64,000 nt of DNA, from assembly GCA_017447265.1 (NCBI GenBank), contig JAFSOA010000005.1:1-64000 (forward strand), given 5' to 3'. Source of the stretch: Bacteroidales bacterium. GTDB lineage: Bacteria; Bacteroidota; Bacteroidia; Bacteroidales; UBA932. The notes below the pieces were generated by a model. That model did no database searches and was not told the DNA's origin. It saw only the letters and a program-made list of their open reading frames with translations. Position numbers and translations under genes: made by a program. Below are positions 1 to 64,000 of the stretch, piece after piece; position 1 is the stretch's first letter, and the number at the start of each line of letters is the position of its first letter.

Positions 1-37
1 AAACGAATAGGAACAATCTTTGATTGTAATAAATGAT

Positions 38-181
38 ATGAAGAGATATCTGTTATTCAAGGCAATTCTTACGCTTCTTTTCATTTTCCCACATGAGACG
101 CTGGCGTTCTCTCCTGACGATACGCTTGTCTGTGGCGGAAGAACCTATGCCATTGGTGCCCCTAGAGATGTGATGAAATAA
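38..181 (+). CDS. Short exported peptide, unknown function
   Basis: A 47-residue reading frame starts at ATG 38 and ends at TAA 179-181. The first 23 or so residues form a plausible Sec signal peptide (Lys-Arg start, Leu/Phe/Ile core, then Ala-Phe-Ser), leaving a mature piece of only about 24 residues with a single Cys. A -7-like box (AATCTTTG, 15-22) lies 15 bases upstream, and a strong hairpin terminator follows the stop directly. Promoter-like box, signal peptide and terminator together argue for a real small gene, but it could also be the broken start of a longer exported protein. No family is recognised. Confidence 0.45.
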   Translation: MKRYLLFKAILTLLFIFPHETLAFSPDDTLVCGGRTYAIGAPRDVMK

Positions 182-222
182 AAAAAGCGGAGCCGTATCG
201 ATTGGGATACGGCTCCGTTTTT
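182..222. terminator. Bidirectional rho-independent terminator
   Basis: A 12-bp perfect stem (188-199 with 206-217) has a 6-base loop and is flanked by A-run and T-run, so it can work on both strands. It closes the small gene at 38-181 and lies beyond the truncated HMA tail that reads leftwards. Confidence 0.8.
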
Positions 223-238
223 CGGACTGTTCCCGACA

Positions 239-310
239 CTATTTCTTCTCTTCCGCGGGCTTGACCTCTTCGGCTTCGTAGCCGAGTTTTAAGATGGCGG
301 CGGCGAGTTT
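239..310 (-). pseudogene. Truncated 3' tail of an HMA-domain gene
   Basis: Read on the minus strand this stretch encodes a tail of about 23 residues ending in ...KLGYEAEEVKPAEEKK and a stop. It matches the end of the intact HMA protein at 1912-2232, with a handful of base differences and a 3-bp indel, and similarity stops abruptly near 310. It is a remnant, lying in the same orientation as the intact gene, so the ATPase gene at 377-1798 sits between two directly repeated HMA tails. Confidence 0.75.
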
Positions 311-334
311 TACCTCCACCCCAGAAAAGTGTTA

Positions 335-382
335 GATATCGGGCGAAAATCAACAAAAAATATTCAGTTTCGCCCGCTATTG
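335..382. repeat. Hairpin repeat, left copy, at ATPase 3' end
   Basis: GATA, two bases, GGGCGAAA, a T/A-rich loop, TTTCGCCC, two bases, TATT. The core stem is CGGGCGAAA (340-348) with TTTCGCCCG (368-376). The ATPase stop codon (TAG, 377-379 on the minus strand) lies in the right arm. The layout matches the hairpin at 1836-1882. Confidence 0.75.
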
Positions 383-1798
383 GAACAAATCGGCCATCGT
401 CACGACAGAATTGGCGGTATCGTGCCACATGTTCTTTGCAAGACCGTGAGTCGTAATGAGTGTGATGAAGATGCCTTTCCTGGTAGCAGTTGCCGTCTGG
501 AACAGTTCCATCCTGTGAAGCAACTTCATCGACTCATCTTTGGTTAGAGAATACTCACTAGCGGAATACTTGGCTTCGCAGAGGTTGATCATATTGTCAG
601 CTCGAGAGATAACGAGATCTATTTGCGCGCCCCCTGTAAGGTCATTACTGCGCCAGGAACAGTATTGCGTGAGGATGCGGTCAATACCAAGAGCGCTGAG
701 TATTTGCGGAATGTGCGCCATGGCAACGCGCTCAAAGGCGTGACCATACCAGTTGTTCTGGGCGGGAGTATTCAGCGTATGGGCCCAGTAATGAGCATCG
801 CTCTGTTTCTTGGCGGCGAAGGTGTGGTAGAAAATCGAGTAGAAATCGACCAACTGATAAATAGAACTGTTCGTGCGTACTTTCTTGCTGATGGTGTTGT
901 ACTCACGGATGAAGTCGCAGTTGACAAGGTCTTCGAGGATGTTTCCGAAGTGGCCGTTATTCTCCACCTTCAATTTCTCTGCAAGTTCTTTCCGGGTATA
1001 GCCTTTCTTGTTTGATGACAGGGCCTTGATAACAGCTTCGTATTTCTCCGATTCCTTGAATATGGATTTGTAGAGACGGCTATATTCCTTGGTGAGGGGT
1101 TTCTCCCCGCTGAAAAACAGCGCATCGATATTGTCCGTGAGACTCTGGTCTTTATTGAGCATTCCAAGATAATAAGGTATGCCACCAAGAGCCATATATG
1201 TCTGGAGGATATTGATATCAGGCCAAGTAAAACCGCTCTGGTGCAAGAATTCTCTGGTTTCTTTCAGCGTGAACGGGAGCAGATGCTTTTCGTGGGTAAT
1301 GCGGTTGTGTAGTCCGCCTCGATTATCGATGATGTTGCGGATGATCCAGGAGGTAGCACTTCCGCAGACAATCAAAAACAATTCTTTCTGTTTGCAACCC
1401 CAACTGTTCCAGAAGAAGTCCAAAGCCTTGACAAGACCAGATCTGGGTGTAGCAAGACAAGGGAGTTCATCGATGAACACGACCATCCGTTTCCCGTGGA
1501 CTTTCTTACTCTCCAGCAGTTGTCGGAGAGCTTCAAATGCTGACATCCAGGTACGAGGTTTGCGCCCTTTGTAACCGTACAATTTCAATGAGGTATGGAA
1601 TGCGGTGAGTTCTTCGTCCTTGGTCCCTTCTATGATACCCGTCGTGGAGAATGCATATTGCTCATCATATAGTGAATTAATGAGATAGGTTTTCCCTACA
1701 CGACGGCGACCATAGACGGCTATGAATTCCGGCTTTCCGGAAGAGTAGAAACGTTCAAATTCTTGTATCTCCGCATGGCGGCCTATGATGTCTTCCAT
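377..1798 (-). CDS. ATP-binding protein with C-terminal DUF234 (PD-(D/E)XK-like) domain
   Basis: The 473-residue protein belongs to the AAA-type 'archaeal ATPase' family common in Bacteroidales. Near the N-terminus is a Walker A (GRRRVGKTYLI), followed by a Walker B-like VVFIDELPCL and a sensor region (FLIVCGSATSW). A winged-helix part follows (KGYTRKELAEKLKVENNGHFGNIL), then a C-terminal DUF234 nuclease-like domain with QIDLVI and CEAKYS, the D...ExK pattern of PD-(D/E)XK folds. I chose ATG at 1798; an in-frame longer start at 1888 would begin inside a hairpin repeat. A minus-strand -7 box (TATATTTG, 1816-1823) is just upstream. The gene is visibly less GC-rich than its neighbours and is bracketed by paired hairpins, which suggests transfer as a unit. 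The cellular role of this family is not established. Confidence 0.85.
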   Translation of the reverse strand: MEDIIGRHAEIQEFERFYSSGKPEFIAVYGRRRVGKTYLINSLYDEQYAFSTTGIIEGTKDEELTAFHTSLKLYGYKGRKPRTWMSAFEALRQLLESKKVHGKRMVVFIDELPCLATPRSGLVKALDFFWNSWGCKQKELFLIVCGSATSWIIRNIIDNRGGLHNRITHEKHLLPFTLKETREFLHQSGFTWPDINILQTYMALGGIPYYLGMLNKDQSLTDNIDALFFSGEKPLTKEYSRLYKSIFKESEKYEAVIKALSSNKKGYTRKELAEKLKVENNGHFGNILEDLVNCDFIREYNTISKKVRTNSSIYQLVDFYSIFYHTFAAKKQSDAHYWAHTLNTPAQNNWYGHAFERVAMAHIPQILSALGIDRILTQYCSWRSNDLTGGAQIDLVISRADNMINLCEAKYSASEYSLTKDESMKLLHRMELFQTATATRKGIFITLITTHGLAKNMWHDTANSVVTMADLFQ

Positions 1799-1815
1799 AT
1801 GACTGATATTTTTTA

Positions 1816-1823
1816 CAAATATA
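1816..1823 (-). promoter_or_regulatory. -7 box for the ATPase gene
   Basis: TATATTTG on the minus strand, 17 bases before the ATG at 1798; it fits the Bacteroidetes TAnnTTTG consensus. Confidence 0.55.
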
Positions 1824-1835
1824 GTGAATTTGCGA

Positions 1836-1882
1836 GATAATGGGCGAAAGTGATTAATTTTTTCACACTTTCGCCCGCTATC
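1836..1882. repeat. Hairpin repeat, right copy, upstream of ATPase
   Basis: GATA, two bases, GGGCGAAAG (1842-1850), loop, CTTTCGCCC (1868-1876), two bases, TATC. It has the same architecture as the copy at 335-382, and the two copies bracket the ATPase gene and its promoter exactly. Confidence 0.75.
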
Positions 1883-1911
1883 CCGCATTTTCCGTAAGCG
1901 GATAGAGTAGG

Positions 1912-2232
1912 TTATTTCTTCTCCTCAGGCTTGACCTCTTCGGCTTCGTAGCCGAGTTTCACGATGGCGGCGGCGAGTTTCTCCTTGTCGGTCTTGGAGG
2001 CGTCGTACTTGATCCAGACGGTGCGTTCGTCGAGGTTGACTTTCATGTCTTTGATGCCTTTCTCATAGGGGAGGTTGGCTTCAACTTTCTTGACGCAGTT
2101 CTTGCAGTCGATGGTGGTGACGAAGGTCACTTCCTGGATGTCGGCGTTCTTTTTCTGTTTCTTGTCCTGGGCGAAAGCGGCGGTGCCGGCCATCAGGAGC
2201 AGGGTGAGGGTGAGGAATAAAAAGCGTTTCAT
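1912..2232 (-). CDS. Exported heavy-metal-associated (HMA) domain protein
   Basis: This 106-residue protein has a signal peptide (residues 1-21, ending AFAQ) and one HMA ferredoxin-like domain. The metal-binding loop is TIDCKNCVKKV, a CxxC in an altered context compared with the usual GMTCxxC. The C-terminus is Glu/Lys-rich. It is the last gene of a minus-strand operon, 21 bases after the TonB receptor. In Bacteroidetes such small periplasmic HMA proteins accompany metal-related TonB receptors, so I infer periplasmic Cu- or Hg-type metal handling. A degenerate second copy of its tail lies at 239-310. Confidence 0.85.
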   Translation of the reverse strand: MKRFLFLTLTLLLMAGTAAFAQDKKQKKNADIQEVTFVTTIDCKNCVKKVEANLPYEKGIKDMKVNLDERTVWIKYDASKTDKEKLAAAIVKLGYEAEEVKPEEKK

Positions 2233-2253
2233 GGGTGTATGAGTTTTGATTGA

Positions 2254-4599
2254 TTATTTCCAAAGTGTGTAGCGGAGGCCGATGTAGAACTTGCGGCCCA
2301 TGATGGGACCCCATACACTGCTGGCGTCGAAGACGTTCAGGCCAGGCTGGGACGAGCCGGGGGTGAGTTCGGCGGGATTGACGGCCCAGTAGGCCAGCGG
2401 ATAGTCGGCACCGATGATGGCGTGGTGCTGGCGGTAACCCAGGATGTTCTCGGCGCCTACATACACGTCGACGCCCTTGAACTTGCGGGTGACCTGGGCG
2501 TAGAACATCGGATAGACCGGCGAGGTCTCCATGCCCCAGGCTTCGGCCGCGTACTTCGGCAGGCGCATGGGGCCGTTGAGCTGGGCCGTGAAGTCGAAGG
2601 TCCATTTATTCATCGCCGTCGCGTACTGCAGGTTGAGCACGCCCTTGAAGCGGCTGGTCATCGGCCGCTCCACGAGGCCCTGGTTCAGCAGCGTCACCTT
2701 CGCGTCGGTGTAGCGGAAGGTGGCGGTGATGTTGAAGCGTTCGACGGGATCGACCGAGAAGTCCACCTGGTAGGTATTGGTGTAGGATTTTCCGTCCAGG
2801 TTGTAGAAACAGATCAGGGGTTCATTTAGTTCGTAATCGACAATGACCTGTTTGTTGAAATCATTGTGGAAGTAGTCGAAGCTCAGGTAGGTATCGGTGC
2901 CTTCCGCGCCGAAGGGCAGGTAGAAGGTCACGTTGCCGCCCCATGTCCAGGCGTCTTCCAGCAGGTCCAGCTCTTTCGAGAACAGGGATGATGAAGGGAA
3001 CTGGTCCTTGCCGGGAATGATAAAGGTCTTGGCCGTGGAGAAGATGCCCAGGTTGTCAGTGAAAATGTTGGCTGTGCGGTAGCCGCGGCCGCCGAGGGCG
3101 CGCAGCGTCAGCCAGTCGGCCGGCGACCAGCGGACATTGGCCCGCGGGGCGAAGAGCCAGCCGTGGAGGGAGTTGTACTGGAGGTTGAGGCCGCCCACGA
3201 ACGTGAACTTCTCGTCCACCGTGAGGTTGTATTCGCCGAAGACTGAGACGGCGTTTTCTTTACGGCTGTAGTCGAGCCAGGACCCCGGTGTTTTGTAATA
3301 ATCCGGGTACAGGTTGTGCAGGTCATAGCGGTAGGCCTGCTTGATGTCGTCGAACTGCCAGGTGGCACCGAATTCAATCCTGTGGTACTCGTTGATTTCG
3401 TTCTGGTAGATCAGGTTGGCGAAGGCCGAGTTCTGCTTGGCGTCGTAGTTCCGGATGCCGAAGAAGGAATTGAACTCGTGGTGGTTGAAATCGGCCACCA
3501 GGGCGATGTTGGCGTGGTTGTCTTCGGCAAGGGGCACGCCGATCTTGAGATAGCCGTTCGCGCTGCGGTTGATGATGCGGGAGCCCCAGATATTGTTGCT
3601 GAGGTTCTGGCTGTTGTCTTTCGTGGCCTCCATCTGGCCGCCGAGACGGTCGTCGTAGAGGAAGCGGCCGCCGAAGCGGATCTGCAAGCCGGTGGGCGCG
3701 TAGTAGAGCCAGCGGCTGGTGAAGTTGAGGTTGAGGTCCTGCGGCTCGTCGCGGAAGCCGTCCTGGTTGTGGTCCATTTTCGAGGCGGTGCCGCCCACGT
3801 GGGCCATGTTGATCATGCTCCACTTCTCGTTGAACTGGATGGCCGAGGCGATGTTGCCTTCGAACATGGCGTCGGTGCTGCCGTAGACCTGGACGAAGAG
3901 CGGGGTCTCGTCAGTGGGCTTGCGGTGCTCCATGTTGATCTGGCCGGTGATGGCCTCCAGTCCGTTGATCACGGACGAAGGGCCCTTGGCGATCTGGATG
4001 CTTTCGAGCCACTGGCCGGGTACGAACGACATGCCGAAGGGAGCGGCGATGCCACGCATCACGGGCCGGTTTTCGTCGAGCATCTGGGTGTAGGTGCCGG
4101 AGAGCCCCAGGAGCTTGATCTGGCGGGCGCCGGTCACGGCGTCGGAGAAGCCGACCGTGACGCTGGCGGAGTTTTCGAAGCTCTCGGCCAGGGCGCAGCA
4201 GGCCATCTTGCACAGGCCCGCCGCCGTGATGACTTCGGTCTTGATGCTCTTGAGCTTGGGCATGGTGGACTGCTGGGCGACAACTTTCGATGCGTCCAGG
4301 TCGTTCTCGCCGCTGAGGTAAAATTTCGCTTCGGCGGTGCCGGGCTCGACGACCACCGTGTCGCGGGTGTAGCCCACATAGGTGGCGATCAGCGTGGCGC
4401 GGCCGGTCAGTATCAGGGTGAATTCACCGTTCGCGTCGGTCTCGATGAGCTTCTCGCGCTCCATGTGGTAGACCTGGGCGAAGGGCAGGGGCTCGGTGCC
4501 GCCGTTCGGCTTCTGGTAATAGATGTAGCCGTGGAAATTTTGTGCAAGGGCCGGCACCAGGCTCAGGCACAAGGTTATGAATGGGAGGATTCTTCTCAT
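2254..4599 (-). CDS. TonB-dependent receptor, metal-linked
   Basis: At 781 residues this is a typical outer-membrane TonB receptor: signal peptide (1-19), a CarboxypepD_reg-like beta-sandwich (about 22-100), a plug domain (about 110-225, with VRG-like VMRGI, SIQIAKGPSSVINGLEAITGQIN) and a 22-strand barrel ending in ...FYIGLRYTLWK with a terminal aromatic. Early in the plug a CKMACCALAESF segment carries three Cys, a feature I associate with receptors next to HMA genes. It lies between the HYC_CC_PP gene and the HMA gene on the same strand. Substrate is inferred to be a metal or metal chelate, not shown. Confidence 0.9.
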   Translation of the reverse strand: MRRILPFITLCLSLVPALAQNFHGYIYYQKPNGGTEPLPFAQVYHMEREKLIETDANGEFTLILTGRATLIATYVGYTRDTVVVEPGTAEAKFYLSGENDLDASKVVAQQSTMPKLKSIKTEVITAAGLCKMACCALAESFENSASVTVGFSDAVTGARQIKLLGLSGTYTQMLDENRPVMRGIAAPFGMSFVPGQWLESIQIAKGPSSVINGLEAITGQINMEHRKPTDETPLFVQVYGSTDAMFEGNIASAIQFNEKWSMINMAHVGGTASKMDHNQDGFRDEPQDLNLNFTSRWLYYAPTGLQIRFGGRFLYDDRLGGQMEATKDNSQNLSNNIWGSRIINRSANGYLKIGVPLAEDNHANIALVADFNHHEFNSFFGIRNYDAKQNSAFANLIYQNEINEYHRIEFGATWQFDDIKQAYRYDLHNLYPDYYKTPGSWLDYSRKENAVSVFGEYNLTVDEKFTFVGGLNLQYNSLHGWLFAPRANVRWSPADWLTLRALGGRGYRTANIFTDNLGIFSTAKTFIIPGKDQFPSSSLFSKELDLLEDAWTWGGNVTFYLPFGAEGTDTYLSFDYFHNDFNKQVIVDYELNEPLICFYNLDGKSYTNTYQVDFSVDPVERFNITATFRYTDAKVTLLNQGLVERPMTSRFKGVLNLQYATAMNKWTFDFTAQLNGPMRLPKYAAEAWGMETSPVYPMFYAQVTRKFKGVDVYVGAENILGYRQHHAIIGADYPLAYWAVNPAELTPGSSQPGLNVFDASSVWGPIMGRKFYIGLRYTLWK

Positions 4600-4623
4600 G
4601 GTGTTTCTGTTGGGTTGATTATC

Positions 4624-4697
4624 AGATTCTTCGTCGGGCGGAAGCCCTCCTCAGAATGACAATACTTCGCTGTCATGCTGAGCGAAGCGAAGCATCT
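4624..4697. repeat. Dispersed palindromic repeat, inverted pair
   Basis: Two units in opposite orientation lie between the HYC_CC_PP gene and the TonB receptor: 4624-4660 (AGATTCTTCG ... CTCAGAATGAC) and 4672-4697 (GTCATGCTGAGCGAAG ... GCATCT). The same family recurs at 10085-10110, 27567-27655 and 35782-35871. Confidence 0.7.
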
Positions 4698-4701
4698 GGT
4701 A

Positions 4702-5112
4702 TCAGATCAACCAAACAGAAAGGAGGGAAAGGGCGGCGCGCTCCGGCAAGGGCGGGGCGTGCGAGATCTGCATGAGCAGGTGGGCGGGGAGCGTCTGTGC
4801 GAAGCAAGGCGTCTCGAAGACGAGGGGCAGGCCCGCGTCGGGCGCCCCGGCGGCGCGGTCGATGCCGCTGTCGCTGTCCTGCGCATCCGTGAGCACGTAG
4901 ACCTGCGTAGTGCAGCAGTCCTGATCGTGGTGATGGTCGTGGTCCGCGTCGTGGCTATGGTGGTGGATGGCCTCGCAGGAAACGTCGCCCAGCATCCAGA
5001 CAAAGTGCCGGCTCCCGTCTTCATGACAGGTGTGGATGCCGAAGCCCGCGTAGGAAAACACGTAGGCCAGGGCCAGCAGCAGGCAGCAGAAGAGTCTCGA
5101 TGCTTGTTTCAT
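4702..5112 (-). CDS. HYC_CC_PP-family His-rich exported protein
   Basis: The 136-residue protein has a signal peptide or N-terminal anchor (FCCLLLALAYVFSYAGFGI), a GIHTCHEDGS motif, a His-rich stretch with seven His in 15 residues (HHHSHDADHDHHHDQD), a CC pair and a late PP pair (HAPPLPE). These match the order of the Bacteroidetes HYC_CC_PP family, which is found beside TonB receptors and HMA proteins. The His/Asp/Cys content suggests periplasmic metal binding. I chose ATG at 5112; the in-frame start nine bases earlier is TTG. It is the first gene of the minus-strand metal operon and diverges from sppA. Confidence 0.75.
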   Translation of the reverse strand: MKQASRLFCCLLLALAYVFSYAGFGIHTCHEDGSRHFVWMLGDVSCEAIHHHSHDADHDHHHDQDCCTTQVYVLTDAQDSDSGIDRAAGAPDAGLPLVFETPCFAQTLPAHLLMQISHAPPLPERAALSLLSVWLI

Positions 5113-5117
5113 TGGAT

Positions 5118-5147
5118 GCAAAAATAAAGATTATTGACTATATTTGC
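5118..5147. promoter_or_regulatory. Divergent promoter region, sppA / metal operon
   Basis: On the plus strand TATATTTG (5139-5146) is a good -7 box 36 bases before the sppA ATG. On the minus strand TATTTTTGC (complement of 5118-5126) lies close before the ATG at 5112 and would give a very short leader. Confidence 0.55.
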
Positions 5148-5182
5148 AAAATACAACTCGTCAAATCATAATTAATTAGGAT

Positions 5183-6958
5183 ATGAAACCATTCTGGAAA
5201 GTCGTATTCGGCGGTTGCCTGGGTACCATCATTGCCTTTCTGCTTGTCAATCTCATTTTCTTCTGGGTCATCGGCGCGGCCGTATCTTCGATCGGGAAGG
5301 ATGCCGAGAAGCAGCCGGCCGTTCCCCGGAACGCCATCCTGAAGATCGATCTGAGCAATCCCATTGCGGAAAGGACCAAGGATGACGTCAGCTTCAATCT
5401 GCTGGCCGGCAGCGCCGACCTGTCGAAGAGCGTTTCGCTGCTCGATGCCGTGCAGGCACTCGAACTGGCCGCCGCGGATCCCCAGATCCGCTTCGTCTAC
5501 CTGAAGGCGGACGAGCTCAACATGGGTATCGCGCAGGCAGAGGAGTTCCGCAGCGCGCTGATGCGCTTCCGCGAGAGTGGCAAGCCCGTCATCTCCTACA
5601 GCCAGAATCTTTCCGGCGGGACCTATTACCTGGCTTCCGTCGCCGACAAGGTGATTCTCAATGCGTACGGCGACTGCTCGATCGTGGGCCTGAATTCCAT
5701 GCAGATCTACTACAAGGACCTGATCGACCACCTGGGCGTCGACATCCAGCTGATCCGCCACGGCAAGTATAAATCCGCCGGCGAGCCCTATATCAAGAGC
5801 GAAATGAGCCAGGAGAACCGTGAACAGTACGAGCAGATGCTTTCGAGCATCTGGGGCGTGATTGCGGAAGGCGTGGCCGCTTCGCGCAGCATCACGACCG
5901 AACAGCTCAACCACTGGATCGACAACCTGGCCATCTACAACGCCGAGGAAGCGAAAAAGGCCGGCCTGGTCGACGAACTCTGGTACGACGACCAGGTGCG
6001 CGACTATTTCTGCACGCTTTGCGACGTGAAGAAAGCCAAGAACCTGCGCTACGTCTCGTTGAGCGATTATGCGAAGGCCCGTGTGAAGGCCAACTACCGC
6101 GCCAAGGAAAAGATCGCCGTGCTCTATGCGGACGGCGAGATCGTGATGGACGACGACGGGATGGGCACCATCGGCAACAAATTCGCCCGCCAGATCGCCC
6201 AGGTCCGTCAGGACTCTTCGATCAAGGCCGTGGTATTCCGCGTCAACAGCCCGGGCGGCAGCGTCCAGGCTTCCGCCGCCATCGAGCGGGAGATCGAACT
6301 GCTGAAAGCCTGCAAGCCCGTGGTCGCCAGCTATGGCGAATATGCGGCGTCGGGCGGCTACTGGATCAGCTGCAACGCCGACAAGATCTTCTCCGACCGG
6401 AGCACGCTCACCGGCTCGATCGGTGTCTTCGGCCTGATTCCGAGTTTCGGGCGGGCTCTCAAGAAGAACGTGCACCTGAATGTCTATGAGGTGTCCACCC
6501 ACAAGCATGGCTCGCTGGCCAATGGCATGAATCCGCTCGACGCGGAGGAAGAAGCCACCATGCAAAAGACGATTGATGAGACCTACGAGGACTTCGTGGG
6601 ACGCGTGGCAGCCGGACGCGGCATGTCGACCGATGCGGTCGACGCCATCGCGCAGGGCCGCGTGTGGGCTGGCGCCGATGCCATCAAGATCGGCCTGGTC
6701 GACGAACTGGGCGGCCTGACCGACGCCATCCGCTATGCGGCCTCGATGGTCTCGCTCGAAAACTATCGTCTGGTCGAATATCCGGAAGTTCCCTCGCTGT
6801 ATGACCAGCTGCTCTCCTCGATGTCCGAAGAGGTTACCGAACAGGATATCCGGGCCGGCTGGAAGAACCATGCCGCCCGGGTCAGCCAGTGGCTGCTCGG
6901 CCTGCGCGGCCCGGAAATGGCCGCCCGGATGGACAATATCGTGATCGTCCTTCAATAA
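5183..6958 (+). CDS. sppA: Signal peptide peptidase SppA, 67K type
   Basis: The 591-residue membrane protease degrades leftover signal peptides. One N-terminal membrane anchor (residues 8-32) is followed by two tandem peptidase-S49 domains, the long form. The catalytic Lys is expected in the first domain (RHGKYKSAGEPY) and the nucleophilic Ser in the second (GEYAASGGYWIS); both are present. The second domain also shows the conserved VNSPGGSVQASAAIEREI segment. A -7 box lies at 5139-5146. The stop overlaps the next start by one base (TAATG, 6956-6960), so it is probably co-transcribed with the secreted proteins that follow. Confidence 0.95.
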   Translation: MKPFWKVVFGGCLGTIIAFLLVNLIFFWVIGAAVSSIGKDAEKQPAVPRNAILKIDLSNPIAERTKDDVSFNLLAGSADLSKSVSLLDAVQALELAAADPQIRFVYLKADELNMGIAQAEEFRSALMRFRESGKPVISYSQNLSGGTYYLASVADKVILNAYGDCSIVGLNSMQIYYKDLIDHLGVDIQLIRHGKYKSAGEPYIKSEMSQENREQYEQMLSSIWGVIAEGVAASRSITTEQLNHWIDNLAIYNAEEAKKAGLVDELWYDDQVRDYFCTLCDVKKAKNLRYVSLSDYAKARVKANYRAKEKIAVLYADGEIVMDDDGMGTIGNKFARQIAQVRQDSSIKAVVFRVNSPGGSVQASAAIEREIELLKACKPVVASYGEYAASGGYWISCNADKIFSDRSTLTGSIGVFGLIPSFGRALKKNVHLNVYEVSTHKHGSLANGMNPLDAEEEATMQKTIDETYEDFVGRVAAGRGMSTDAVDAIAQGRVWAGADAIKIGLVDELGGLTDAIRYAASMVSLENYRLVEYPEVPSLYDQLLSSMSEEVTEQDIRAGWKNHAARVSQWLLGLRGPEMAARMDNIVIVLQ

Positions 6959-8250
6959 TGCAGAAAATGAAACAGATGCATGGCTTCTGGCTGGCGCTTG
7001 CCGTCGTGCTCCTGGCCCTGCCGGTGCCGGCCCAGACGCGCCATGCCTCCGCCAACCAGGGCAAGGTCTGGTATGTGAGCCAGGGCAGCGGTTCCAACCG
7101 GAACGACGGTACGCGTGAGAATCCGCTCAAGAACATCCAGAAAGCCATCGACATGGCCGCCTCCGGCGACGTGATCTGCGTGGCGGAAGGCAATTATTAC
7201 GGGCTGCTCAACTGCGGCTACATCAAGGTCAACAAAGGCGTCTCCATCATCGGCGGTTATTCGGCCGACTTCTCGGAACGCGACTTCCTGCAATACAGGA
7301 CGCTCATCCAGCCGACCGCTACCTCGAACGGCACGCTCCAGGGGCAGGGCACCGTCCAGATCCATGTGCTGCAGAGCGGCACGCTCGTCGAACTGGACGG
7401 CCTGATCATGGACCGCGGCAACTCGGTGGCGTATGACCGGAATGGCGAAGGAAAGCCCGCCGGGGTCGAAACGGGAATGATGTGCCCGATCGGCTCGGCC
7501 GGCAAAGGTGCGCCGGGTGTCCCCGAAGACCAGTTCCATACCGCCGAGACGGCGATCGTGCACATCAATACGGGCTCCCGCTGCGATGTGACCATCCGCA
7601 ACTGCGCGTTTCTCAACGGTCCGTATTATGGCCTGACCGGGTCCACCTTCGGCACGAAGGTGACCGTGGACAACTGCATTTTCGTGAACATCCGCATGGC
7701 GGCCGTAGAGTTGCGCGGCGCTTCCGCGACGAACAACAGCCAGACGGTCTTCACCCACAATACCGTGCTCTTCAGCTGGTCGCGTCTCCGTGACCTGCAT
7801 GACATGGGCTACGGCTACCGCTACATGCCTCGCAACGACACGAAGTTCGACCGCAACATCGTCGGCTGCAGCGTTTTTGCTGCGCTCGACCGGACGCATG
7901 TGGACAATCCGCCCGCTAGGGAGGAAGAGCGTGTGACCACCTGCGAACATTCGCTGTTCTTCCTCAACCGCCAGGCCGATCTCGTCCTGCCCGGCGGCGG
8001 CACGTTCCTGCGGGTCCGCGTCGATGACTTCGAAGATGTGGAACAGCTGGCTGAAGTGTCTGACAATGAGGATGTCGACGACCCGGAAAAGCTGTTCGGC
8101 GACGCCATTGACAAAGCCTATCTCAAAGGGTTCCGGCAGGTGACCGCCGACAAGCCGGAAGGGAAGATGTTCGCCAACCACTATCCCGTGGAAGAAGCGC
8201 TGAAACTCTTCGGCGCCGTGGAAAAATACGGTGCACAGAAGCCGGAATAA
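6958..8250 (+). CDS. Secreted right-handed beta-helix protein
   Basis: This 430-residue protein has a signal peptide ending near VPAQT. After it comes KVWYVSQGSGSNRNDGTRENPLKNIQKAIDMAASGDVICVAEGNY, the opening of parallel beta-helix (pectate-lyase-like, DUF1565-type) proteins. Repeated rungs follow, with xVxIxNCxF-like strings (VTIRNCAFLN, VTVDNCIFVN). No catalytic lyase or hydrolase residues can be assigned from sequence alone. I chose ATG 6958, overlapping the sppA stop; ATGs at 6967 and 6976 are alternatives. It ends 6 bases before the GH9 gene, which suggests a joint role in carbohydrate or surface processing. Confidence 0.75.
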   Translation: MQKMKQMHGFWLALAVVLLALPVPAQTRHASANQGKVWYVSQGSGSNRNDGTRENPLKNIQKAIDMAASGDVICVAEGNYYGLLNCGYIKVNKGVSIIGGYSADFSERDFLQYRTLIQPTATSNGTLQGQGTVQIHVLQSGTLVELDGLIMDRGNSVAYDRNGEGKPAGVETGMMCPIGSAGKGAPGVPEDQFHTAETAIVHINTGSRCDVTIRNCAFLNGPYYGLTGSTFGTKVTVDNCIFVNIRMAAVELRGASATNNSQTVFTHNTVLFSWSRLRDLHDMGYGYRYMPRNDTKFDRNIVGCSVFAALDRTHVDNPPAREEERVTTCEHSLFFLNRQADLVLPGGGTFLRVRVDDFEDVEQLAEVSDNEDVDDPEKLFGDAIDKAYLKGFRQVTADKPEGKMFANHYPVEEALKLFGAVEKYGAQKPE

Positions 8251-8256
8251 GAGCGT

Positions 8257-10800
8257 ATGAAAACCCGATTGTCCGTCCTGGCGCTCGCCCTGCTGGCTTT
8301 CCTGCCCTTGCGGGCCGAGCGCGTCATCCGTGTCAACCTGGCGGGCTATCTGCCCGATGACGTCAAGGTGGCGGTCGCCCTGGCACCCGCAGCGCCGGCG
8401 GCCCGTTTTTCGGCCTCCTGTGCGTTTACGGTCTGTGATGCCCTGACGGACGCGGTCGTCCTCTCGGGGGAGGCGCCGGGGGATCTTTCCCCGAAATGGG
8501 CGTTGCTGAGTTACCGCATCGATTTCTCGCCGCTGCAGGAAACAGGCGCGTACTATATCGAATGCGACGGCGTCCGTTCGCCGGTGTTCCGCATCGGCTG
8601 GGATGTCTACGACGGTCTGGCCGATTTTCTGCTGACCTACCTGCGCCAGCAGCGCTGCGGCGACAATCCCTACAACAACCATGTCTGCCACGCGCACGAC
8701 GGTTATATCGTGGACCATCCCACCCGCACAGGCGAGCATATCGACGTGACGGGCGGCTGGCACGACGCCACCGACTACCTGCAGTACACGACCACCTCCG
8801 CGACGACCATCTATCAGATGGCTTTTGCCTGGAAATATGCCGAAGACCGTTCGGTGTTCGGCGACCGCTTTGACGCGACGGGCCGTCCCGGCGCCAACGG
8901 CATCCCCGACATCCTCGACGAGGTGAAATGGGGCCTCGACTGGCTCGACAAGATGAATCCCGCGCCGCGGGAGATGTACAACCAGATTGCGGACGACCGC
9001 GATCACGCCGGCATGCGGCTGCCGTATCTCGATTCGGTGGATTACGGCTACGGGCCGGGTGCCGGCCGTCCCGTCTATTTCGTGACGGGCAAGCCGCAGA
9101 TTGCCGGAAAGAAGATGAACCGGACCACGGGCGTTTCCTCCATCGCGGCGAAGTTCGCGTCGTCGTTCGCCCTGGGCGCCGATGTGATCCGGGAATGGTA
9201 TCCTGACTTTGCCGCCCGGATTGAGGGCAAGGTACAGGATGCCTGGGACTTTGCCTTGGAAGTGCCGGGCAATACGCAGACGGCGTGCGTGATTTCGCCC
9301 TATTTCTACGAAGAGGATACCTGGGTGGACGACCTGGAACTGGCCGCCGCTACGCTGTATGCGCTGGGCCGGGGTGAGGCGTGGCGGCAGCAGGCTGCCT
9401 ACTGGGGCGAGCAGGAGCCCGTTTCTCCCTGGATGGAGCGGGGACGCGGTCCCGGGAAAGAATATCACCACTATCAGTGGTACCCTTTTATCAACCTGGG
9501 CCACTGGCTGCTGGCGGAAAGCGACGATGCGGATGTCCGTTCGGAGTTCGCCGGCTATATGCGGGAAGGCCTGTCGGATGTGCAGCAGCGCGGGGCCTCC
9601 GATCCGTTCCGGCACGGCGTGCCGTATCTCTGGTGTTCCAACAACCTGACTTCCTCGGCTGTGACGCAGGCCTGGCTCTACGAACGGGCCACCGGCGATG
9701 CGCAGTTCCGGGCGGAAGAGACGGCGCTGCGGGACTGGCTTTTCGGCTGCAATCCCTGGGGCACGTCGATGATTGTCGGCTGGCCCGCTGCACAGTTGCC
9801 GGGCCATGATACGCCCACCGACCCGCATTCTTCCTATGTGAAAGTGAACGGCGACCTGCCGCTGGGCGGCCTGATCGACGGGCCGATCTATCGCCAGCTA
9901 TTCCTGGACCGGGCGGGTTCCGCACTCTCGCGGCCCGACGATTTTGCCCAGTTCAACCAGGGCCTCGCGGTCTACCACGATGACATCGGCGATTACGCTA
10001 GCAACGAGCCCACGATGGACGGCACGGCGGGTCTGGTCGCCTACGCGGCGGAACTGGAAGCCCGCGGCCGCGCCGGGAAGTCCTGTCATCCTGAGCGCAG
10101 CGAAGGATCTTTCCTGAAAGACCGCTTCGGCGCCATTGTCCGCGTCCGTCCCGGCGAAAAAGTGGTCTATCTCTGTTTCACCGCCGACGAGAATTTCAAC
10201 GGCGCGGAGACCATCCTCAAGACCCTGCAGAAGCAGAAGATCAAAGGCAATTTCTTCCTGACAGGCAACTGTATGCGTTACGCACCGAACCAGGATGTGA
10301 TCCGCCGCATCGTGGCGGAAGGGCACTATGTGGGCGGCCATTCCGACGGCCATGTGCTCTATTGTGACTGGGGTGCCGGCCGGCCGAACCTGATGAGCGC
10401 CGACAGCATCGTGGCCGACCTGCGCGCCAACTATGCGGAACTGGCGAAGTTCGGCGTGCCGCGTTCCGCCGCGCGCTGGTTCCTGCCGCCCTATGAGCAT
10501 TACAACGATTTCAGCGTGGACGTTCTCACCGCGATGGGTGTCCGCGTGGTCAACTATACCCCGGGCATCGGCACGCCGGCCGACTACACGACACCCGACA
10601 TGAAGAGCTACCGGCGGGCGCAGCCGCTCATCGACGTGCTCTGGAAATTCGAACGGGAGCAGGGCCTCCATGGCGCGCTGCTGCTCATCCACCCTGGCAT
10701 CCATCCGGACCGTCCGGAGAGCGAGCGTCTCTACAACCGTCTGGGCGAGATCATCCGCTACCTGAAGAAGAAAGGATATCGCTTTGAAAGACTTCCCTAA
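8257..10800 (+). CDS. Glycoside hydrolase family 9 / polysaccharide deacetylase fusion
   Basis: 847 residues, exported (signal peptide 1-20). An N-terminal Ig-like domain (RVNLAGYLPDDVKVAV, about 22-110) precedes a GH9 (alpha/alpha)6 domain (about 120-600). GGWHDATDYLQY carries the Asp pair (DATD) of the catalytic base, and SNEPTMDGTAGL carries the probable acid Glu. The C-terminal part (about 625-847) is a NodB-like deacetylase: metal motif TADENF in place of the usual TFDD, GGHSDGH with the two His, and RWFLPPYEHYN. The linker near residue 608 reads CHPERSEGSF, the translation of a dispersed palindromic repeat (10085-10110). The likely role is trimming of a beta-glucan or an acetylated surface or dietary polysaccharide. 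GH9 ends are normally closed; the fusion is the odd point. Confidence 0.88.
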   Translation: MKTRLSVLALALLAFLPLRAERVIRVNLAGYLPDDVKVAVALAPAAPAARFSASCAFTVCDALTDAVVLSGEAPGDLSPKWALLSYRIDFSPLQETGAYYIECDGVRSPVFRIGWDVYDGLADFLLTYLRQQRCGDNPYNNHVCHAHDGYIVDHPTRTGEHIDVTGGWHDATDYLQYTTTSATTIYQMAFAWKYAEDRSVFGDRFDATGRPGANGIPDILDEVKWGLDWLDKMNPAPREMYNQIADDRDHAGMRLPYLDSVDYGYGPGAGRPVYFVTGKPQIAGKKMNRTTGVSSIAAKFASSFALGADVIREWYPDFAARIEGKVQDAWDFALEVPGNTQTACVISPYFYEEDTWVDDLELAAATLYALGRGEAWRQQAAYWGEQEPVSPWMERGRGPGKEYHHYQWYPFINLGHWLLAESDDADVRSEFAGYMREGLSDVQQRGASDPFRHGVPYLWCSNNLTSSAVTQAWLYERATGDAQFRAEETALRDWLFGCNPWGTSMIVGWPAAQLPGHDTPTDPHSSYVKVNGDLPLGGLIDGPIYRQLFLDRAGSALSRPDDFAQFNQGLAVYHDDIGDYASNEPTMDGTAGLVAYAAELEARGRAGKSCHPERSEGSFLKDRFGAIVRVRPGEKVVYLCFTADENFNGAETILKTLQKQKIKGNFFLTGNCMRYAPNQDVIRRIVAEGHYVGGHSDGHVLYCDWGAGRPNLMSADSIVADLRANYAELAKFGVPRSAARWFLPPYEHYNDFSVDVLTAMGVRVVNYTPGIGTPADYTTPDMKSYRRAQPLIDVLWKFEREQGLHGALLLIHPGIHPDRPESERLYNRLGEIIRYLKKKGYRFERLP
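10085..10110 (+). repeat. Dispersed palindromic repeat inside a coding region
   Basis: A 26-bp unit (GTCATCCTGAGCGCAGCGAA then GGATCT) of the same family as at 4672-4697 is read in frame as part of the linker between GH9 and deacetylase domains. Confidence 0.7.
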
Positions 10801-11658
10801 ATGACTATGTATCAGATAACCAGAAAGAATATGCTGACTCCCGCCATCTGCCTGATGGATGTGGAGGCGCCGCGCATCGCCGCTGCGGCGATGCCGGGCC
10901 AGTTCCTGATCGTGCGGGCCCGGCCGGAAGGAGAACGGATTCCCCTGACCATCTGTAACTACGACCGGTCTGCCGGCACCGTCACGATTGTGACCCAGCT
11001 CATCGGCGCTTCGAGCCGCTTGATCTGCGCGCTGGAAGAAGGCGACTGCTTCACCGATGTGGTCGGCCCGCTGGGCCGTCCTTCCGATTTTGTGGAGCTG
11101 CCCGACGAGGCGCTGCGTGGCCGCCGCTATCTGTTTGTGGCAGGCGGACTCGGCACGGCCCCGGTCTATCCGCAGGCGAAATACCTGCATGAACGTGGGG
11201 CGAAGGTCGACGTGATCGTCGGTGCGAAAACGGCCGGCCTGCTGATCTTGCGCCAGGAGATGGCCTCCGTCTGTGACCATCTGTATGTATGCACGGACGA
11301 TGGTTCCGAAGGTCATCACGGACTGGTTACCGAAAAGATCAAGCTGCTGCTGGAAGCGGGGGAGACCTACGACCAGGCGGTGGCCATCGGTCCGATGATC
11401 ATGATGAAGTTCGTGACGCTGACGCTGCGCGATTCGGGCATTCCCCTGGTGGTGAGTCTCAATACGCTGATGGTCGACGGCACCGGCATGTGCGGCTGTT
11501 GCCGCATCACGGTGGGCGGCAAGGTCCGTTTCGCCTGTGTGGAGGGACCTGAATTCAACGCCTACGAGGTCGACTTCGACGAGGCCCTGCGCCGCCAGAC
11601 GATGTATCGTCCGCAGGAGCAGGAAGCTGATCACAAATGTAAAATCGGGAGGAACTGA
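10801..11658 (+). CDS. Nfn-like oxidoreductase FAD/[2Fe-2S] subunit (sulfide/DHO dehydrogenase-like)
   Basis: The 285-residue protein is the small subunit of the ferredoxin:NADP oxidoreductase (NfnA/SudB) type. An FAD-binding beta-barrel (about 1-100) is followed by an NAD(H)-binding Rossmann part (RYLFVAGGLGTAPVYPQAKYL) and a C-terminal [2Fe-2S] motif with Cys residues in DGTGMCGCCRITVGGKVRFACVEGP. It starts directly after the GH9 gene stop and ends one base before the next gene, its natural partner. The pair should transfer electrons between reduced ferredoxin, NADH and NADP in the cytoplasm. Alternative start: ATG 10807. Confidence 0.9.
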   Translation: MTMYQITRKNMLTPAICLMDVEAPRIAAAAMPGQFLIVRARPEGERIPLTICNYDRSAGTVTIVTQLIGASSRLICALEEGDCFTDVVGPLGRPSDFVELPDEALRGRRYLFVAGGLGTAPVYPQAKYLHERGAKVDVIVGAKTAGLLILRQEMASVCDHLYVCTDDGSEGHHGLVTEKIKLLLEAGETYDQAVAIGPMIMMKFVTLTLRDSGIPLVVSLNTLMVDGTGMCGCCRITVGGKVRFACVEGPEFNAYEVDFDEALRRQTMYRPQEQEADHKCKIGRN

Positions 11659-11659
11659 C

Positions 11660-13042
11660 ATGGCTGAAAAGATTGGACGCGTTCCCGTGCGGGAACAGGA
11701 CCCGAAGGTGCGGGCCCGCAATTTCGAAGAAGTCTGCTACGGATACAATGAGCAGGAAGCGCTGCTGGAAGCGTCGCGCTGCTTGAATTGCCGCAATCCC
11801 CGCTGTGTGCAGCACTGTCCGGTGGGCATCCAGATTCCTGCATTCATCGCGCAGGTGAAGGCCGGTGCCTTTGCCGAAGCCGCAGCCGTCATTGCCCGCG
11901 ACAGCTCGCTGCCCGCGGTCTGCGGACGCGTCTGCCCGCAGGAAACGCAGTGCGAAGGCAGCTGCATCCTGGGTGTGAAAGGCGAGCCGGTGGCCATCGG
12001 CAAGCTGGAACGCTTCGTGGCCGACTGGTCGCGCGCAAACGGCGGCGTGCCGGTCGAAAAGGCGCCGGCCAACGGCAAGAAGGTGGCCGTGGTGGGCAGT
12101 GGCCCTTCGGGTCTGGCCTGTGCCAGCGATCTGGCCAAACTGGGCTACGACGTGACCATCTTCGAAGTCCTGCATAAGGCGGGCGGCGTGCTGCAATACG
12201 GCATTCCGGAGTTCCGCCTGCCGAAGGAGAGGGTCGTGGAGCCCGAGATCGACAGCGTCCGGGCGCTGGGTGTCAAGATTGAGACCAATGTGGTGGTCGG
12301 CCGTACGCTGACGGTCGACGACTTGCTCGACCGCGAAGGTTTCCAGGCGGTGTTCGTGGGTTCCGGCGCGGGTCTGCCGCGTTTCATGGGCATTCCCGGC
12401 GAAAGTCTCAACGGCGTGTTTTCCGCCAATGAATTCCTGACCCGCAGCAATCTGATGCGGGCCTTCGATCCCGCCAGCGACACGCCCATCTTCGTAGGCA
12501 AACGGGTGGCCGTGGTCGGCGGTGGCAATGTCGCCATGGACGCGGCCCGCACCGCGCTGCGCCTGGGTTCCGAGGTGACCATCGTCTATCGCCGTACGGA
12601 GAAAGAGCTTCCGGCCCGCGCCGAGGAAGTGCACCATGCCCGCGAGGAGGGCATCGAGTTCCGGATGCTGACCAATCCGGTGGAGATTCTGGGCGACGAG
12701 AACGGCTGGGTCCGCGCGCTGCGCTGCATCCAGATGGAGTTGGGCGAGCCCGATGCCAGCGGCCGCCGCAGTCCGATCCCGGTAGCCGGCTCCGAATTCG
12801 ACATTCCGGCCGATGAAGTGATCATGGCGCTGGGAACTTCGCCGAACCCGTTGATCTCCAGTACGACGAAAGGGCTCGAAACCGAGCGTCACGGTTGCAT
12901 CGTGGCCGACGAATCCGGCGCGACCTCACGTCCGGGCGTCTTCGCCGGCGGTGACGCCGTCACAGGTGCCGCCACGGTCATCCTCGCCATGGGCGCCGGC
13001 CGCCGCGCTGCCGCCGCCATCGATGCCTACCTCCGGAAGTAA
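11660..13042 (+). CDS. gltA: NADPH-dependent glutamate synthase small-chain homologue (Nfn large subunit)
   Basis: 460 residues, preceded by a clear GGAGG (11649-11653) that decides the ATG at 11660. N-terminal Cys clusters CLNCRNPRCVQHCP and CGRVCPQETQCEGSC bind [4Fe-4S] centres. Two Rossmann motifs follow: FAD site VAVVGSGPSGLACASDLAKLG and NADPH site VAVVGGGNVAMDAARTALRLG with the YRRTEKELPAR signature. The family is named after the small chain of glutamate synthase, but with the preceding subunit the likely function is electron-bifurcating or plain ferredoxin:NADP oxidoreductase. No large glutamate synthase subunit is nearby. It is the last gene of the plus-strand run and is followed at once by the RAYT element repeat. 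Confidence 0.9.
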   Translation: MAEKIGRVPVREQDPKVRARNFEEVCYGYNEQEALLEASRCLNCRNPRCVQHCPVGIQIPAFIAQVKAGAFAEAAAVIARDSSLPAVCGRVCPQETQCEGSCILGVKGEPVAIGKLERFVADWSRANGGVPVEKAPANGKKVAVVGSGPSGLACASDLAKLGYDVTIFEVLHKAGGVLQYGIPEFRLPKERVVEPEIDSVRALGVKIETNVVVGRTLTVDDLLDREGFQAVFVGSGAGLPRFMGIPGESLNGVFSANEFLTRSNLMRAFDPASDTPIFVGKRVAVVGGGNVAMDAARTALRLGSEVTIVYRRTEKELPARAEEVHHAREEGIEFRMLTNPVEILGDENGWVRALRCIQMELGEPDASGRRSPIPVAGSEFDIPADEVIMALGTSPNPLISSTTKGLETERHGCIVADESGATSRPGVFAGGDAVTGAATVILAMGAGRRAAAAIDAYLRK

Positions 13043-13047
13043 ACTCG

Positions 13048-13176
13048 CGGGCAAGGTCTGCTTTTGTTGCTGAGACCTTGCCTGCCGAAAGAGGCTCACA
13101 GATAGCTCCGGCCGAAAAGCATCGGGCAAGGTCTCCACTCAAATAAGAGACCTTGCCCGATCTGCTGTTGGACTTT
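13048..13176. repeat. 129-bp direct repeat, left copy, two hairpins
   Basis: Identical base for base to 14562-14690. Hairpin 1 has a 10-bp stem (GGCAAGGTCT 13050-13059 with AGACCTTGCC 13073-13082). Hairpin 2 has a 15-bp stem (13121-13135 with 13147-13161) and an 11-base loop. Both stems share the core GGCAAGGTCT, so the unit is a doublet of REP-like palindromes. It sits six bases after the gltA stop and could also act as a terminator. Confidence 0.9.
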
Positions 13177-13189
13177 TCCGGATACTTCA

Positions 13190-14116
13190 TCAGATTGTAG
13201 GACGTTTGCCCAACATTTCCTCTATTCTGTTGCGACTGATTCCTAGCGTCCTGGCCAACTGGGGAATGCTTGTTCGCATCGTCCGTTGGAGATACGGAAG
13301 TAGTCTTGCTTTCTGCTGAATGGACAAGTGGGACAGGTCCGTTTGAAACCATCTTTCTGCTGTCTCGTTGACAACCTTGTAGAATTCGCTATCGGTGAGC
13401 CTCATTCGTGGGTTATCGATCAACTTGACTTTGATTTCGGCCGCATTCTGCCCTCCGATGGTCTTAAGGAAATAAGCCTGATCGTTTTCGAAGGCTTGTT
13501 CCAGGTATTCATGGTCACAAAAACTGGATGGGATCAGTTGGCCTTTGGCATTGAGTCTCCATTCCACATCCTGCAACTTGTCTCCAGTATGCATAAGCAT
13601 CCGGCATTCCTGCTTTGTCAGTTCTGACACCATCCGCCCGGACGCCATCTCTATTCCGTCTTTTCCGAACATCGCCCGATAGCCTGACCATCGATACTCG
13701 TTCACATTGCATCCGTTGTCCAACGCATTCCGGAGGATGTAGGCGAGCGCATTACGTATGTACCATTCGGTATCGAGAACAATTGCTTTGACATCCATCT
13801 TCTGGAGAGCTCCTTGTTCACCATAGCGGCGGCTGAACCACATGGAATACATGCGTTTAGCTTCCTGCCCGAAGGCATCTGCAGCTTTTTGGCTGGCAGC
13901 TAGAACGGCTGCATGACAATGGTTGGAAACCACAGCATAGACGATGATGATCACATTTTTCCTTCGGGCGCAGATGCACAGGATCTTGACCATCGCGTCA
14001 TAGTCCTCATCGTCTCGGCAGAGCACCACTTTTTCCATGCCCTCCATGCTGACATGGTACGACTGCACATTTCGAAAGCTGCCATCCGGCAACTTCCGAT
14101 GAACGATCCGCTTCAT
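13190..14116 (-). CDS. REP-associated tyrosine transposase (RAYT, Y1/HUH family)
   Basis: The 308-residue protein resembles IS200-type Y1 transposases of the REP-associated class. The HUH metal motif is in VVSNHCHAAVL (about residues 60-70). The catalytic Tyr is likely within TEWYIRNALAYILRNALDNG (about 117-136). The C-terminus carries a helix-turn-helix-like segment (IPQLARTLGISRNRIEEML) and ends ...GKRPTI. HUH enzymes of this class cut and join single-stranded REP hairpins. It lies between two identical two-hairpin repeats, which are the expected substrates. The start (14116) is 4 bases after the stop of the small gene upstream, so both share a transcript. Its G+C is lower than that of the flanking genes. 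Confidence 0.85.
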   Translation of the reverse strand: MKRIVHRKLPDGSFRNVQSYHVSMEGMEKVVLCRDDEDYDAMVKILCICARRKNVIIIVYAVVSNHCHAAVLAASQKAADAFGQEAKRMYSMWFSRRYGEQGALQKMDVKAIVLDTEWYIRNALAYILRNALDNGCNVNEYRWSGYRAMFGKDGIEMASGRMVSELTKQECRMLMHTGDKLQDVEWRLNAKGQLIPSSFCDHEYLEQAFENDQAYFLKTIGGQNAAEIKVKLIDNPRMRLTDSEFYKVVNETAERWFQTDLSHLSIQQKARLLPYLQRTMRTSIPQLARTLGISRNRIEEMLGKRPTI

Positions 14117-14120
14117 ACGC

Positions 14121-14474
14121 TCAATTCTTGAAAGCAGGTGGATTAATGCCCGGCGAAAAAGTTGCGAACTTTACACCTCGGTTTTCCATGACATTCATGG
14201 CTTCCTGAATGGATTTGGCCAGAAGGGCAGACTGCTCGTCCAGATAGTCAATCATCTGCTTCCGGTTGATGCTGACAGCGAGGTCGGCGATGGCCAGTGC
14301 GCGAATCATAGCCAGGACGGCTGTTTCGTTGCCGCCCCACAGTTTGGTCATCATGGCAAAAGCGGAGTTGGAAGTGACGCCGATAACGTCGTTGGGAGTT
14401 TGAATGGGATCGAAATCCGTATTGAACCGGATGTCCGTGTCTCCATATTGGAGCACTTCAAGGATTTTTTTCAT
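14121..14474 (-). CDS. Small protein carried with the RAYT, unknown function
   Basis: 117 residues, not recognised. It reads MKKILEVLQYGDTDIRFNTD..., then a predicted mainly helical part (TAVLAMIRALAIADLAVSINRKQMIDYLDEQSALLAKSIQEAMNVMENRG). There is no signal peptide or obvious metal site. It is the first gene of a two-gene unit with the transposase, and both lie between the 129-bp repeats, so it is either a passenger or an accessory factor. A strong promoter-like sequence precedes it. Confidence 0.7.
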   Translation of the reverse strand: MKKILEVLQYGDTDIRFNTDFDPIQTPNDVIGVTSNSAFAMMTKLWGGNETAVLAMIRALAIADLAVSINRKQMIDYLDEQSALLAKSIQEAMNVMENRGVKFATFSPGINPPAFKN

Positions 14475-14501
14475 GGCAGCACAAATCTTTATTCACGCAG
14501 A

Positions 14502-14533
14502 CAAAGATAATATGCCGGATATCCCTTTGTCAA
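14502..14533 (-). promoter_or_regulatory. Promoter of the RAYT unit
   Basis: On the minus strand, TTGACA (complement of 14528-14533) precedes a TATCTTTG -7 box (complement of 14502-14509) by 18 bases; the -7 box is 27 bases before the ATG at 14474. Confidence 0.6.
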
Positions 14534-14561
14534 GAATTTTTTTCACTTTTTTTCGTGAAAT

Positions 14562-14690
14562 CGGGCAAGGTCTGCTTTTGTTGCTGAGACCTTGCCTGCC
14601 GAAAGAGGCTCACAGATAGCTCCGGCCGAAAAGCATCGGGCAAGGTCTCCACTCAAATAAGAGACCTTGCCCGATCTGCTGTTGGACTTT
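14562..14690. repeat. 129-bp direct repeat, right copy, two hairpins
   Basis: Exact copy of 13048-13176. It lies between the RAYT unit promoter and the 3' end of the serine palmitoyltransferase gene, and its 15-bp hairpin may also end that gene's transcript. No target-site duplication is seen outside the pair, as expected for Y1 enzymes. Confidence 0.9.
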
Positions 14691-14705
14691 GCCAGAAGGA
14701 TAAGG

Positions 14706-15899
14706 CTACGGAATAATCTCCAGCTTCCTGAACACCTTCGTCAGTTTGTCGATGGCTTCGTCGAGCTGTTCGAAGCTGTGGGTCGCCATCAGGGCGAAAC
14801 GGACGATGACGGAGTCTTCGGGAACGGCCGGCGGGATGACCGGGGTGATGAAGATGCCTTCGTCGAGCGCCATCTTCACGGCTGTCAGGCATTTCTGCAG
14901 GTCGCGGACGAAGAGCGGGATGATCGGCGACTGGGTATGGCCGATGTCGAAGCCGCGTGCTTTGAATTCTTCGTGGGCGTGACGGGTCAGGGCCCAGAGA
15001 TGGTCGAGGCGCTCAGGCTCCGAAAGCATGATGTCGATGGCCTTGTTGACGGCGGCCACGTTGGCCGGCGGCATGCTGGCGCTGAAGATCAGCGAACGGG
15101 AGTTGTGCTTGAGATAGTTGAGCACCTCGTGGTCGCCGGCGATGAAACCACCCAGCGAACCGAAGGACTTGGAGAAAGTGCCCATGATGAGGTCCACCTT
15201 GTCGGTCAGGCCGAAATGGTCGGCCGTGCCGCGTCCATGGTCGCCCATTACGCCAAGACCATGCGCGTCGTCAATCATCAGGGAGGCATTGTATTTCTCA
15301 CAGAGAGCCACGATGTCCGGAACCGGAGCGATGTCACCTTCCATGGAATAGACACCGTCGACGACGATGAGCTTCGGCGCATCGACCGGAGCCAGTGCCA
15401 GACGTTTTTCCAGGGATTCGACGTCGTTGTGAGGGAACTTCAGCACCCGGCTGTATGACAGGCGGCTGCCGTCGATGATGCAGGCATGGTCCAGGGCATC
15501 CAGAAAGATGTATCCATTGCGGAAGCCCAGGCAGGACACGACGCCCAGATTCACCTGGAAACCGGTGCTGTAGGTTACAGCTTCTTCTTTGCCGACCAGT
15601 TTTGCCAGTTTCTCTTCCAGCGCCAGGTGGATGTCAAGGGTGCCGTTGAGGAAACGGGAACCAGAGCAGCTGGTGCCGTATTTGCGGATGGCCTCGATGG
15701 CGGCTTCTTTCAGGCGCGGATCGTCGGAAAGTCCCAGATAAGAATTGGAACCGAACATCATGACATCTCTGCCCTGCATCTTGACGACGGGATCTTGTCC
15801 CGATTCGATGGGGCGGTAATAGGGATAGATCCCCATGGCCTTGACTTCGTCGGCCAGGGTATATTCGGCGCAAATCTTATTTAAAAGGCTCTCCTTCAT
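14706..15899 (-). CDS. spt: Serine palmitoyltransferase (alpha-oxoamine synthase family)
   Basis: The 397-residue PLP enzyme condenses serine with a long-chain acyl-CoA, the first step of sphingolipid synthesis in Bacteroidetes. Family marks: GSNSYLGLSDDPRLKEAA, GTSCSGSRFLNGTLDIH, ALDHACIIDG (His stacking on PLP), DDAHGLGVMG (Asp and His) and the PLP Lys in GTFSKSFGSLGGFIAG. The last motif and the GSRFLNG loop favour serine palmitoyltransferase over 2-amino-3-ketobutyrate CoA ligase, which has a very similar fold and is the main alternative. A TAATTTTGC box (complement of 15923-15931) precedes it. It is monocistronic here. Confidence 0.85.
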   Translation of the reverse strand: MKESLLNKICAEYTLADEVKAMGIYPYYRPIESGQDPVVKMQGRDVMMFGSNSYLGLSDDPRLKEAAIEAIRKYGTSCSGSRFLNGTLDIHLALEEKLAKLVGKEEAVTYSTGFQVNLGVVSCLGFRNGYIFLDALDHACIIDGSRLSYSRVLKFPHNDVESLEKRLALAPVDAPKLIVVDGVYSMEGDIAPVPDIVALCEKYNASLMIDDAHGLGVMGDHGRGTADHFGLTDKVDLIMGTFSKSFGSLGGFIAGDHEVLNYLKHNSRSLIFSASMPPANVAAVNKAIDIMLSEPERLDHLWALTRHAHEEFKARGFDIGHTQSPIIPLFVRDLQKCLTAVKMALDEGIFITPVIPPAVPEDSVIVRFALMATHSFEQLDEAIDKLTKVFRKLEIIP

Positions 15900-15967
15900 G
15901 GATATTCAATGTTTAACAAACCGCAAAATTAGAAAAAAAAGGCTGTCGCTGTTCTTTTGCGCTGCAA

Positions 15968-16447
15968 CTACTTGTCCGTATCGGTATGCCGGGCCCCTTT
16001 CGTCGTAATCAGAATCACGCCGTTGCCGCCCCGGACGCCGTAGATGGAAGAGGAGGCATCTTTGAGCACGTCGACGGAATAGACATCCAACGGATTAATC
16101 GAGCTCAAGTCATTGACTTCCACGCCGTCGACCAGGATCAGCGGCTCGGTGGAGGCATTGATCGAATTGATGCCGCGGATCGTGATGGAATTGCCCGGAC
16201 CGACGACGACGCCCGGAACCCGTCCGCGCAGATAGTCGTACATGTTGCTGTACGTGGCGATTTCCTTATCGGACACCTTGACCGTCGAAACGGAATAGTT
16301 CACATTATCCTTGTCGGCCGTGCCGTATCCGACATTGACCCGGTTGTCCTGCGTCGTATCGGACGCGGCAGGGCCCGCGGCGCCGCAGGCCGCGAACAGG
16401 AAGGAGAGCAGCAGGAGCGCTGCTCCCGGAAGCCAGTGCGTTTTCAT
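15968..16447 (-). CDS. Stand-alone TonB plug-domain lipoprotein
   Basis: 159 residues: a lipoprotein signal peptide (LLLSFLFAACG, Cys about 21) and then only a TonB-receptor plug domain. The plug marks are VSDKEIATYSNMYDYLRGRVPGV, ITIRGINSINASTEPLILVDGVEV and SVDVLKDASSSIYGVRGGNGVILITTK. There is no beta-barrel, CarboxypepD_reg domain or partner receptor next to it. It ends cleanly at a stop with a hydrophilic tail. Such solitary plugs may interact with receptors or act as outer-membrane-attached partners. It is divergent from the lipoprotein at 16524. Confidence 0.8.
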   Translation of the reverse strand: MKTHWLPGAALLLLSFLFAACGAAGPAASDTTQDNRVNVGYGTADKDNVNYSVSTVKVSDKEIATYSNMYDYLRGRVPGVVVGPGNSITIRGINSINASTEPLILVDGVEVNDLSSINPLDVYSVDVLKDASSSIYGVRGGNGVILITTKGARHTDTDK

Positions 16448-16468
16448 GATGTCAGTCTTTAATCCTTA

Positions 16469-16497
16469 CAAAGATTACCATATTTTTGTATATTTGC
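16469..16497. promoter_or_regulatory. Divergent promoters between two lipoprotein genes
   Basis: Plus strand: TATATTTGC (16489-16497), 26 bases before the ATG at 16524. Minus strand: TAATCTTTG (complement of 16469-16477), 21 bases before the ATG at 16447. Confidence 0.5.
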
Positions 16498-16523
16498 AAG
16501 AGAAAAACAACACTCTTACCATC

Positions 16524-17078
16524 ATGCGGATCAAAGTTTTCCACCTCTTTTTCCTGGCAGCCACCCTGCTGATGACCGCTTCCTGCGATGATTCCAAAAC
16601 CGTCAAGAATCTCTACGATGACTGGTGGCCGGTCCATGCCAGCGGATCACAGGAAAATGATTATTTCAAAGCGACTTGGGACGGTGACCTGAATTCGAAC
16701 GGCGGCATCGAGGTCACGTTCGTCGACAAGACCAACCCGACCATCCACTATACACAGATGATCTATTACAAAGCCCTTTCCTTCAAGAAGGACCACAAGC
16801 ATTTCACCTATATCGACGTTTCCTCGATGGACTATACGTCCAGCAGGCAACTCCTGTTCTACGTCAAGGACAAGAAGATCTACTTCGAGAAGATGAACAA
16901 CGCCGGCCGTGGCTCCGGTGAGTACGAGGAAGGAAAGGATATCAATTTCGTGAATGACGACCACGTCAAGATCGAGAATGTGACCTACGAGCGTTTCTCG
17001 GTGTACTATGAGGCGCACCGCCCGTACGGCAGCAAGGAAGCCATTCTCACGGAAATCCCGATCGCAGTCTACGAATAA
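16524..17078 (+). CDS. Lipoprotein, unknown function
   Basis: 184 residues with a lipobox (LLMTASC, Cys about 18). The mature part is rich in beta-strand patterns, aromatic residues and Lys/Asp ([52 protein letters not shown]), with the start resembling lipocalin-like Bacteroidetes lipoproteins; I do not assign a family. I chose ATG 16524 because the longer upstream frame crosses the promoter. It is followed one base later by hisS, so the two may share a transcript. Confidence 0.7.
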
Positions 17079-17079
17079 C

Positions 17080-18471
17080 ATGGCCCAGAAACCCTCCATC
17101 CCCAAGGGAACCCGCGATTTCGGCCCGGCCGAGATGACCGGCCGCAACTATATCTTCCAGGTCGTCCGCAACGTCTTCCGGAAGTACGGCTACCAGTGCA
17201 TCGAAACGCCTTCCATCGAGAACCTCGGCACCCTGCTGGGCAAATACGGCGAGGAAGGCGACAAGTTGCTGTTCAAGGTGCTCAACTCCGGCGACTGTTT
17301 CAGCGGCATCGAGTTTTCCGACTACTGCTGCACTGATGCGGAAGGCAATCCCCGTTTCAACAGCAACGGCTTGTCGCTCAAGGTCTGCGAGAAGGGTCTC
17401 CGCTACGACCTGACCGTGCCTTTCGCCCGTTTCGTGGTCCAGCACCAGAACGAGATTTCCTTCCCCTTCAAACGCTACCAGATCCAGCCGGTCTGGCGCG
17501 CCGACCGCCCGCAGAAAGGCCGCTACCGGGAGTTTTACCAGTGCGACGTCGACGTGATCGGCAGCAAGTCGCTGCTGAACGAACTGGAACTCGTGCAGAT
17601 CGTGGACGACGTGTTCGGCCAGATGGGCATCCGGGTCTGCATCAAGATCAACAACCGCAAGATCCTCTCCGGCCTGGCCGAAGTGTCGGGCCAGCCTGAC
17701 AAACTGATTGACATCACCGTGGCGATCGACAAGATCGACAAGATCGGCATTGACGCCGTGAAACAGGAACTGGTGGAGAAAGGCCTTACAGCACAGGCCA
17801 TCGCTCTCATCGAACCGGTCCTGACCCTGTCGGGCACGACGCAGGAGAAAATCGCGCGGATGCGCGAACTGCTCGCCGCTTCGGAAACCGGCATGAAGGG
17901 CCTGGAGGAGGTGGAGACGCTCTTCGGCCTGATTGCCGAAGCGGGCATCCGCCAGCCGGTCGAGCTGGACCTCTCGCTCGCCCGCGGCCTGAACTACTAT
18001 ACAGGTGCCATCTTCGAAGTCAAGGCCCTCGATTTTGCCATCGGCAGCATCTGCGGCGGCGGGCGCTACGACGACCTGACCGGCATCTTCGGCCTTCCGA
18101 ACATGTCGGGCGTGGGCATCAGCTTCGGCGCCGACCGCATCTACGACGTGCTCAAAGGCCTGGACCTTTTCCCGAAAGACGGCGCGGCAGCCGCCACGGT
18201 CCTTTTCACCAACATGGGGGACCGCGAGATCGCCTACGCGCTGCCCATTGCTGCTGGCCTGCGGGCTGGCGGCGTGGCCTGCGAAGTGTATCCCGACAAC
18301 ACGAAGCTCAAGAAACAGTTTGAATATGCCGACCGCAAAGGCATCCCGTACCTCGCCATTGTGGGCGACCAGGAGGTGTCCGACGGCACCGTCACGCTCA
18401 AGAACCTCGCCAGCGGCGAACAGCAGAGCGTGCCGAAAGGCGAACTGCTTTCCTGCTTCCGGCAAGCATAA
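17080..18471 (+). CDS. hisS: Histidyl-tRNA synthetase
   Basis: 463 residues, class II aminoacyl-tRNA synthetase. Motif 1 region: [30 protein letters not shown]. Motif 2: [30 protein letters not shown]. His-specific and motif 3 parts: [15 protein letters not shown] and [13 protein letters not shown], then [12 protein letters not shown]. The C-terminal part (from about residue 370) is the anticodon-binding domain. Length is slightly above bacterial HisRS (about 425), as is common in Bacteroidetes. ATG 17080 is chosen because the alignment-like start [16 protein letters not shown] fits the family. Confidence 0.96.
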
Positions 18472-18495
18472 TCAACTCATTAACAAATAGAAACC

Positions 18496-20163
18496 ATGAA
18501 AAAGCTGATACTCTCGGCCATCCTGCTGTGTTCGGTGGTGGCCTCGTTCGCCTGCACGAACCTGATTGTCGGAAAGAAGGCTTCCGCCGACGGAAGCGTC
18601 ATGTGCACCTATAACTGCGACAGCTTCGGCTTCCTGCAGCCGCTCGATTTCTTCATGCCGGGCCGCCATGCGGAAGGCGAAATGATCACCATCCGGAGCT
18701 GGGGCTCCCAGACCTCCGAGCGCTTCGTGGCCGAGGCACCTTATACCTACAAGGTGGTCGGGCTGATGAACGAGAACCAGGTATCGATCGTCGAGACGAC
18801 CTGGGGCGGCCGCCGCGAACTCATGAACCGCGACGGCTACCTCGATTATTTCACGCTGATGCACCTGGCGCTGCAGCGCAGCACATCCGCCCGTGAAGCC
18901 ATTGTCGTGATGCATGGACTCGTCCAGGAATACGGCTACAGTGCAACAGGCGAATCGTTCGCCGTCTGCGACAAAGACGAGGCCTGGATCATGGAACTTG
19001 TGGGCAAGGGCCCGGGCCGTAAAGGCGCCGTGTGGGTGGCGCTCCGCGTTCCTGACGACTGCGTCTGCGCCTATGCCAACGCCAGCCGCATCCGGCAGTT
19101 CCCGCAGGTGAAGAAAGTTTCCAAGGCCGACAGGCAGCGCGGCTACTGCGAAATCCCCGGCGAATGCATGTACGCCGCCGACGTGGTGTCGCTGGCGCGC
19201 GAACTGGGCTTCTACGAAGGCTCTGATGCGGATTTCAGCTTCCGCGAGGCCTATGGACCGCTGGATTTCAGCGCCATCCGTTATTGTGAGGCCCGCGTCT
19301 GGAGCTTCTTCCGCCGCCACTACGACACGGCGGAAATGGATGCCTACCTGCCTTTCATCAACGGTGATACTTCCACCATCGACCATTTGCCGCTCTGGAT
19401 CAAGCCCAAGGCGCCCGTTTCCGTCCGCGAGCTGATGGATGACATGCGCGACCACTATGAAGGCACGGCCCTCGACATGACGGCCGACGTCAGCGCCGGT
19501 CCCTACGCCTCCCCCTACCGCAGCCAGTCCGTCAACTTCTTCAGCAGCGACTCCACCGCCATGTTCCGCGAACGCCCGATCGGCTGCCAGCAGAGCGGCA
19601 TGACGATGGTCTGCCAAATGCGCTCCTGGCTGCCCGACGCCGTGGGCGGTGTGACCTATTTCAACATGGACGACGCCACGACCTCGGCCTACGTGCCCGT
19701 CTACTGCGGCATCACCCGCGTACCGGAGCCTTTCCGCGCCGAGAACAACGACATCCGCGTCTTCAGTACCGAAAGTGCGTTCTGGATGAACAACTTCGTG
19801 GCCAACATGGTCTATCCGCGCTGGAGCGCCATGATCGGAGATCTGCGCGATGCCCAGAAAGAGCTGGAAGATTACTATGCCGCCGACCAGAAAGAGGTGG
19901 AAGAGAAGGCTGTGAAGATGACGCCGGGCGACCGGGCCGCTTTCCTGACGGCCAAGACGGAAGCCTACACCGACAAGATGATGAAACGCTGGGACAAGTT
20001 GGCCCGATTCCTCATCGTCAAACACAACGACCAGACCATGCAGCCCAGTGAGAACGGGGAGATCGTCCGCGGCCGCCGCACGGCCCCGGCCTATGCCCCG
20101 GCCTTCATCGACGCCGTCAAGACCGTCACCGGCGACCGCTACGTCAAGCCGAAGGAGAAATAG
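18496..20163 (+). CDS. C69-family dipeptidase (Ntn hydrolase)
   Basis: 555 residues. After a signal peptide (MKKLILSAILLCSVVASFA) the mature protein begins CTNLIVGKKASADGS, and this Cys is the N-terminal nucleophile expected for family C69 after cleavage. Other family marks are TYNCDSFG, PYTYKVVGLMNENQV, ETTWGGRREL and DEAWIMELVG. It is exported and probably hydrolyses dipeptides in the periplasm or at the cell surface, feeding amino acids to a proteolytic gut-type metabolism. It starts 24 bases after hisS and converges on the aromatic operon. Confidence 0.9.
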   Translation: MKKLILSAILLCSVVASFACTNLIVGKKASADGSVMCTYNCDSFGFLQPLDFFMPGRHAEGEMITIRSWGSQTSERFVAEAPYTYKVVGLMNENQVSIVETTWGGRRELMNRDGYLDYFTLMHLALQRSTSAREAIVVMHGLVQEYGYSATGESFAVCDKDEAWIMELVGKGPGRKGAVWVALRVPDDCVCAYANASRIRQFPQVKKVSKADRQRGYCEIPGECMYAADVVSLARELGFYEGSDADFSFREAYGPLDFSAIRYCEARVWSFFRRHYDTAEMDAYLPFINGDTSTIDHLPLWIKPKAPVSVRELMDDMRDHYEGTALDMTADVSAGPYASPYRSQSVNFFSSDSTAMFRERPIGCQQSGMTMVCQMRSWLPDAVGGVTYFNMDDATTSAYVPVYCGITRVPEPFRAENNDIRVFSTESAFWMNNFVANMVYPRWSAMIGDLRDAQKELEDYYAADQKEVEEKAVKMTPGDRAAFLTAKTEAYTDKMMKRWDKLARFLIVKHNDQTMQPSENGEIVRGRRTAPAYAPAFIDAVKTVTGDRYVKPKEK

Positions 20164-20186
20164 GGTTCTTTTCGAAGCCCGGTCAG

Positions 20187-21287
20187 TTATTTCTCCTTAT
20201 CCCACAGAATCTCGTTCTGGATACGGACGCTTTCTTCGTGGATGACGCTGAAGAGGGCGCGGAGGAATCGCTCGTCCAGGTTTTCCTTGCGGCCTTTGCT
20301 GACCATGTTGTCGAGGAGCGCGTCCCAGCGGCCCATCTGCAGGATGGCGATGTTGTGTTCTTTCTTGTAGGTGCCGATCTTTTCGGAGACGGCCATGCGC
20401 GAACGGAGGATATCCAGCAGGTTCTCGTCGATGATGTCAATGCGGGCACGCAGCTGGTCGATGTTTTCGCGGTAGTCGGAGGCTTCGCTGTCGGCGTCGC
20501 GCACGACGATCTGCTCGCCGAGCATGACCCGGAGCGCATCGGGCGTGAGCTGCTGCTTGGCATCGCTCAGGGCCCGGTCGGGGTTGCAGTGCGACTCGAT
20601 CATCAGACCTTCGAGGCCCAGGTCCATGGCGCGCTGGCTCAGTTCCAGCAAATACTTGCGGTCACCGCCCATGTGCGAGGGGTCGGCGAAGAAAGGCAGC
20701 TCGGGGAAGCGGGTGCGGAGTTCGATGGCGACGCGCCAGCCCGGATCGTTCCGGTAACCTCCGGTCTGCAGGGTCGTGAAGCCGCGGTGGATGACACCCA
20801 GCTTTTTGACGCCGGCCCGGTTGAGGCGCTCCAGCGCACCGATCCAAAGTTCAAGGTCGGGGCTGACCGGATTCTTGACCAGCACGGGGATGTCGGTGCT
20901 GCCCAGCTTGTCGGCGATTTCCTGCATCATGAAAGGATTGGCGGATGTCCGTGCGCCGATCCACAGGATGTCAAGCCCATGGTCGAGGCAGGCCTGGATG
21001 TGATCTTTGCTGGCCACTTCCGTGCAGGTGAACATGCCGAATTCCTCCTTGACGCGCTGGAGCCACTTGAGGCCCGGCGTGCCGATGCCCTCGAAACTTC
21101 CCGGGTGGGTGCGGGGCTTCCAGATACCGGCGCGGAAGACGTGGATGCCGAAGCTGGCCAGGCCTTCTGCCGTTTTCATGACCTGCTCTTCGCTTTCAGC
21201 GGAGCAGGGGCCCGCGATGACCATCGGGCGGGGGAGGGTGAAGAACCCCCATTCGGATATCGGAATCAGATCGAGTTTGTCTGCCAT
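20187..21287 (-). CDS. Bifunctional DAHP synthase / chorismate mutase type II
   Basis: 366 residues. The N-terminal part (1-265) is a DAHP synthase of the beta/AroAII-like subfamily: VIAGPCSAESEEQVMKTA, RAGIWKPRTHPGSFEG, IGARTSANPFMMQEIA, LVKNPVSPD, LGVIHRGF and DPSHMGGDRKYL. The C-terminal part (275-366) is an AroQ-type chorismate mutase: LRARIDIIDENLLDILRSRMAVSEKIGTYKKEHNIAI. It carries out the first shikimate-pathway step and the first step of the Phe/Tyr branch in one polypeptide. The fused mutase also often serves as the regulatory part. It is the last gene of the five-gene minus-strand operon, 12 bases after tyrA. Confidence 0.94.
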   Translation of the reverse strand: MADKLDLIPISEWGFFTLPRPMVIAGPCSAESEEQVMKTAEGLASFGIHVFRAGIWKPRTHPGSFEGIGTPGLKWLQRVKEEFGMFTCTEVASKDHIQACLDHGLDILWIGARTSANPFMMQEIADKLGSTDIPVLVKNPVSPDLELWIGALERLNRAGVKKLGVIHRGFTTLQTGGYRNDPGWRVAIELRTRFPELPFFADPSHMGGDRKYLLELSQRAMDLGLEGLMIESHCNPDRALSDAKQQLTPDALRVMLGEQIVVRDADSEASDYRENIDQLRARIDIIDENLLDILRSRMAVSEKIGTYKKEHNIAILQMGRWDALLDNMVSKGRKENLDERFLRALFSVIHEESVRIQNEILWDKEK

Positions 21288-21299
21288 GGTTTCTGATGC

Positions 21300-22154
21300 T
21301 TAACGGATGATTTTCTTGATGCGGTTGGCCTCTTCGATCAGGGCGCGGATCTTGTCCTGGTCGTAGTCGGCGATGGCGTCGCGGAACGCCTTCATTTTCT
21401 CGAGGTACGTGTCGATGACGCGGAGCACGTTGTCATGGTTCTGGGAGAGGATCGGAACCCACATGTCGGCGCTGCTCTTGGCCAGGCGCACCGTAGAGGA
21501 AAAACCGCCGGAGGCCAGGTCGAAGATGTGCTTCTCGTCTTTTTCCTTGTCGAGCACAGTAAGGGCCAGGGCGAAGGATGTGACGTGCGAGATGTGCGAA
21601 ACATAGGCCGTGTGCACGTCGTGGGAAGATGCGCTCATAAAGATGAGACGCATGTTGAGCACGTTGTAGAGCTGCTCGACCGTCTTGAGGGCCTTGGGCG
21701 CGGACTCCTCCTGGTTGGCGATGATGCAGGCCCTGCCGTCGAAGAGGTTGGGCATGGCCGCCCAGGGACCGGAATATTCGGTGCCCGCCATCGGATGGGT
21801 CGAGACGTACTGTGTGCGACGCGGATGATACTGCGTCGACAGATTGATCTGTTCCTTGGTTGAGCAGACGTCGATGACAATCTTGTCGCCGGCCCCGGCG
21901 GCCTGGAAGCGGTCCAGGATGTCGGAAACCATTTTGACCGCGGTACCCACCGGAACAGCGACCACCACGATGTCGCTGCGCTCGATGCATTCTTCATACG
22001 GGACGATCTCGTCGCAGAGCTGCATCTTGAGAGCGGCTTCCGCATGGATGGGATCGGCTTCCACGCCCAGCGTGTGCAGGGCGAAGCCTCTTCGTTTCAG
22101 GTCGATGGCCATCGATCCGCCGATGAGCCCGAGTCCGATGATTCCTATTGTCAT
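21300..22154 (-). CDS. tyrA: Prephenate dehydrogenase
   Basis: The 284-residue cytoplasmic enzyme converts prephenate to 4-hydroxyphenylpyruvate with NAD(P). The Rossmann motif GIIGLGLIGGSMAIDLKRRG is at the N-terminus. IVVVAVPVGTAV and DVCSTKEQI follow, then STHPMAGTEYSGP with the catalytic His region. The C-terminal helical part (AYVSHISHVTSFALAL) forms the dimer domain. There is no ACT domain, as in the short TyrA form. It lies between the aminotransferase and DAHPS/CM genes. Confidence 0.93.
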   Translation of the reverse strand: MTIGIIGLGLIGGSMAIDLKRRGFALHTLGVEADPIHAEAALKMQLCDEIVPYEECIERSDIVVVAVPVGTAVKMVSDILDRFQAAGAGDKIVIDVCSTKEQINLSTQYHPRRTQYVSTHPMAGTEYSGPWAAMPNLFDGRACIIANQEESAPKALKTVEQLYNVLNMRLIFMSASSHDVHTAYVSHISHVTSFALALTVLDKEKDEKHIFDLASGGFSSTVRLAKSSADMWVPILSQNHDNVLRVIDTYLEKMKAFRDAIADYDQDKIRALIEEANRIKKIIR

Positions 22155-22165
22155 AAGCCTGTCGT

Positions 22166-23380
22166 TTATCGGTTCAAAATGCCCGCGATCTGCCTGCGGG
22201 CCTGCTCCAGGACTTCCTCTTTGGCACAGAGGGAAATCCGTACATAGTTCTCTCCGTTCCTGCCGAAGATGAAGCCGGGGGTGATGAAGACGCCGCTGCG
22301 GTACAGGACCGTGTCAGACACCCGCTCGCCCGGCGATTTGCCTTCCGCCGGCGTCAGGGCTGCGTAGGGGTTGTCCGCAGCGACCCTGCCCCAGAGGAAC
22401 AGGCCGCTCGAAGCCGGGTCGTAGCGTGCACCGAGCAGGTCGAAGATATGGCCTGCCAGCACTTTGCGACGCGCGTACCCCGCATTCAGCGTATGGAACC
22501 ACGCCGGTCCTTGCTTCAGGGCCTCGACCGCCGCCAGCTGCAGGGGCTTGAACATGCCCGAGTCCATCTGCGACTTGACTTTCAGCACCTGGGCCACCAG
22601 TTCCCGGTCACCGGCCACCATGCCGATGCGCCAGCCCGACATGTTGTGGGCCTTGCTCAGGGAGTTGAGCTCGAGGCAGCATTCCTTCGCACCCGGCGTA
22701 GCCAGGATCGAAAGCGGATGCTCGTTGAGGATGAAGCTGTAGGGGTTGTCGTTGACCACGAGGATGCGGTGCCGCAGGGCGAAACCGACGATCTTCCGGT
22801 AGAGTTCCGGGGTGGCCGATGCGCCGGTGGGCATGTGGGGATAATTGACCCACATGAGCTTGACGCCCGAGAGATCCATCTGCTCGAGTGCCGCGAAGTC
22901 GGGCTGCCAGCCGTTCTCTTCACGGAGGTCGTAGCGTACGATCCGTGCCTGGGTGAGCAGGGAAGCGGAGGTATAGGTGGGATAGCCGGGATCGGGCACC
23001 AGCACGCCGTCGCCCTCGTTGAGGAAGGCCAGGGCGGTCAGCAGGATGCCCTCCTTGGAGCCCACCAGCGGCTGAATTTCGCACGCAGGGTCGAGTGCCA
23101 CGCCGTAGTAGCGGCTGTACCAGTCTGCGAAGGCCTTGCGCAGTTCCTCAATGCCCACGTAGCTCTGGTAGGCGTGCGTATCGGTGCGTTGGGCACTTTC
23201 CGACAGGGTGCGGATGGCTTCGGCGGGCGGCATGCCGTCCGGGGCGCCGATGCCCAGGTTGATGACGGGCGCCTGCCCGGAAGCGGCGTTCTGCCGGTTG
23301 ATCTGAGCGATTTCCTTCAGTTTCCGGGAAAAATAGTATTCCTGGACCGAGGCGGTCCGGTTGGCGGGCGGAATGATCAT
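22166..23380 (-). CDS. Class I/II PLP aminotransferase of the aromatic operon
   Basis: 404 residues. Fold-type I aminotransferase marks: INLGIGAPDGMPP, AYQSYVGIEELRKAFADWY, VGSKEGILLTALAF, LMWVNYPHMPTGA, VVNDNPYSFIL and the PLP Lys in LNSLSKAHNMSGWRIGM, with RISLCAKEE near the end (substrate carboxylate Arg). Its place between pheA and tyrA points to transamination of phenylpyruvate and hydroxyphenylpyruvate. The start overlaps the pheA stop by 4 bases (23377-23380). Confidence 0.9.
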   Translation of the reverse strand: MIIPPANRTASVQEYYFSRKLKEIAQINRQNAASGQAPVINLGIGAPDGMPPAEAIRTLSESAQRTDTHAYQSYVGIEELRKAFADWYSRYYGVALDPACEIQPLVGSKEGILLTALAFLNEGDGVLVPDPGYPTYTSASLLTQARIVRYDLREENGWQPDFAALEQMDLSGVKLMWVNYPHMPTGASATPELYRKIVGFALRHRILVVNDNPYSFILNEHPLSILATPGAKECCLELNSLSKAHNMSGWRIGMVAGDRELVAQVLKVKSQMDSGMFKPLQLAAVEALKQGPAWFHTLNAGYARRKVLAGHIFDLLGARYDPASSGLFLWGRVAADNPYAALTPAEGKSPGERVSDTVLYRSGVFITPGFIFGRNGENYVRISLCAKEEVLEQARRQIAGILNR

Positions 23381-24210
23381 AGGGCAGAGGAGTATTCGCC
23401 CAGGACGCGCAGGTCGTCGATGAGCGGCCGCACGGCGGCGAGCGCCTGGTTGTAGCGTTCGTAGCTGTCGAACGTGATGTCGATGTAGAAGAAGTATTGC
23501 CAGCGCTTGCCGGGAATGGGCAGCGACTGGATACGGGTCAGATTCATGTCGTAGAACGACAGGATGGTAAGGATGTGGGCCAGGGAGCCGGGCTTGTGGG
23601 GCAGCGTGAAGCAGAGCGACACTTTGTTGATGGTGTCCTTGGCTACGCGGATGGCGTCGTCGAGGATCAGGAAACGGGTGAAGTTGTCGCGGTAGGTCTC
23701 GATCTGCGGCGCGAGGATTTCCAGTCCGAACTCCTCGGCGGCGAGGGTCGAGGCGACGGCCCCTACGCCCTGCAGCCCTTCGCGGGCAATGTCTGCGGCG
23801 CTTTTGGCCGTGTCTTCGCTTTCAACCATCTTGATCCAGGGGCACTGCTTCTCGAAGAAGGCACGGGTCTGGTTGATGGCCATGTAGTGCGTGCGGACCT
23901 CCCGGATGTCTTCCAGTTTCTGGCCCGGCATCGCCATCAGGTTCTGGTGGATCTGCAGGTAGACTTCTCCCTTGATCTGCTGGGGATTTTTGCGCAGCAG
24001 GTCGAAGTTGGGAATCAGACCGCCGGAAATGGTGTTCTCGATGGCCATGACGGCCGCATCGGCACGACCCTGCGCCAGGGCGCTGAACAGGTCGTCGAAG
24101 GTGGCACACTCCACGATCGCGATGGGCTCTGTTTCCTCGGGACGGTAAAACTCGCGTGCCGCCTGCTCATGGAAACAGCCGGAGAAACCTTGGATGGCAA
24201 CATTTTTCAT
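23377..24210 (-). CDS. pheA: Prephenate dehydratase
   Basis: 277 residues, forming phenylpyruvate from prephenate. The N-terminal periplasmic-binding-like catalytic part has IQGFSGCFHEQAARE, MAIENTISGGLIPNFDLL and a VASTLAAEEFGLEIL block before the FTRFLIL motif. A C-terminal ACT domain (about 195-270: KVSLCFTLPHKPGSLAHILTILS ... NLTRIQSLPI) should bind Phe for feedback control. Its start overlaps the stop of the upstream gene by 4 bases, as does its end with the aminotransferase, so translation is coupled. Confidence 0.93.
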   Translation of the reverse strand: MKNVAIQGFSGCFHEQAAREFYRPEETEPIAIVECATFDDLFSALAQGRADAAVMAIENTISGGLIPNFDLLRKNPQQIKGEVYLQIHQNLMAMPGQKLEDIREVRTHYMAINQTRAFFEKQCPWIKMVESEDTAKSAADIAREGLQGVGAVASTLAAEEFGLEILAPQIETYRDNFTRFLILDDAIRVAKDTINKVSLCFTLPHKPGSLAHILTILSFYDMNLTRIQSLPIPGKRWQYFFYIDITFDSYERYNQALAAVRPLIDDLRVLGEYSSAL

Positions 24211-25115
24211 GCCTGTTTCTGCTGCTGGGCCATTTCCCGGGCTTTCCGGCCGAAAATCACCTTGACATCTTCCGAAAGAGCTTCCGGCGGCATCATCATC
24301 TGTGTGGGGTGCTTGAGCAGGCGCTCCCAGAACTTCATGGCGCTGACGAAGTAGAAGCCGTCGCAGAAGCGTTCGTCGGTCACGATCTGGACCGGCATGC
24401 GCTTGCCCACGACGATCTTGCCGTCCGCATTGACCACAGGCACCTCGGACTCCTTGCCCATCGCCATGAAGATGCCGGTGGTGCCGAAGTTGTAGAGATG
24501 GTGGAAAATCGAAGGTCCTTTGATGGACTTGAGGTTGGTTATGAAGAGGGACGTGTGGAAAGGACTGAGATTGAGGATGGCTTTGGGCAGCATGCCGTGC
24601 TTGTCCAGCAACTTGATGAGCCCGACGGTCAACTTGATCAGGAAATTGGGCGTCATCGTAATGAGCCGGGCAAGCTTGTCCGTGCCGTTGTTCGCTTCGA
24701 TATTGTTGTTGGCTTCGATGGCCTCGTCGATTTTCTGCTGGACTTCCTGCAGGGTTTCCATGCCGGTGAAGTTCAGTTTGACCAGGGCGTCCGGCGCGTC
24801 GGGGCTCAGGTCCTTCTTGACGACGAAGGAAACCTGGATCTCGTTGTGCTGGAAGATGCGGCCGTTGATGACGAAGCGGTTGAGGCGCGGGAAGCGGGCA
24901 TAGACCCGGACCATCGCTGCGATGATCAGGTGCATGTAGGTGTATTCCACGCCTTTGTCCGACTGCTCGATGATGAAGGCGTCCAGGGGCTCGCAGGGGC
25001 AGTCATATTCCGTCATGTTCTGCGCATCGTTGCGCGTCGGCATGATATGGGGAATGATTCGCTGAATAGGGTCGATGTCTTTGACTTTCTTTCCGTCTGG
25101 TCTGAATCCGAACAT
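24207..25115 (-). CDS. CAT/E2-like acyltransferase-fold protein, degenerate active site
   Basis: 302 residues, first gene of the Phe/Tyr operon. The sequence resembles the catalytic domain of 2-oxo acid dehydrogenase E2 / chloramphenicol acetyltransferase: MPTRNDAQNMTEYDCPCEPLDAFI, HLIIAAMVRVYARFPRLNRFVINGRIF and PFHTSLFITNLKSIKG. A final VTDERFCDGFYFVSAMKFWERLL occupies the place of the HxxxDG active site. The Asp-Gly is kept but the His is not, so acyl transfer by the usual mechanism is doubtful. There is no lipoyl domain. ATG 25115 is preferred over an in-frame TTG at 25130. Its link to aromatic amino acids is positional only. Confidence 0.7.
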   Translation of the reverse strand: MFGFRPDGKKVKDIDPIQRIIPHIMPTRNDAQNMTEYDCPCEPLDAFIIEQSDKGVEYTYMHLIIAAMVRVYARFPRLNRFVINGRIFQHNEIQVSFVVKKDLSPDAPDALVKLNFTGMETLQEVQQKIDEAIEANNNIEANNGTDKLARLITMTPNFLIKLTVGLIKLLDKHGMLPKAILNLSPFHTSLFITNLKSIKGPSIFHHLYNFGTTGIFMAMGKESEVPVVNADGKIVVGKRMPVQIVTDERFCDGFYFVSAMKFWERLLKHPTQMMMPPEALSEDVKVIFGRKAREMAQQQKQA

Positions 25116-25161
25116 ATGAATCGCGTACAAAAATTCAAGCCGCTAAGGTATAAAAAATATG

Positions 25162-25192
25162 AAAAAAGTCAGCTTTTTCGGCCGACTTTTCT
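25162..25192. terminator. Terminator between rsmI and the aromatic operon
   Basis: AAAAAAGTC (25162-25170) pairs with GACTTTT (25184-25190) around a GC-rich middle, with an A-run on one side and a T-run on the other. It lies just past the rsmI stop on the minus strand. Confidence 0.6.
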
Positions 25193-25195
25193 ATT

Positions 25196-25885
25196 TTATT
25201 TCGTACTTTCTTTCTCCCGGTCTCCGCTGACAATCAATACGATTTCTCCCTTGGGCGGCGTTTTTGAGAAGTAGGTGAACAGTTCCTGCAGTGTGCCGCG
25301 GTGCGTGGTGTCGTGGAGTTTCGAGATTTCGCGCGAAACGGAGGCGGGGCGGTCGGGGCCGAAGACTTCCACGAACTGGCCGAGGGTCTTGACCAGCCGG
25401 AAGGGGGATTCGTAGAAGATCATCGTCCTTTTTTCGGCGGCGAGTTCGGCGAGTTTCGTCTGGCGGCCCTTCTTCACCGGCAGGAAGCCCTCGAAGCAGA
25501 AGCGGTCGCTGGGAAATCCAGAATTGACGAGTGCCGGCACGAAGGCAGTGGCGCCGGGCAGGGTTTCCACCTCAATGCCCGCCTCGACACAGGTGCGGAC
25601 CAGCAGGAACCCCGGATCGGAGATGCCGGGGGTGCCCGCGTCGCTGATCAGGGCGACGGTCTGGCCGGAGAGGATGCGCTGCTTGACGCTTTCCACGCGT
25701 TCGTGCTCGTTGAACTTGTGGTGCGACTCCATCCGCGCCTGGATCTCGTAGTGCTTCAAAAGCACGGAACTCGTCCGCGTGTCTTCGGCCAGGATCAGGT
25801 CGGCTTCGCGCAGGATGCGCAGGGCGCGCAGCGTGATGTCTTCGAGGTTGCCGACCGGCGTCGGGACGATATAGAGTTTGGCCAT
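25196..25885 (-). CDS. rsmI: 16S rRNA (cytidine(1402)-2'-O)-methyltransferase
   Basis: The 229-residue SAM-dependent tetrapyrrole-methylase-fold enzyme modifies C1402 in the decoding centre. Marks: [43 protein letters not shown] at the start, [48 protein letters not shown] and [16 protein letters not shown]. Length is a little short compared with about 285 in E. coli, lacking the C-terminal extension, as is usual in Bacteroidetes. It diverges from tdk with 35 bases between the two starts. Confidence 0.95.
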
Positions 25886-25892
25886 TTTTTCT

Positions 25893-25914
25893 TACCTTTG
25901 TTCCTGCAAAAGTA
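25893..25914. promoter_or_regulatory. Overlapping divergent promoters, rsmI / tdk
   Basis: Plus strand: TACCTTTG (25893-25900), 21 bases from the tdk ATG. Minus strand: TACTTTTGC (complement of 25906-25914), 21 bases from the rsmI ATG. The two -7 boxes face each other only 5 bases apart, so the promoters should compete. Confidence 0.6.
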
Positions 25915-25920
25915 CGAAAA

Positions 25921-26517
25921 ATGTTCATAGAAAGTGCCAAAAACCCCGGCTGGATCGAAGTCATCTGCGGTTCCATGTTTTCCGGCAAGACCGAGGAACT
26001 CATCCGCCGGCTCAAACGCGCCAAGTTCGCCAATCTCCGCGTCGAAATCTTCAAGCCCAAGATCGATACCCGCTATTCCGAGGAATCCGTCGTGTCCCAC
26101 CAGGGGAATTCGATTCTCTCCACCCCGGTGGATTCCGCCCGGAGCATCCTGGAGAAGGCGGAAGGTGTCGATGTCGTCGGCATCGACGAGGCCCAGTTCT
26201 TCGACGAGGCCATTGTCGACGTGGCCCGGCAACTGGCTGAGCGCGGTGTCCGTGTCATCGCCGCCGGCCTGGACATGGACTACCTGGGCAAGCCTTTCGG
26301 CCCGATGCCGGCCCTGATGGCCACGGCCGAATACGTGACCAAAGTGCATGCGATCTGCGTCCGCTGCGGTGACATCGCCCACCATTCCCACCGCCTCTCG
26401 AAGAGCGACCGCTTGGTGGAACTCGGAGAAAAAGATATCTACGAACCGGTTTGCCGCCACTGCTTCAAGCAGTTGCGCGAACAGGACATCCAGTCCGGCA
26501 CCTTGTTCGAGAAATAG
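25921..26517 (+). CDS. tdk: Thymidine kinase, type II
   Basis: The 198-residue salvage enzyme phosphorylates thymidine with ATP. P-loop: [19 protein letters not shown]. Walker B-like DEAQFFDE with the catalytic Glu. The lasso region has [22 protein letters not shown] and a zinc site from CVRC and CRHC pairs. The fold is the short cellular TK1 type. It converges with xth, two bases apart. Confidence 0.95.
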
Positions 26518-26519
26518 AT

Positions 26520-27272
26520 TCAGTCTTGCAGCACCAGCTCCACCGGACAGTGGTCGGAGCCGAAAATGTCGTTGTGGATGTCGGTCCCGGCGATACGCGA
26601 AGCCATGCCTTCTGAGACGAGAAAGTAGTCGATGCGCCAGCCTGCGTTCCGTTCGCGGGCAGCCATCCGGTAGGACCACCAGGAATACTTGGCCTCGCCC
26701 GGATGGGCGTCGCGCCAGCTGTCGCGGAAGCCGGCGGCCAGCAGCTCGCTCATCTTGGCCCGCTCCTCATCGGAGAAACCGGCGTTGAAATGGTTGGTGG
26801 CGGGGTTCTTCAGGTCGATCTCCTCGTGCGCCACGTTCATGTCGCCGCAGATTACCACGCCCTTGCGTGCGGCCAGGCCCCTGACGTAGGCCCGGAAGGC
26901 ATCTTCCCACTGCATGCGGTAATCGAGGCGGCGGAGGCCGTCCTGCGAATTGGGCGTATAGACATTGACCAGGTAGAAATCAGGCATTTCAAGCGTCAGC
27001 ACACGTCCTTCGTGGTCGTGCTCTTCCACCCCGATGCCGCGCGTGACGGACAGCGGGGTGTGGCGGGTGTAGGTGGCCGTCCCGGAATAACCTTTCTTCT
27101 CGGCGTAGTTCCAATAGGACTGGTAGCCCAGGAATTCCAGATCGATCTGGCCCTCCTGCAACTTGGTTTCCTGCAGACAGAAGAAGTCGGCGTCGAACGC
27201 CGTGAAAATATCGGCAAAACCCTTCTGGGCGACCGCCCGCAGGCCATTGACATTCCAGCTGATGAGTTTCAT
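26520..27272 (-). CDS. xth: Exodeoxyribonuclease III
   Basis: 250 residues, AP endonuclease and 3'-5' exonuclease of the exonuclease-endonuclease-phosphatase fold. MKLISWNVNGLRA with the metal-binding Asn opens the protein, then FFCLQETKLQ (metal Glu), YSGTATYTR, GDMNVAHEEIDLKNP (catalytic Asp/Asn) and the final GSDHCPVELVL (Asp-His pair). ATG 27272 is chosen because the family begins at MKLISWN; a longer frame upstream crosses the promoter box (complement of 27276-27284, TATCTTCGC). Confidence 0.95.
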   Translation of the reverse strand: MKLISWNVNGLRAVAQKGFADIFTAFDADFFCLQETKLQEGQIDLEFLGYQSYWNYAEKKGYSGTATYTRHTPLSVTRGIGVEEHDHEGRVLTLEMPDFYLVNVYTPNSQDGLRRLDYRMQWEDAFRAYVRGLAARKGVVICGDMNVAHEEIDLKNPATNHFNAGFSDEERAKMSELLAAGFRDSWRDAHPGEAKYSWWSYRMAARERNAGWRIDYFLVSEGMASRIAGTDIHNDIFGSDHCPVELVLQD

Positions 27273-27296
27273 GATGCGAAGATACGAAAATTTAAT

Positions 27297-27327
27297 TTTG
27301 TCATTTGAAAAAATGTTTCTATCTTTG
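27297..27327 (+). promoter_or_regulatory. Promoter of the initiator tRNA
   Basis: TTTG (27297-27300), 19 bases, then TATCTTTG (27320-27327): the textbook Bacteroidetes -33/-7 spacing. The tRNA begins 13 bases after the -7 box. Confidence 0.75.
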
Positions 27328-27340
27328 CATTTCAAAACAT

Positions 27341-27413
<73 letters not shown>

Positions 27414-27414
27414 C

Positions 27415-27455
27415 GAAACGAAAACGGCAGCCAGTTCGGTTGCCGTTTTCGTTTC
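27415..27455. terminator. Terminator of the tRNA gene
   Basis: A perfect 15-bp stem (27415-27429 with 27441-27455) around an 11-base loop, with T-rich 3' arm. It begins two bases after the tRNA. Confidence 0.8.
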
Positions 27456-27471
27456 TCCGCGCCTCGTATTC

Positions 27472-27502
27472 CCGGGCACGCCAAGGTCGCAAAACGTGCC
27501 CG
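27472..27502. repeat. Hairpin in tRNA-phosphate transporter gap
   Basis: CCGGGCACG (27472-27480) pairs with CGTGCCCGG (27494-27502) over a 13-base loop. The 27456-27942 stretch has no gene I can support: it holds this hairpin, the dispersed repeat at 27567-27655 and the promoter of the next gene. Confidence 0.55.
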
Positions 27503-27566
27503 GTAGTATTGTGTCGTTTCGGGAAATGCGTATCTTTATACCGACAAATCGGAATTGATTTGTCAT

Positions 27567-27655
27567 TTCGGAATTGATTTGTCATTCTGAACGAAGTGAA
27601 GAATCTACAATAAACTGATTGATAAATAGATTCTTCGGCTTCGCCTCAGAATGAC
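27567..27655. repeat. Dispersed palindromic repeat, copy near tRNA
   Basis: A pair of inverted units (27581-27606 and 27628-27655) separated by CTGATTGATAAAT-type spacer, preceded by CGGAATTGATTT, which is itself doubled in tandem (27549 and 27569). It is nearly identical to 35782-35871 and related to 4624-4697 and 10085-10110. Confidence 0.8.
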
Positions 27656-27916
27656 AATATCAGAATGACAATAAAGAAAATTCACATTTATCGGAACCAT
27701 ATCCATCAGAATAAAGCGCGGAAAGAATGGCTCCATCTGTAAGGATGTGGATCTGTTTGGTGGAGAAAGGTGTTTTTTGTTTGATTGCAAAATTCGCGTG
27801 CGCTTGTCATGACAGGGGCCGGGACTTCATGTTTCGGTATGATTACGATGGCGGCTGGCGTGGTTAAAATTCTGTTACAATTGATTTCGTGTCTTGAGAG
27901 ATTCGGCTTGTGTACG

Positions 27917-27925
27917 TATCTTTGC
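27917..27925 (+). promoter_or_regulatory. -7 box of the Na/Pi cotransporter fusion gene
   Basis: TATCTTTGC lies 17 bases before ATG 27943, and rules out the longer GTG start at 27910, which would overlap the promoter. Confidence 0.6.
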
Positions 27926-27942
27926 ACTTGAATTATCTGAAT

Positions 27943-29904
27943 ATGCTGATTGTATTGAAACTCCTGGGCGCTATCGCCATCCTGATATTCGGTATGAAGA
28001 TGACGAGCGAGGCCCTGCAGAAGATGGCAGGTCCCCAGCTTCGTCATTTGTTCGGGGCTATGACGGGAAACCGTCTCTCCGGCGTGGCCACCGGAGCCCT
28101 GATTACGGTAGCGGTCCAGTCATCGTCGGCAACCACCGTGATGACGGTGTCGTTCGTGAATGCGGCGTTGCTCACCTTGACGCAGGCCATATCGGTTATT
28201 ATGGGCGCCAATATCGGCACTACACTGACGGCCTGGATCCTGTCGGCCGGCTTCTCCTTCAATATCGTCAACATCGTCTGGCCTGTTTTGTGCGTCGGTA
28301 TCATTCTGATCCAGCTCGGGCGGCATCGGTATTTCGGTGACTTCCTGATCGGACTGGGCTTCCTGCTCTATGCGATGGTCCTTCTGAAGAACACCGGGGT
28401 GGAGATGGATCTGGCCAGTAAACCAGCCGTCGTGGATTTCTTCTCCAGCTTCAAGACCAACTACGCCACGATCCTGCTGTTCCTGCTCATCGGTACTATC
28501 CTTACCGCCGTCCTCCAGAGTTCGGCGGCGCTGATGGCCATTACAATGGTTCTCTGCGCCACGGGAGCCATTTCCATCTATCAGGGTATCGCGCTAGTCA
28601 TGGGAGAGAACATCGGCACCACCTCTACGGCCAATCTGGCGGCATTGAACGCGAACACACAGGCCCGGCGGACGGCCATGGCCCACCTGGTGTTCAACGT
28701 ATTCGGTGTCATATGGATGCTCATCGTTTTCTTCCCTTTTGTGAGGACGGTCTGTGGCATCGTGGGACTTGACCCGGATGCGCCGCAGCAGGACACTACA
28801 TTGCTTTCCTTTACGCTGGCGGCTTTCCACACCGGATTCAATGTTATCAATACGGCCATTCTGATTTGGTTCATCCCGCAGATTGAAAAACTGGTCTGCA
28901 AGATTGTACGGCCCAGGAAGTCGGATGAGGAGGACGAGTTCCGCCTGCAGTATATCCGCGGCGGTATTATGAAGACGCCGGAAATCTCGGTGCTGCAGGC
29001 GCAGAAAGAGATTGTCGTTTACGGGGAAAAGACCCAGCATATGTTCGCCCTGGTCCGGGAACTGTATGCTGCGAAAGACGAGCAGGCTTTCTCCAGACTC
29101 TATGACCGTATCGAGAAGGGAGAGGAAGGCAGCGACCGGATGGAGAACGAGATTGGCCGATACCTGGGTGACCTCGGGTCAGCTCATCTGTCCGATGATA
29201 CGAAAGAGATGGTCAGGGCGATGCTTCGGCAGATCGGAGAGCTGGAGTCTGTGGGGGACAGTTGCTTCAACCTGGCACGCATCCTTCGCCGCAAGCGGAG
29301 CAACAAGATTGAGTTTACCCGGCAGCAGGATGACGGTATCCAGGAGATGTTCTCGCTGGTACACGAGGCCCTGACGCAGATGAATACTCTTCTTTCAGGA
29401 CGGAAGGAGGACTTGAGCCTTGCCTTGTCCGAAGACATCGAGCGTAGGATCAATGCCTGCCGCAATGCGCTCAAACAACAGAATTTCGAAAACCTGAACG
29501 CACAGTTGTACGGATACGATAAAGGAACCGTTTATTCCGACCTGATCGGTGAATGCGAAAAGACGGGAGACTATATTATCAACGTGGTGGAAGCCCGGCT
29601 CGGTGCTGTCCGCAACGGAATCCGCTATCTGGGCATACAGATAGATACTGATGCGAAAAAGGTGACCGTGGACGGCGAAGATGTGCCTTTCACGAAGACC
29701 GAATATGAACTCCTGAAACTCTTTCTGGAGAATCGGGGAAAGGTTTTTTCGCGGGAGCAGCTGCTGTCGGCCGTGTGGCCTGATGATGTCATCGTGACGC
29801 CCCGGACGGTGGATGTGAACATCACGCGCATCCGGAAGAAAATCGGCCCCTATGCCGATGCGCTTGTGGCCCGGGCAGGGTTTGGTTATTCTTTTCAGGA
29901 GTAA
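27943..29904 (+). CDS. Na/Pi cotransporter - PhoU - OmpR/PhoB-type DNA-binding domain fusion
   Basis: 653 residues in three parts. Residues 1-320 are a Na+/phosphate cotransporter with the two inverted repeats marked QSSSATT (59-65) and QSSAALM (192-198) and about eight membrane spans. Residues 345-555 form a PhoU-like helical domain (GEKTQHMFALVRELY, ELESVGDSCFNLARIL, ECEKTGDYIINVVEARLG). Residues 563-653 form a winged-helix Trans_reg_C domain: KKVTVDGEDVPFTKTEYELLKLFLENRGKVFSREQLLSAVWPDD, RTVDVNITRIRKKI and ARAGFGYSF. Transporter-PhoU proteins are common; the added DNA-binding domain, without a receiver, is unusual. It could be a membrane-tethered phosphate-responsive regulator or a fusion made by loss of the sequence between a transporter gene and a phoB-like gene. 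Confidence 0.9.
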   Translation: MLIVLKLLGAIAILIFGMKMTSEALQKMAGPQLRHLFGAMTGNRLSGVATGALITVAVQSSSATTVMTVSFVNAALLTLTQAISVIMGANIGTTLTAWILSAGFSFNIVNIVWPVLCVGIILIQLGRHRYFGDFLIGLGFLLYAMVLLKNTGVEMDLASKPAVVDFFSSFKTNYATILLFLLIGTILTAVLQSSAALMAITMVLCATGAISIYQGIALVMGENIGTTSTANLAALNANTQARRTAMAHLVFNVFGVIWMLIVFFPFVRTVCGIVGLDPDAPQQDTTLLSFTLAAFHTGFNVINTAILIWFIPQIEKLVCKIVRPRKSDEEDEFRLQYIRGGIMKTPEISVLQAQKEIVVYGEKTQHMFALVRELYAAKDEQAFSRLYDRIEKGEEGSDRMENEIGRYLGDLGSAHLSDDTKEMVRAMLRQIGELESVGDSCFNLARILRRKRSNKIEFTRQQDDGIQEMFSLVHEALTQMNTLLSGRKEDLSLALSEDIERRINACRNALKQQNFENLNAQLYGYDKGTVYSDLIGECEKTGDYIINVVEARLGAVRNGIRYLGIQIDTDAKKVTVDGEDVPFTKTEYELLKLFLENRGKVFSREQLLSAVWPDDVIVTPRTVDVNITRIRKKIGPYADALVARAGFGYSFQE

Positions 29905-29965
29905 CTCCGAATCGATGGTATGAAGTAATTAGAGCACTAAATTCTCTGTTTATCGAAATGAATAT

Positions 29966-29995
29966 GCCCCGGCAATCCTTCTGGTCTGTCGGGGC
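29966..29995. terminator. Hairpin after the Na/Pi fusion gene
   Basis: GCCCCG (29966-29971) pairs with CGGGGC (29990-29995). A second hairpin, GGCGGGG (30032-30038) with CCCCGCC (30050-30056), follows. No long T-run, so termination is only probable. Confidence 0.4.
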
Positions 29996-30100
29996 GTGTG
30001 TTATTATGTTTCCGAGAAGTGCAGGTCGGCTGGCGGGGATAAAGAAGACCCCCGCCTGGCGTGAGCCGAGCGGGAGTCCGAGAAAGGAGGAGGCTGATGC

Positions 30101-30427
30101 CTACTCGCCCGTGAGCTTGGCCTGGGCGAGTACGTCTCCGGATTTCTCACCGGTCACGGTGTTCACGAAGAAGTACTTGAAGAAGACCTTCGGGCTGCCG
30201 GCGGAAGGAGTACCGCACTTGGCGTCATACTTCGCCTTGATATCGACGGCCGTGGCCACCGGGGTGGAAGGATCGTCGAAAGCCGCAGCCTTGCTGGAGG
30301 CACGGGTGATACCGTTGCCCTGAGGGTCGGATGCCTGGATGACGAGCTTCAGGTTGGTCACATCGGCGGGGATGCTGCCCAGGGTGAAGGCCATCGCGGC
30401 AGGGGTGAGGACGACGGTCGCTCCGGC
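30101..30427 (-). pseudogene. 3' remnant of an unknown gene
   Basis: The minus strand encodes about 108 residues of ordered protein (GATVVLTPAAMAFTLGSIPADVTNLKLVIQ... to KVFFKYFFVNTVTGEKSGDVLAQAKLTGE and TAG). The frame upstream of 30427 turns into unlike sequence with no plausible start or ribosome-binding site. It looks like the C-terminal domain of a larger protein whose 5' part is gone. The family is not recognised. A hairpin (30032-30056) lies downstream on its strand and may be its old terminator. Confidence 0.5.
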
Positions 30428-30530
30428 ACTACGTCTCCCGGGCGGTTTATCCGTCCCGGAAGGGCAAGTGCCGCTTCTATTTCTATGCTGATTTCTCTTG
30501 CTCCGCTGCGTGAAAATGTGTATTTTTGCG

Positions 30531-30938
30531 ATGATGAAGTGTTTCGTTCTGATATTGTCTCTGCTGTTGTCCCTTTTTTCCGGGGGCAAGCCGGACAACG
30601 TGAGCGAGGTCTCATCTGCCGAAAGCCGGTATTCTGTTTCCGAGCGTTCGTCATCCGAGAATGCTGTTGACCATACCATTAACCGGGACATCTGCATCAC
30701 TGCCGCCCAGGGGTATTCTTTTACAGGAAACAACAGCACCAACTCCGTTTCTGTCCGGACTACGAATACCGGACGCCGGCCTTCGCCTCAGACTAAATCG
30801 ACTTTCCGAGTTGTCAAATCCGGAAAGGTTATCGACAATAATAATCTTCATCCGTTCCTGACACTTTCTTTCATCGCATTATCGGGGACTCGTACTTTTG
30901 AAAGGTATTTGTATTCGATCTGCAGGCTGCGGATTTAG
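30531..30938 (+). CDS. Small exported protein, unknown function
   Basis: 135 residues starting MMKCFVLILSLLLSLFSGG, a signal peptide, followed by a Ser-rich stretch and a basic C-terminus ending ...ERYLYSICRLRI. A TATTTTTGC box (30521-30529) lies immediately before the ATG, which would make the message nearly leaderless; this is the weak point. There is no recognised domain. It precedes the Ca/Na antiporter by 57 bases. Confidence 0.5.
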   Translation: MMKCFVLILSLLLSLFSGGKPDNVSEVSSAESRYSVSERSSSENAVDHTINRDICITAAQGYSFTGNNSTNSVSVRTTNTGRRPSPQTKSTFRVVKSGKVIDNNNLHPFLTLSFIALSGTRTFERYLYSICRLRI

Positions 30939-30995
30939 CAGCAGGGAGTCTCTTCCTATTGTTTATTTCATCAATTATCTTTCAGAACATCAGTA

Positions 30996-31949
30996 ATGAC
31001 AATTGTATTGCTGCTGGTCGGTCTGGGACTGATTGTCCTGGGCGCAGACTGGCTTGTGGACGGTGCTTCCGGGATTGCCCGGAAGGCCGGTGTAAGTGAA
31101 TTTGTGATAGGGCTTACGATCGTAGGCTTCGGGACATCCTGTCCTGAGCTGGTCGTGAGTTTGACCGGGGCTTTCCAGGGCAATGCCGATATAGCCGTCG
31201 GCAATGTGATGGGCTCCAACATGTTCAACACCTTGTTTATTCTTGGGCTTACTTCGCTCATTGTACCCGTGACGATGACTGATGCCAACCGAAGACGGGA
31301 CATTCCGCTGACACTTTTTGTGACGGTTCTTCTGCTGGTATTCGGTATGAGCCGGTCCTTGTTCGGTATAGGCGCGGCAGACTCTCTGGCACGATGGGAA
31401 GGAATCATATTCCTTGCCGTTTTTACTGCATACATATTCTGGTCCTTCCGCTTTTCCGATCCCGATTCATTTCAGGATAATGGGAAGGCGGCCAGGAGGC
31501 TCAGCGTGGCGATTATTCTGACGATTGTCGGTCTTGCGGGCCTTGTGGGCGGAGGAGAGTTGTTCGTCCGGTCTGCAACGAACCTCGCCAGACAGATAGG
31601 AGTAAGCGATAAGTTCATTGCCGTGACTGTCCTGGCAGGAGGAACGTCGCTTCCTGAACTGGCGACCAGCCTGGTGGCTGCGCTCAAGGGACGGGACCAG
31701 CTGGCACTGGGAAATATCCTGGGGTCGAACGTGTTCAATATCCTTTTGATTCTTGGGGCGTCGGCCTTGGTTACACCGCTTTCATTCGCGTCAGTAACTT
31801 TGGTGGATGCTTCTGTACTTCTTCTTAGCGCCCTCCTGTTGCTATTGTGGGCCTATACCGGCCGAAGGCTTAGGATTGACCGCTGGGAGGGATGTGTTAT
31901 GCTGGCGCTTTTCGCCGCATACTATGTTTATCTTTTCTATAAACTTTGA
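30996..31949 (+). CDS. Calcium/sodium antiporter (CaCA family, YrbG-like)
   Basis: 317 residues, inner-membrane exchanger with the two inverted alpha repeats: first GADWLVDGASGIARKAGVSEFVIGLTIVGFGTSCPELVVSL with GNVMGSNMFNTL, second GGELFVRSATNLARQIGVSDKFIAVTVLAGGTSLPELATSL with GNILGSNVFNIL. The acidic residues in GTSxPEL bind cation. About ten membrane helices. It probably exports Ca2+ in exchange for Na+ (or K+-dependent). It heads a plus-strand run of membrane genes up to 34444. Confidence 0.93.
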   Translation: MTIVLLLVGLGLIVLGADWLVDGASGIARKAGVSEFVIGLTIVGFGTSCPELVVSLTGAFQGNADIAVGNVMGSNMFNTLFILGLTSLIVPVTMTDANRRRDIPLTLFVTVLLLVFGMSRSLFGIGAADSLARWEGIIFLAVFTAYIFWSFRFSDPDSFQDNGKAARRLSVAIILTIVGLAGLVGGGELFVRSATNLARQIGVSDKFIAVTVLAGGTSLPELATSLVAALKGRDQLALGNILGSNVFNILLILGASALVTPLSFASVTLVDASVLLLSALLLLLWAYTGRRLRIDRWEGCVMLALFAAYYVYLFYKL

Positions 31950-31956
31950 CAATTAT

Positions 31957-32397
31957 ATGGAAATCAAATTCAAAAAGGTCCATACAATGAAGGACCTGAT
32001 AATATCTACAATAATGGTGGCCGCAGGTGCCGGCCTTTATTTCGTAAATGCCGGACTGGGCATTCTCGTCGGGGTCTGCGGACTCCTGATGCTGATCTTC
32101 TATAAAGCAGCGTACAAACGTGAGGGAGATGATACTGTTCTTCGCAAATCGGCGCTGGACATTTCTCACTCGTGCCGTGATTCTTTGAAGGAATTTCTGG
32201 ACGGAAAAGAGGTGGAGCCGGGGGTGAACACTTCTGTAAATGGCGGTGTCATCCGCCTCGAGGTGTATCACAACGCAGCTGCTTCCGTAGCTTACGCCCA
32301 ACTGTTCGATTTCTCCAACTACACCTATGTTCAGGCGACAGAAATCGTGGAACTGCGCGGTAAAAGGGCAGAGTCTCTTATCAGAAAGATTGCGTGA
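31957..32397 (+). CDS. Small two-helix membrane protein, paralogue A
   Basis: 146 residues. Two membrane helices lie near the N-terminus (LIISTIMVAAGAGLYFVNAGLGILVGVCGLLMLIFY), then a soluble domain of about 85 residues (ISHSCRDSLKEFLDGKEVE ... NGGVIRLEVYHN ... AQLFDFSNYTYV ... VELRGKRAESLI). The same plan, with FLDG, GG..xVY and FDxxxF matches, occurs in the next gene. No Pfam-type family comes to mind. Start at ATG 31957; ATG 31987 is possible. Its stop overlaps the next start by one base. Confidence 0.7.
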   Translation: MEIKFKKVHTMKDLIISTIMVAAGAGLYFVNAGLGILVGVCGLLMLIFYKAAYKREGDDTVLRKSALDISHSCRDSLKEFLDGKEVEPGVNTSVNGGVIRLEVYHNAAASVAYAQLFDFSNYTYVQATEIVELRGKRAESLIRKIA

Positions 32398-32852
32398 TGG
32401 AGAAGCAGGTCAGAAAAACATTCCTGCCGCAGGATATTGCCGTCCTTACGGCAGTCTTTGCGGCAGGAGCCGCCTGCTTCCTTCTGGGTGAAGGATGGGG
32501 CGGTCTGGGCGTCGTCATTATTATGAGCGGAGCCATGATGCTGCCATTTTATCATCATGGTTATCGGCTGGAGGGTCAGAAAGGCCTGTTCCGGCTGAAG
32601 GAACTGTCGATGTCGAGGGAGAACAAGGACGAGATTCTTGCCTTCCTTGATGGAACGACAGAGGACATCGACCTGCATCCCTGGGCAAAAGGCGGGGCTC
32701 TGGTCGACGTGTACTGGAGAAAGAGCGATGGCTTTATGATGGCACGCTATTTCGATTATGCTGATTTCTCGAACGGGATTGAATACCCCCTTCGGGAGGT
32801 GTCCGGGCAACAGGTAGCCCGTCTGGAATCATTTGCTTCGGATAAACAATGA
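32397..32852 (+). CDS. Small two-helix membrane protein, paralogue B
   Basis: 151 residues, a diverged tandem copy of the preceding gene: two helices (VLTAVFAAGAACFLLGEGWGGLGVVIIMSGAMML), then a soluble domain with EILAFLDGTTEDI, KGGALVDVYW, ARYFDYADFSNG and EVSGQQVARLESF. The start overlaps the previous stop (TGATG) and its stop overlaps the antiporter start by four bases (32849-32852). This tight coupling suggests a role with the K+/H+ antiporter. Confidence 0.7.
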   Translation: MEKQVRKTFLPQDIAVLTAVFAAGAACFLLGEGWGGLGVVIIMSGAMMLPFYHHGYRLEGQKGLFRLKELSMSRENKDEILAFLDGTTEDIDLHPWAKGGALVDVYWRKSDGFMMARYFDYADFSNGIEYPLREVSGQQVARLESFASDKQ

Positions 32853-34444
32853 CAACACTTTTCCTCATCCTCATCGTAGTCGTAATCCTGACCTGTATCC
32901 TGTTGAACAATATCTCCGTCCGGATCGGAGTGCCGACCTTGTTGGCATTCATCGTGCTGGGTATTGTGTTCGGCAATGTAGGCGCCATTCCTGTATATCT
33001 GGACAATCACTACTTTGCCAAGGACGTGTGCAGCGTTGCGCTGTTGTTCATCATGTTTTATGGCGGCTTCGGCACGCGCTGGGAGGCGGTGAAGCCGGTG
33101 GTGCGGGAGTCTGTGCTGCTGGCATCGTTGGGCGTGGTGGTGACGGCCGGTCTGACCGGCTTGTTCTGCCATTTTGCCCTGCGGTGGGGATGGGCGGAAA
33201 GTTTTCTTCTGGGGGCCGTGGTCAGTTCTACGGACGCGGCCTCCGTCTTTTCCATTCTGAGGGGGAAGAAGCTGGGCCTTAAGAACAATACCGCGCCGAT
33301 GCTGGAAATGGAAAGCGGGAGCAACGACCCTGCCGCGTATATGCTCACGGCCATCATGATTTCCGTCGTGAACGGGACCGCATCGGGGTGGGGGTTGGCC
33401 TGGATGGTGTTTGCCCAGATTGTGTTCGGCGCAGGTTTTGGCTGGGCCATTGCCAAGGGAGCATCCTGGGCGCTGCAGCGGATGCATTTCTCGACGGACG
33501 GTTTTGACACGCTCTTCATCTTTGCCGTTGCCATTGCCGCCTACGCCGTACCGGACCTTCTTGGCGGCAACGGATACCTGAGCGCCTATATCGTGGGCAT
33601 TATGCTGGGGAACGAGGAGTTCAAGGGAAAACGGTCGCTGGTGGGATTCTTCGACGGAGTAACAGGCCTGATGCAGGTTCTGATCTTCTTCATTTTAGGC
33701 CTGCTGGCCCGGCCTGCGATGATGCACGAGGCCATCCTGCCTGCGCTGGCTATATCAGCCTTCCTGCTGCTGGTGGCCCGTCCGGCGACTGTGTTCGGCA
33801 TCTTGTCGCCTTTCAGGAAATATGCTGCCCGGCAGCAGTGGCTGGTATCATTTGTCGGCCTTAGGGGAGCGGCGTCCATTGTATTTGCCATCATGGCTTT
33901 CACGGGCACAGGGAACCTGAACAATGATCTTTTCAGCATCGTGTTCTGCATTGTGCTTATTTCTATTTCCCTCCAAGGTTCGCTGATTCCCCGGGTGGCC
34001 CGGAAGCTGGACATGCTGGACACCGGGGACAATGTGATGAAAACTTTCAACGATTATTCCGAAGGAACGGAGATGCAGTTCGGCCGCATCGACATCGGTC
34101 CCGGGAGCAAGTGGAACGGAAAGAAGGTGATGGATCTGGGATTGCCGGGGAATATGCTGATAGCTTTGGTGATTCGCGGGAAGGAGCGCATTACAGCGAG
34201 AGGGGACACCGTACTTCAGGCAGGCGACCGGGTCATTCTGGTAACGAAGACTTATGAGGATACCGAGACCTTCCTGCTGGAGAAGACTGTCAAGAAAGGC
34301 GGGAAACGGGACGGGAAGGCCATCAGTGAATCAAATTCCGACGGACTGGTCCTGCTGATTCAACGGGGTGAAGAGGAAATCATTCCTCACGGTGATACGG
34401 TACTCCTGGCGGGGGATGTGCTGGTGATACTCAAAAGCCGGTAG
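32849..34444 (+). CDS. Potassium/proton antiporter, CPA1 type with TrkA-C domain
   Basis: 531 residues. An antiporter core of about 12-13 helices (1-395) contains the conserved SSTDAASVFSIL and ESGSNDPAAY motifs (the ion-binding Asp pair) and LGGNGYLSAYIVG. The cytosolic C-terminal part (about 405-531) has a TrkA-C/RCK-C-like domain (RIDIGPGSKWNGKKVMDLGLP ... DTVLQAGDRVILVTK) and a second degenerate half (EEEIIPHGDTVLLAGDVLVILK). The likely role is K+ efflux or pH control. A hairpin terminator follows at 34467-34485. Confidence 0.9.
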   Translation: MTTLFLILIVVVILTCILLNNISVRIGVPTLLAFIVLGIVFGNVGAIPVYLDNHYFAKDVCSVALLFIMFYGGFGTRWEAVKPVVRESVLLASLGVVVTAGLTGLFCHFALRWGWAESFLLGAVVSSTDAASVFSILRGKKLGLKNNTAPMLEMESGSNDPAAYMLTAIMISVVNGTASGWGLAWMVFAQIVFGAGFGWAIAKGASWALQRMHFSTDGFDTLFIFAVAIAAYAVPDLLGGNGYLSAYIVGIMLGNEEFKGKRSLVGFFDGVTGLMQVLIFFILGLLARPAMMHEAILPALAISAFLLLVARPATVFGILSPFRKYAARQQWLVSFVGLRGAASIVFAIMAFTGTGNLNNDLFSIVFCIVLISISLQGSLIPRVARKLDMLDTGDNVMKTFNDYSEGTEMQFGRIDIGPGSKWNGKKVMDLGLPGNMLIALVIRGKERITARGDTVLQAGDRVILVTKTYEDTETFLLEKTVKKGGKRDGKAISESNSDGLVLLIQRGEEEIIPHGDTVLLAGDVLVILKSR

Positions 34445-34466
34445 CCGGACTCTTGATTTGATCAAT

Positions 34467-34485
34467 AAGGGTTTTGGCCCTTTTT
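34467..34485 (+). terminator. Terminator of the antiporter operon
   Basis: AAGGG, TTTTGG loop, CCCTT followed by T-run, 23 bases after the antiporter stop. Confidence 0.65.
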
Positions 34486-34497
34486 CCGGTCCTTTAC

Positions 34498-34628
34498 CTA
34501 CTTGGAAGGGAGCAGTTTTGCAACGATTTCGTCGCGGACCAGCTTGAAACGGGCTCGCGCGCTGACGGTGTTCCCCTCCCTGTTTTCACCCAGATGATAC
34601 TCAGAAAGGATACTCAACCGCACGAAGT
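34498..34628 (-). pseudogene. Possible 3' gene remnant
   Basis: The minus strand has a 43-codon open stretch ending at TAG 34498 (YFVRLSILSEYHLGENREGNTVSARARFKLVRDEIVAKLLPSK) with protein-like composition but no start. It may be a leftover gene tail; chance is not excluded. Confidence 0.25.
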
Positions 34629-34666
34629 AAAGGACGTTTTCCTTTGGTCATCCCACTGATTGTCCG

Positions 34667-34675
34667 TATATTTAC
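34667..34675 (+). promoter_or_regulatory. -7 box of the HD-domain gene
   Basis: TATATTTAC, one base off TAnnTTTGC, 29 bases before ATG 34705. Confidence 0.45.
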
Positions 34676-34704
34676 CGAGGCAAAACGGATTTGACAGAAA
34701 GAAC

Positions 34705-35289
34705 ATGGAGAATCATATTTCCAGGGAGGCGGCCATCGAGCTGCTGAAGAAATACAACAAGGACCCGTTCCACCTGCGGCATGCCCTGACGGTGGAAGCG
34801 GTGATGCGCTGGTATGCCCGGGAGCTGGGCTATGCCGAAGAGGAGGAGTTCTGGGGACTGGTGGGGCTCCTGCATGACTTCGACTTCGAAATGTATCCCG
34901 AGGAGCATTGCATCAAGGCTCCCGAGCTGTTGCGCGAGGCAGGCGTAGGTGAAGGGATGATTCACGCCATCTGCAGCCACGCCTACGGGATGCACGTGGA
35001 CGTGAAGCCGGAGCACCTGATGGAGAAGGTGCTCTTCGCCACGGATGAACTCACGGGACTGATCTGGGCGACGGCCCTCATGCGCCCCTCGAAGAGCGTC
35101 CAGGACATGGAGCTGAAATCGCTCAAGAAGAAGTACAAGGTAAAGACGTTCGCCGCCGGTTGCTCCCGCGAGGTGATCGAGCAGGGTGCCGAAATGCTGG
35201 GCTGGCCCCTGGACGAGGTGCTGCAGATAACCCTCGACGCGATGAAGGCCGGTGAAGAGGCCATCGCGGAGGAATGCGCTAAGCTATAA
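34705..35289 (+). CDS. HD-domain hydrolase-like protein
   Basis: 194 residues. HD-superfamily marks: PFHLRHALTVEAVMRWYARELG (first His), VGLLHDFDFEMYPEEHC (the HD pair) and MIHAICSHAYGMH (further His), then DELTGLIWATALMRPSKSV. This matches cytosolic HD phosphohydrolase-like proteins common in anaerobes; substrate unknown. ATG 34705 is chosen: the upstream frame runs into the promoter. Two small genes follow in the same direction. Confidence 0.85.
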   Translation: MENHISREAAIELLKKYNKDPFHLRHALTVEAVMRWYARELGYAEEEEFWGLVGLLHDFDFEMYPEEHCIKAPELLREAGVGEGMIHAICSHAYGMHVDVKPEHLMEKVLFATDELTGLIWATALMRPSKSVQDMELKSLKKKYKVKTFAAGCSREVIEQGAEMLGWPLDEVLQITLDAMKAGEEAIAEECAKL

Positions 35290-35314
35290 GAATGACTCCC
35301 GTCCGACGAAGACC

Positions 35315-35566
35315 ATGAACAGAGAATCCATCGATACCACGAATATGTGTTCCCATCTTCAGAAGAAGCTCTTTGAAGAGGATGGACTCTATCATGGCAT
35401 CTGGGTTGCCATGCAGGATGATCCGGAGCTGACGGCCGTCGTCCGCTCGCGGCAGCTCCACATCTACCGTAATGGGAAGAAGGTGCTGGTACTGGCTGGA
35501 AAGGCAGTACCCAAGGTCATCAGAGAAGACAAACTGTGTAGGATGTTGCCTGAGGTAATCGAATGA
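35315..35566 (+). CDS. Small cytosolic protein, unknown function
   Basis: 83 residues (MNRESIDTTNMCSHLQKKLFEEDGLYHGIWVAMQ...LPEVIE). No signal peptide or membrane part. The middle (RSRQLHIYRNGKKVLVLAGKAVPKVI) looks like a beta-hairpin rich domain. ATG 35345 is an alternative start. Its stop overlaps the next start by four bases. Family not recognised. Confidence 0.6.
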   Translation: MNRESIDTTNMCSHLQKKLFEEDGLYHGIWVAMQDDPELTAVVRSRQLHIYRNGKKVLVLAGKAVPKVIREDKLCRMLPEVIE

Positions 35567-35772
35567 GTAAGATGAAACTTAAGAAAAGAAAGCTCAAATT
35601 CGCGGCGATATTCGGCGTCTGCTGGTTCGCGCTCCTGGTCCTGCTGGTTGACGGGATCCTGAAGTTCCAGACATTGGTCGACCATTTCGGGTCATATGCC
35701 TTGGTGGAGATCACGCTGATTCTTTTGGTCATTCTACCTACAGTGGCGGTATACATCTTCACGAAAGAATAG
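35563..35772 (+). CDS. Small two-helix membrane protein
   Basis: 69 residues: a strongly basic start (MSKMKLKKRKLKF) and two membrane helices (FGVCWFALLVLLVDGIL and YALVEITLILLVILPTVAVYIF). Start/stop overlap with the preceding gene (35563-35566) supports it as real. Function unknown. Confidence 0.6.
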   Translation: MSKMKLKKRKLKFAAIFGVCWFALLVLLVDGILKFQTLVDHFGSYALVEITLILLVILPTVAVYIFTKE

Positions 35773-35781
35773 CAAACAGAT

Positions 35782-35871
35782 AAATCGGAATTGATTTGTC
35801 ATTCTGAACGAAGTGAAGAATCTACAATAAACTGATTGATAAATAGATTCTTCGCTGGCGCTCAGAATGAC
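35782..35871. repeat. Dispersed palindromic repeat, second long copy
   Basis: Near-identical to 27567-27655: AAATCGGAATTGATTT, unit 35798-35823, spacer with CTGATTGATAAAT, inverted unit 35845-35871. The two copies lie about 8.2 kb apart in the same orientation. Confidence 0.8.
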
Positions 35872-35902
35872 AGTAAAACTAAATTCGAATTTACACGATT
35901 CA

Positions 35903-36282
35903 ATGGCTCTTGATACTCCTCGTACTGCTATGATAATTACTATCATTATCACTGCTGTCACTTTCCTTGTCGTGGTGGGTGTAATGCTGGCCTATTGGCC
36001 CAAGGGTATCTCGGTCAACGAGAACGACAAAATCCAGTTGAGCACGTACATAGGCAAGCCGCAACTTATTCCTGTTGATGAAATTTCCATCACCGAATTG
36101 CCAGAGGGCATGTTGAAGCATCTGATCAGGACCAACGGCATGAGCCTGGGCAAAATCAACTTGGCCACTTCAAGAACACAAAAACCGGGCAGAAGATGTT
36201 CCTCTATCTGACCGGTAAGGAAAGCAAAATCTGCTTTACCTATAAGGAGGAGTTATATGTTGTAGATGACTGGCGACAGTAG
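35903..36282 (+). pseudogene. Frameshifted bacterial PH-like membrane protein
   Basis: The frame from ATG 35903 encodes a membrane helix (AMIITIIITAVTFLVVVGVMLAY) and a PH-like domain up to HLIRTNGMSLGKINL. Then it shifts: the continuation (GHFKNTKTGQKMFLYLTGKESKICFTYKEELYVVDDWRQ, stop 36280-36282) is in another frame. One G appears to be missing in TTGGCCAC around 36161-36168. With that base restored the protein would be about 126 residues. Either a recent frameshift or a sequencing error; the unbroken product would be a small PH-domain protein. Confidence 0.7.
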
Positions 36283-36302
36283 CTGAATTTCCGTTTTTTA
36301 TT

Positions 36303-36310
36303 TATATTTG
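36303..36310 (+). promoter_or_regulatory. -7 box of the signalling/NRPS operon
   Basis: TATATTTG, 52 bases before ATG 36362, in a very A/T-rich gap. The leader downstream holds the two direct repeats at 36325-36362. Confidence 0.5.
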
Positions 36311-36324
36311 TATTTGGAAATATA

Positions 36325-36362
36325 TTTTTCATTGTAACAAATATAGTTTTTCATTGTAACAA
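36325..36362 (+). promoter_or_regulatory. 16-bp direct repeat at the operon start
   Basis: TTTTTCATTGTAACAA occurs at 36325-36340 and again at 36347-36362, a period of 22 bases; the last base is the A of the ATG. Position and spacing (two helix turns) suggest a regulator-binding site or translational control. Confidence 0.5.
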
Positions 36363-37525
36363 TGGCCGTTAAAATTCTTAGCGTCGACGACGAAACCGAT
36401 CTTGAACTGTTGTTGACGCAATTCTTCCGCAGACAAATCAGAAAAGGCGAATATGAGTTTTTCTTTGCTCACAATGGGCTGGAGGCACTGCAGATCCTGT
36501 TGAAACACCCGGATATCGCCATCATCCTTTCCGATATCAATATGCCCGAAATGGACGGATTGACGCTGTTGGCCAAGGTCAACGAAATGCGCATCCCGTC
36601 CCTGAAGTGCATCATGGTCAGTGCGTATGGCGACATGGATAACATACGCCATGCCATGAACGGCGGCGCCTTCGATTTCGCCACGAAGCCGATAGACCTT
36701 GAGGACCTGCAACTTACCATCGAAAAGGCGGTGGAGCAGATCGAATATATCAAAAGTGCCCAGAAAGAGCATGCCCAGCTGGTGGATATCCGGAGCGACC
36801 TGTCGGTGGCCCGGGAGATCCAGCAGGGCATCCTGCCCCGTTCGTTCACCTTGAATCTTGCCGACGCCGGGCGTGTCGATATCTTCGCCAGCATGGTGGC
36901 GGCCAAGGATGTGGGCGGAGATTTCTATGATCTGTTCCGGATCGATGACCATCGTTTCGGATTTGCCATCGCCGACGTAAGCGGCAAAGGCGTGCCTGCC
37001 GCCATCTTCATGGCGGTCAGCCATACGCTCATCAAGGCGACGGGACAGCGTGACCTGAGTTCGTGCGAGTGCATGAAAACGGTCAACGACATCCTGTGCG
37101 ACGAAAGCGTGGGATCGATGTTCGTGACCGTTTTCTATGGCATTTATGACCTGACGACCGGTTCCATCGATTTTACCAATGCCGGTCATAATCCGCCGTA
37201 TATCCTCCATGCCGACGGAACGGTCGAGCAGCTGAAAACTGCCTGTAACCTCGTGCTGGGTGCCATGGAAGACATCCCTTACACCAGCGGTGAGCTTCAG
37301 TTGAATCCCGGTGACACCCTCGTGATGTACACGGACGGTGTGACGGAGGCGGAGGACAAGGATCACGCCCAGTTCGGGGAAGACAGGCTTGAAGCGGATC
37401 TGGCTGGACTGAAGGGAGCCGACAGCCGGCAGATTGTCGACACAATCAACGCCAAGGTGCGGGAATTTGTGGCCGGCGCTCCCCAGAGTGATGATATTAC
37501 TCAGTTAGTCATTCGTAGAAAGTGA
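36362..37525 (+). CDS. Response regulator with SpoIIE/PP2C phosphatase output
   Basis: 387 residues. Receiver domain (1-125): VDDETD acidic pocket, phospho-acceptor Asp58 in LSDINMPEMDG, MVSAYGD (Ser) and TKPIDLEDL (Lys). A short helical linker (VDIRSDLSVAREIQQGILP) leads to a PP2C/RsbU-type phosphatase (about 165-387) with metal Asp residues in AAKDVGGDFYDLF, ADVSGKGVPAAIF, NAGHNPPYIL and YTDGVTEAED. Such proteins dephosphorylate anti-anti-sigma factors in partner switching; no RsbV/RsbW homologue is seen in the window. It is the first gene of the six-gene operon, and its stop overlaps the next start (GTGA). Confidence 0.93.
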   Translation: MAVKILSVDDETDLELLLTQFFRRQIRKGEYEFFFAHNGLEALQILLKHPDIAIILSDINMPEMDGLTLLAKVNEMRIPSLKCIMVSAYGDMDNIRHAMNGGAFDFATKPIDLEDLQLTIEKAVEQIEYIKSAQKEHAQLVDIRSDLSVAREIQQGILPRSFTLNLADAGRVDIFASMVAAKDVGGDFYDLFRIDDHRFGFAIADVSGKGVPAAIFMAVSHTLIKATGQRDLSSCECMKTVNDILCDESVGSMFVTVFYGIYDLTTGSIDFTNAGHNPPYILHADGTVEQLKTACNLVLGAMEDIPYTSGELQLNPGDTLVMYTDGVTEAEDKDHAQFGEDRLEADLAGLKGADSRQIVDTINAKVREFVAGAPQSDDITQLVIRRK

Positions 37526-39180
37526 ATCGCCGTACAACCATAATCGTGGCCCTGTCGGCATTGGTAGTCCTTGCCGCTGTGGCTCTTGTCGCCTATCAAA
37601 TGGGCCACAGGCAGTCCCGGAGTGAGCTTGCCGTGCTGCAGGAAGAGATGGACCGCCTGCTCGATGCCGAGAAAGATGCTGCCATCGTGAAGCGTGTCAG
37701 CCAGCAGATGGAAGACATTGCCTATCAGCAGAAAGCCATCTCTGACCAGCAGCGCGACCGTGCCGAGGAACAATCCATCCTGGCGACCAGGAGTGCCGAG
37801 CGCGCCGAGATCGAGCGTCTCGCCGCACGGGATGCCGAGCGGAAAGCGAATGCCGCGGCAGAAGTGGCCCAGCGGGAACGCGCCAATGCCGAACGGCAGC
37901 AGGAGATAGCCAGCGAGCAAAGGGATGAGGCAACCCATGCCAAGAATGTCGCGGATACCTTGAACCGGCGCACCCAGGCCAGAAGCATGGCGGTGAGCTC
38001 GCAGGTGAGGCGTGAGGCCAATGAGCCCGATGTGGCCGACGCCCTGGCCTACGCCAGCTGGTATTTCCTCAAGAACAACCGCGGTAACCAGTATTATGCA
38101 GAAACCTTCAAGTCCCTGGCCCTGGCTACGGGCGGAATCCCGCGCTATAAAGTCAAGGAGAACGGCGCCGTCAATGCCATCGCGTCCGTGCCCGGCAGTC
38201 CCAGGCAGTGTGTGGTCGTCACCAATTACGGGGAGGTGGAATGGCTTCGCGCCACGATGAACGACGTGGACAAACAGATAGTCTCGCAGCCTTTGTTGTT
38301 CAATCCTGCGTATGATTTCCGGGATGTCCGGGTTATCGGCGGGAGCATCTATGCCCTGTCCCTGAAGGGACCGTTGTGTATCCTGGACTTCGCGGGAAAG
38401 ATGAAGACCGTCGACCTGCCGGAGGGCGATTATTTCAAGCTTGTCCCACTGGAAGACCGCCTGCTCGTGGCGGGGCGCAAAAGCCTGTGCTGGTATGCGA
38501 ACGGGCTGGTCTCGGGCGGTGTGACGCTGGACAAGCCTCTGTCGACCCTCGTTGAGCGGGACGGGACCCTCTGCCTCTTCTATGCCGATGGCTACTATGC
38601 TGAAATGAATGCGTCGGGGCAGCTGGAAGAGAAGAAACCGCTGGTGCCCTACGTGGTCACCGCCGCGTATTATGACCGGGCCAGCGGATGCCTGCTCCTC
38701 GGCGTGGAGGACGGCACGGTCTATCCCGTCAACCGGTACAACCGCGTCATGGAGACCCTGGCCGCACACAAGTCGAGGTGCATGAGCATCACCATGCACG
38801 ATCCTGTCGTAGTGACCGGCGGCTACGACAAGAAAGTCTACATCTGGAATATGGATAATCTGTTGTATGACAGCGGATTGTCATTCCGCGAGGAGTTGAG
38901 GACAAAAAGTGTCGGCAAGCGCGTCGCGAACAGCCAGGAGATTCCGACCGAGTGGCTGGTTCCCGTGGATTATGCCTTCGACGGATGGACCCTTGCCGTG
39001 TGTGCGGATGAAGACGGTAAATCCGTGTGGATAGGAACCTCCGCCGGAAATGTCTTCCTGCTGAATTCATCGGCCGACGACATGGCGCAGCAGCTGCACA
39101 AAAATCTCAACCGTAATCTGACCCAACAGGAATGGATACGCTATGTAGGCGTCTCCATCCCATATATGACGTTCAAATGA
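37522..39180 (+). CDS. Membrane-anchored coiled-coil / WD40-like repeat protein
   Basis: 552 residues, GTG start overlapping the previous stop by four bases. One membrane helix (IIVALSALVVLAAVALVAYQ, 7-26) is followed by a long charged coiled coil (30-150, many QQ/AER/EEQ heptads) and a helical linker (RRTQARSMAVSSQVRREANEPDVADALAYASWYFLKNN) like that ahead of WD40 domains in signalling NTPases. Beta-propeller blades fill about 190-500, the best being VVTGGYDKKVYIWNMD; it ends with ...TQQEWIRYVGVSIPYMTFK. No enzyme domain is seen. Probably a scaffold or sensor linking the phosphatase regulator to the kinases. Confidence 0.85.
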   Translation: MNRRTTIIVALSALVVLAAVALVAYQMGHRQSRSELAVLQEEMDRLLDAEKDAAIVKRVSQQMEDIAYQQKAISDQQRDRAEEQSILATRSAERAEIERLAARDAERKANAAAEVAQRERANAERQQEIASEQRDEATHAKNVADTLNRRTQARSMAVSSQVRREANEPDVADALAYASWYFLKNNRGNQYYAETFKSLALATGGIPRYKVKENGAVNAIASVPGSPRQCVVVTNYGEVEWLRATMNDVDKQIVSQPLLFNPAYDFRDVRVIGGSIYALSLKGPLCILDFAGKMKTVDLPEGDYFKLVPLEDRLLVAGRKSLCWYANGLVSGGVTLDKPLSTLVERDGTLCLFYADGYYAEMNASGQLEEKKPLVPYVVTAAYYDRASGCLLLGVEDGTVYPVNRYNRVMETLAAHKSRCMSITMHDPVVVTGGYDKKVYIWNMDNLLYDSGLSFREELRTKSVGKRVANSQEIPTEWLVPVDYAFDGWTLAVCADEDGKSVWIGTSAGNVFLLNSSADDMAQQLHKNLNRNLTQQEWIRYVGVSIPYMTFK

Positions 39181-41759
39181 GAAGGTTTCCGTATCATATC
39201 AGTTTGACGGTTGCCGTGTTGCTTCTCACGGTGCAGACGTTCGCGCAGAACGGCGCTGACGCCTATATGGGCATTCCGTTTTTCCGGAATTACCCGGCCG
39301 GCCAGTACGATGCCCACAACCGTAACTTCGACGTTCTGTGTGACGGCGAGGGACATACCTTCTTTGCCAATTTCGAAGGCCTTCTCGTCTATGACAATGT
39401 CGAGTGGCGGATTGTCCATACCCCCGACATCTCCCGCGTGGTGAGGCTGGACCGGAATGAGGACGGTGCCGTCATCTTCGAGGGAATCAAATATACGGGA
39501 CGGGTTCTGTCCGTTGACGGAGATTCCATCCGTGTTTCCTTTACCGAAGGAGACCTGCGCAACGCCCGGGCGATTGTCGGCGGCGAAGGACGTAACAGAG
39601 CCGTCGTGGACAGATGGAACGATATCGAGGTCTATCAGCGTCTCGAACTGAGTGACGATCGCACCCTGCTGGCCACGGCGACCGAAGGTGTGATCGCGGT
39701 CGATGCCCAGGGGCGCGAGGTCTGGCGGATCAATGTGGACAACGGACTCTGCTCCAACAGTATCACGAAGCTGGCTTATGACGGCAAGGGAACGGTGTGG
39801 GGCGCCACCGACAACGGCGTTTTCAACATCTCTGTTTCCGAAATCTATACCCACTTCACCGAGAAGGAAGGCCTGCGTGGACAGATTTCCTGCATCGCCA
39901 TGTCCGGTCCCACCCTGATGGTGGGAACATTCCAGGGCCTGTACCGGCTGGAGGGGCAGCGCTTTGTCCCGGTCGACAAGATCAATCACGCCTGCTGGCA
40001 GATTGCCCAGGGACCCGCTGGAAGTCTTTACATTGCGACCTCAGACGGCGTGTACCAGTATGCCAATCAATCCGCCAGGCAGCTGTCCACCCAGTTCGCC
40101 CTTTCCATCGCCGCCCTGGAAGACGGCTCCTACCTGGTCGGTGAGCTGGCACGTGTCTGCCGTTTCCGCCCCGGTGAAAGCCTCAGGAGCGTAGATGACA
40201 TTCCCACGATCACCAGTTTCAAGAATGATGAAAACGGGGGCGTGTGGGCCCTGACGCTGGCCGGCGACTACTACTACATGGCGGCGGACGGCAAAGCCTT
40301 CGAAAAGAGGGAGGAAGGTCCGATCTCCAAGTTGTTCGAATATCGCGACAATGCCGTCAACCTGTGGCGGAGCCGTGAAAACGGATCCGGCCTCTACTAT
40401 GACAACATGCCCGATGACCTGAAACCCTGGATCGAACCGTTTGCGGACTACGTCGTCATGGCCATGCTGATCGACAAGGGGCTGGTCTGGATCGGCGACA
40501 ATGACGAACTGATCCGTTTCAATCTGGACCAGTGCCGTACGGCTGAGCGTTTCGAGCCGCAGTTGTATGTCCACCGTTTCCGCGAGAACGGCAGCGACCT
40601 CTCCATCAGTTTTGCCAACGACAAGATGGACCCCATCGGACAGACGCTATACAGCTACCGCCTGCATCAGGATGACACGTGGTCTTCCTGGAGCGGGCAG
40701 CAGGAATACCTGTTCGCCAACCTCGGTTTCGGATCCTATCAGGTTTCGGTCCGTTCAAAAGACGCCTTCGGCCAGATCAGTGAGTGCGGTCCGTTCGAAT
40801 TCAAGCGGCCTTATCCGGTGTTCATGCGCTGGTATGCAATCCTCGTCTACGTGTTGCTCATCGTCTATCTTGTCTATCAGTTGTTTAAATACCGTATGCG
40901 CCGCATGGCCGAGGAGCAGCAGCGCCTTGAGGCCATCGTGGACGAGCGGACCCGGGAACTGCGCACGGCGCAGGACAAACTGCTGAGACAGGAACGGGAG
41001 GCCGCCATCGGCAAACTGACCAAAGGCTTGATCGACCGTATTCTCAATCCGATGAACTACATCAATAACTTCGCCCACCTGACCCTGGGCCTGTCGAAGG
41101 AGATGCAACAGAACATGGAGGATGAGAAAGACAACATTACGCCCGATGTCTTTGAGGATTCCATGGATGTCCTGGACATGATGAAGACCAACCTTGAGAA
41201 GATCGAGCAGCACGGCATCTCTACGACACGAACCCTGAAAGCGATGGAGGAACTGCTGAAAGAGCGTTCCCAGAAGTTTGAATCCACCGACCTGGCTGCC
41301 TTGTGCCAGCAGTGCGTGGATAAATTCAAGAACTATTATGCCGATGACATCGCCAGGCTGGGCATCGAGGTGGAATGCATCCGTCCCGAGGAACCCGTCA
41401 TGCGTGACGTCGTAGCCGACCAGATCAGCAAGTCCATCATGTCGATGCTTTCCAACAGCCTGTATGCCATCCGGAAGAAGGCCGAGAAGGGAGGGGAGTA
41501 CCATCCGCTCGTCCGCGTATCTGTCTCGCAGGAGCCGGAAGGAGGCCATCTTCTCATCAAGGTTTACGACAACGGTATCGGTATTGAACAAAGCATTATC
41601 AACAAGGTTTTCGATCCATTCTTCACGACCAAGCCGACGGCCGAAGCTCCTGGCGTGGGCCTCTATCTCAGCCAGCAGGTACTGCATGACTGCGGCGGAA
41701 CGATCACGGTTGATTCCGTGAAGGATGAATTTACGGTATTCGTCATTAATTTGGCTTAA
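39177..41759 (+). CDS. Propeller-type sensor kinase lacking the phosphoacceptor His
   Basis: 860 residues. Signal peptide (1-23, ending TFAQ), periplasmic two-component propeller repeats (about 40-450), a Y_Y_Y domain (about 460-545), one membrane helix (YAILVYVLLIVYLVYQLF, about 548-570), a coiled coil, then the kinase core. The H-box region reads AAIGKLTKGLIDRILNPMNYINNF: Asp620-Arg replaces the His-Glu seen in the next gene's [12 protein letters not shown]. The ATPase part is present (MLSNSLYAIRKK N-box, VYDNGIGI, DPFFTTKP, GVGLYLSQQVL). It may phosphorylate a partner in trans or act as a sensor subunit. Start overlaps the previous stop (ATGA). Confidence 0.9.
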   Translation: MRRFPYHISLTVAVLLLTVQTFAQNGADAYMGIPFFRNYPAGQYDAHNRNFDVLCDGEGHTFFANFEGLLVYDNVEWRIVHTPDISRVVRLDRNEDGAVIFEGIKYTGRVLSVDGDSIRVSFTEGDLRNARAIVGGEGRNRAVVDRWNDIEVYQRLELSDDRTLLATATEGVIAVDAQGREVWRINVDNGLCSNSITKLAYDGKGTVWGATDNGVFNISVSEIYTHFTEKEGLRGQISCIAMSGPTLMVGTFQGLYRLEGQRFVPVDKINHACWQIAQGPAGSLYIATSDGVYQYANQSARQLSTQFALSIAALEDGSYLVGELARVCRFRPGESLRSVDDIPTITSFKNDENGGVWALTLAGDYYYMAADGKAFEKREEGPISKLFEYRDNAVNLWRSRENGSGLYYDNMPDDLKPWIEPFADYVVMAMLIDKGLVWIGDNDELIRFNLDQCRTAERFEPQLYVHRFRENGSDLSISFANDKMDPIGQTLYSYRLHQDDTWSSWSGQQEYLFANLGFGSYQVSVRSKDAFGQISECGPFEFKRPYPVFMRWYAILVYVLLIVYLVYQLFKYRMRRMAEEQQRLEAIVDERTRELRTAQDKLLRQEREAAIGKLTKGLIDRILNPMNYINNFAHLTLGLSKEMQQNMEDEKDNITPDVFEDSMDVLDMMKTNLEKIEQHGISTTRTLKAMEELLKERSQKFESTDLAALCQQCVDKFKNYYADDIARLGIEVECIRPEEPVMRDVVADQISKSIMSMLSNSLYAIRKKAEKGGEYHPLVRVSVSQEPEGGHLLIKVYDNGIGIEQSIINKVFDPFFTTKPTAEAPGVGLYLSQQVLHDCGGTITVDSVKDEFTVFVINLA

Positions 41760-41771
41760 GACAACTGTCCT

Positions 41772-42635
41772 ATGGATGCGGAATTAGAAAGCTTGAAACA
41801 ACAGGTGGAATACTTGCAGCAGCAGCTGCAAAAGCAGGAAAAGATGGCCTCCCTGGGGTTGCTCAGCGCCGGCATCGCTCACGAAATCCAGAATCCGCTG
41901 AATTTTGTGATCAATTTCAGCAAGATGTCGTGCAAGTTGCTGGAAGACCTGCAGGACCTGGTGGAAGACTGCGCCGAAAAGCTGGGGGAGGAGGATGCCG
42001 CTGACATGAAAGATATATCGGCGGACCTCCAGGAGAATCTCGCCAAGATTCAGGAGCATGGAGAGCGCGCCATCAGCATCATCCGCGGAATCCTGTTGCA
42101 AAGCCGTGGCAAGGCCGGCGAAAAACTGCCGGTCGACATCGGACAGCTGGTGCATGAGTATGTGTGGCTCAGCTACCATGCCATGCGGGCCAACGACAAG
42201 AGCTTCAATATCACCATCCGCGAGGAGATCCAGGAAGATATGCCCAAAGTCATGGTCATCCCGCAGGATCTGAGCCGGGCCGTGCTCAACGTCATGAACA
42301 ACGCCTGTTATACCGTCAAGGAGCGGGCTGGCATGGAGGGTGAGGGCTATACGCCCACCATCGAGGTAAAGGTCTCCCTGAGCCGCGGCGGCGCGGATGA
42401 TGCAGAACTTCGCATAGACATTGCCGACAACGGCATGGGCATGACGCCCGAGATCAAGGAAAAGATCTTTGAGAATTTCTTTACCACCAAACCCGCCGGA
42501 CAGGGCACCGGCCTGGGAATGGGCATCACCTATGATGTCATTACCAAGAACCACAACGGCAAGCTGCTCCTGGAGACCGAGCCGAAGGTGGGCACCACGT
42601 TCACGTTTATTCTTCCCGTAAAGATTGTAAAATGA
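41772..42635 (+). CDS. Soluble sensor histidine kinase
   Basis: 287 residues with no signal peptide, membrane helix or sensor domain. A short N-terminal coiled coil ([18 protein letters not shown]) leads into a HisKA domain with His37 ([24 protein letters not shown]) and a complete HATPase domain: [13 protein letters not shown] (N-box), [29 protein letters not shown]. It lies 12 bases after the His-less kinase and is closely related to its core, so the two may form a heterodimer in which the membrane partner senses and this one carries the phosphoryl group to the receiver at 36362. Stop overlaps the next start. Confidence 0.92.
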
Positions 42636-44992
42636 GCATCAAGAGATATCTGCTTGCACTCTTCCTTCTTTGCTTGCCATGGGCGGCCGCGCATGCGCAG
42701 GACAATGTGCGGCTGTATGAGTCGGCACAGGAAGCGTACGAGCTGGGTTTGTTTGAGAAAGCCGACACCCTCCTCACGAACTCGGTGAACCGTTTCCGCG
42801 GAGAGGACCGGATCGGTGTGTACAGGCTGCTTGCGCTGTGCAACCTGAATATGGACAAGCCCGAAGTGGCGGAGGCCTGGGTCTCCAGGCTGCTGGCCGT
42901 CGACCCGTATTACAGCGTGTACAATGATGTGCCGCGCTTTACCGAACTGGTCAACCGGCTCAAAGCCGGCAAGACAGCCACAATTACCACCGCTTCCCAA
43001 CAGGCCGAGTCCATTGAAGAAGCGCCGGTCCCTGTGACGCTGATTACGGAAGACATGCTGCAGCGCATCGGTGCCAGGACCCTGAAGGATGCCCTGATAG
43101 CGTATGTGCCCGGTATGACGGACATTGCCTGCAATGAGGAAATGAATGTGGCTATGCGCGGCATCTATTCGTCAGGGCAGGAGAAGATCCTCATCATGTT
43201 GGACGGGCACCGCCTGAACAGTTATTCCACCAATACGGCCAGCCCCGATTTCTCCATCAGCCTCGACAAGGTCAAACAGATCGAGGTGCTGCGGGGCCCG
43301 GCTTCCTCCCTGTACGGCGGCGTCGCTTTGACAGGCGTGGTCAACATCATCACCAAGGAGGGGTCGGATGTGGACGGTTTCATGGTCAAGGGAGGTGTCG
43401 GCAACTATGGACAGCTTCGCGGAGACCTGCTCTTCGGCAAACGCTATCTTGCCCTGGACGTCCTGAGCTGGGCCAGCATCTATCGGGCTGACGGCCAGAA
43501 GGTGCATTATGGCGCCAACTGGGATGAGCAGCCCTATGCGGTCATGCCCATCGAAGGTGACATGATCATCGGCGGATACAACAAGACCCCGTCCTATGAC
43601 CTCGGCTTGTCGTTGAAGTGGAATAAATTGCACATGCTTTACAACCGCCGTTTTGCCAAGACGGTGGCGCCTCTGTCGCTCAGTTATTTCTTTACGCCCT
43701 ACGAGTACGACCAGTACAGGAAACTCAACGGCTATGGCCCCGGCTATGCGATCTCTTCGCAGCATGCCGAGCTGGGATATGCGGACAGCCGCGGGAATTT
43801 TGCCTGGCAGGTTTCCGCCAATTTCGATTCCCAGGATCAGCAGCGTTACCAGGTTGACGGTGACATCCCTGAAAGCGGGACCGGCGGAAACGACTTGTAT
43901 CCCAATGGCGCTGACAGTGTCCTGATCAAGCTCTATGATAAAGTGTTCCAGAGCGTAAAATGGAGTGAATACACCTACGGCGTATCGGCACAGGGCAGTT
44001 ACAACTATTCGTTCGGCAAGTCGCAGTCCGGCGTCGTCATGGTCGGCGGACAGGCCAACCGATTCAACCTGGCTGATGCCGCCTATCTGGAAGGCATCGA
44101 CTACGATCTCATCCTGAAGACCTACAACGATGTCAAAGTCTTGAACACCGGCAAGGAGACCAGCGCCGACGCCTATGTACAGGTCAAGCATTCCTTTGGC
44201 TACGGGCTTGTCCTGAATGCCGGTCTGCGCTATGACTTCAAGTTGCGGTCGAGCGGCAAGAAGCTGCACGTGCTTTCGCCCCGTATCGCCCTCATCTACT
44301 CCCATCCCAGGTGGAGCGCCAAGCTGAGCTATTCCAAGGCCTTCGTGGACGCACCGTATTTTTATCGCAACAATACCCTGGACATCAACTTCGGCGATGA
44401 CAACCTCTTCCCCGAGTACCTGAACTCCTGGCAGCTGTCTTTCTATAGCGACGGCAAGTTGGTTCCCAGGCTGAAAATGGAGGTGAACGGATTTATCAAC
44501 AAGGCTGACAACTTCATCATCCAGAGCGAGTTGGGTAATACGAACGCCGGTAGCCTTACCAATGCCGGCGTGGAGATGGCCGCCAGCTATGCCATCTCCC
44601 GGTTCAGGGTCGACGGAAACTTTACCTGGCAGCGGGTGCTGGCTTCCCAGAACTTCAGTATCTTTGACCACAGTATCTATAACATCCCGGATTTCCAGGC
44701 CAACCTGGCGGCTTCCTATGAGATCGTCCGTGGTCTGAAGGTCAATGCACATGCCAATTTCCTTTCGAAGCAGAAATCGCTCTATGCCCTGCCTTTCGCG
44801 CCCGAGGTGGTCATCGACATCCCTTCCCGCGTCATCGTCGACCTGGGTGCCAGCTACGCCATCTGGAAAGTGGAGTTCGGGTTGAATGTATATAACATTG
44901 CCAACACGCCCTATCTGCAGGGAGGTTCCAGTGTCGCACCGATGCGGCAGGCGGGCCGATGGCTGTTGGGACATGTGAGTTTCAAATTTTAA
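42632..44992 (+). CDS. TonB-dependent receptor with TPR-like N-terminal domain
   Basis: 786 residues. Signal peptide (1-22, AHAQ). A helical region of about 90 residues (LYESAQEAYELGLFEKADTLLTNSVNRF ... VYRLLALCNLNMDKPEVAEAWVSRLLAVDP) looks like TPR units and stands where a CarboxypepD_reg domain is usual. The plug follows (APVPVTLITEDMLQRIGARTLKDAL, VAMRGIYSSGQEKILIMLDGHRL, IEVLRGPASSLYGGVALTGVVNIITK), then a barrel ending LLGHVSFKF. There is no SusD partner. It sits between the kinase pair and the NRPS-like gene, so it may import, or sense and signal for, the product of that enzyme. Confidence 0.92.
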   Translation: MSIKRYLLALFLLCLPWAAAHAQDNVRLYESAQEAYELGLFEKADTLLTNSVNRFRGEDRIGVYRLLALCNLNMDKPEVAEAWVSRLLAVDPYYSVYNDVPRFTELVNRLKAGKTATITTASQQAESIEEAPVPVTLITEDMLQRIGARTLKDALIAYVPGMTDIACNEEMNVAMRGIYSSGQEKILIMLDGHRLNSYSTNTASPDFSISLDKVKQIEVLRGPASSLYGGVALTGVVNIITKEGSDVDGFMVKGGVGNYGQLRGDLLFGKRYLALDVLSWASIYRADGQKVHYGANWDEQPYAVMPIEGDMIIGGYNKTPSYDLGLSLKWNKLHMLYNRRFAKTVAPLSLSYFFTPYEYDQYRKLNGYGPGYAISSQHAELGYADSRGNFAWQVSANFDSQDQQRYQVDGDIPESGTGGNDLYPNGADSVLIKLYDKVFQSVKWSEYTYGVSAQGSYNYSFGKSQSGVVMVGGQANRFNLADAAYLEGIDYDLILKTYNDVKVLNTGKETSADAYVQVKHSFGYGLVLNAGLRYDFKLRSSGKKLHVLSPRIALIYSHPRWSAKLSYSKAFVDAPYFYRNNTLDINFGDDNLFPEYLNSWQLSFYSDGKLVPRLKMEVNGFINKADNFIIQSELGNTNAGSLTNAGVEMAASYAISRFRVDGNFTWQRVLASQNFSIFDHSIYNIPDFQANLAASYEIVRGLKVNAHANFLSKQKSLYALPFAPEVVIDIPSRVIVDLGASYAIWKVEFGLNVYNIANTPYLQGGSSVAPMRQAGRWLLGHVSFKF

Positions 44993-45005
44993 TCAGTAAC
45001 GCAGA

Positions 45006-47444
45006 ATGGACTTGTATTGGGAGAAACTTGCCGGACAACTGACGGCAATCATTGAAGAAAAAAAGGACAAGGTTGCCTATGTCATGGGTGACAAAGAAGT
45101 CACATACGCCCAGATGGATGAAATGGCCTGCCATATCGCATCGGGAGTGGCCCGGATAGTGGAAGGCAAGGATGCCGATCCCGCGGTTCCCGTCCGTATC
45201 GGCATCTGCCTGGGAAGACACGAGCATGTCGTGCCGTGCATCCTGGCAGCTGTCAAGCTGGGTTGTTCCTATGTCCCCATTGATGTGGAGACGCCCCGTG
45301 AGCGCCGGGATTTTATCTGCAAAGACGCCGGTTTGAGCGTACTGATCACCGCCGAGAATTTCAACAGCCTGGCAGCAAGCCCGCTCGTGGATCCCCTGCC
45401 GGTGCTGAGCCGTGGCGTTTCCGAGGCCTATATGATCTATACCTCGGGTACGACCGGCCAGCCCAAGGGCGTTTCGCAGCCCTACCGGACGCTGTACAGT
45501 TATATGCAGACGGTCTGCCTGCCGGACAATTTCAACATCAGCGACAAATCCGTCATCCTCCATTTCGCCAGCATCAGTTTCGACGTGTCTGTCCTGGAGA
45601 TTTTTGCCGCGCTCTTTTATGGCGGCACACTGGTTATCGCGCAGCAGGAGGATAAGCATAATCCCCTGCTGGTCTATAAGCTGATGAAGGAGAAAGGGAT
45701 CACCTACACCTTCATGCCACCGTCTCTCCTGGCGGTCTTCCCCGATTATGATTTCCCCGCCATGGACACGCTGTCCGCCGGCGGCGAAGCCATTCCGCAC
45801 AGCCTGACCAGCAAGATTGCCGGAAAATATCCCTATCGTTTCGTGAACGGATACGGACCGACGGAAAGCATCGTGACCACCACGCATGAGATAGAAGGAC
45901 CGGATGACTGGCGGAACATCGGCAAGCCGGTTCCGGGCGTCGTATGCTATGTGGCCGACGAAAACGGGAAGCTCGTCGCTCCGGGCGAGCAGGGCGAACT
46001 GTTGATCGGGGGCATGCAGCTGACCAACGGCTATTGGAACCGTCCAGAACTCAATGCCCGGATGTTCTTTGCCAACCCGTATGAAAAAGAACACGACGGG
46101 ATCGATGTGTCCCGGCTCTATCACAGCGGCGACCTGGTGACGCTCAATGAGGACGGCAGCTTCAACTATATCGGCCGGAGGGATTCCCAGATCAAGCTCC
46201 ACGGCTACCGTATCGAGTTGGGCGAAATCTGTACGCTGATCGAACAGCAGGAAGGTGTGCTGAGAGCCTTTGTCCGTCTGGAAGAGATTGGAAACGAGAA
46301 ATACATCGTGGCGTATGTACGGACCGCCGAAGGCGTCGACAACCTGAACGAGATCCGGCAGAAAGTATCCAAACTGCTGCCTGCATACATGTTGCCGACC
46401 TTCTGGAACCAGGTCGAAGACTTCAAGCTGAACATCAACGGCAAGATTGACCAGTCCACGCTCGTCAACAAGGCAGTGGACCCGGTCACCACCAACGATA
46501 CGCCCGTCACGCCCCAGGAGGAACTGCTGATGCAGGCAACCGCCAAGCTGCTCGGCCTGCCGAGCGTCAATGTTAATGCGGACCTGTTCAATGATGTCGG
46601 CATTACCTCCCTGCATATCCTGCAACTGATCGTCCAAATGGGTATGTCTGGCATTCATTTGAATGTGAATGACTTCTATTCGTTGCGTACCATCCGCAAG
46701 ATCATGGCTGCCGAGAAACATCCCAATGCCTTCTGGTATGGCGACTCGGGCGACGACCCCACAAAGCCGGTCCTGATCGTCATCAGCGGCATGACCAGTT
46801 TCTCGTTCATCTTCGGGGAATGGGCCGAACGGGTTTCCAAGAAATTCGCCATCTTCGCCATTGAATCTTATCATGCTGTCATGGAAGACAGGCTGACCGA
46901 CCTGGACTCGCTGGTAGATATCTATCTGGAGTATGTCAAGGATGTGGTCAATACCCGCCATATCGCGGCCATCGTCGGCTTCTGCGTGGGAGGCGAGCAG
47001 GGCCTTGTGATGGCCAGGAAACTTTACAACGATTCCGATTACAAACCCCGCGTCGTGGTGCTCGACGGAGAACTGGACCGGGACATGAGCCTGCAGCGGC
47101 TTACGATCAATTCCTATTTCTTCCCCTTCTTCAGCGATGAGCGCAACAGGCGCCGTGCCGAGCTGGATATCTATCTGATGGAAACCATGCCGGTAGAAAC
47201 CTACAACGGCCCGGTTTCGGCCCTCATCGCCGAGTCCTATACGGGCCTCAGCCCGGTTTCCGGAACGGAGAAAGAACCCGAAGTGATCCGGCGCGAACTG
47301 GCGGAGCACAATACCAGTGAAAGCCGTTGGAAATACCGCTACCCCGACTGCGAGGTGATTTATATTCCCGGAAACCACAATCAGTACCTGGTTACCAAAG
47401 AAAGCCTGGATCCCATCGTAGAGTACTGTCTCAACAATCTCTGA
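45006..47444 (+). CDS. Single-module NRPS-like enzyme (A-T-TE)
   Basis: 812 residues. Adenylation domain (1-490): YTSGTTGQPKG, SFDVSVLEIF with the Asp that usually binds an amino group, GYGPTES, YHSGDLV, GRRDSQIKLHGYRIELGEI and the Lys in NINGKID. Carrier domain (505-580) with Ser535 in DVGITSLHIL as the phosphopantetheine site. Thioesterase (590-812): GFCVGGEQ puts Cys660 where GxSxG normally has Ser, with VVLDGELD (Asp) and PGNHNQYLV (His). No condensation domain, so it should activate one substrate and release, hydrolyse or self-condense it. It lies 13 bases after the TonB receptor and ends the operon. No phosphopantetheinyl transferase is visible here. Confidence 0.9.
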   Translation: MDLYWEKLAGQLTAIIEEKKDKVAYVMGDKEVTYAQMDEMACHIASGVARIVEGKDADPAVPVRIGICLGRHEHVVPCILAAVKLGCSYVPIDVETPRERRDFICKDAGLSVLITAENFNSLAASPLVDPLPVLSRGVSEAYMIYTSGTTGQPKGVSQPYRTLYSYMQTVCLPDNFNISDKSVILHFASISFDVSVLEIFAALFYGGTLVIAQQEDKHNPLLVYKLMKEKGITYTFMPPSLLAVFPDYDFPAMDTLSAGGEAIPHSLTSKIAGKYPYRFVNGYGPTESIVTTTHEIEGPDDWRNIGKPVPGVVCYVADENGKLVAPGEQGELLIGGMQLTNGYWNRPELNARMFFANPYEKEHDGIDVSRLYHSGDLVTLNEDGSFNYIGRRDSQIKLHGYRIELGEICTLIEQQEGVLRAFVRLEEIGNEKYIVAYVRTAEGVDNLNEIRQKVSKLLPAYMLPTFWNQVEDFKLNINGKIDQSTLVNKAVDPVTTNDTPVTPQEELLMQATAKLLGLPSVNVNADLFNDVGITSLHILQLIVQMGMSGIHLNVNDFYSLRTIRKIMAAEKHPNAFWYGDSGDDPTKPVLIVISGMTSFSFIFGEWAERVSKKFAIFAIESYHAVMEDRLTDLDSLVDIYLEYVKDVVNTRHIAAIVGFCVGGEQGLVMARKLYNDSDYKPRVVVLDGELDRDMSLQRLTINSYFFPFFSDERNRRRAELDIYLMETMPVETYNGPVSALIAESYTGLSPVSGTEKEPEVIRRELAEHNTSESRWKYRYPDCEVIYIPGNHNQYLVTKESLDPIVEYCLNNL

Positions 47445-47473
47445 TTGGCTTTCCGACGTTGATATTTTGCTTT

Positions 47474-47510
47474 TTCGCGGATGAATTTCCGCGAAGATGC
47501 ACTATATTTG
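47474..47510 (+). promoter_or_regulatory. Hairpin and -7 box ahead of the HhH gene
   Basis: TTCGCGGA (47474-47481) pairs with TCCGCGAA (47488-47495); it may end the NRPS operon or be an operator. A -7 box TATATTTG (47503-47510) follows, 21 bases before ATG 47532. Confidence 0.5.
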
Positions 47511-47531
47511 GCATCGTTAACCGAAGGAGCT

Positions 47532-48431
47532 ATGAAGGAGGGGAAGAAGCAGTCGAAGGGCGTGGCGTCAGGCATGGTGGCGTTGGTATTTCTGGTCCTG
47601 GGATTTCAACTGGCCGTTTTCGTCATAAAAGTTGTCGAACGGCCGGAAAGACGGGTCGAGCCCGGCAAGACCGCCACCACAGACGCTGCTGTTACAACAG
47701 TTATTACTGATACTACGGTAGCGAGCGAAGCCGCGGGTGGTGTTCGTCGAAGCGACCTTTTTTCGGGAGCGAGACGAACACCAGAGCGGCGAAGCGAGCG
47801 GAACGTTCAACCCGGGCGGCGCAGCGAACGAAGCTATGAGTCGTTTCCCTTCGACCCCAATACCGTCAGCCTGGCCGACCTCCAGCGCCTGGGCCTGACC
47901 CTCCGCCAGGCAGAAACCATCGACCACTACCGCAGCAAAGGCGGCCGCTTCCGCACCAAAGACGACTTCCGGAAAATGTACGTCGTCACCGACAGCCTCT
48001 TCGCCCGGCTCGAACCCTTCATCAAGATCCCCAAGGTCGAACTCAACGCCGCCGACAGCGCCGCCCTCGTCTCCCTCCGTGGCATAGGCCCGTATTACGC
48101 GCGCAAGATCCTCGACTACCGCGAAAGACTCGGCGGATTCCTCCATAAAGCCCAGCTGCTCGAAATCGAAGGCCTCGACGAAGAACGCCTCGCCGGCTTC
48201 GTCGACGACGTGGAGATCGACACCACCCGCTGCAGCCGCCTCGACCTCTGGCACACCACCGACAGCATCCTGGCCCGGCATCCCTACCTGGGCGAAAAAG
48301 GCGCCCGCAGCATCACCCGCTACAAGAAACTCTACGACACCACCCGCTGGACCCTCGCCGATCTCGAAAAAGAACATGCCCTGCCGAAAGAAAATATTGA
48401 AAAATTGAAAAAATATATCGAAATTCAATAA
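47532..48431 (+). CDS. ComEA-like helix-hairpin-helix protein
   Basis: 299 residues: an N-terminal membrane anchor (GMVALVFLVLGFQLAVFVIKVV), a low-complexity region (about 35-115) and then helix-hairpin-helix units: FDPNTVSLADLQRLGLTLRQAETIDHYRSKGGRF, VELNAADSAALVSLRGIGPYYARKILDYRERLGGF and ARHPYLGEKGARSITRYKKL. These bind DNA non-specifically; ComEA-like proteins act in DNA uptake, but many Bacteroidetes copies have no proven role. The Arg/Ser-rich linker (GVRRSDLFSGARRTPERRSERNVQPGRRSERS) is encoded by palindromic repeat-like DNA (47739-47782 and onward). Confidence 0.85.
   Translation: MKEGKKQSKGVASGMVALVFLVLGFQLAVFVIKVVERPERRVEPGKTATTDAAVTTVITDTTVASEAAGGVRRSDLFSGARRTPERRSERNVQPGRRSERSYESFPFDPNTVSLADLQRLGLTLRQAETIDHYRSKGGRFRTKDDFRKMYVVTDSLFARLEPFIKIPKVELNAADSAALVSLRGIGPYYARKILDYRERLGGFLHKAQLLEIEGLDEERLAGFVDDVEIDTTRCSRLDLWHTTDSILARHPYLGEKGARSITRYKKLYDTTRWTLADLEKEHALPKENIEKLKKYIEIQ
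47739..47782. repeat. Inverted repeat inside the HhH gene
   Basis: GGTGTTCGTC (47739-47748) and GACGAACACC (47773-47782) form a perfect 10-bp stem over a 24-base loop. Further GCGAGCGGAAC / GCAGCGAACGAAGC strings follow up to about 47835. It looks like a REP-type element that kept the frame open. Confidence 0.6.
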
Positions 48432-48438
48432 TTATTTT

Positions 48439-48502
48439 TATATTTGCAGAAAAAACGGAGAAACATTATCTTTGTAAGATAAGATGCCGGGTCAAGCCCG
48501 GC
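48439..48502 (+). promoter_or_regulatory. Two -7 boxes and a REP hairpin before the ABC exporter
   Basis: TATATTTGC (48439-48447) and TATCTTTG (48467-48474) are tandem promoter boxes. GCCGGG (48486-48491) pairs with CCCGGC (48497-48502), followed by GAGCGGGACG-type repeat sequence to about 48555; the leader to ATG 48574 is therefore long and structured. Confidence 0.5.
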
Positions 48503-48573
48503 ATGACGATAGCGAGCGGGACGAAAAACAGAGCCGCGTAGTGAACGATAAACGGCAATAATTTACATCATAT

Positions 48574-49473
48574 ATGTTAGAATGTAAGAACATAACGAAG
48601 ACCTTCGGGACATTCAAGGCCCTCGACGACGTGTCGGTGACCATTCCCGAAGGAAAAATCTTCGGCCTGCTGGGACCCAACGGCGCCGGCAAGACCACAT
48701 TGATCCGCATCATCAACCGGATCACCATCCCCACCGCGGGCGAAGTGATCCTGAACGGGAAACACGTCAGCGACGAAGATGTCCGTGCCATCGGCTATCT
48801 GCCCGAAGAACGCGGCCTCTTCAAGAAGATGAAAGTCGGCGAACAGTCGCTCTACCTGGCCCGCCTCAAAGGCATGAGCACCGCCGCCGCCACCGCCGAA
48901 CTGAAAAAATGGTTCATCCGCTTCGGCATCCAGAGCTGGTGGGACAAGAAAGTGGAAGAACTTTCCAAGGGCATGGCCCAGAAGGTACAGTTCATCACGA
49001 CCGTCCTGCATAAACCCCAGCTGCTGATCCTCGACGAACCCTTCTCCGGCTTCGACCCCGTCAACGCCCAGATGATCCGCGACGAGATCATCCGCATGCG
49101 CGACGAGGGCACTACGATTATCCTTTCGACCCACAATATGGAGTCCGTGGAAGAACTCTGCGACAACATCGCCCTCATCAACAAGTCGCATCTCGTGGTC
49201 ACCGGCGGCACCGACGCCATCCGCCGCGAGTATGGCACCAACCAGGTGGAAGTGCTCTACCGCAGCGGTGAAGCCATCCCGCAGGGAACATCCTATGTGA
49301 TCTTCTCCGACGAAGCACAGAAAGAGGGTCGCCGCGCCGTCCTCAATGTCGCGGCCGGCAGCAGTTCCCGCGACGTACTGGGCGAACTGATCCGCTTGGC
49401 GGACGTGTACTCGTACCGCGAGCTGATTCCGCGCATGAACGATATTTTCATCAAACTGGTAACCGGTAAATAG
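48574..49473 (+). CDS. ABC transporter ATP-binding protein, NatA-like
   Basis: 299 residues. Walker A GPNGAGKTTLIRI, Q-loop region YLPEERGLFKKM, ABC signature ELSKGMAQKVQF (LSKGM variant of LSGGQ), Walker B LLILDEPFSGFDP and H-loop STHNMES. The C-terminal DUF4162-like part (TDAIRREYGTNQVEVLYRSGE onward) is typical for Na+ or drug exporters of this class. Twelve bases separate it from the permease gene. Confidence 0.93.
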   Translation: MLECKNITKTFGTFKALDDVSVTIPEGKIFGLLGPNGAGKTTLIRIINRITIPTAGEVILNGKHVSDEDVRAIGYLPEERGLFKKMKVGEQSLYLARLKGMSTAAATAELKKWFIRFGIQSWWDKKVEELSKGMAQKVQFITTVLHKPQLLILDEPFSGFDPVNAQMIRDEIIRMRDEGTTIILSTHNMESVEELCDNIALINKSHLVVTGGTDAIRREYGTNQVEVLYRSGEAIPQGTSYVIFSDEAQKEGRRAVLNVAAGSSSRDVLGELIRLADVYSYRELIPRMNDIFIKLVTGK

Positions 49474-49485
49474 GAGGGAAGCGCT

Positions 49486-50868
49486 ATGAATTGGAAAAAA
49501 GTCGGCATTGTCATCAACCACGAATATGTGACCCGCGTCCGCAAGAAATCGTTCATCCTGACGACCTTGCTCACGCCGATCCTCATGGCCCTGCTCATCT
49601 GTGTCCCGGCCCTGATCATGGTCTTTTCCGGCCAGGAAGACCAGAAAGTAAAAGTGATCGACGAATCGGGCATTGTCGCCCCGTATTTCGAGAACAGCGA
49701 ACATACCACCTACGTCATGGGCGAACCCGGCGAAACTGTGGATGCGCTCAGGGACCGCTTCGACGAGCTGGACTACTATGCCATCGTCGGTATATCGCCG
49801 CTCAATGAACAAGGCGAAGTTTCGGTGATCTCCTATTCGAAGGAACCGCTCAACATGGATATCAAGAATACGGTCAACCGGACGGTCAACAAGGCCATCG
49901 AGACGCGGAAGCTCGCCCAGTACGACATCGTCAATCTCGACGAGATCCTGTCGGACGTCAAGACCGACATCAAGCTCAACTCCATGACGCTCACCAACGA
50001 CGGCGACGCCAAGGAAGACAGCGTGGAGGTTTATATGGTGCTTTCGTACCTGATGAGCTTCCTGATCTACATGTTCGTCTTCATGTTCGGCACGATGGTC
50101 ATGCGCAGCGTCATCGACGAAAAGAGCAGCCGTGTGGTTGAAGTCATCGTCTCGTCGGTCAAGAGCGTGGAACTGATGATGGGCAAGATCATCGGCGTGG
50201 CGCTGGTGGCCCTGACGCAGTTCTTCATCTGGATCGCCCTGACCCTGATCATCGTGACGGCCGTCCAGACCGTCGCCGGGCCCAAGCTCATGCAGAACAT
50301 GGGCGGCATGACCGAAATGGTCGCCATGACCAGCGAAGACGGCCGCATCGACTCGGCCGATATGGCCGCCATCGCCCAGCAGGCCGGCGCCGATTCGGAT
50401 GCCGGCGGAATGTTCAAGATCATCAACCAGATCCGCAGCCTCGACTGGGTGACCATCATCGGTAGCTTCCTGATCTACTTCCTGCTGGGCTACCTGCTTT
50501 ATGCCTCGATGTTCGCCGCCATCGGCGCGGCCGTCGACAACGAAGCCGACACCAGCCAGCTGCAGTTGCCGGTGACCATCCCGCTCATCATCGGCCTGTT
50601 CATCATGCTCCACACCTTCGAGCATCCGAGCAGCACCCTCTCGGTCTGGGCGTCCATCATCCCCTGGACCTCTCCGATGGTGATGCTCGCCCGCGTGCCT
50701 TTCGGCATCGTGCCGGCCTGGCAGCTGATCCTCTCGATCGCCCTGCTGGTGCTGACCTTCCTGGCCACGGCCTGGCTCTCCGCCAAGGTCTACAAGATCG
50801 GGATCCTGACCTACGGCAAGAAGTCCAGTTTCAAGGACCTGCTCAGATGGATGAAACTCAAAGACTGA
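49486..50868 (+). CDS. ABC-2 type permease, NatB-like
   Basis: 460 residues: an N-terminal helix (SFILTTLLTPILMALLICVPALIMVF), a large outside loop (about 60-180) and a C-terminal block of five to six helices beginning VYMVLSYLMSFLIYMFVFMFGTMVMRSVIDEKSSRVVEVIVSSVKS, the conserved ABC-2 motif. A Met/Gly/Ala-rich insertion (KLMQNMGGMTEMVAMTSEDGRIDSADMAAIAQQAGADSDAGGMFK) lies between helices. With the NatA-like ATPase it should form an exporter, possibly for Na+; the substrate is not determined by sequence. Confidence 0.92.
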   Translation: MNWKKVGIVINHEYVTRVRKKSFILTTLLTPILMALLICVPALIMVFSGQEDQKVKVIDESGIVAPYFENSEHTTYVMGEPGETVDALRDRFDELDYYAIVGISPLNEQGEVSVISYSKEPLNMDIKNTVNRTVNKAIETRKLAQYDIVNLDEILSDVKTDIKLNSMTLTNDGDAKEDSVEVYMVLSYLMSFLIYMFVFMFGTMVMRSVIDEKSSRVVEVIVSSVKSVELMMGKIIGVALVALTQFFIWIALTLIIVTAVQTVAGPKLMQNMGGMTEMVAMTSEDGRIDSADMAAIAQQAGADSDAGGMFKIINQIRSLDWVTIIGSFLIYFLLGYLLYASMFAAIGAAVDNEADTSQLQLPVTIPLIIGLFIMLHTFEHPSSTLSVWASIIPWTSPMVMLARVPFGIVPAWQLILSIALLVLTFLATAWLSAKVYKIGILTYGKKSSFKDLLRWMKLKD

Positions 50869-50875
50869 TCCGCAT

Positions 50876-51637
50876 ATGATGAAAAGATTATTGCTGCTGG
50901 CTGTTCTGCTGCTCGCCCTTCCCGGGGGAGCGGCGGCGCAGTTTACCTACCGCTGGACACCTGTCCCCATGGATTCCACCTGGGATTCGATGAAAGATCT
51001 CCGGGCCACGCAGACCATCGCGCGCTATGAAGCGCAGGTCGCCCCGCTGCAGGAGATTGTCGGCTACTCCGATGCGGAGTACGACAAGGGACGCCCCGAA
51101 GGCCCGCTCTCCAATTTCGCGGCCGACGTGGTCCGCGCCATTGCCGAGAAGAAAACCGGTGAGCACATGGACGTGAGCCTGATGAACATGGGCGGCATCC
51201 GCACCAGCCTGCCCCAGGGCGCCGTGCGGGTTTACGACATCTACTCGATCTTCCCCTTCGACAACTACCTGGTGACCTTCGACATCAAGGGCTCCGACCT
51301 GCGCCGCTTCCTCAACCAGATGATCGCGCGGCGGCGTGTTGAGGCGCTCAGCGGCGTGAAGATGGTCATTACGGCCAACAAGGCCGACACACTCCTCGTG
51401 TCCGGTGCGCCCATCGACGACAGCCGCATCTACAAGTTCGCCACCATCAACTTCCTGATGGACGGCGGCGACGGCGTGGTGCTCTCGGATGTGGCCATCA
51501 ACCTGAAAGATACGGGCATCTGGGTCCGCGATGCCATCGTTGAATACTTGAAAGACCAGACGGCCCGCGGCGAGAAAATCTCGCTGAGGACCGACGGACG
51601 GGTCGTTTATACGGATTGGGAGGAAAGAAGACGATGA
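50876..51637 (+). CDS. 5'-nucleotidase C-terminal (substrate-binding) domain protein
   Basis: 253 residues, exported (signal peptide to GGAAAQ). It contains only the C-terminal domain of UshA-type 5'-nucleotidases: GPLSNFAADVVRAIAEKKTG, VSLMNMGGIRTSLPQGAVRVYDIYSIFPFDNYLVTFDIKGSDLRRFLNQ and FLMDGGDGVVL. The metallophosphoesterase half is the next gene, whose start overlaps this stop by four bases (51634-51637). The enzyme is thus split in two, in inverted order, and should reassemble in the periplasm. It starts 7 bases after the permease gene. Confidence 0.9.
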   Translation: MMKRLLLLAVLLLALPGGAAAQFTYRWTPVPMDSTWDSMKDLRATQTIARYEAQVAPLQEIVGYSDAEYDKGRPEGPLSNFAADVVRAIAEKKTGEHMDVSLMNMGGIRTSLPQGAVRVYDIYSIFPFDNYLVTFDIKGSDLRRFLNQMIARRRVEALSGVKMVITANKADTLLVSGAPIDDSRIYKFATINFLMDGGDGVVLSDVAINLKDTGIWVRDAIVEYLKDQTARGEKISLRTDGRVVYTDWEERRR

Positions 51638-52473
51638 AACGGAGCTTATGGCTGATGGCGCTTGCGCTTTGCTGCGCGGCCACTCTCCAGGCGCAGGACC
51701 TGGTGATCCTGCACACCAACGACACGCACAGCCAGATCGAACCGGTCCGCGTGGGCTACAACAAGGGCCTGGGCGGCGTCGAACGCCGGCTGCAGTATAT
51801 CGACCAGGTACGGGAGAAGTATGGGAAAAAGAAGGTGCTGCTGCTCGACGCCGGCGACTTCAACCAGGGCACGCCCTACTATACGGTCGCGCACGGTGAC
51901 CTGGAAGTCGAGCTGGTCAACCTGATGGAATACGACGTAATGACCCTGGGCAACCATGAGTTCGACAACGGGCAGGAAGACCTGGCCCGCCGGCTCAGAA
52001 ACTGCCACCACCAGACCGTCACCTGCAACTATGACTTTTCGAACACCCCGCTCAAGAAGCTGGTGAAGCCCTGGACGATCATCCGCCGCGGCGGCATGAA
52101 GATCGGCATCATCGGCGTGACCAGTTACCTGGAAGGCGTGGTGCTCAAATCGCACCTCGACGGCATGGTACGCCTCAATACCATCGAAGAAGTGAACCGC
52201 TGGGCGGATTTCCTGAAGAACAAGAAGCATTGCGACCTGGTGATCCTGCTGTCACACCTCGGTTACAACGGCGGTACGACCGACCGTCCTTCCGACGTGC
52301 TGATGGTGGAGCATTCGCGCAACCTCGACCTGGTGGTGGGCGGACACAGCCACACCTACCTCAAAGAGGCGCGGGAGGTGGTAGACCTGGATGGACGGGT
52401 GGTGCCCGTCACGCAGTGCGGCGGGCAGGGGATTGTGGTCGGAACCTGGGAGATCACTCGCGTTCGACCTTGA
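51634..52473 (+). CDS. 5'-nucleotidase N-terminal metallophosphoesterase protein
   Basis: 279 residues, exported (signal peptide to TLQAQ). The catalytic domain has all metal ligands: LHTNDTHSQIEP (Asp, His), LLDAGDFNQGTP (Asp), TLGNHEFDNG (Asn-His-Glu), VILLSHLG (His) and VVGGHSHTYL (HxH). It partners the preceding substrate-binding domain to split nucleotides or similar phosphoesters for salvage. Its last 20 bases overlap the convergent DUF4783 gene. Confidence 0.92.
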   Translation: MKRSLWLMALALCCAATLQAQDLVILHTNDTHSQIEPVRVGYNKGLGGVERRLQYIDQVREKYGKKKVLLLDAGDFNQGTPYYTVAHGDLEVELVNLMEYDVMTLGNHEFDNGQEDLARRLRNCHHQTVTCNYDFSNTPLKKLVKPWTIIRRGGMKIGIIGVTSYLEGVVLKSHLDGMVRLNTIEEVNRWADFLKNKKHCDLVILLSHLGYNGGTTDRPSDVLMVEHSRNLDLVVGGHSHTYLKEAREVVDLDGRVVPVTQCGGQGIVVGTWEITRVRP

Positions 52474-52858
52474 GCTGTTCGATGTGGCTTCCGGCGTCGG
52501 TTGTCTTGACGTAAAGAATCACCCGGAAGCGCTCTCCGCCGGCGCTGAGTGAACCGACGGCGTATTTCATCGGCGCTTTGCCGCTTTTGTGGATGATGGT
52601 GAACTTTTTGGGCGTGTAGCTGGAGAAGAAGTTCTTCATGATGAGTTTGGCCTGGTTGCGGGTGCAGTTGTTCACAGCACCGAGCATGTCGAGTTCCAGG
52701 TTGTCGGCAAACCAGGCGGAAAGCTTTTCATAGTCGCCGGCCTGCAGATATTTGCCGATGGGCGTAAAAACATCGTGGGCATTCTCCTGTGCCGTTGAAG
52801 GACCTGCGGTCAGAAAAACAAACAACATCGAAGCGAGCCAGAACAGTTTTTTCATCAT
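52454..52858 (-). CDS. DUF4783-family exported protein
   Basis: 134 residues: signal peptide (MMKKLFWLASMLFVFLTAGPSTAQ) and a DUF4783-like NTF2-type fold (DVFTPIGKYLQAGDYEKLSAWFADNLELDMLG, NQAKLIMKNFFSSYTPKKFTIIHKSG, RFRVILYVKT). The family is restricted to Bacteroidetes and often encoded near rlmH or nadC; function unknown. Its 3' end overlaps the convergent nucleotidase gene by 20 bases. It is divergent from rlmH with 45 bases between starts. Confidence 0.85.
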   Translation of the reverse strand: MMKKLFWLASMLFVFLTAGPSTAQENAHDVFTPIGKYLQAGDYEKLSAWFADNLELDMLGAVNNCTRNQAKLIMKNFFSSYTPKKFTIIHKSGKAPMKYAVGSLSAGGERFRVILYVKTTDAGSHIEQLKVERE

Positions 52859-52903
52859 TCCATGTTTAAATAGACGTAGACCATTGTATTCAAAAATCAC
52901 GCC

Positions 52904-53377
52904 ATGAAAGTCAAGGTTCTGTTCACGGGAAAAACCACGGAAGCCTGGGTGCGCGAGGGGATCGGGCAGTACGCGGCCCGCATCCGCCACTATGTTTCTT
53001 TTGAGTTGGTGGAACTGCCCGACCTGAAGCAGACCGCCTCCCTGAGCGAAGAGCAGATCAAAACCCGGGAGGGCGAGTTGGTTCTCAAGGCGTTGCGCCC
53101 CGGTGACCACCTGGTGCTGCTCGACGAGCACGGAGCCCGTTTCAGTTCGGTCGATTGGGCACGGAATTTGGAGCAGAAGTCCGCGCATCTCCCGAAAGAT
53201 TGTGTGTTCGTCATCGGCGGTCCCTACGGATTTTCCCCCGCTGTGCACGCCCGGAGCAATGAGCTTCTTTCGCTGTCGCCGATGACCTTCTCGCACCAGC
53301 TGGTGCGGGTGGTATTCCTGGAACAACTGTACCGGGCATTGACCATCATCAAAGGAGAGCCCTATCATCACGAATGA
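52904..53377 (+). CDS. rlmH: 23S rRNA (pseudouridine(1915)-N3)-methyltransferase
   Basis: The 157-residue SPOUT enzyme methylates pseudouridine 1915 in helix 69. KVKVLFTGKT start, LLDEHGARFSS, VFVIGGPYGFSPAV (SAM-binding knot) and the conserved end LSPMTFSHQLVRVVFLEQLYRALTIIKGEPYHHE. Length is exactly that of the family. The stop overlaps the start of the following kinase by four bases. Confidence 0.96.
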   Translation: MKVKVLFTGKTTEAWVREGIGQYAARIRHYVSFELVELPDLKQTASLSEEQIKTREGELVLKALRPGDHLVLLDEHGARFSSVDWARNLEQKSAHLPKDCVFVIGGPYGFSPAVHARSNELLSLSPMTFSHQLVRVVFLEQLYRALTIIKGEPYHHE

Positions 53378-56300
53378 GCGCAAGCCAGCCATCGAAGTCT
53401 TCGCTACGCCGCTTTCTGGTGCGGTACGGCAGCCATGTGCTGTTCGTGCTGGCCATCGTACTGCTGGCCCTTTCCAACATTCGCCCCGACTATCCCGCCC
53501 GTCTCCGCCGGCAGGTCAGCCGGGTGGAGCGTTCCCTCCACAAACGGGAGCGGCTGGCGGAGAAATATGCCTACCGGGCCCTGCAGGCCGGCCCGGACGA
53601 ATGGGTCGATTTTGAAGACCTGCCCGAGGACATCGTGCTGTACTGCTACCAGTCCGACACGATGAAGAGCTGGACCCACCAGTTTCCCATCAACAACGAC
53701 GAGGTGGATGTCTATCCCTATTCGTACCGGCTGCAGTTCATGAGCAACCGGAACCTCTACGCCAATCCGCTCGCCTATATCGGCATCGAAGAAAAATACG
53801 TCAACCTGGGCTCCGCCTGGTATGTGGTGACCACCCAGTTCAACCGGGAACACAAGACCAAGGTAGTGACGGGCATCCTCATCAAGACGGAATATCCGGG
53901 CAGCTCGATTCCCAACGTGGTCAACAAGCATCTGCATCTGCGCGACGGCTATACGACGGTCGCCATCAGCGACGACGATGCGGCCATCGTCTATGGCATC
54001 GAGGAAGGGCCGCTTTTCTCGATCGTCCCTACCGTGCCGCCTGCGCCGGAGCACGGCAACATGCCCATGCGCTGGCTCGCCTTCGTCCTGATGCTCCTGG
54101 CTGTCTTCCCGTATCATTACCGGCATCATACCTGGCCGACTTTCTGGTTTGCCCTCTTCATCCTGGTCGTGGTGCGCCTGATGGCCTTCTACTATGTATC
54201 CAAGGGCTTTGCGACCGGCGAGATTTTTTCGCCGGTGCTGTATGCCGACACGGCGCTCTTCAACTCCCTGGGCAGCCTCCTGTTCAACAACATGGTGGTG
54301 GCCCTGGCCTTCTACGCCCTGTTCGTCATGCGCTACCGCATCCACAAGCGGGTGGAGAAATTCGGCCCCGTCCGTCGCTGGGTGGCCATCGGACTGCACA
54401 TGCTCGCCGCCCTGGCCCTGATGGGATACATCCATTTCGTGCTGCGCTCGTTGATTCTCAACTCCAGCATCGTGATGGAGCCGCACCGCATCTCCGACAT
54501 CGGTGTCAAGGCCATTCTCAGCTACCTGACCTTCGCCATGCTCTTCCTGGCCCTGCTGTTCCAGCTTTACCTCATCGTGATGCTGATCCGCAAGGACGCC
54601 CGCGTGAACCTCTTTTCCTGGCGAAACCTGCTGGTCTACACGATGCTCATCTCCCTGTTCAGCGTGGTGTCCATCAACTCCTACGGCCTGGAGAAGGAAT
54701 ACGAGAGCAACCGTGTCAACACGGGCAAGCTGGCCGTGGAGCGCGACCTGTCGCTGGAAATGTTCCTGCGGAGTGTCGAGCCTGCCATCCAGAGCGATCC
54801 CTTCTTCTCGGTCCTGGCCTCGGTGCGCGGCACCGACATGATCAAGAACCGTATGCTGGAGCGCTACCTCTACAACGACGTGGTCCGCAAGTACAACATC
54901 ACGTTGACCACCTGTTCCAACAACGACCTGATCGCGCTGGGGCAGGGGATGGAGCCCGTGAACTGCTTCTCCTTCTACAAGGACATGATCGACGAGTACG
55001 GCGTACAGCTTGCGCCCGGCTCCAAATTCTACTATCTGCACGACTACAACGGCCTGGCTTCCTATCTGGGCGTTTTCTCTTATCCCGATCCGTCCACCTA
55101 CCAGCTGTCCTGGCTCTTCATGGAGCTGGAGTCGAAGTTCCGCAACGATGTGGTCACCAATCCCTTCGACGCGCTGACGACCCGGGCGGGCACGGCGGCG
55201 ACCCTGCCGCGGTACTATTCGTATGCCCGCTACTCCGACGACCGGCTGGTCTCGCACGGCGGCAGTTACGACTATTCCGTGACGCCGCCCGAAGACCTGG
55301 CGGTCGGCTACACGATGATCAACCGGAACGGCTTCGTCCATTTTGTCAACCGGATCTCCAACGAAGATGTGACCATGGTCTCACGCCCACGGCGGCCCTT
55401 CTTCCCGCATGTGGTGTCCTTTTCGTACCTGGTGATCTTCTACGGCCTGTTCCTGCTGCTCTTCACCCTGCGCTGGCGCCGCGAAAAGCTCTTCAATCTG
55501 CCGAAACATTCGCTCAAGCGTAAGATTACCCTGCTGATTACCCTGACCATGGTGGTTGCGCTGGGAACGATGGGTGTGGGCAGTGTCGTCTATGTGATGC
55601 GCCTCACCCGCGAGAATAACCGCGAGGCGATGGACGGTCTGATGGAGTCGGCCCAGGCACTGCTGGCCGAGCCCTGCAAGTATGCCCTGCGCTACAACGA
55701 CATCAACACGCCGCAGCTCTTCAATGCGATGGACGAGTTCAACAAGATCACGCGCAACGACTTGCATCTCTACAACATCCATGGTGAGCTGATCCGTTCC
55801 ACCAAGCCGGAGCTCTTCGATCAGTATCTGGTGGGCAAGCGCATGAACAACAAGGCCTTCCGCCAGATTGTCAAGCAGAAGCAACTGCGTTATGCCGGTC
55901 TGGAGAACATCGCCGGCGTGCGTTTCTACGCCGTCTATGAGCCGGTGTTCAACGGCGACGGCGAGCTGGTGGCCATCGCCTGTGTGCCTTATTTTGCCCG
56001 CAGCCAGGACGTGACCGACGCCACGGCCTCGACCATGTCGGTCATCATCAACATCTACCTGATCCTGCTCATTGCGGCCGTCGTCATCGGAGCTTTGATT
56101 TCCAACTCCCTGTCGCGCCCGCTGGTCGAGATCAAAGAACGCATCGAGCGCCTGGCCCTGTCGGGCAACCGGCGTATCAAGTACCGCAACACGCGCGACG
56201 AGCTGGGCGTGCTGATCGAGTCGTACAACAAGATGGTGGAGGATCTGGAGGAGAGTACCCGGCAGCTGGCGCACAACGAGCGCGAGCAGGCCTGGAAAGA

Positions 56301-56970
56301 GATGGCCCGCCAGATTGCGCACGAGATCAAGAACCCGCTCACGCCGATGAAACTAAGCATCCAGTACCTGATGAAGCTCAAAGAGGAGAATGTGCCGGGC
56401 TGGGAGGCGAAGCTCGAAAGCGTGAGCAAGTCACTGCTGGAGCAGATCGACACGCTGTCGCAGACCGCCACGGAGTTCTCTTCGTTCGCCCGTTTCTACA
56501 GCGAGGAGGTCACACGGATCGACCTCGACGCACTGATCCGGGAGCAGCGCGAGCTCTTCGACAATCGCGAGGATCTCCGCTTCGCGTTCAAGCGCGACGC
56601 CGCGGAAGGTGCCGCCGTGGTCGATGCCCGCCGCAGCCAGTTGGCGCGCGTTTTCGTCAACTTGATTACGAATGCGATCCAGGCCATCGACAATGCCGTC
56701 ACACCGGACGGGCTGATCTGCATTTCGCTCTCTTCCACGCGGTTGAACGATGCGCGTGCCTGGCAGATTGACGTGGAGGACAATGGCCCTGGCGTGAGTG
56801 AAGAAGACATGCAGAAGCTCTTTACGCCCAACTTCACGACCAAGAAGACCGGAACGGGCCTCGGCCTGGCCATCTGCCGCAGCATCATCGAACAGAGCCA
56901 GGGCGCCATCAGCTACAGCCGCTCTCCGCTGGGCGGCGCCCGGTTCACCATCATTCTACCTGCTGTTTAG
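53374..56970 (+). CDS. Large membrane sensor histidine kinase, NtrY-like
   Basis: 1198 residues. An N-terminal helix (HVLFVLAIVLLALSNI), a periplasmic domain (about 35-220), a block of about seven helices (230-450), a second outer domain (about 455-660), one helix (VVSFSYLVIFYGLFLLLF), another helix near 720-745, a third sensor segment, a last helix (IINIYLILLIAAVVIGALI), HAMP (LSRPLVEIKERIERLALSGNRRIKYRN), HisKA with His in QIAHEIKNPLTPMKLS and HATPase (NLITNAIQAI, VEDNGPGV, FTPNFTTKKTGTGLGLAI). The core resembles NtrY. No cognate regulator is adjacent. Signal unknown. Confidence 0.9.
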   Translation: MSASQPSKSSLRRFLVRYGSHVLFVLAIVLLALSNIRPDYPARLRRQVSRVERSLHKRERLAEKYAYRALQAGPDEWVDFEDLPEDIVLYCYQSDTMKSWTHQFPINNDEVDVYPYSYRLQFMSNRNLYANPLAYIGIEEKYVNLGSAWYVVTTQFNREHKTKVVTGILIKTEYPGSSIPNVVNKHLHLRDGYTTVAISDDDAAIVYGIEEGPLFSIVPTVPPAPEHGNMPMRWLAFVLMLLAVFPYHYRHHTWPTFWFALFILVVVRLMAFYYVSKGFATGEIFSPVLYADTALFNSLGSLLFNNMVVALAFYALFVMRYRIHKRVEKFGPVRRWVAIGLHMLAALALMGYIHFVLRSLILNSSIVMEPHRISDIGVKAILSYLTFAMLFLALLFQLYLIVMLIRKDARVNLFSWRNLLVYTMLISLFSVVSINSYGLEKEYESNRVNTGKLAVERDLSLEMFLRSVEPAIQSDPFFSVLASVRGTDMIKNRMLERYLYNDVVRKYNITLTTCSNNDLIALGQGMEPVNCFSFYKDMIDEYGVQLAPGSKFYYLHDYNGLASYLGVFSYPDPSTYQLSWLFMELESKFRNDVVTNPFDALTTRAGTAATLPRYYSYARYSDDRLVSHGGSYDYSVTPPEDLAVGYTMINRNGFVHFVNRISNEDVTMVSRPRRPFFPHVVSFSYLVIFYGLFLLLFTLRWRREKLFNLPKHSLKRKITLLITLTMVVALGTMGVGSVVYVMRLTRENNREAMDGLMESAQALLAEPCKYALRYNDINTPQLFNAMDEFNKITRNDLHLYNIHGELIRSTKPELFDQYLVGKRMNNKAFRQIVKQKQLRYAGLENIAGVRFYAVYEPVFNGDGELVAIACVPYFARSQDVTDATASTMSVIINIYLILLIAAVVIGALISNSLSRPLVEIKERIERLALSGNRRIKYRNTRDELGVLIESYNKMVEDLEESTRQLAHNEREQAWKEMARQIAHEIKNPLTPMKLSIQYLMKLKEENVPGWEAKLESVSKSLLEQIDTLSQTATEFSSFARFYSEEVTRIDLDALIREQRELFDNREDLRFAFKRDAAEGAAVVDARRSQLARVFVNLITNAIQAIDNAVTPDGLICISLSSTRLNDARAWQIDVEDNGPGVSEEDMQKLFTPNFTTKKTGTGLGLAICRSIIEQSQGAISYSRSPLGGARFTIILPAV

Positions 56971-56990
56971 CGCTCCGCTTCGCTCTGGCA

Positions 56991-57088
56991 TTTGCTCCAG
57001 AACCGTCTCGCTGCGCTCGACCCCTCCCATGCTGCGCATGGGCCCCTCCCTCTTACAGTGCCGAAGGTGGCATGGGTTCTGGAGCAAA
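56991..57088. repeat. Long inverted repeat between kinase and TPR regulator
   Basis: TTTGCTCCAGAACC (56991-57004) is the exact complement of 57075-57088. An inner palindrome CCCATG (57026-57031) / CATGGG (57037-57042) sits in the 70-base loop. The 56971-57282 gap holds this structure and the next promoter (TATCTTTGT, 57247-57255) but no gene I can support. Confidence 0.65.
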
Positions 57089-57246
57089 ATACCACCCGCT
57101 CAGCTACGCTTCCGGGCACGTTTTAGGCCATATTCGTGGCCGGCGGCCGTTTCAACAGGCTTCCGTCCACGTTTTGAGGCGTTTTTTTGGCCGGTTTTAC
57201 ATTCATCATGCCAGCTTGACCCGGCAGCTCCTTATTGTTTTTATAG

Positions 57247-57255
57247 TATCTTTGT
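57247..57255 (+). promoter_or_regulatory. -7 box of the TPR regulator gene
   Basis: TATCTTTGT, 27 bases before ATG 57283, consensus match. Confidence 0.55.
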
Positions 57256-57282
57256 AAAGATTATCAGCACATTCTAGAGACC

Positions 57283-58965
57283 ATGCCTTTCCGACGCTTT
57301 ATCCCCATAGCCTTGTTTCTGATCGCTATTATCTTCCCTTCCTGCGCCAACAGACAGACCGCCGATACGCTCAACGACGTCGAAACCTACATCCAAGACC
57401 ACCCAGACAGCGCACTGGCCACGATTCGTGCCATCGACACCGCAACGCTCACGGCCAGAAGCATACGCGCCCACTACGCCCTGCTGCACGCCATGGCCCT
57501 GGACAAGAATTGGATAGATACGACAGATGTGAACGTCGTGATGCCAGCGGTGTCATATTATAGCAAACGACGTCCGTTGTCGCGACGTTGCCAGGCTTAC
57601 TACTATCTCGGTAGAATACAATACAATCAGAGCAATTATTCAGATGCCATCCTCTCCTTCACCCGTTCACTGGATTATGCGGCCTCATTGAACGATGACC
57701 GATTCAAAGCTTTAATTTTGCAGGCAATAGGAGATACTTTCTCGAATACTTATATTTCAGAGGAAGCTTATCGGTATTCAGAGTTGGCATGCTTGTCTGC
57801 CGAAGCCTGTGGTGACAGTGATCTTGCGATGGCTTCTCGCTTCAGGATGGCACAAGGATTATCGAACTTGAAACGAACAGAAGAAGCCGATTCCTTGTTT
57901 AGATATCTGATTAAGGAGCAGGATCAAATCAATCGACAAGTCATGCCTATCATCTTGTCGGATTATGCCCTGCTGAGAGTAAATGGTTATCATGACTATC
58001 TGGGAGGTGTTTCATATTTTAAAGAAGTTTTGTCTGAAACTGGCCGTCTCCCTTCTGTTAATCATTGGGGAGCCTACGCTTACTCTTTGGCCATGATAGG
58101 GGATACCGCTCGCGCCCATTCGTTGTTTCATAAACTGGAAAAGACAACGGCAAGCGAGACATATGCATATAAAGCATGGAAAAGTAAAGCATTATCGCAA
58201 GAAGGGAGGGATAAGGAGGCCCTTCAATTACTAAGTGAGTCAAATAACAGACAGACGGAAATGATGCTGGACGTTCTCAGACAGTCAGCCGTAAAATCTC
58301 AGCGTGATTATTATGCATTGGAGAAAACAAAAGCTGATGAATCGAGACGTTTGATTACATGGGTTTCTGTTCTTTCCATCCTGTTTCTTGCTTCTACTAT
58401 GATTTCGGGCTATTTGTTGATTCGCAGAAAACATGAACGCGACAAAGAAAAGGCTCGTTTGTTGGACCAGGAAAATGCTTCTTTGCAGAAAGCCGTGGAT
58501 TCCTTGTCTGAAAGCATAACGGAAATGAATGTGCAACAGGCCCGGCTCCAGCGAGAATTTACCACGCATCTTCAGTCTTCCTTCAGGGAATGGGGGCAGT
58601 TATACAAAGCCTTTTACCATCCGGGCAATTTTCCTCTTGATGTAAAAGAAAGCGTTTATATTGAAGCTAAAAAAGCCATAGCGAGATTATCCGATGATGA
58701 AGAAGGACAAAGACTACTCGAATGTCGCTTGAATGAACTGTTCGACAATGTCATAACGCACTATCGCGAGGATTTCCCGAATCGTTCGGAGTCAGAATAC
58801 CGTTTTGTCAGTTTCGTCTTTGCGGGTTTTGACCCCAGTGTCCTGAAGGCTGCATTTCAAATTCCGTCTCTGCCAGCCACATATGAGAGAAAATCCCGTC
58901 TTAAGGATTCAATTGTCCGGTCGTCTGCTCTGTATCGGAATCAATACCTTCTCTTTTTCCGTTGA
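57283..58965 (+). CDS. TPR-containing membrane regulator
   Basis: 560 residues. The N-terminus has a lipobox-like FPSC (Cys21) or signal anchor. Helical TPR-like repeats fill about 30-335 (DHPDSALATIRAID, RCQAYYYLGRIQYNQSNYSDAILSFTRSLDYA, HSLFHKLEKTTASETYAYKAWKSKALSQEGRDKEALQLL). One membrane helix follows (WVSVLSILFLASTMISGYLLI, about 360-380), then a coiled coil and a cytosolic C-terminal domain (RSESEYRFVSFVFAGFDPSVLKAAFQIPSLPATYERKSRLKDSIVRS) like the helix-turn-helix end of this Bacteroidetes family. Such proteins often sit just upstream of DUF3244 genes, as here, and probably control them. Base composition is richer in A/T than upstream genes. Confidence 0.8.
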   Translation: MPFRRFIPIALFLIAIIFPSCANRQTADTLNDVETYIQDHPDSALATIRAIDTATLTARSIRAHYALLHAMALDKNWIDTTDVNVVMPAVSYYSKRRPLSRRCQAYYYLGRIQYNQSNYSDAILSFTRSLDYAASLNDDRFKALILQAIGDTFSNTYISEEAYRYSELACLSAEACGDSDLAMASRFRMAQGLSNLKRTEEADSLFRYLIKEQDQINRQVMPIILSDYALLRVNGYHDYLGGVSYFKEVLSETGRLPSVNHWGAYAYSLAMIGDTARAHSLFHKLEKTTASETYAYKAWKSKALSQEGRDKEALQLLSESNNRQTEMMLDVLRQSAVKSQRDYYALEKTKADESRRLITWVSVLSILFLASTMISGYLLIRRKHERDKEKARLLDQENASLQKAVDSLSESITEMNVQQARLQREFTTHLQSSFREWGQLYKAFYHPGNFPLDVKESVYIEAKKAIARLSDDEEGQRLLECRLNELFDNVITHYREDFPNRSESEYRFVSFVFAGFDPSVLKAAFQIPSLPATYERKSRLKDSIVRSSALYRNQYLLFFR

Positions 58966-59131
58966 TTTTTTAACGGCTCTCATCTTGTAGGTGGGGTGAA
59001 AATTATTGAAAATCAACGAGTAACATCAATGATGAGAATGATTCGTTAGGTCATTTCTAACAGTATGCCCGCAATATGCCTCAGATAGCCATCTGTGGCG
59101 GTTTTTCATAGAAAGGATGTTAGATATTTTT

Positions 59132-59175
59132 CAGGGCAGGGAGTGCTGCCCTGGAAGGCCGTATTGTAACTTTGT
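59132..59175 (+). promoter_or_regulatory. Palindrome and -7 box before the DUF3244 gene
   Basis: CAGGGCAG (59132-59139) and CTGCCCTG (59146-59153) form an 8-bp palindrome with a 6-base loop. TAACTTTGT (59167-59175) is the -7 box, 26 bases before ATG 59201. The palindrome covers the -33 region and is a candidate operator. The 58966-59200 gap shows no gene. Confidence 0.5.
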
Positions 59176-59200
59176 ATATATCAATCCAAAACGCAAGGTT

Positions 59201-59584
59201 ATGAAAAGAGCTCTGTCACTTTTTTTGTTTGCGGCATGTGTCGCCCTGCTTCCTGTTTACTCGTACGCAGATGATGAAGAAGGAGATGTTATTGACATTC
59301 AGTATTTGCCGAGTGGGCAATCTCTTCATCGTTCAATAGTGCCTATTCCGTTACAAGCCACATTCTATTATATTCAAGGTGTCGTAACTGTACAATTTTC
59401 TTATAATCTTGGAGAAGTAGATATTAGAATGACGAATTGTACAGCAGGGTTATCTAATACAATCACTATTGATTCGCTTGTAGGATCCGTTTCTCTTCCT
59501 GTCCCTTTCGGCAGTGGTTTGTACTTGATAGAAATACTAACTCCGGAAGGAAATACTTATTATGGTTATTTCCCAGTTCAATAG
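59201..59584 (+). CDS. DUF3244-type small secreted protein
   Basis: 127 residues: signal peptide (MKRALSLFLFAACVALLPVYSYA) and one Ig-like beta-sandwich (LHRSIVPIPLQATFYYIQGVVTVQFSYNLGEVDIRMTNCTAG ... PVPFGSGLYLIEILTPEGNTYYGYFPVQ), the layout of DUF3244 proteins. These are Bacteroidetes-specific, usually encoded after a TPR regulator; function unknown. The gene is A/T-rich. The next gene follows 32 bases later. Confidence 0.8.
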   Translation: MKRALSLFLFAACVALLPVYSYADDEEGDVIDIQYLPSGQSLHRSIVPIPLQATFYYIQGVVTVQFSYNLGEVDIRMTNCTAGLSNTITIDSLVGSVSLPVPFGSGLYLIEILTPEGNTYYGYFPVQ

Positions 59585-59616
59585 TTCACGCATTATATTT
59601 ATTTACATTTGATGCT

Positions 59617-60498
59617 ATGAAAAAACTAGAATTGATTTTTACATTTATTTGTTTTGGATGCTCGCTTTTGCTGAATGTTTCTTGTCAAGAAAAAGCTTGT
59701 CTTGACCCGTCAGTCTCCAAAGCCAAGGTCTTCTTTGAACAAAACGCGCAGAACCTTTCGCTTCCTGTTTTCGGAAAAGCCAATGAACAACTGCTTGAGA
59801 TGGCTTCTTCCGTTCATCCAGTTTGGGAAGAAGCTCTCCTCTCTTATCATGGTGAGACTACGATAATAGAGGTACCGCTTACTGGTCCCTGTCGTATCGA
59901 AGCTGCCATTGTTAAGGTTCATGATAACCACACGCACATCGAACGTGCCGCATCAAAATCTTATCTAGTTCTCCGCATTGAAGGAGACAGCAAACCGTCC
60001 ATGTTTGTCGAGACCTTTATTCAGCAAGGAAAAGCATGCACTATGACGGCCTTCTCAAACCGGGATAATATTCTTGGATTTGAAATACTATCTGATCTGA
60101 GTGGCAGCATTCGGACCAATCAAGTCATTAAGGAAGGGGTGGTTTCTCCTGCCGATGAAACAACTGACCTCACAAGAGCAGCACAGTTCAAGCATGACTT
60201 TGTCGGTTATCGCGCAGGATATGCAGTAACGACAAAAGATCATATAGGATGTCCTGACTACGCTTGGATATATTGCCCTTTCTGCGAAACATTAATTTTT
60301 ATTAATTTTACAGACTTAGACCCCCGCTGTCCTAATTGCGGGGCAAGGTTCATAAACGGTATTATTTATTGTTCGGAGTGTGGGCAACCTATAGACCATT
60401 GTTCCTGCATAGATGACGAGACGTGTAACGTATGCGGAAGAAATAAGGCGAACTGCAATGGTTGTTCAGACGGTTCAAATTACTGTGAATGCGATTAA
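59617..60498 (+). CDS. Lipoprotein with Cys-rich zinc-ribbon-like C-terminus
   Basis: 293 residues. Lipoprotein signal peptide (LLLNVSC, Cys23). A mixed domain of about 190 residues (VFFEQNAQNLSLPVFG, HPVWEEALLSYHGETTIIEVPL, SYLVLRIEGDSKPSMFVETFIQQG) comes first. The last 85 residues hold 15 Cys in CxxC-type pairs: CPFC/CPNC, CSEC/CSC, CNVC/CNGC, CEC, resembling two or three zinc ribbons. Zinc ribbons are normally cytosolic, so placing them in an exported lipoprotein is odd; disulfides are an alternative. The N-terminal part resembles lipoproteins of Bacteroidetes I cannot name. A/T-rich. Confidence 0.75.
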   Translation: MKKLELIFTFICFGCSLLLNVSCQEKACLDPSVSKAKVFFEQNAQNLSLPVFGKANEQLLEMASSVHPVWEEALLSYHGETTIIEVPLTGPCRIEAAIVKVHDNHTHIERAASKSYLVLRIEGDSKPSMFVETFIQQGKACTMTAFSNRDNILGFEILSDLSGSIRTNQVIKEGVVSPADETTDLTRAAQFKHDFVGYRAGYAVTTKDHIGCPDYAWIYCPFCETLIFINFTDLDPRCPNCGARFINGIIYCSECGQPIDHCSCIDDETCNVCGRNKANCNGCSDGSNYCECD

Positions 60499-60509
60499 CC
60501 CTAACTGAT

Positions 60510-63044
60510 ATGTATCGTCGAACACTTATATTCTTCTTGACGCTTCTGTTGTGCGGGACATGTCTGGCGCAGACGCCCGCACACGAGGCGTTTGAGGGAT
60601 ATTCTCGGCTACTGGCACCGGAAAAGGTCTATCTTCATACGGACCGTGAGGTTTACAATATGGGTGACACCATCTGGTTTCGGGGATATCTCAAGAATGC
60701 CTCCACCTTGGCCGAGTATCCGGAATGCAACTACCTCTACGTGGAGCTATACTCCGCCATGTGGGAAAGAAATTATTATTCAAGCCGTTCCGAGGAGTCC
60801 TGGGAAATGAGGAAACGTGTCAAGGTCAAGCGCGGCCCCGACGGGCGCTTTTGCGGTTATATGCCCCTCTCTGAAGACCTCAACAGTGGACGGGCCACCC
60901 TCCGTGCCTATTCCTACTGGATGCTCAACCGTGACCCGGATTTCATGTACTATAAGGATATCGAAATCCGAAATGCCCTCAAAGATTCCTTTGTTGAAGA
61001 TTTGAAGACGCTCAAAGTCGATGACCAAAGCACCTATGACGAACTTGGTGTCGAAAATCCATTTCGTACCACTCTCTTTAAACGGACCAGGAAAAAAGCG
61101 GAAACAGGCGTTGACCTTCAATTTTTACCGGAGAGCGGGCGATACACGACCGGCCAACCCTCGGTGCTGGCCATTAAAGCCGTCAACCAGGACGGCATGG
61201 GCGTACCTGTCTCCGGCCATGTCTCCGCCGATGGTACGTCCATCGCGGCCTTTTCTACCAACGACCTGGGCATGGGACGTTGCACCGTCACGGTCGTGCC
61301 CGGCACAAAACGTCTGTCCGCCATCGCAGAAACCCGCGTAGAAGCATTCCAGTTCGAGGCCGATCTACCGCTTCCGGAATCGCAGGCCGTTGTCATCAAC
61401 CTTCTGCCGGATATCGATTCCCTCTTTATCCGTGTTTCCAGTTTCGGTATCACGCTCCCCGACGCCACCCGGCTTGTCATCAGTGACAAATCGGCCATCG
61501 TTCAATCTTACCCCCTCCGCGATACCGTCACATCATTCACTTTTCCGACAGACGAATTCACGCCTGGCATTCTCACGGCTTCTGTCGTCGATTCCGACGG
61601 CTCCGTCTACGCTGAAAGGCCTTTCTTTGTATTCCCGCATCAGACCTTCGTCGCAAATTTCGATTTTGACAAACCTCACTACGGCAAACGCGACAAGGCC
61701 GATGTCACCATTTTCCTGCACGATGAGAACGGCAACCCGATAGACGGCGACTTTTCCCTTGCCGTCACGGACGAAGAATACGCGCCCGCCAGCGGTCAGG
61801 ACCACTCCCTCGTTTCCTACTTCCTACTGGGCAGCGAACTCAAGGGGCTCGTCGAAAACCCCAGATATTATTTTGATCCTTCCGTCCCGCTCGGCGAGCG
61901 AGTCCGTGACATGGATCTACTCCTTCTCACCCAGGGATGGCGCTATTACGACCTCCCAGCCATCTTCCAACAGAAAACAACGACGCCCATCTACGGTAGG
62001 GAGTATACGCAGTCGCTCAGTGGCTATGTCAATGCACCCATCGGGAAAGCACGTAAATCCACCGTTTGTTTTGTCGCCCAGAAAATTAATTTTACCTATA
62101 TCGCGGACCTCGATTCCACCGCGTATTTTATTCTCGACAATCTCGATTTTCCCGACAGCACGCAGTTCCTCGTTGGCGCACAGGGACGCCGCAAACTATT
62201 CCAGAAATTGTACATGCCTATTCTCGACCCGGAGTATTTTGCAGCACCTCATTCTTATCCCGACTACCTTCATCTAACTGGTTATTCGAAAGAGTATGGG
62301 GACTTTGCCATCCAAAGTTACGCTGCCACGGAAGGCGCCCTTACCTATACGCTCGCTCCCGCCAGAATTGTCGCCCAGAAGCCGAACCTCTCTCCCTTCC
62401 CCAACGATACGTTCCGAAAAGACCAGTACCGGGACGAGAAGCAACTTGCTCCCTACCGGGACTACGACCTTTATTCCTATATCCTTGAAACTTGCCCAGG
62501 AGTACATTTGGGGTCGACCGGCATGTTGGTTGGGAGAAAAATCCGGATTGCTTCCCGCATGGGGATGGTTGAAATGGAGTTGCCCATCAATGTCTACATT
62601 GACGGTATGCGTTCAAACCAGGGCTGTCTGACCGACCTGATGATTACAGATATTGATGCCTTTGTTTATATTTCCGGCGTTGCCGCGGCCAAATACGACA
62701 ACGGCCTGAATAATCCTTATTTCACCCAAAGAGGGAATGTCCCTGTAGTTTTGATTTCCACCAAGGCACCTATCCGCGTTGCAACAAATATCACCAGCGG
62801 GAAACCGCTTGGCTGGCAACAGCCGGCGCGGTTCTATGCACCCAAATACGAAAGCCGGAGCGATCGAAACCATTTCGAGCCCATGCGTGCCACCCTGCAT
62901 TGGGACCCCAGCCTTCAGGTGTTAGACGGAAAGACGAGTTTTTCATTTTATACCTCTGACCATCAAGTTCCTTATCGGTTCACGCTGGAAGGCATTACGT
63001 CGGAAGGCATACCGTTTAGCACGACCTTCGTCCGGGAGCCTTGA
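60510..63044 (+). CDS. Exported MG2-like / TonB-plug-like surface protein
   Basis: 844 residues: signal peptide (to CGTCLAQ) and an MG2-like beta-sandwich at the front (LLAPEKVYLHTDREVYNMGDTIWFRGYL), as in alpha-2-macroglobulin-related Bacteroidetes proteins. Several more beta-sandwich units follow (GVDLQFLPESGRYTTGQPSVLAIKAVNQDG, KPHYGKRDKADVTIFLHDENGNP). A region near 690-780 (PINVYIDGMRSNQGCLTDLMITDIDAFVYISGVAAAKYDN) recalls a TonB-receptor plug without barrel. ATG 60510 is used. It may take part in outer-membrane export or assembly. Its stop overlaps the next start (TGATG). Confidence 0.75.
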   Translation: MYRRTLIFFLTLLLCGTCLAQTPAHEAFEGYSRLLAPEKVYLHTDREVYNMGDTIWFRGYLKNASTLAEYPECNYLYVELYSAMWERNYYSSRSEESWEMRKRVKVKRGPDGRFCGYMPLSEDLNSGRATLRAYSYWMLNRDPDFMYYKDIEIRNALKDSFVEDLKTLKVDDQSTYDELGVENPFRTTLFKRTRKKAETGVDLQFLPESGRYTTGQPSVLAIKAVNQDGMGVPVSGHVSADGTSIAAFSTNDLGMGRCTVTVVPGTKRLSAIAETRVEAFQFEADLPLPESQAVVINLLPDIDSLFIRVSSFGITLPDATRLVISDKSAIVQSYPLRDTVTSFTFPTDEFTPGILTASVVDSDGSVYAERPFFVFPHQTFVANFDFDKPHYGKRDKADVTIFLHDENGNPIDGDFSLAVTDEEYAPASGQDHSLVSYFLLGSELKGLVENPRYYFDPSVPLGERVRDMDLLLLTQGWRYYDLPAIFQQKTTTPIYGREYTQSLSGYVNAPIGKARKSTVCFVAQKINFTYIADLDSTAYFILDNLDFPDSTQFLVGAQGRRKLFQKLYMPILDPEYFAAPHSYPDYLHLTGYSKEYGDFAIQSYAATEGALTYTLAPARIVAQKPNLSPFPNDTFRKDQYRDEKQLAPYRDYDLYSYILETCPGVHLGSTGMLVGRKIRIASRMGMVEMELPINVYIDGMRSNQGCLTDLMITDIDAFVYISGVAAAKYDNGLNNPYFTQRGNVPVVLISTKAPIRVATNITSGKPLGWQQPARFYAPKYESRSDRNHFEPMRATLHWDPSLQVLDGKTSFSFYTSDHQVPYRFTLEGITSEGIPFSTTFVREP

Positions 63045-64000
63045 TGGGTTTTCCGAACATGGCAAATTGTAGCCATTTCTATCGCATGAGAGCTATAGAT
63101 AAAGCAAGAATAACCGGAATACCAACACAAGGCGTGATCATGGCTTTTGCTCTCTGTGTGATAGCCTGCTTGATGCCTTATTTTTATCAAGTAGGGGAGC
63201 CATATTTAGTCATCTCGGTTGTGGCATTATTGTCTTGTTTGACTGCTTATTATCGACCTGTCTTGTTGCGTTCGGATCTCCTTTTATCCGGAGTGCTCGT
63301 GTATGTTATGATTGTCGCGTTTTCTCATGGATCAATCAATTCCCCCATCACACTCTGGCGGTGGTTGGCCGCAGGTCTGGCTTTCTACTGTGGTCGTTTA
63401 TTTATTAATGAACCATGCATATTTGCTGGCGTGTTGATTGTGCCTGCATTTGTTCAGACAATAATCGTGATGCTTCAACAAGTCGGCATATTACAATCGT
63501 TAAGTTTCTTTTTCCCGGTTTCCGGCACATTCGGCAATCCGGCCCAAGCAGCCGTACTGATAGCATTGGGATTCGCAGCTTCATTAACGATCATTAAGGA
63601 AAAATGGACTGTTTTGCGACATGGCGGGAGGATTACCTTCATAGGGCTTTCTTCTTTGTTTGCGATTGCACTTTTGTTCTGCAACACAAGGAGTTGTTTG
63701 CTATCTTCAATTGCGGTTTCTGTTTATCTTTTCTTCGGATACTGGTTCTCGAAAAAGAAGATGCTATTCACTTTATTGACAGTCATCCTGTTTGCTGTTG
63801 GCCTTTATTTTTTACGGACGGAATCTGCCAATGTAAGATTACTGATTTGGCAGGCCAGTTGGTATCTTTTCGAGAAACACCCTGTTTTCGGGGGTGGATC
63901 AACTTCTTTTGCGGCAGGCTATATGCTTGCACAGGCTATTTTTTTTACGAAACACCCCGAGTCACCGTTAGTGATATTTGCCAATGAGCATAATCAGCCT
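63044..64000 (+). CDS. O-antigen-ligase-like membrane protein, partial at right edge
   Basis: At least 319 codons, open to the window end. From ATG 63044 (preceded by GGGAG; ATG 63059 and 63086 are alternatives) the protein shows about nine hydrophobic helices (GVIMAFALCVIACLMPYF, YLVISVVALLSCLTAYY, LLLSGVLVYVMIVAF, FAGVLIVPAFVQTIIVML, AVLIALGFAASLTI, FIGLSSLFAIALLF, MLFTLLTVILFAVGLYFL). It contains the Wzy/WaaL-type stretch SANVRLLIWQASWYLFEKHPVFGGGSTSFAAGYM, then NEHNQP at the edge. The family joins glycans to lipid or protein. It is translationally coupled to the preceding gene, so the cluster may process a secreted glycoconjugate. Confidence 0.8.
   Translation, partial: MGFPNMANCSHFYRMRAIDKARITGIPTQGVIMAFALCVIACLMPYFYQVGEPYLVISVVALLSCLTAYYRPVLLRSDLLLSGVLVYVMIVAFSHGSINSPITLWRWLAAGLAFYCGRLFINEPCIFAGVLIVPAFVQTIIVMLQQVGILQSLSFFFPVSGTFGNPAQAAVLIALGFAASLTIIKEKWTVLRHGGRITFIGLSSLFAIALLFCNTRSCLLSSIAVSVYLFFGYWFSKKKMLFTLLTVILFAVGLYFLRTESANVRLLIWQASWYLFEKHPVFGGGSTSFAAGYMLAQAIFFTKHPESPLVIFANEHNQP

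Follow-up and report, generated by a model that had tools for sequence, protein, structure and literature searches.

A six-gene Bacteroidales operon in which a TonB receptor barrel and the neighbouring NRPS are exchanged together

Gut Bacteroidales have few known systems dedicated to small-molecule communication. RalA (ralfuranone) is a single-module A-T-TE enzyme with the same layout as the NRPS of the locus described here. The enzyme of the pvf/ham/mgo systems is a single module ending in a reductase, and it is not known to be accompanied by a TonB receptor/kinase chassis, both of which are differences from this locus. The ralfuranone production genes are described as dependent on quorum sensing in Ralstonia. 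Small NRPS-containing clusters of the pvf/ham/mgo type, which the present locus resembles, are reported to yield a signal (e.g., valdiazen) controlling gene expression (PMC5878181, PMC10194917). In the pyoverdine/FpvA system of Pseudomonas, an NRPS and a TonB receptor are co-encoded, as they are here, and the receptor is reported to group by product and not by species (PMC11366639). FpvA is also described as signalling (PMC9249621). A further likeness is found in FecA/FecR/FecI, where the TonB receptor has an N-terminal domain that separates the signal peptide from the plug (PMC9249621). The combination of a receiver with a SpoIIE phosphatase is shared with RsbU/RsbV/RsbW and with RssB-type regulators of Pseudomonas, and RsbV- and RsbW-like proteins are encoded in the loci of some relatives.

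The locus lies in a window, i.e. the whole stretch of DNA analysed, of 64,000 nucleotides from a Bacteroidales bacterium (GCA_017447265.1, contig JAFSOA010000005.1, positions 1 to 64,000). It consists of six ORFs, all on the + strand, at 36362-47444. The features are as follows:

36303..36310, + strand: candidate -7 promoter TATATTTG (motif match, position checked)
36362..37525, + strand: RR-PP2C, receiver and SpoIIE/RsbU-type phosphatase, 387 aa (PF00072 and PF07228 above cut-off)
37522..39180, + strand: coiled-coil and WD40-type propeller protein, N-terminally anchored, 552 aa, GTG start (weak WD40/propeller Pfam match)
39177..41759, + strand: His-less propeller/Y_Y_Y sensor with kinase core, 860 aa (PF02518, HATPase_c; PF07494, Reg_prop; Y_Y_Y sub-threshold)
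41772..42635, + strand: soluble canonical histidine kinase, 287 aa (PF00512, HisKA; PF02518, HATPase_c)
42632..44992, + strand: TonB receptor, whole gene (Plug and TonB barrel by Pfam)
42632..43021, + strand: TonB receptor N-terminal domain, ~aa 1-130, weakly TPR-like (TPR-type matches below or at cut-off; covariation)
43022..44992, + strand: TonB receptor plug and barrel (PF07715, PF00593)
45006..47444, + strand: single-module NRPS, A-T-TE, 812 aa, with putative Cys-nucleophile TE (PF00501, AMP-binding; PF00550, PP-binding)
43465..48200 (approximate), + strand: exchanged tract, ~99% identical to genome G026, with flanks at ~90% (mismatch positions, identity profile, dS)

An earlier sequence-only reading had described a six-gene, single-strand operon, and all of its ORFs and joints are present, namely 4-base overlaps at 37522, 39177, and 42632, and gaps of 12 bases (before 41772) and 13 bases (before 45006). 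The domain families it named are supported by Pfam, except for the TE, which rests on residues and relatives. The sequence TATATTTG at 36303..36310 matches TAnnTTTG, the Bacteroidetes -7 promoter motif. A short direct repeat ahead of the first gene, at 36325 and 36347, was rejected as an operator, being missing from five relatives checked, with one shortened copy in L057.

Relatives were sought in Bacteroidales genomes via two conserved WD40 peptides, a search that misses more distant versions, and 59 loci with the WD40 protein were found. Among them are loci of Phocaeicola intestinalis Sa1CVN1 and Parabacteroides sp. An277, whose records are titled as strains and not as MAGs and which both have an NRPS beside the receptor. 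The order RR-PP2C, WD40 protein, His-less kinase, kinase, and TonB receptor is kept across relatives, and the one rearranged (inverted) relative, G030 (= L024/L093), has its receptor gene in divergent orientation, yet still adjacent. Scattering of the genes in related genomes, proposed earlier as the finding that would speak against an operon, was not observed. Because relatives with a WD40 protein of just 27-31% identity show the same order, the six-gene arrangement is not due to chance, and this synteny rules out chance co-location. Among the 48 loci that have 1 kb or more of DNA downstream of the receptor, 30 carry an NRPS immediately behind it and 18 do not, as judged from the next gene only. 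From the last sense codon of the receptor to the extrapolated NRPS start, 2-72 bases are found in 24 of the 30 NRPS loci; two of the remaining six overlap, and four start with a C domain, with an open frame also beginning at the receptor end. A search of open-licence papers gave none describing this gene set.

Two evolutionary blocks meet inside the receptor gene: the signalling genes with the receptor N-terminus, and the plug and barrel with the NRPS. The alignments hold 51 of 60 sequences (59 loci and the window), selected for having all five genes on the + strand, a receptor of >650 aa, and a sensor of >700 aa. With the four signalling genes of the locus as a proxy for phylogeny, NRPS and receptor barrel are co-substituted independently of phylogeny. 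The barrel-NRPS distance correlation is 0.97, and the partial correlation given the signalling genes is 0.94 (26 loci; reached in 0 of 2000 permutations). Barrel and A domain have a partial correlation of 0.93 over 23 A-T-TE loci and of 0.94 over a subset of 20. The receptor N-terminal domain shows a distance correlation of 0.92 with the signalling genes. Of 29 usable NRPS rows, 26 entered the distance correlations (three of C-A-T type, aligned in part), and 23 or 20 were used elsewhere. In AU tests, the signalling genes reject the cassette clades (p 2.7e-11 to 5.6e-99), and barrel and NRPS reject the signalling clades, most weakly the barrel for L066/L064/L061 (p 0.043); the clades were picked after the trees were seen, which makes these p values optimistic. 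The trees of the two blocks are in strong conflict; they are quick searches under LG+G4, with L107 and L109 as long branches.

The exchange can be followed in pairs of genomes. Between the window's genome (G000) and G026, dS is 0.36-0.45 in the signalling genes and drops to ~0.02 in a shared tract of ~4.7 kb, which extends into the next, ComEA-like gene, to about 48200. Between G023 and G001, dS rises from 0.36-0.49 to saturation. Strong conservation behind the 99% tract is disfavoured, since dS falls and not dN alone, and misassembly as the source of the pattern is made less likely by the recurrence of exchanges in contigs of several separate genomes. A trait of quorum-sensing pherotype loci, a linked synthase and receptor that are swapped together, is observed at this locus. 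Such a swap of the enzyme and the ligand-binding receptor part as a unit is expected if cells make and recognise a private chemical, and we infer that NRPS and receptor form a cognate pair.

Alternatively, phage or bacteriocin pressure might diversify the barrel, with the neighbouring NRPS dragged along by recombination. Such linkage would be favoured by the close adjacency of receptor and NRPS and by the continuation of the G000/G026 tract into the following gene. However, adjacency on the other side of the receptor is without this effect, as the partial correlation of kinase and receptor N-terminus is 0.02-0.03, next to 0.46-0.48 for receptor N-terminus and barrel (23 or 20 A-T-TE loci). Furthermore, NRPS presence tracks barrel type with two exceptions. 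In the inverted G030, a contig begins with the receptor C-terminus followed by the NRPS, and the 27 bases at its start are identical to those that end the contig with the receptor N-terminal part. The adjacency controls by partial correlation disfavour plain linkage as the sole cause of the barrel-NRPS correlation, and we regard the linkage explanation as most improbable.

The receptors of loci without an NRPS form a group of 17 rows (16 without NRPS, one unjudged, none with NRPS); monophyly of this group is rejected by the signalling genes (p 3.3e-8). L105 and L114 are NRPS-less, yet fall outside this group. The 18 of 48 loci without an NRPS beside the receptor count against a self-made ligand, which is thus not obligatory. 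It also seems from these loci that receptor and relay are able to function by themselves, as would be the case if the receptor sensed a foreign ligand and the NRPS made a separate effector (e.g., an inhibitor) switched on by the relay. This would leave unexplained why the NRPS allele tracks the barrel and not the relay, and it is considered highly unlikely.

Across relatives, the NRPS at the locus occurs as A-T-TE, C-A-T-TE, and longer forms. An Asp at position 235 of the A domain indicates an alpha-amino acid substrate. All 25 A-T-TE sequences examined carry Asp at the aligned position, and thus an alpha-amino acid, not an aryl-pyruvate, is suggested and is the likely substrate of the window-type enzyme. 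A specific substrate could not be read from the pocket residues, whose letters (in PheA numbering) match no code that could be named; they were read by motif and alignment, and multi-module NRPSs were excluded because their letters are unreliable. In L058, the pocket residues are unlike those of the window, yet the barrel is 80% and the NRPS 71% identical; pocket and barrel class are therefore not one-to-one. The C-terminal domain of the window NRPS has no Pfam match as a TE, and the TEs of relatives L102 and L109 match PF00975. These relatives, together with the Cys-Asp-His residues, point to a TE. Cys660, Asp687, and His791 are invariant in 23 of 23 A-T-TE sequences. Judged from sequence, Asp687 lies 27 residues past Cys660, which would fit the usual place of the catalytic Asp and not its place in SulM and ObiF. 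In these beta-lactone/beta-lactam-forming Cys-TEs, the catalytic Asp is described as shifted to after strand beta-7 (PMC11298585). A gene of the phosphopantetheinyl-transferase family (PF01648) is present in the window's genome, and none of the operon's annotated neighbours was recognised as a tailoring enzyme.

All 51 receptors match Plug at E<=0.1, and 43 of the 51 match the TonB barrel at that level. Dependence on TonB implies that uptake is energised, and the profiles that fit the window receptor best belong to haem/siderophore families, with every score far below its cut-off. Both points would suit a private nutrient or metallophore system, in which an NRPS chelator is imported by the receptor, the relay signals that uptake has occurred, in the manner of FpvA with pyoverdine, and signalling is secondary. 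Pyoverdine receptors are likewise reported to group mainly by peptide type, whatever the phylogeny of the species, and the receptor to be retained in two of five non-producers (PMC11366639). As co-substitution is thus also known for a siderophore (PMC11366639), it is by itself no proof of signalling. On the other hand, with a single module and no tailoring enzyme recognised beside it, the window NRPS would give a one-residue product, which is unlikely to be a siderophore, and neither a FecR-type anti-sigma nor an ECF sigma factor is present among the six window genes. A metallophore system is regarded as rather unlikely.

The signalling block includes the receptor N-terminus. TPR-type matches, none of them above the curated cut-off, were obtained for 7 of 10 N-terminal segments tested, including that of the window, and no STN domain is among the Pfam matches of the 51 receptors or of the 10 segments. 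For the WD40 protein, 47 of the 51 sequences match WD40 (E<=0.1), and its longest invariant stretches fall within the coiled-coil part. A short positively charged N-terminus precedes its hydrophobic stretch, which suggests that the protein beyond the N-terminal anchor is periplasmic. The two kinases named in the sequence-only reading are one canonical and one His-less protein. The H-box His of the soluble kinase is invariant in 51 of 51 sequences, but in the large propeller sensor the phosphoacceptor His position is Asp and R replaces E, again in 51 of 51. The sensor keeps all three checked ATP-binding residues invariant (51/51). WD40 protein and sensor have a partial correlation of 0.83; both genes are fast-evolving, and this co-variation is suggestive only. 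In RR-PP2C, all 51 sequences keep Asp, Ser, and Lys of the receiver as well as the metal-binding Asp residues that were checked, and the best NCBIfam match is RR_RssB_Pseudo, at 108.6 bits where the cut-off is 700.

The earlier statement that RsbV/RsbW are missing is true of the window operon, and none were seen in the locus DNA examined of 49 of 59 relatives. It does not extend to the other 10, in which RsbV/RsbW are encoded within the locus, ruling out a system without RsbV/RsbW for these relatives. RsbV (STAS) and RsbW (HATPase_c_2) are also present elsewhere in the window's own genome.

Taken together, we favour, with moderate confidence, a conserved chassis for surface signalling into which a ligand cassette can be plugged, comprising a self-made ligand, a swappable receptor, and a PP2C partner switch. 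The original idea that the operon makes, senses, and answers a small molecule gains support from the joint exchange of barrel and NRPS, while the signalling genes and receptor N-terminus stay. The NRPS (A-T-TE in the window) would produce a small amino-acid-derived molecule, presumably the ligand recognised by the receptor plug and barrel. Binding or uptake may then be passed from the receptor N-terminal periplasmic domain to the anchored WD40 protein and the His-less sensor through putative periplasmic contacts. The sensor would control the soluble kinase, if the signal flows in this direction, and the kinase would set RR-PP2C phosphorylation. The phosphatase could in turn reset a partner switch of the RsbV/RsbW type, its probable target. 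Species would change "dialect" by trading plug-barrel and NRPS as a unit while retaining the relay.

A wider reading, held tentatively and at slightly less than an even chance, is that gut Bacteroidales possess private chemical languages, with TonB pheromone receptors for self-made NRPS products, a His-less sensor/kinase/PP2C relay, cassette-swapped dialects, and NRPS-less listeners. If true, TonB receptors would act as pheromone receptors in a previously undescribed family in these bacteria. The locus is a testable communication candidate, with matched enzyme and receptor classes and natural exchanges serving as controls. The sharp junction within the receptor gene divides the choice of ligand from the manner of signalling, and the locus also allows the study of a conserved His-less kinase paired with a canonical one.

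Compared with pyoverdine/FpvA, where some non-producers are reported to retain the receptor (PMC11366639), as in the NRPS-less loci here, the NRPS has one to two modules, a kinase/PP2C relay is part of the same operon, the exchange junction lies inside the receptor gene, and a sigma/anti-sigma pair is absent among the six genes. Unlike FecA/FecR/FecI, the locus shows no STN and has no ECF sigma/FecR among its six genes, and its output is proposed to run via a response-regulator phosphatase. From RalA it differs in the suggested substrate, with the Asp235-aligned Asp (25/25) pointing to an alpha-amino acid. In contrast to RsbU/RssB systems, the receiver-phosphatase is here linked with both a TonB receptor and a His-less sensor.

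The six open reading frames of the operon (window 36362-47444, forward strand), their strand and their joints were re-read in the window and are as the sequence-only reading had described them. Their Pfam matches are as follows.

Gene 1, RR-PP2C: Response_reg and SpoIIE
Gene 2, WD40 protein: WD40-type propeller, weak
Gene 3, large His-less sensor: HATPase_c and Reg_prop
Gene 4, small kinase: HisKA and HATPase_c
Gene 5, TonB receptor: Plug and barrel
Gene 6, NRPS: AMP-binding and PP-binding

The genome carrying the window (G000) comprises 2.1 Mb in 19 contigs, with a completeness of 78.66%. TTTTTCATTGTAACAA is present twice (36325 and 36347), upstream of and across the first start codon (36325-36362); the related locus L057 has a single copy, one base shorter, and none was found in five other relatives. 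An antiporter gene lies about 2 kb upstream of the operon (32849-34444).

The WD40 protein was found in five of 40 genomes of the genus, and all five possess the locus. The six-gene order is identical in G000 and the relatives G026 and G023. In G001, the contig stops within the receptor gene, and on a separate contig the NRPS comes after a receptor C-terminus with which that contig opens. G030 has its four signalling genes grouped, with the receptor gene adjoining but divergent; the receptor C-terminus and NRPS are on a second contig, which opens with the same 27 bases that close the first. Of 393 genomes drawn evenly from the order, 27 matched the WD40 profile (E<=1e-10). The match extends over most of its length only in the window and genome G094; the others cover 169-292 of 552 positions, every one inside the first 298. 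Scanning of genome contigs gave 59 loci, by record title mostly from rumen, other ruminant-stomach and horse-faeces MAGs, with a few named strains. Fifty of these, having all five core genes on a single strand and at usable lengths, were aligned with the window (51 sequences). Seven of the nine loci left out are cut by contig ends; the others are L093, the divergent G030 locus, and L090, which has no receptor match within the 21.6 kb examined. Receiver-PP2C and histidine kinase pairs occur in two stretches from other families (L026 8297-12116; L027 3068-5523), without WD40, receptor or NRPS matches, and perhaps represent the ancestral pair.

Pairwise protein distances across 26 loci divide the operon into two evolutionary blocks. 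The receptor N-terminus (aa 1-130) tracks the signalling genes (r 0.92) and correlates at 0.31 with the NRPS. The barrel tracks the NRPS (r 0.97), with a partial correlation given the signalling genes of 0.94, reached by none of 2000 permutations. Among 23 A-T-TE loci, the correlation matrix likewise yields one block of RR, WD40, sensor, kinase and receptor N-terminus, and another of plug, barrel, A and T-TE. Here the barrel-A partial correlation is 0.93 (0.94 without L057, L107 and L109), and adjacent-pair controls range from -0.01 to 0.18; two pairs lie higher, namely WD40-sensor (0.83) and receptor N-terminus-barrel (0.46-0.48).

The trees show the same division. Signalling genes place L072 with L060/L067/L063, L074 with L070, L075 with L076, and L066 with L064/L061; barrel and NRPS place L072 with L059, L074 with L075, L070 and L076 with L059/L072, and L066 with the window and L057. 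AU tests rejected the cross-placements, most weakly for the barrel on L066/L064/L061 (p 0.043).

Recent exchanges are visible as well. Between G000 and G026, the four signalling genes have a dS of 0.36-0.45, against 0.02-0.03 for receptor aa 301-786 and 0.024 across the NRPS. The near-identical tract starts at about 43,465 (receptor codon ~278, by the plug/barrel border) and ends at about 48,200, inside a ComEA-like gene after the NRPS. Between G023 and G001, dS is 0.36-0.49 in the signalling genes (89-94% identity) and ranges from high to saturated over the barrel and the NRPS. Besides its own record (L077), the G001 receptor is nearest to L059 (84%) and L072 (82%), and its NRPS shares 79% identity with that of L059. 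At the presumed PheA specificity-pocket positions, NRPS residues agree inside cassette classes but not from one class to another, and L058 and G001 deviate from their own class.

DVMYSGGYA: L074, L075, L079, L081
DVLFCGGIS: L059, L072
DVISCGAVS: L070, L076
DVLFSGGVT (mostly) or one to two changes away: the window's class

The gene after the receptor could be judged in 48 of the 59 loci (receptor present, with 1 kb or more of sequence after it), the other 11 not being judgeable. An NRPS directly follows in 30; at that position in the other 18, the search found no relative of the window NRPS. In five of these 18, spot checks gave arginyl-tRNA synthetase, GH28, M49 peptidase, DUF362 and methyltransferase genes, with nothing in common seen except between sister pairs; in NRPS-less L080, an RsbW-like protein directly follows (by eye and by match). 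In the receptor tree of all 51 sequences, 16 NRPS-less loci and one unjudged locus form one group, which the signalling genes reject as a clade (p 3.3e-8); NRPS-less L105 and L114 fall outside it. A grouping of L078 with L079/L081, its sisters by the signalling genes, is rejected by the barrels (p 9.8e-8).

Most of the NRPSs have the A-T-TE layout. L102 has C-A-T-TE, C-A-T is visible in L103, L104 and L108, and L068, L112 and L115 have A-T-C-A; across the seven genomes concerned, the longest open frames span 1247-2299 aa. Genome G437 has two similar bimodular NRPSs (contigs C52 and C64), possibly two copies of the locus. In L073 (~20152), L076 (~20177) and L107 (~20500), the NRPS is followed by a second TonB-receptor-like match, reminiscent of the multiple pyoverdine receptors of some Pseudomonas strains.

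All 51 sequences have Asp-Arg in place of the H-box His-Glu of the large sensor and retain its three checked ATP-binding residues, the phosphoacceptor His of the small kinase, and the checked receiver and metal-binding Asp residues of RR-PP2C. A motif search permitting Ser or Cys found a Cys TE motif in 24 of 29 NRPS sequences; in the remaining five, the available sequence stops before the TE. Cys660, Asp687 and His791 are invariant in all 23 A-T-TE sequences. According to PMC11298585, Cys is the rarer TE nucleophile compared with Ser, and the Asp is relocated in the ObiF and SulM TEs. The Asp of the present TE seems not to have moved, which gives no reason to infer a four-membered-ring product.

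Ten of the 59 loci (L059, L080, L089, L102-L104, L106, L108, L109 and L112) contain RsbV-like STAS and RsbW-like HATPase_c_2 matches, oriented like the operon. Seven of the 59 carry extra genes between RR-PP2C and WD40: L102, whose insert alone was scanned for gene families, and L103, L104, L106, L108, L109 and L112, whose layout resembles it. In G000, partner-switch genes are clustered about 110 kb from the operon on the same contig.

L102 4089-9711: GlcNAc-2-epimerase-like, STAS, isoamylase-like, second STAS, RsbW-like, 188-aa protein (DJ-1-like by eye)
G000:C3:156.9-160.4 kb (L167 ~4874-8450): RsbW-like, periplasmic-binding-like (by eye), second PP2C, RsbV-like STAS

The epimerase-like and isoamylase-like genes hint at a metabolic output, and glycogen or sugar metabolism may be what the partner switch controls. 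Elsewhere in G000 (C15:173.7-182.7 kb; L169 5710-14735), a frame of 2512 aa that matches A domains at two places is divergent from a PP2C-STAS gene pair, possibly another link between NRPS and partner switch. In G030, RsbW-like, K+/H+ antiporter-like and RsbV-like genes lie side by side (L168 10536-12938), some 7.5 kb away from the NRPS; compare the antiporter gene upstream of the window's operon.

Self-signalling is the favoured, unproven, function of the locus. PMC11366639 describes pyoverdine receptors as clustering by product type, whatever the species, and the receptor as retained in some non-producers. Group-discriminating regions of FpvA are located near the plug (PMC11444679), and FecA and FpvA relay the signal via an N-terminal signalling domain (PMC9249621). 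Compared with pyoverdine/FpvA, the present locus obeys the same evolutionary rule, but its relay is different and its enzymes are much smaller; it is therefore a variant within a known kind of system.
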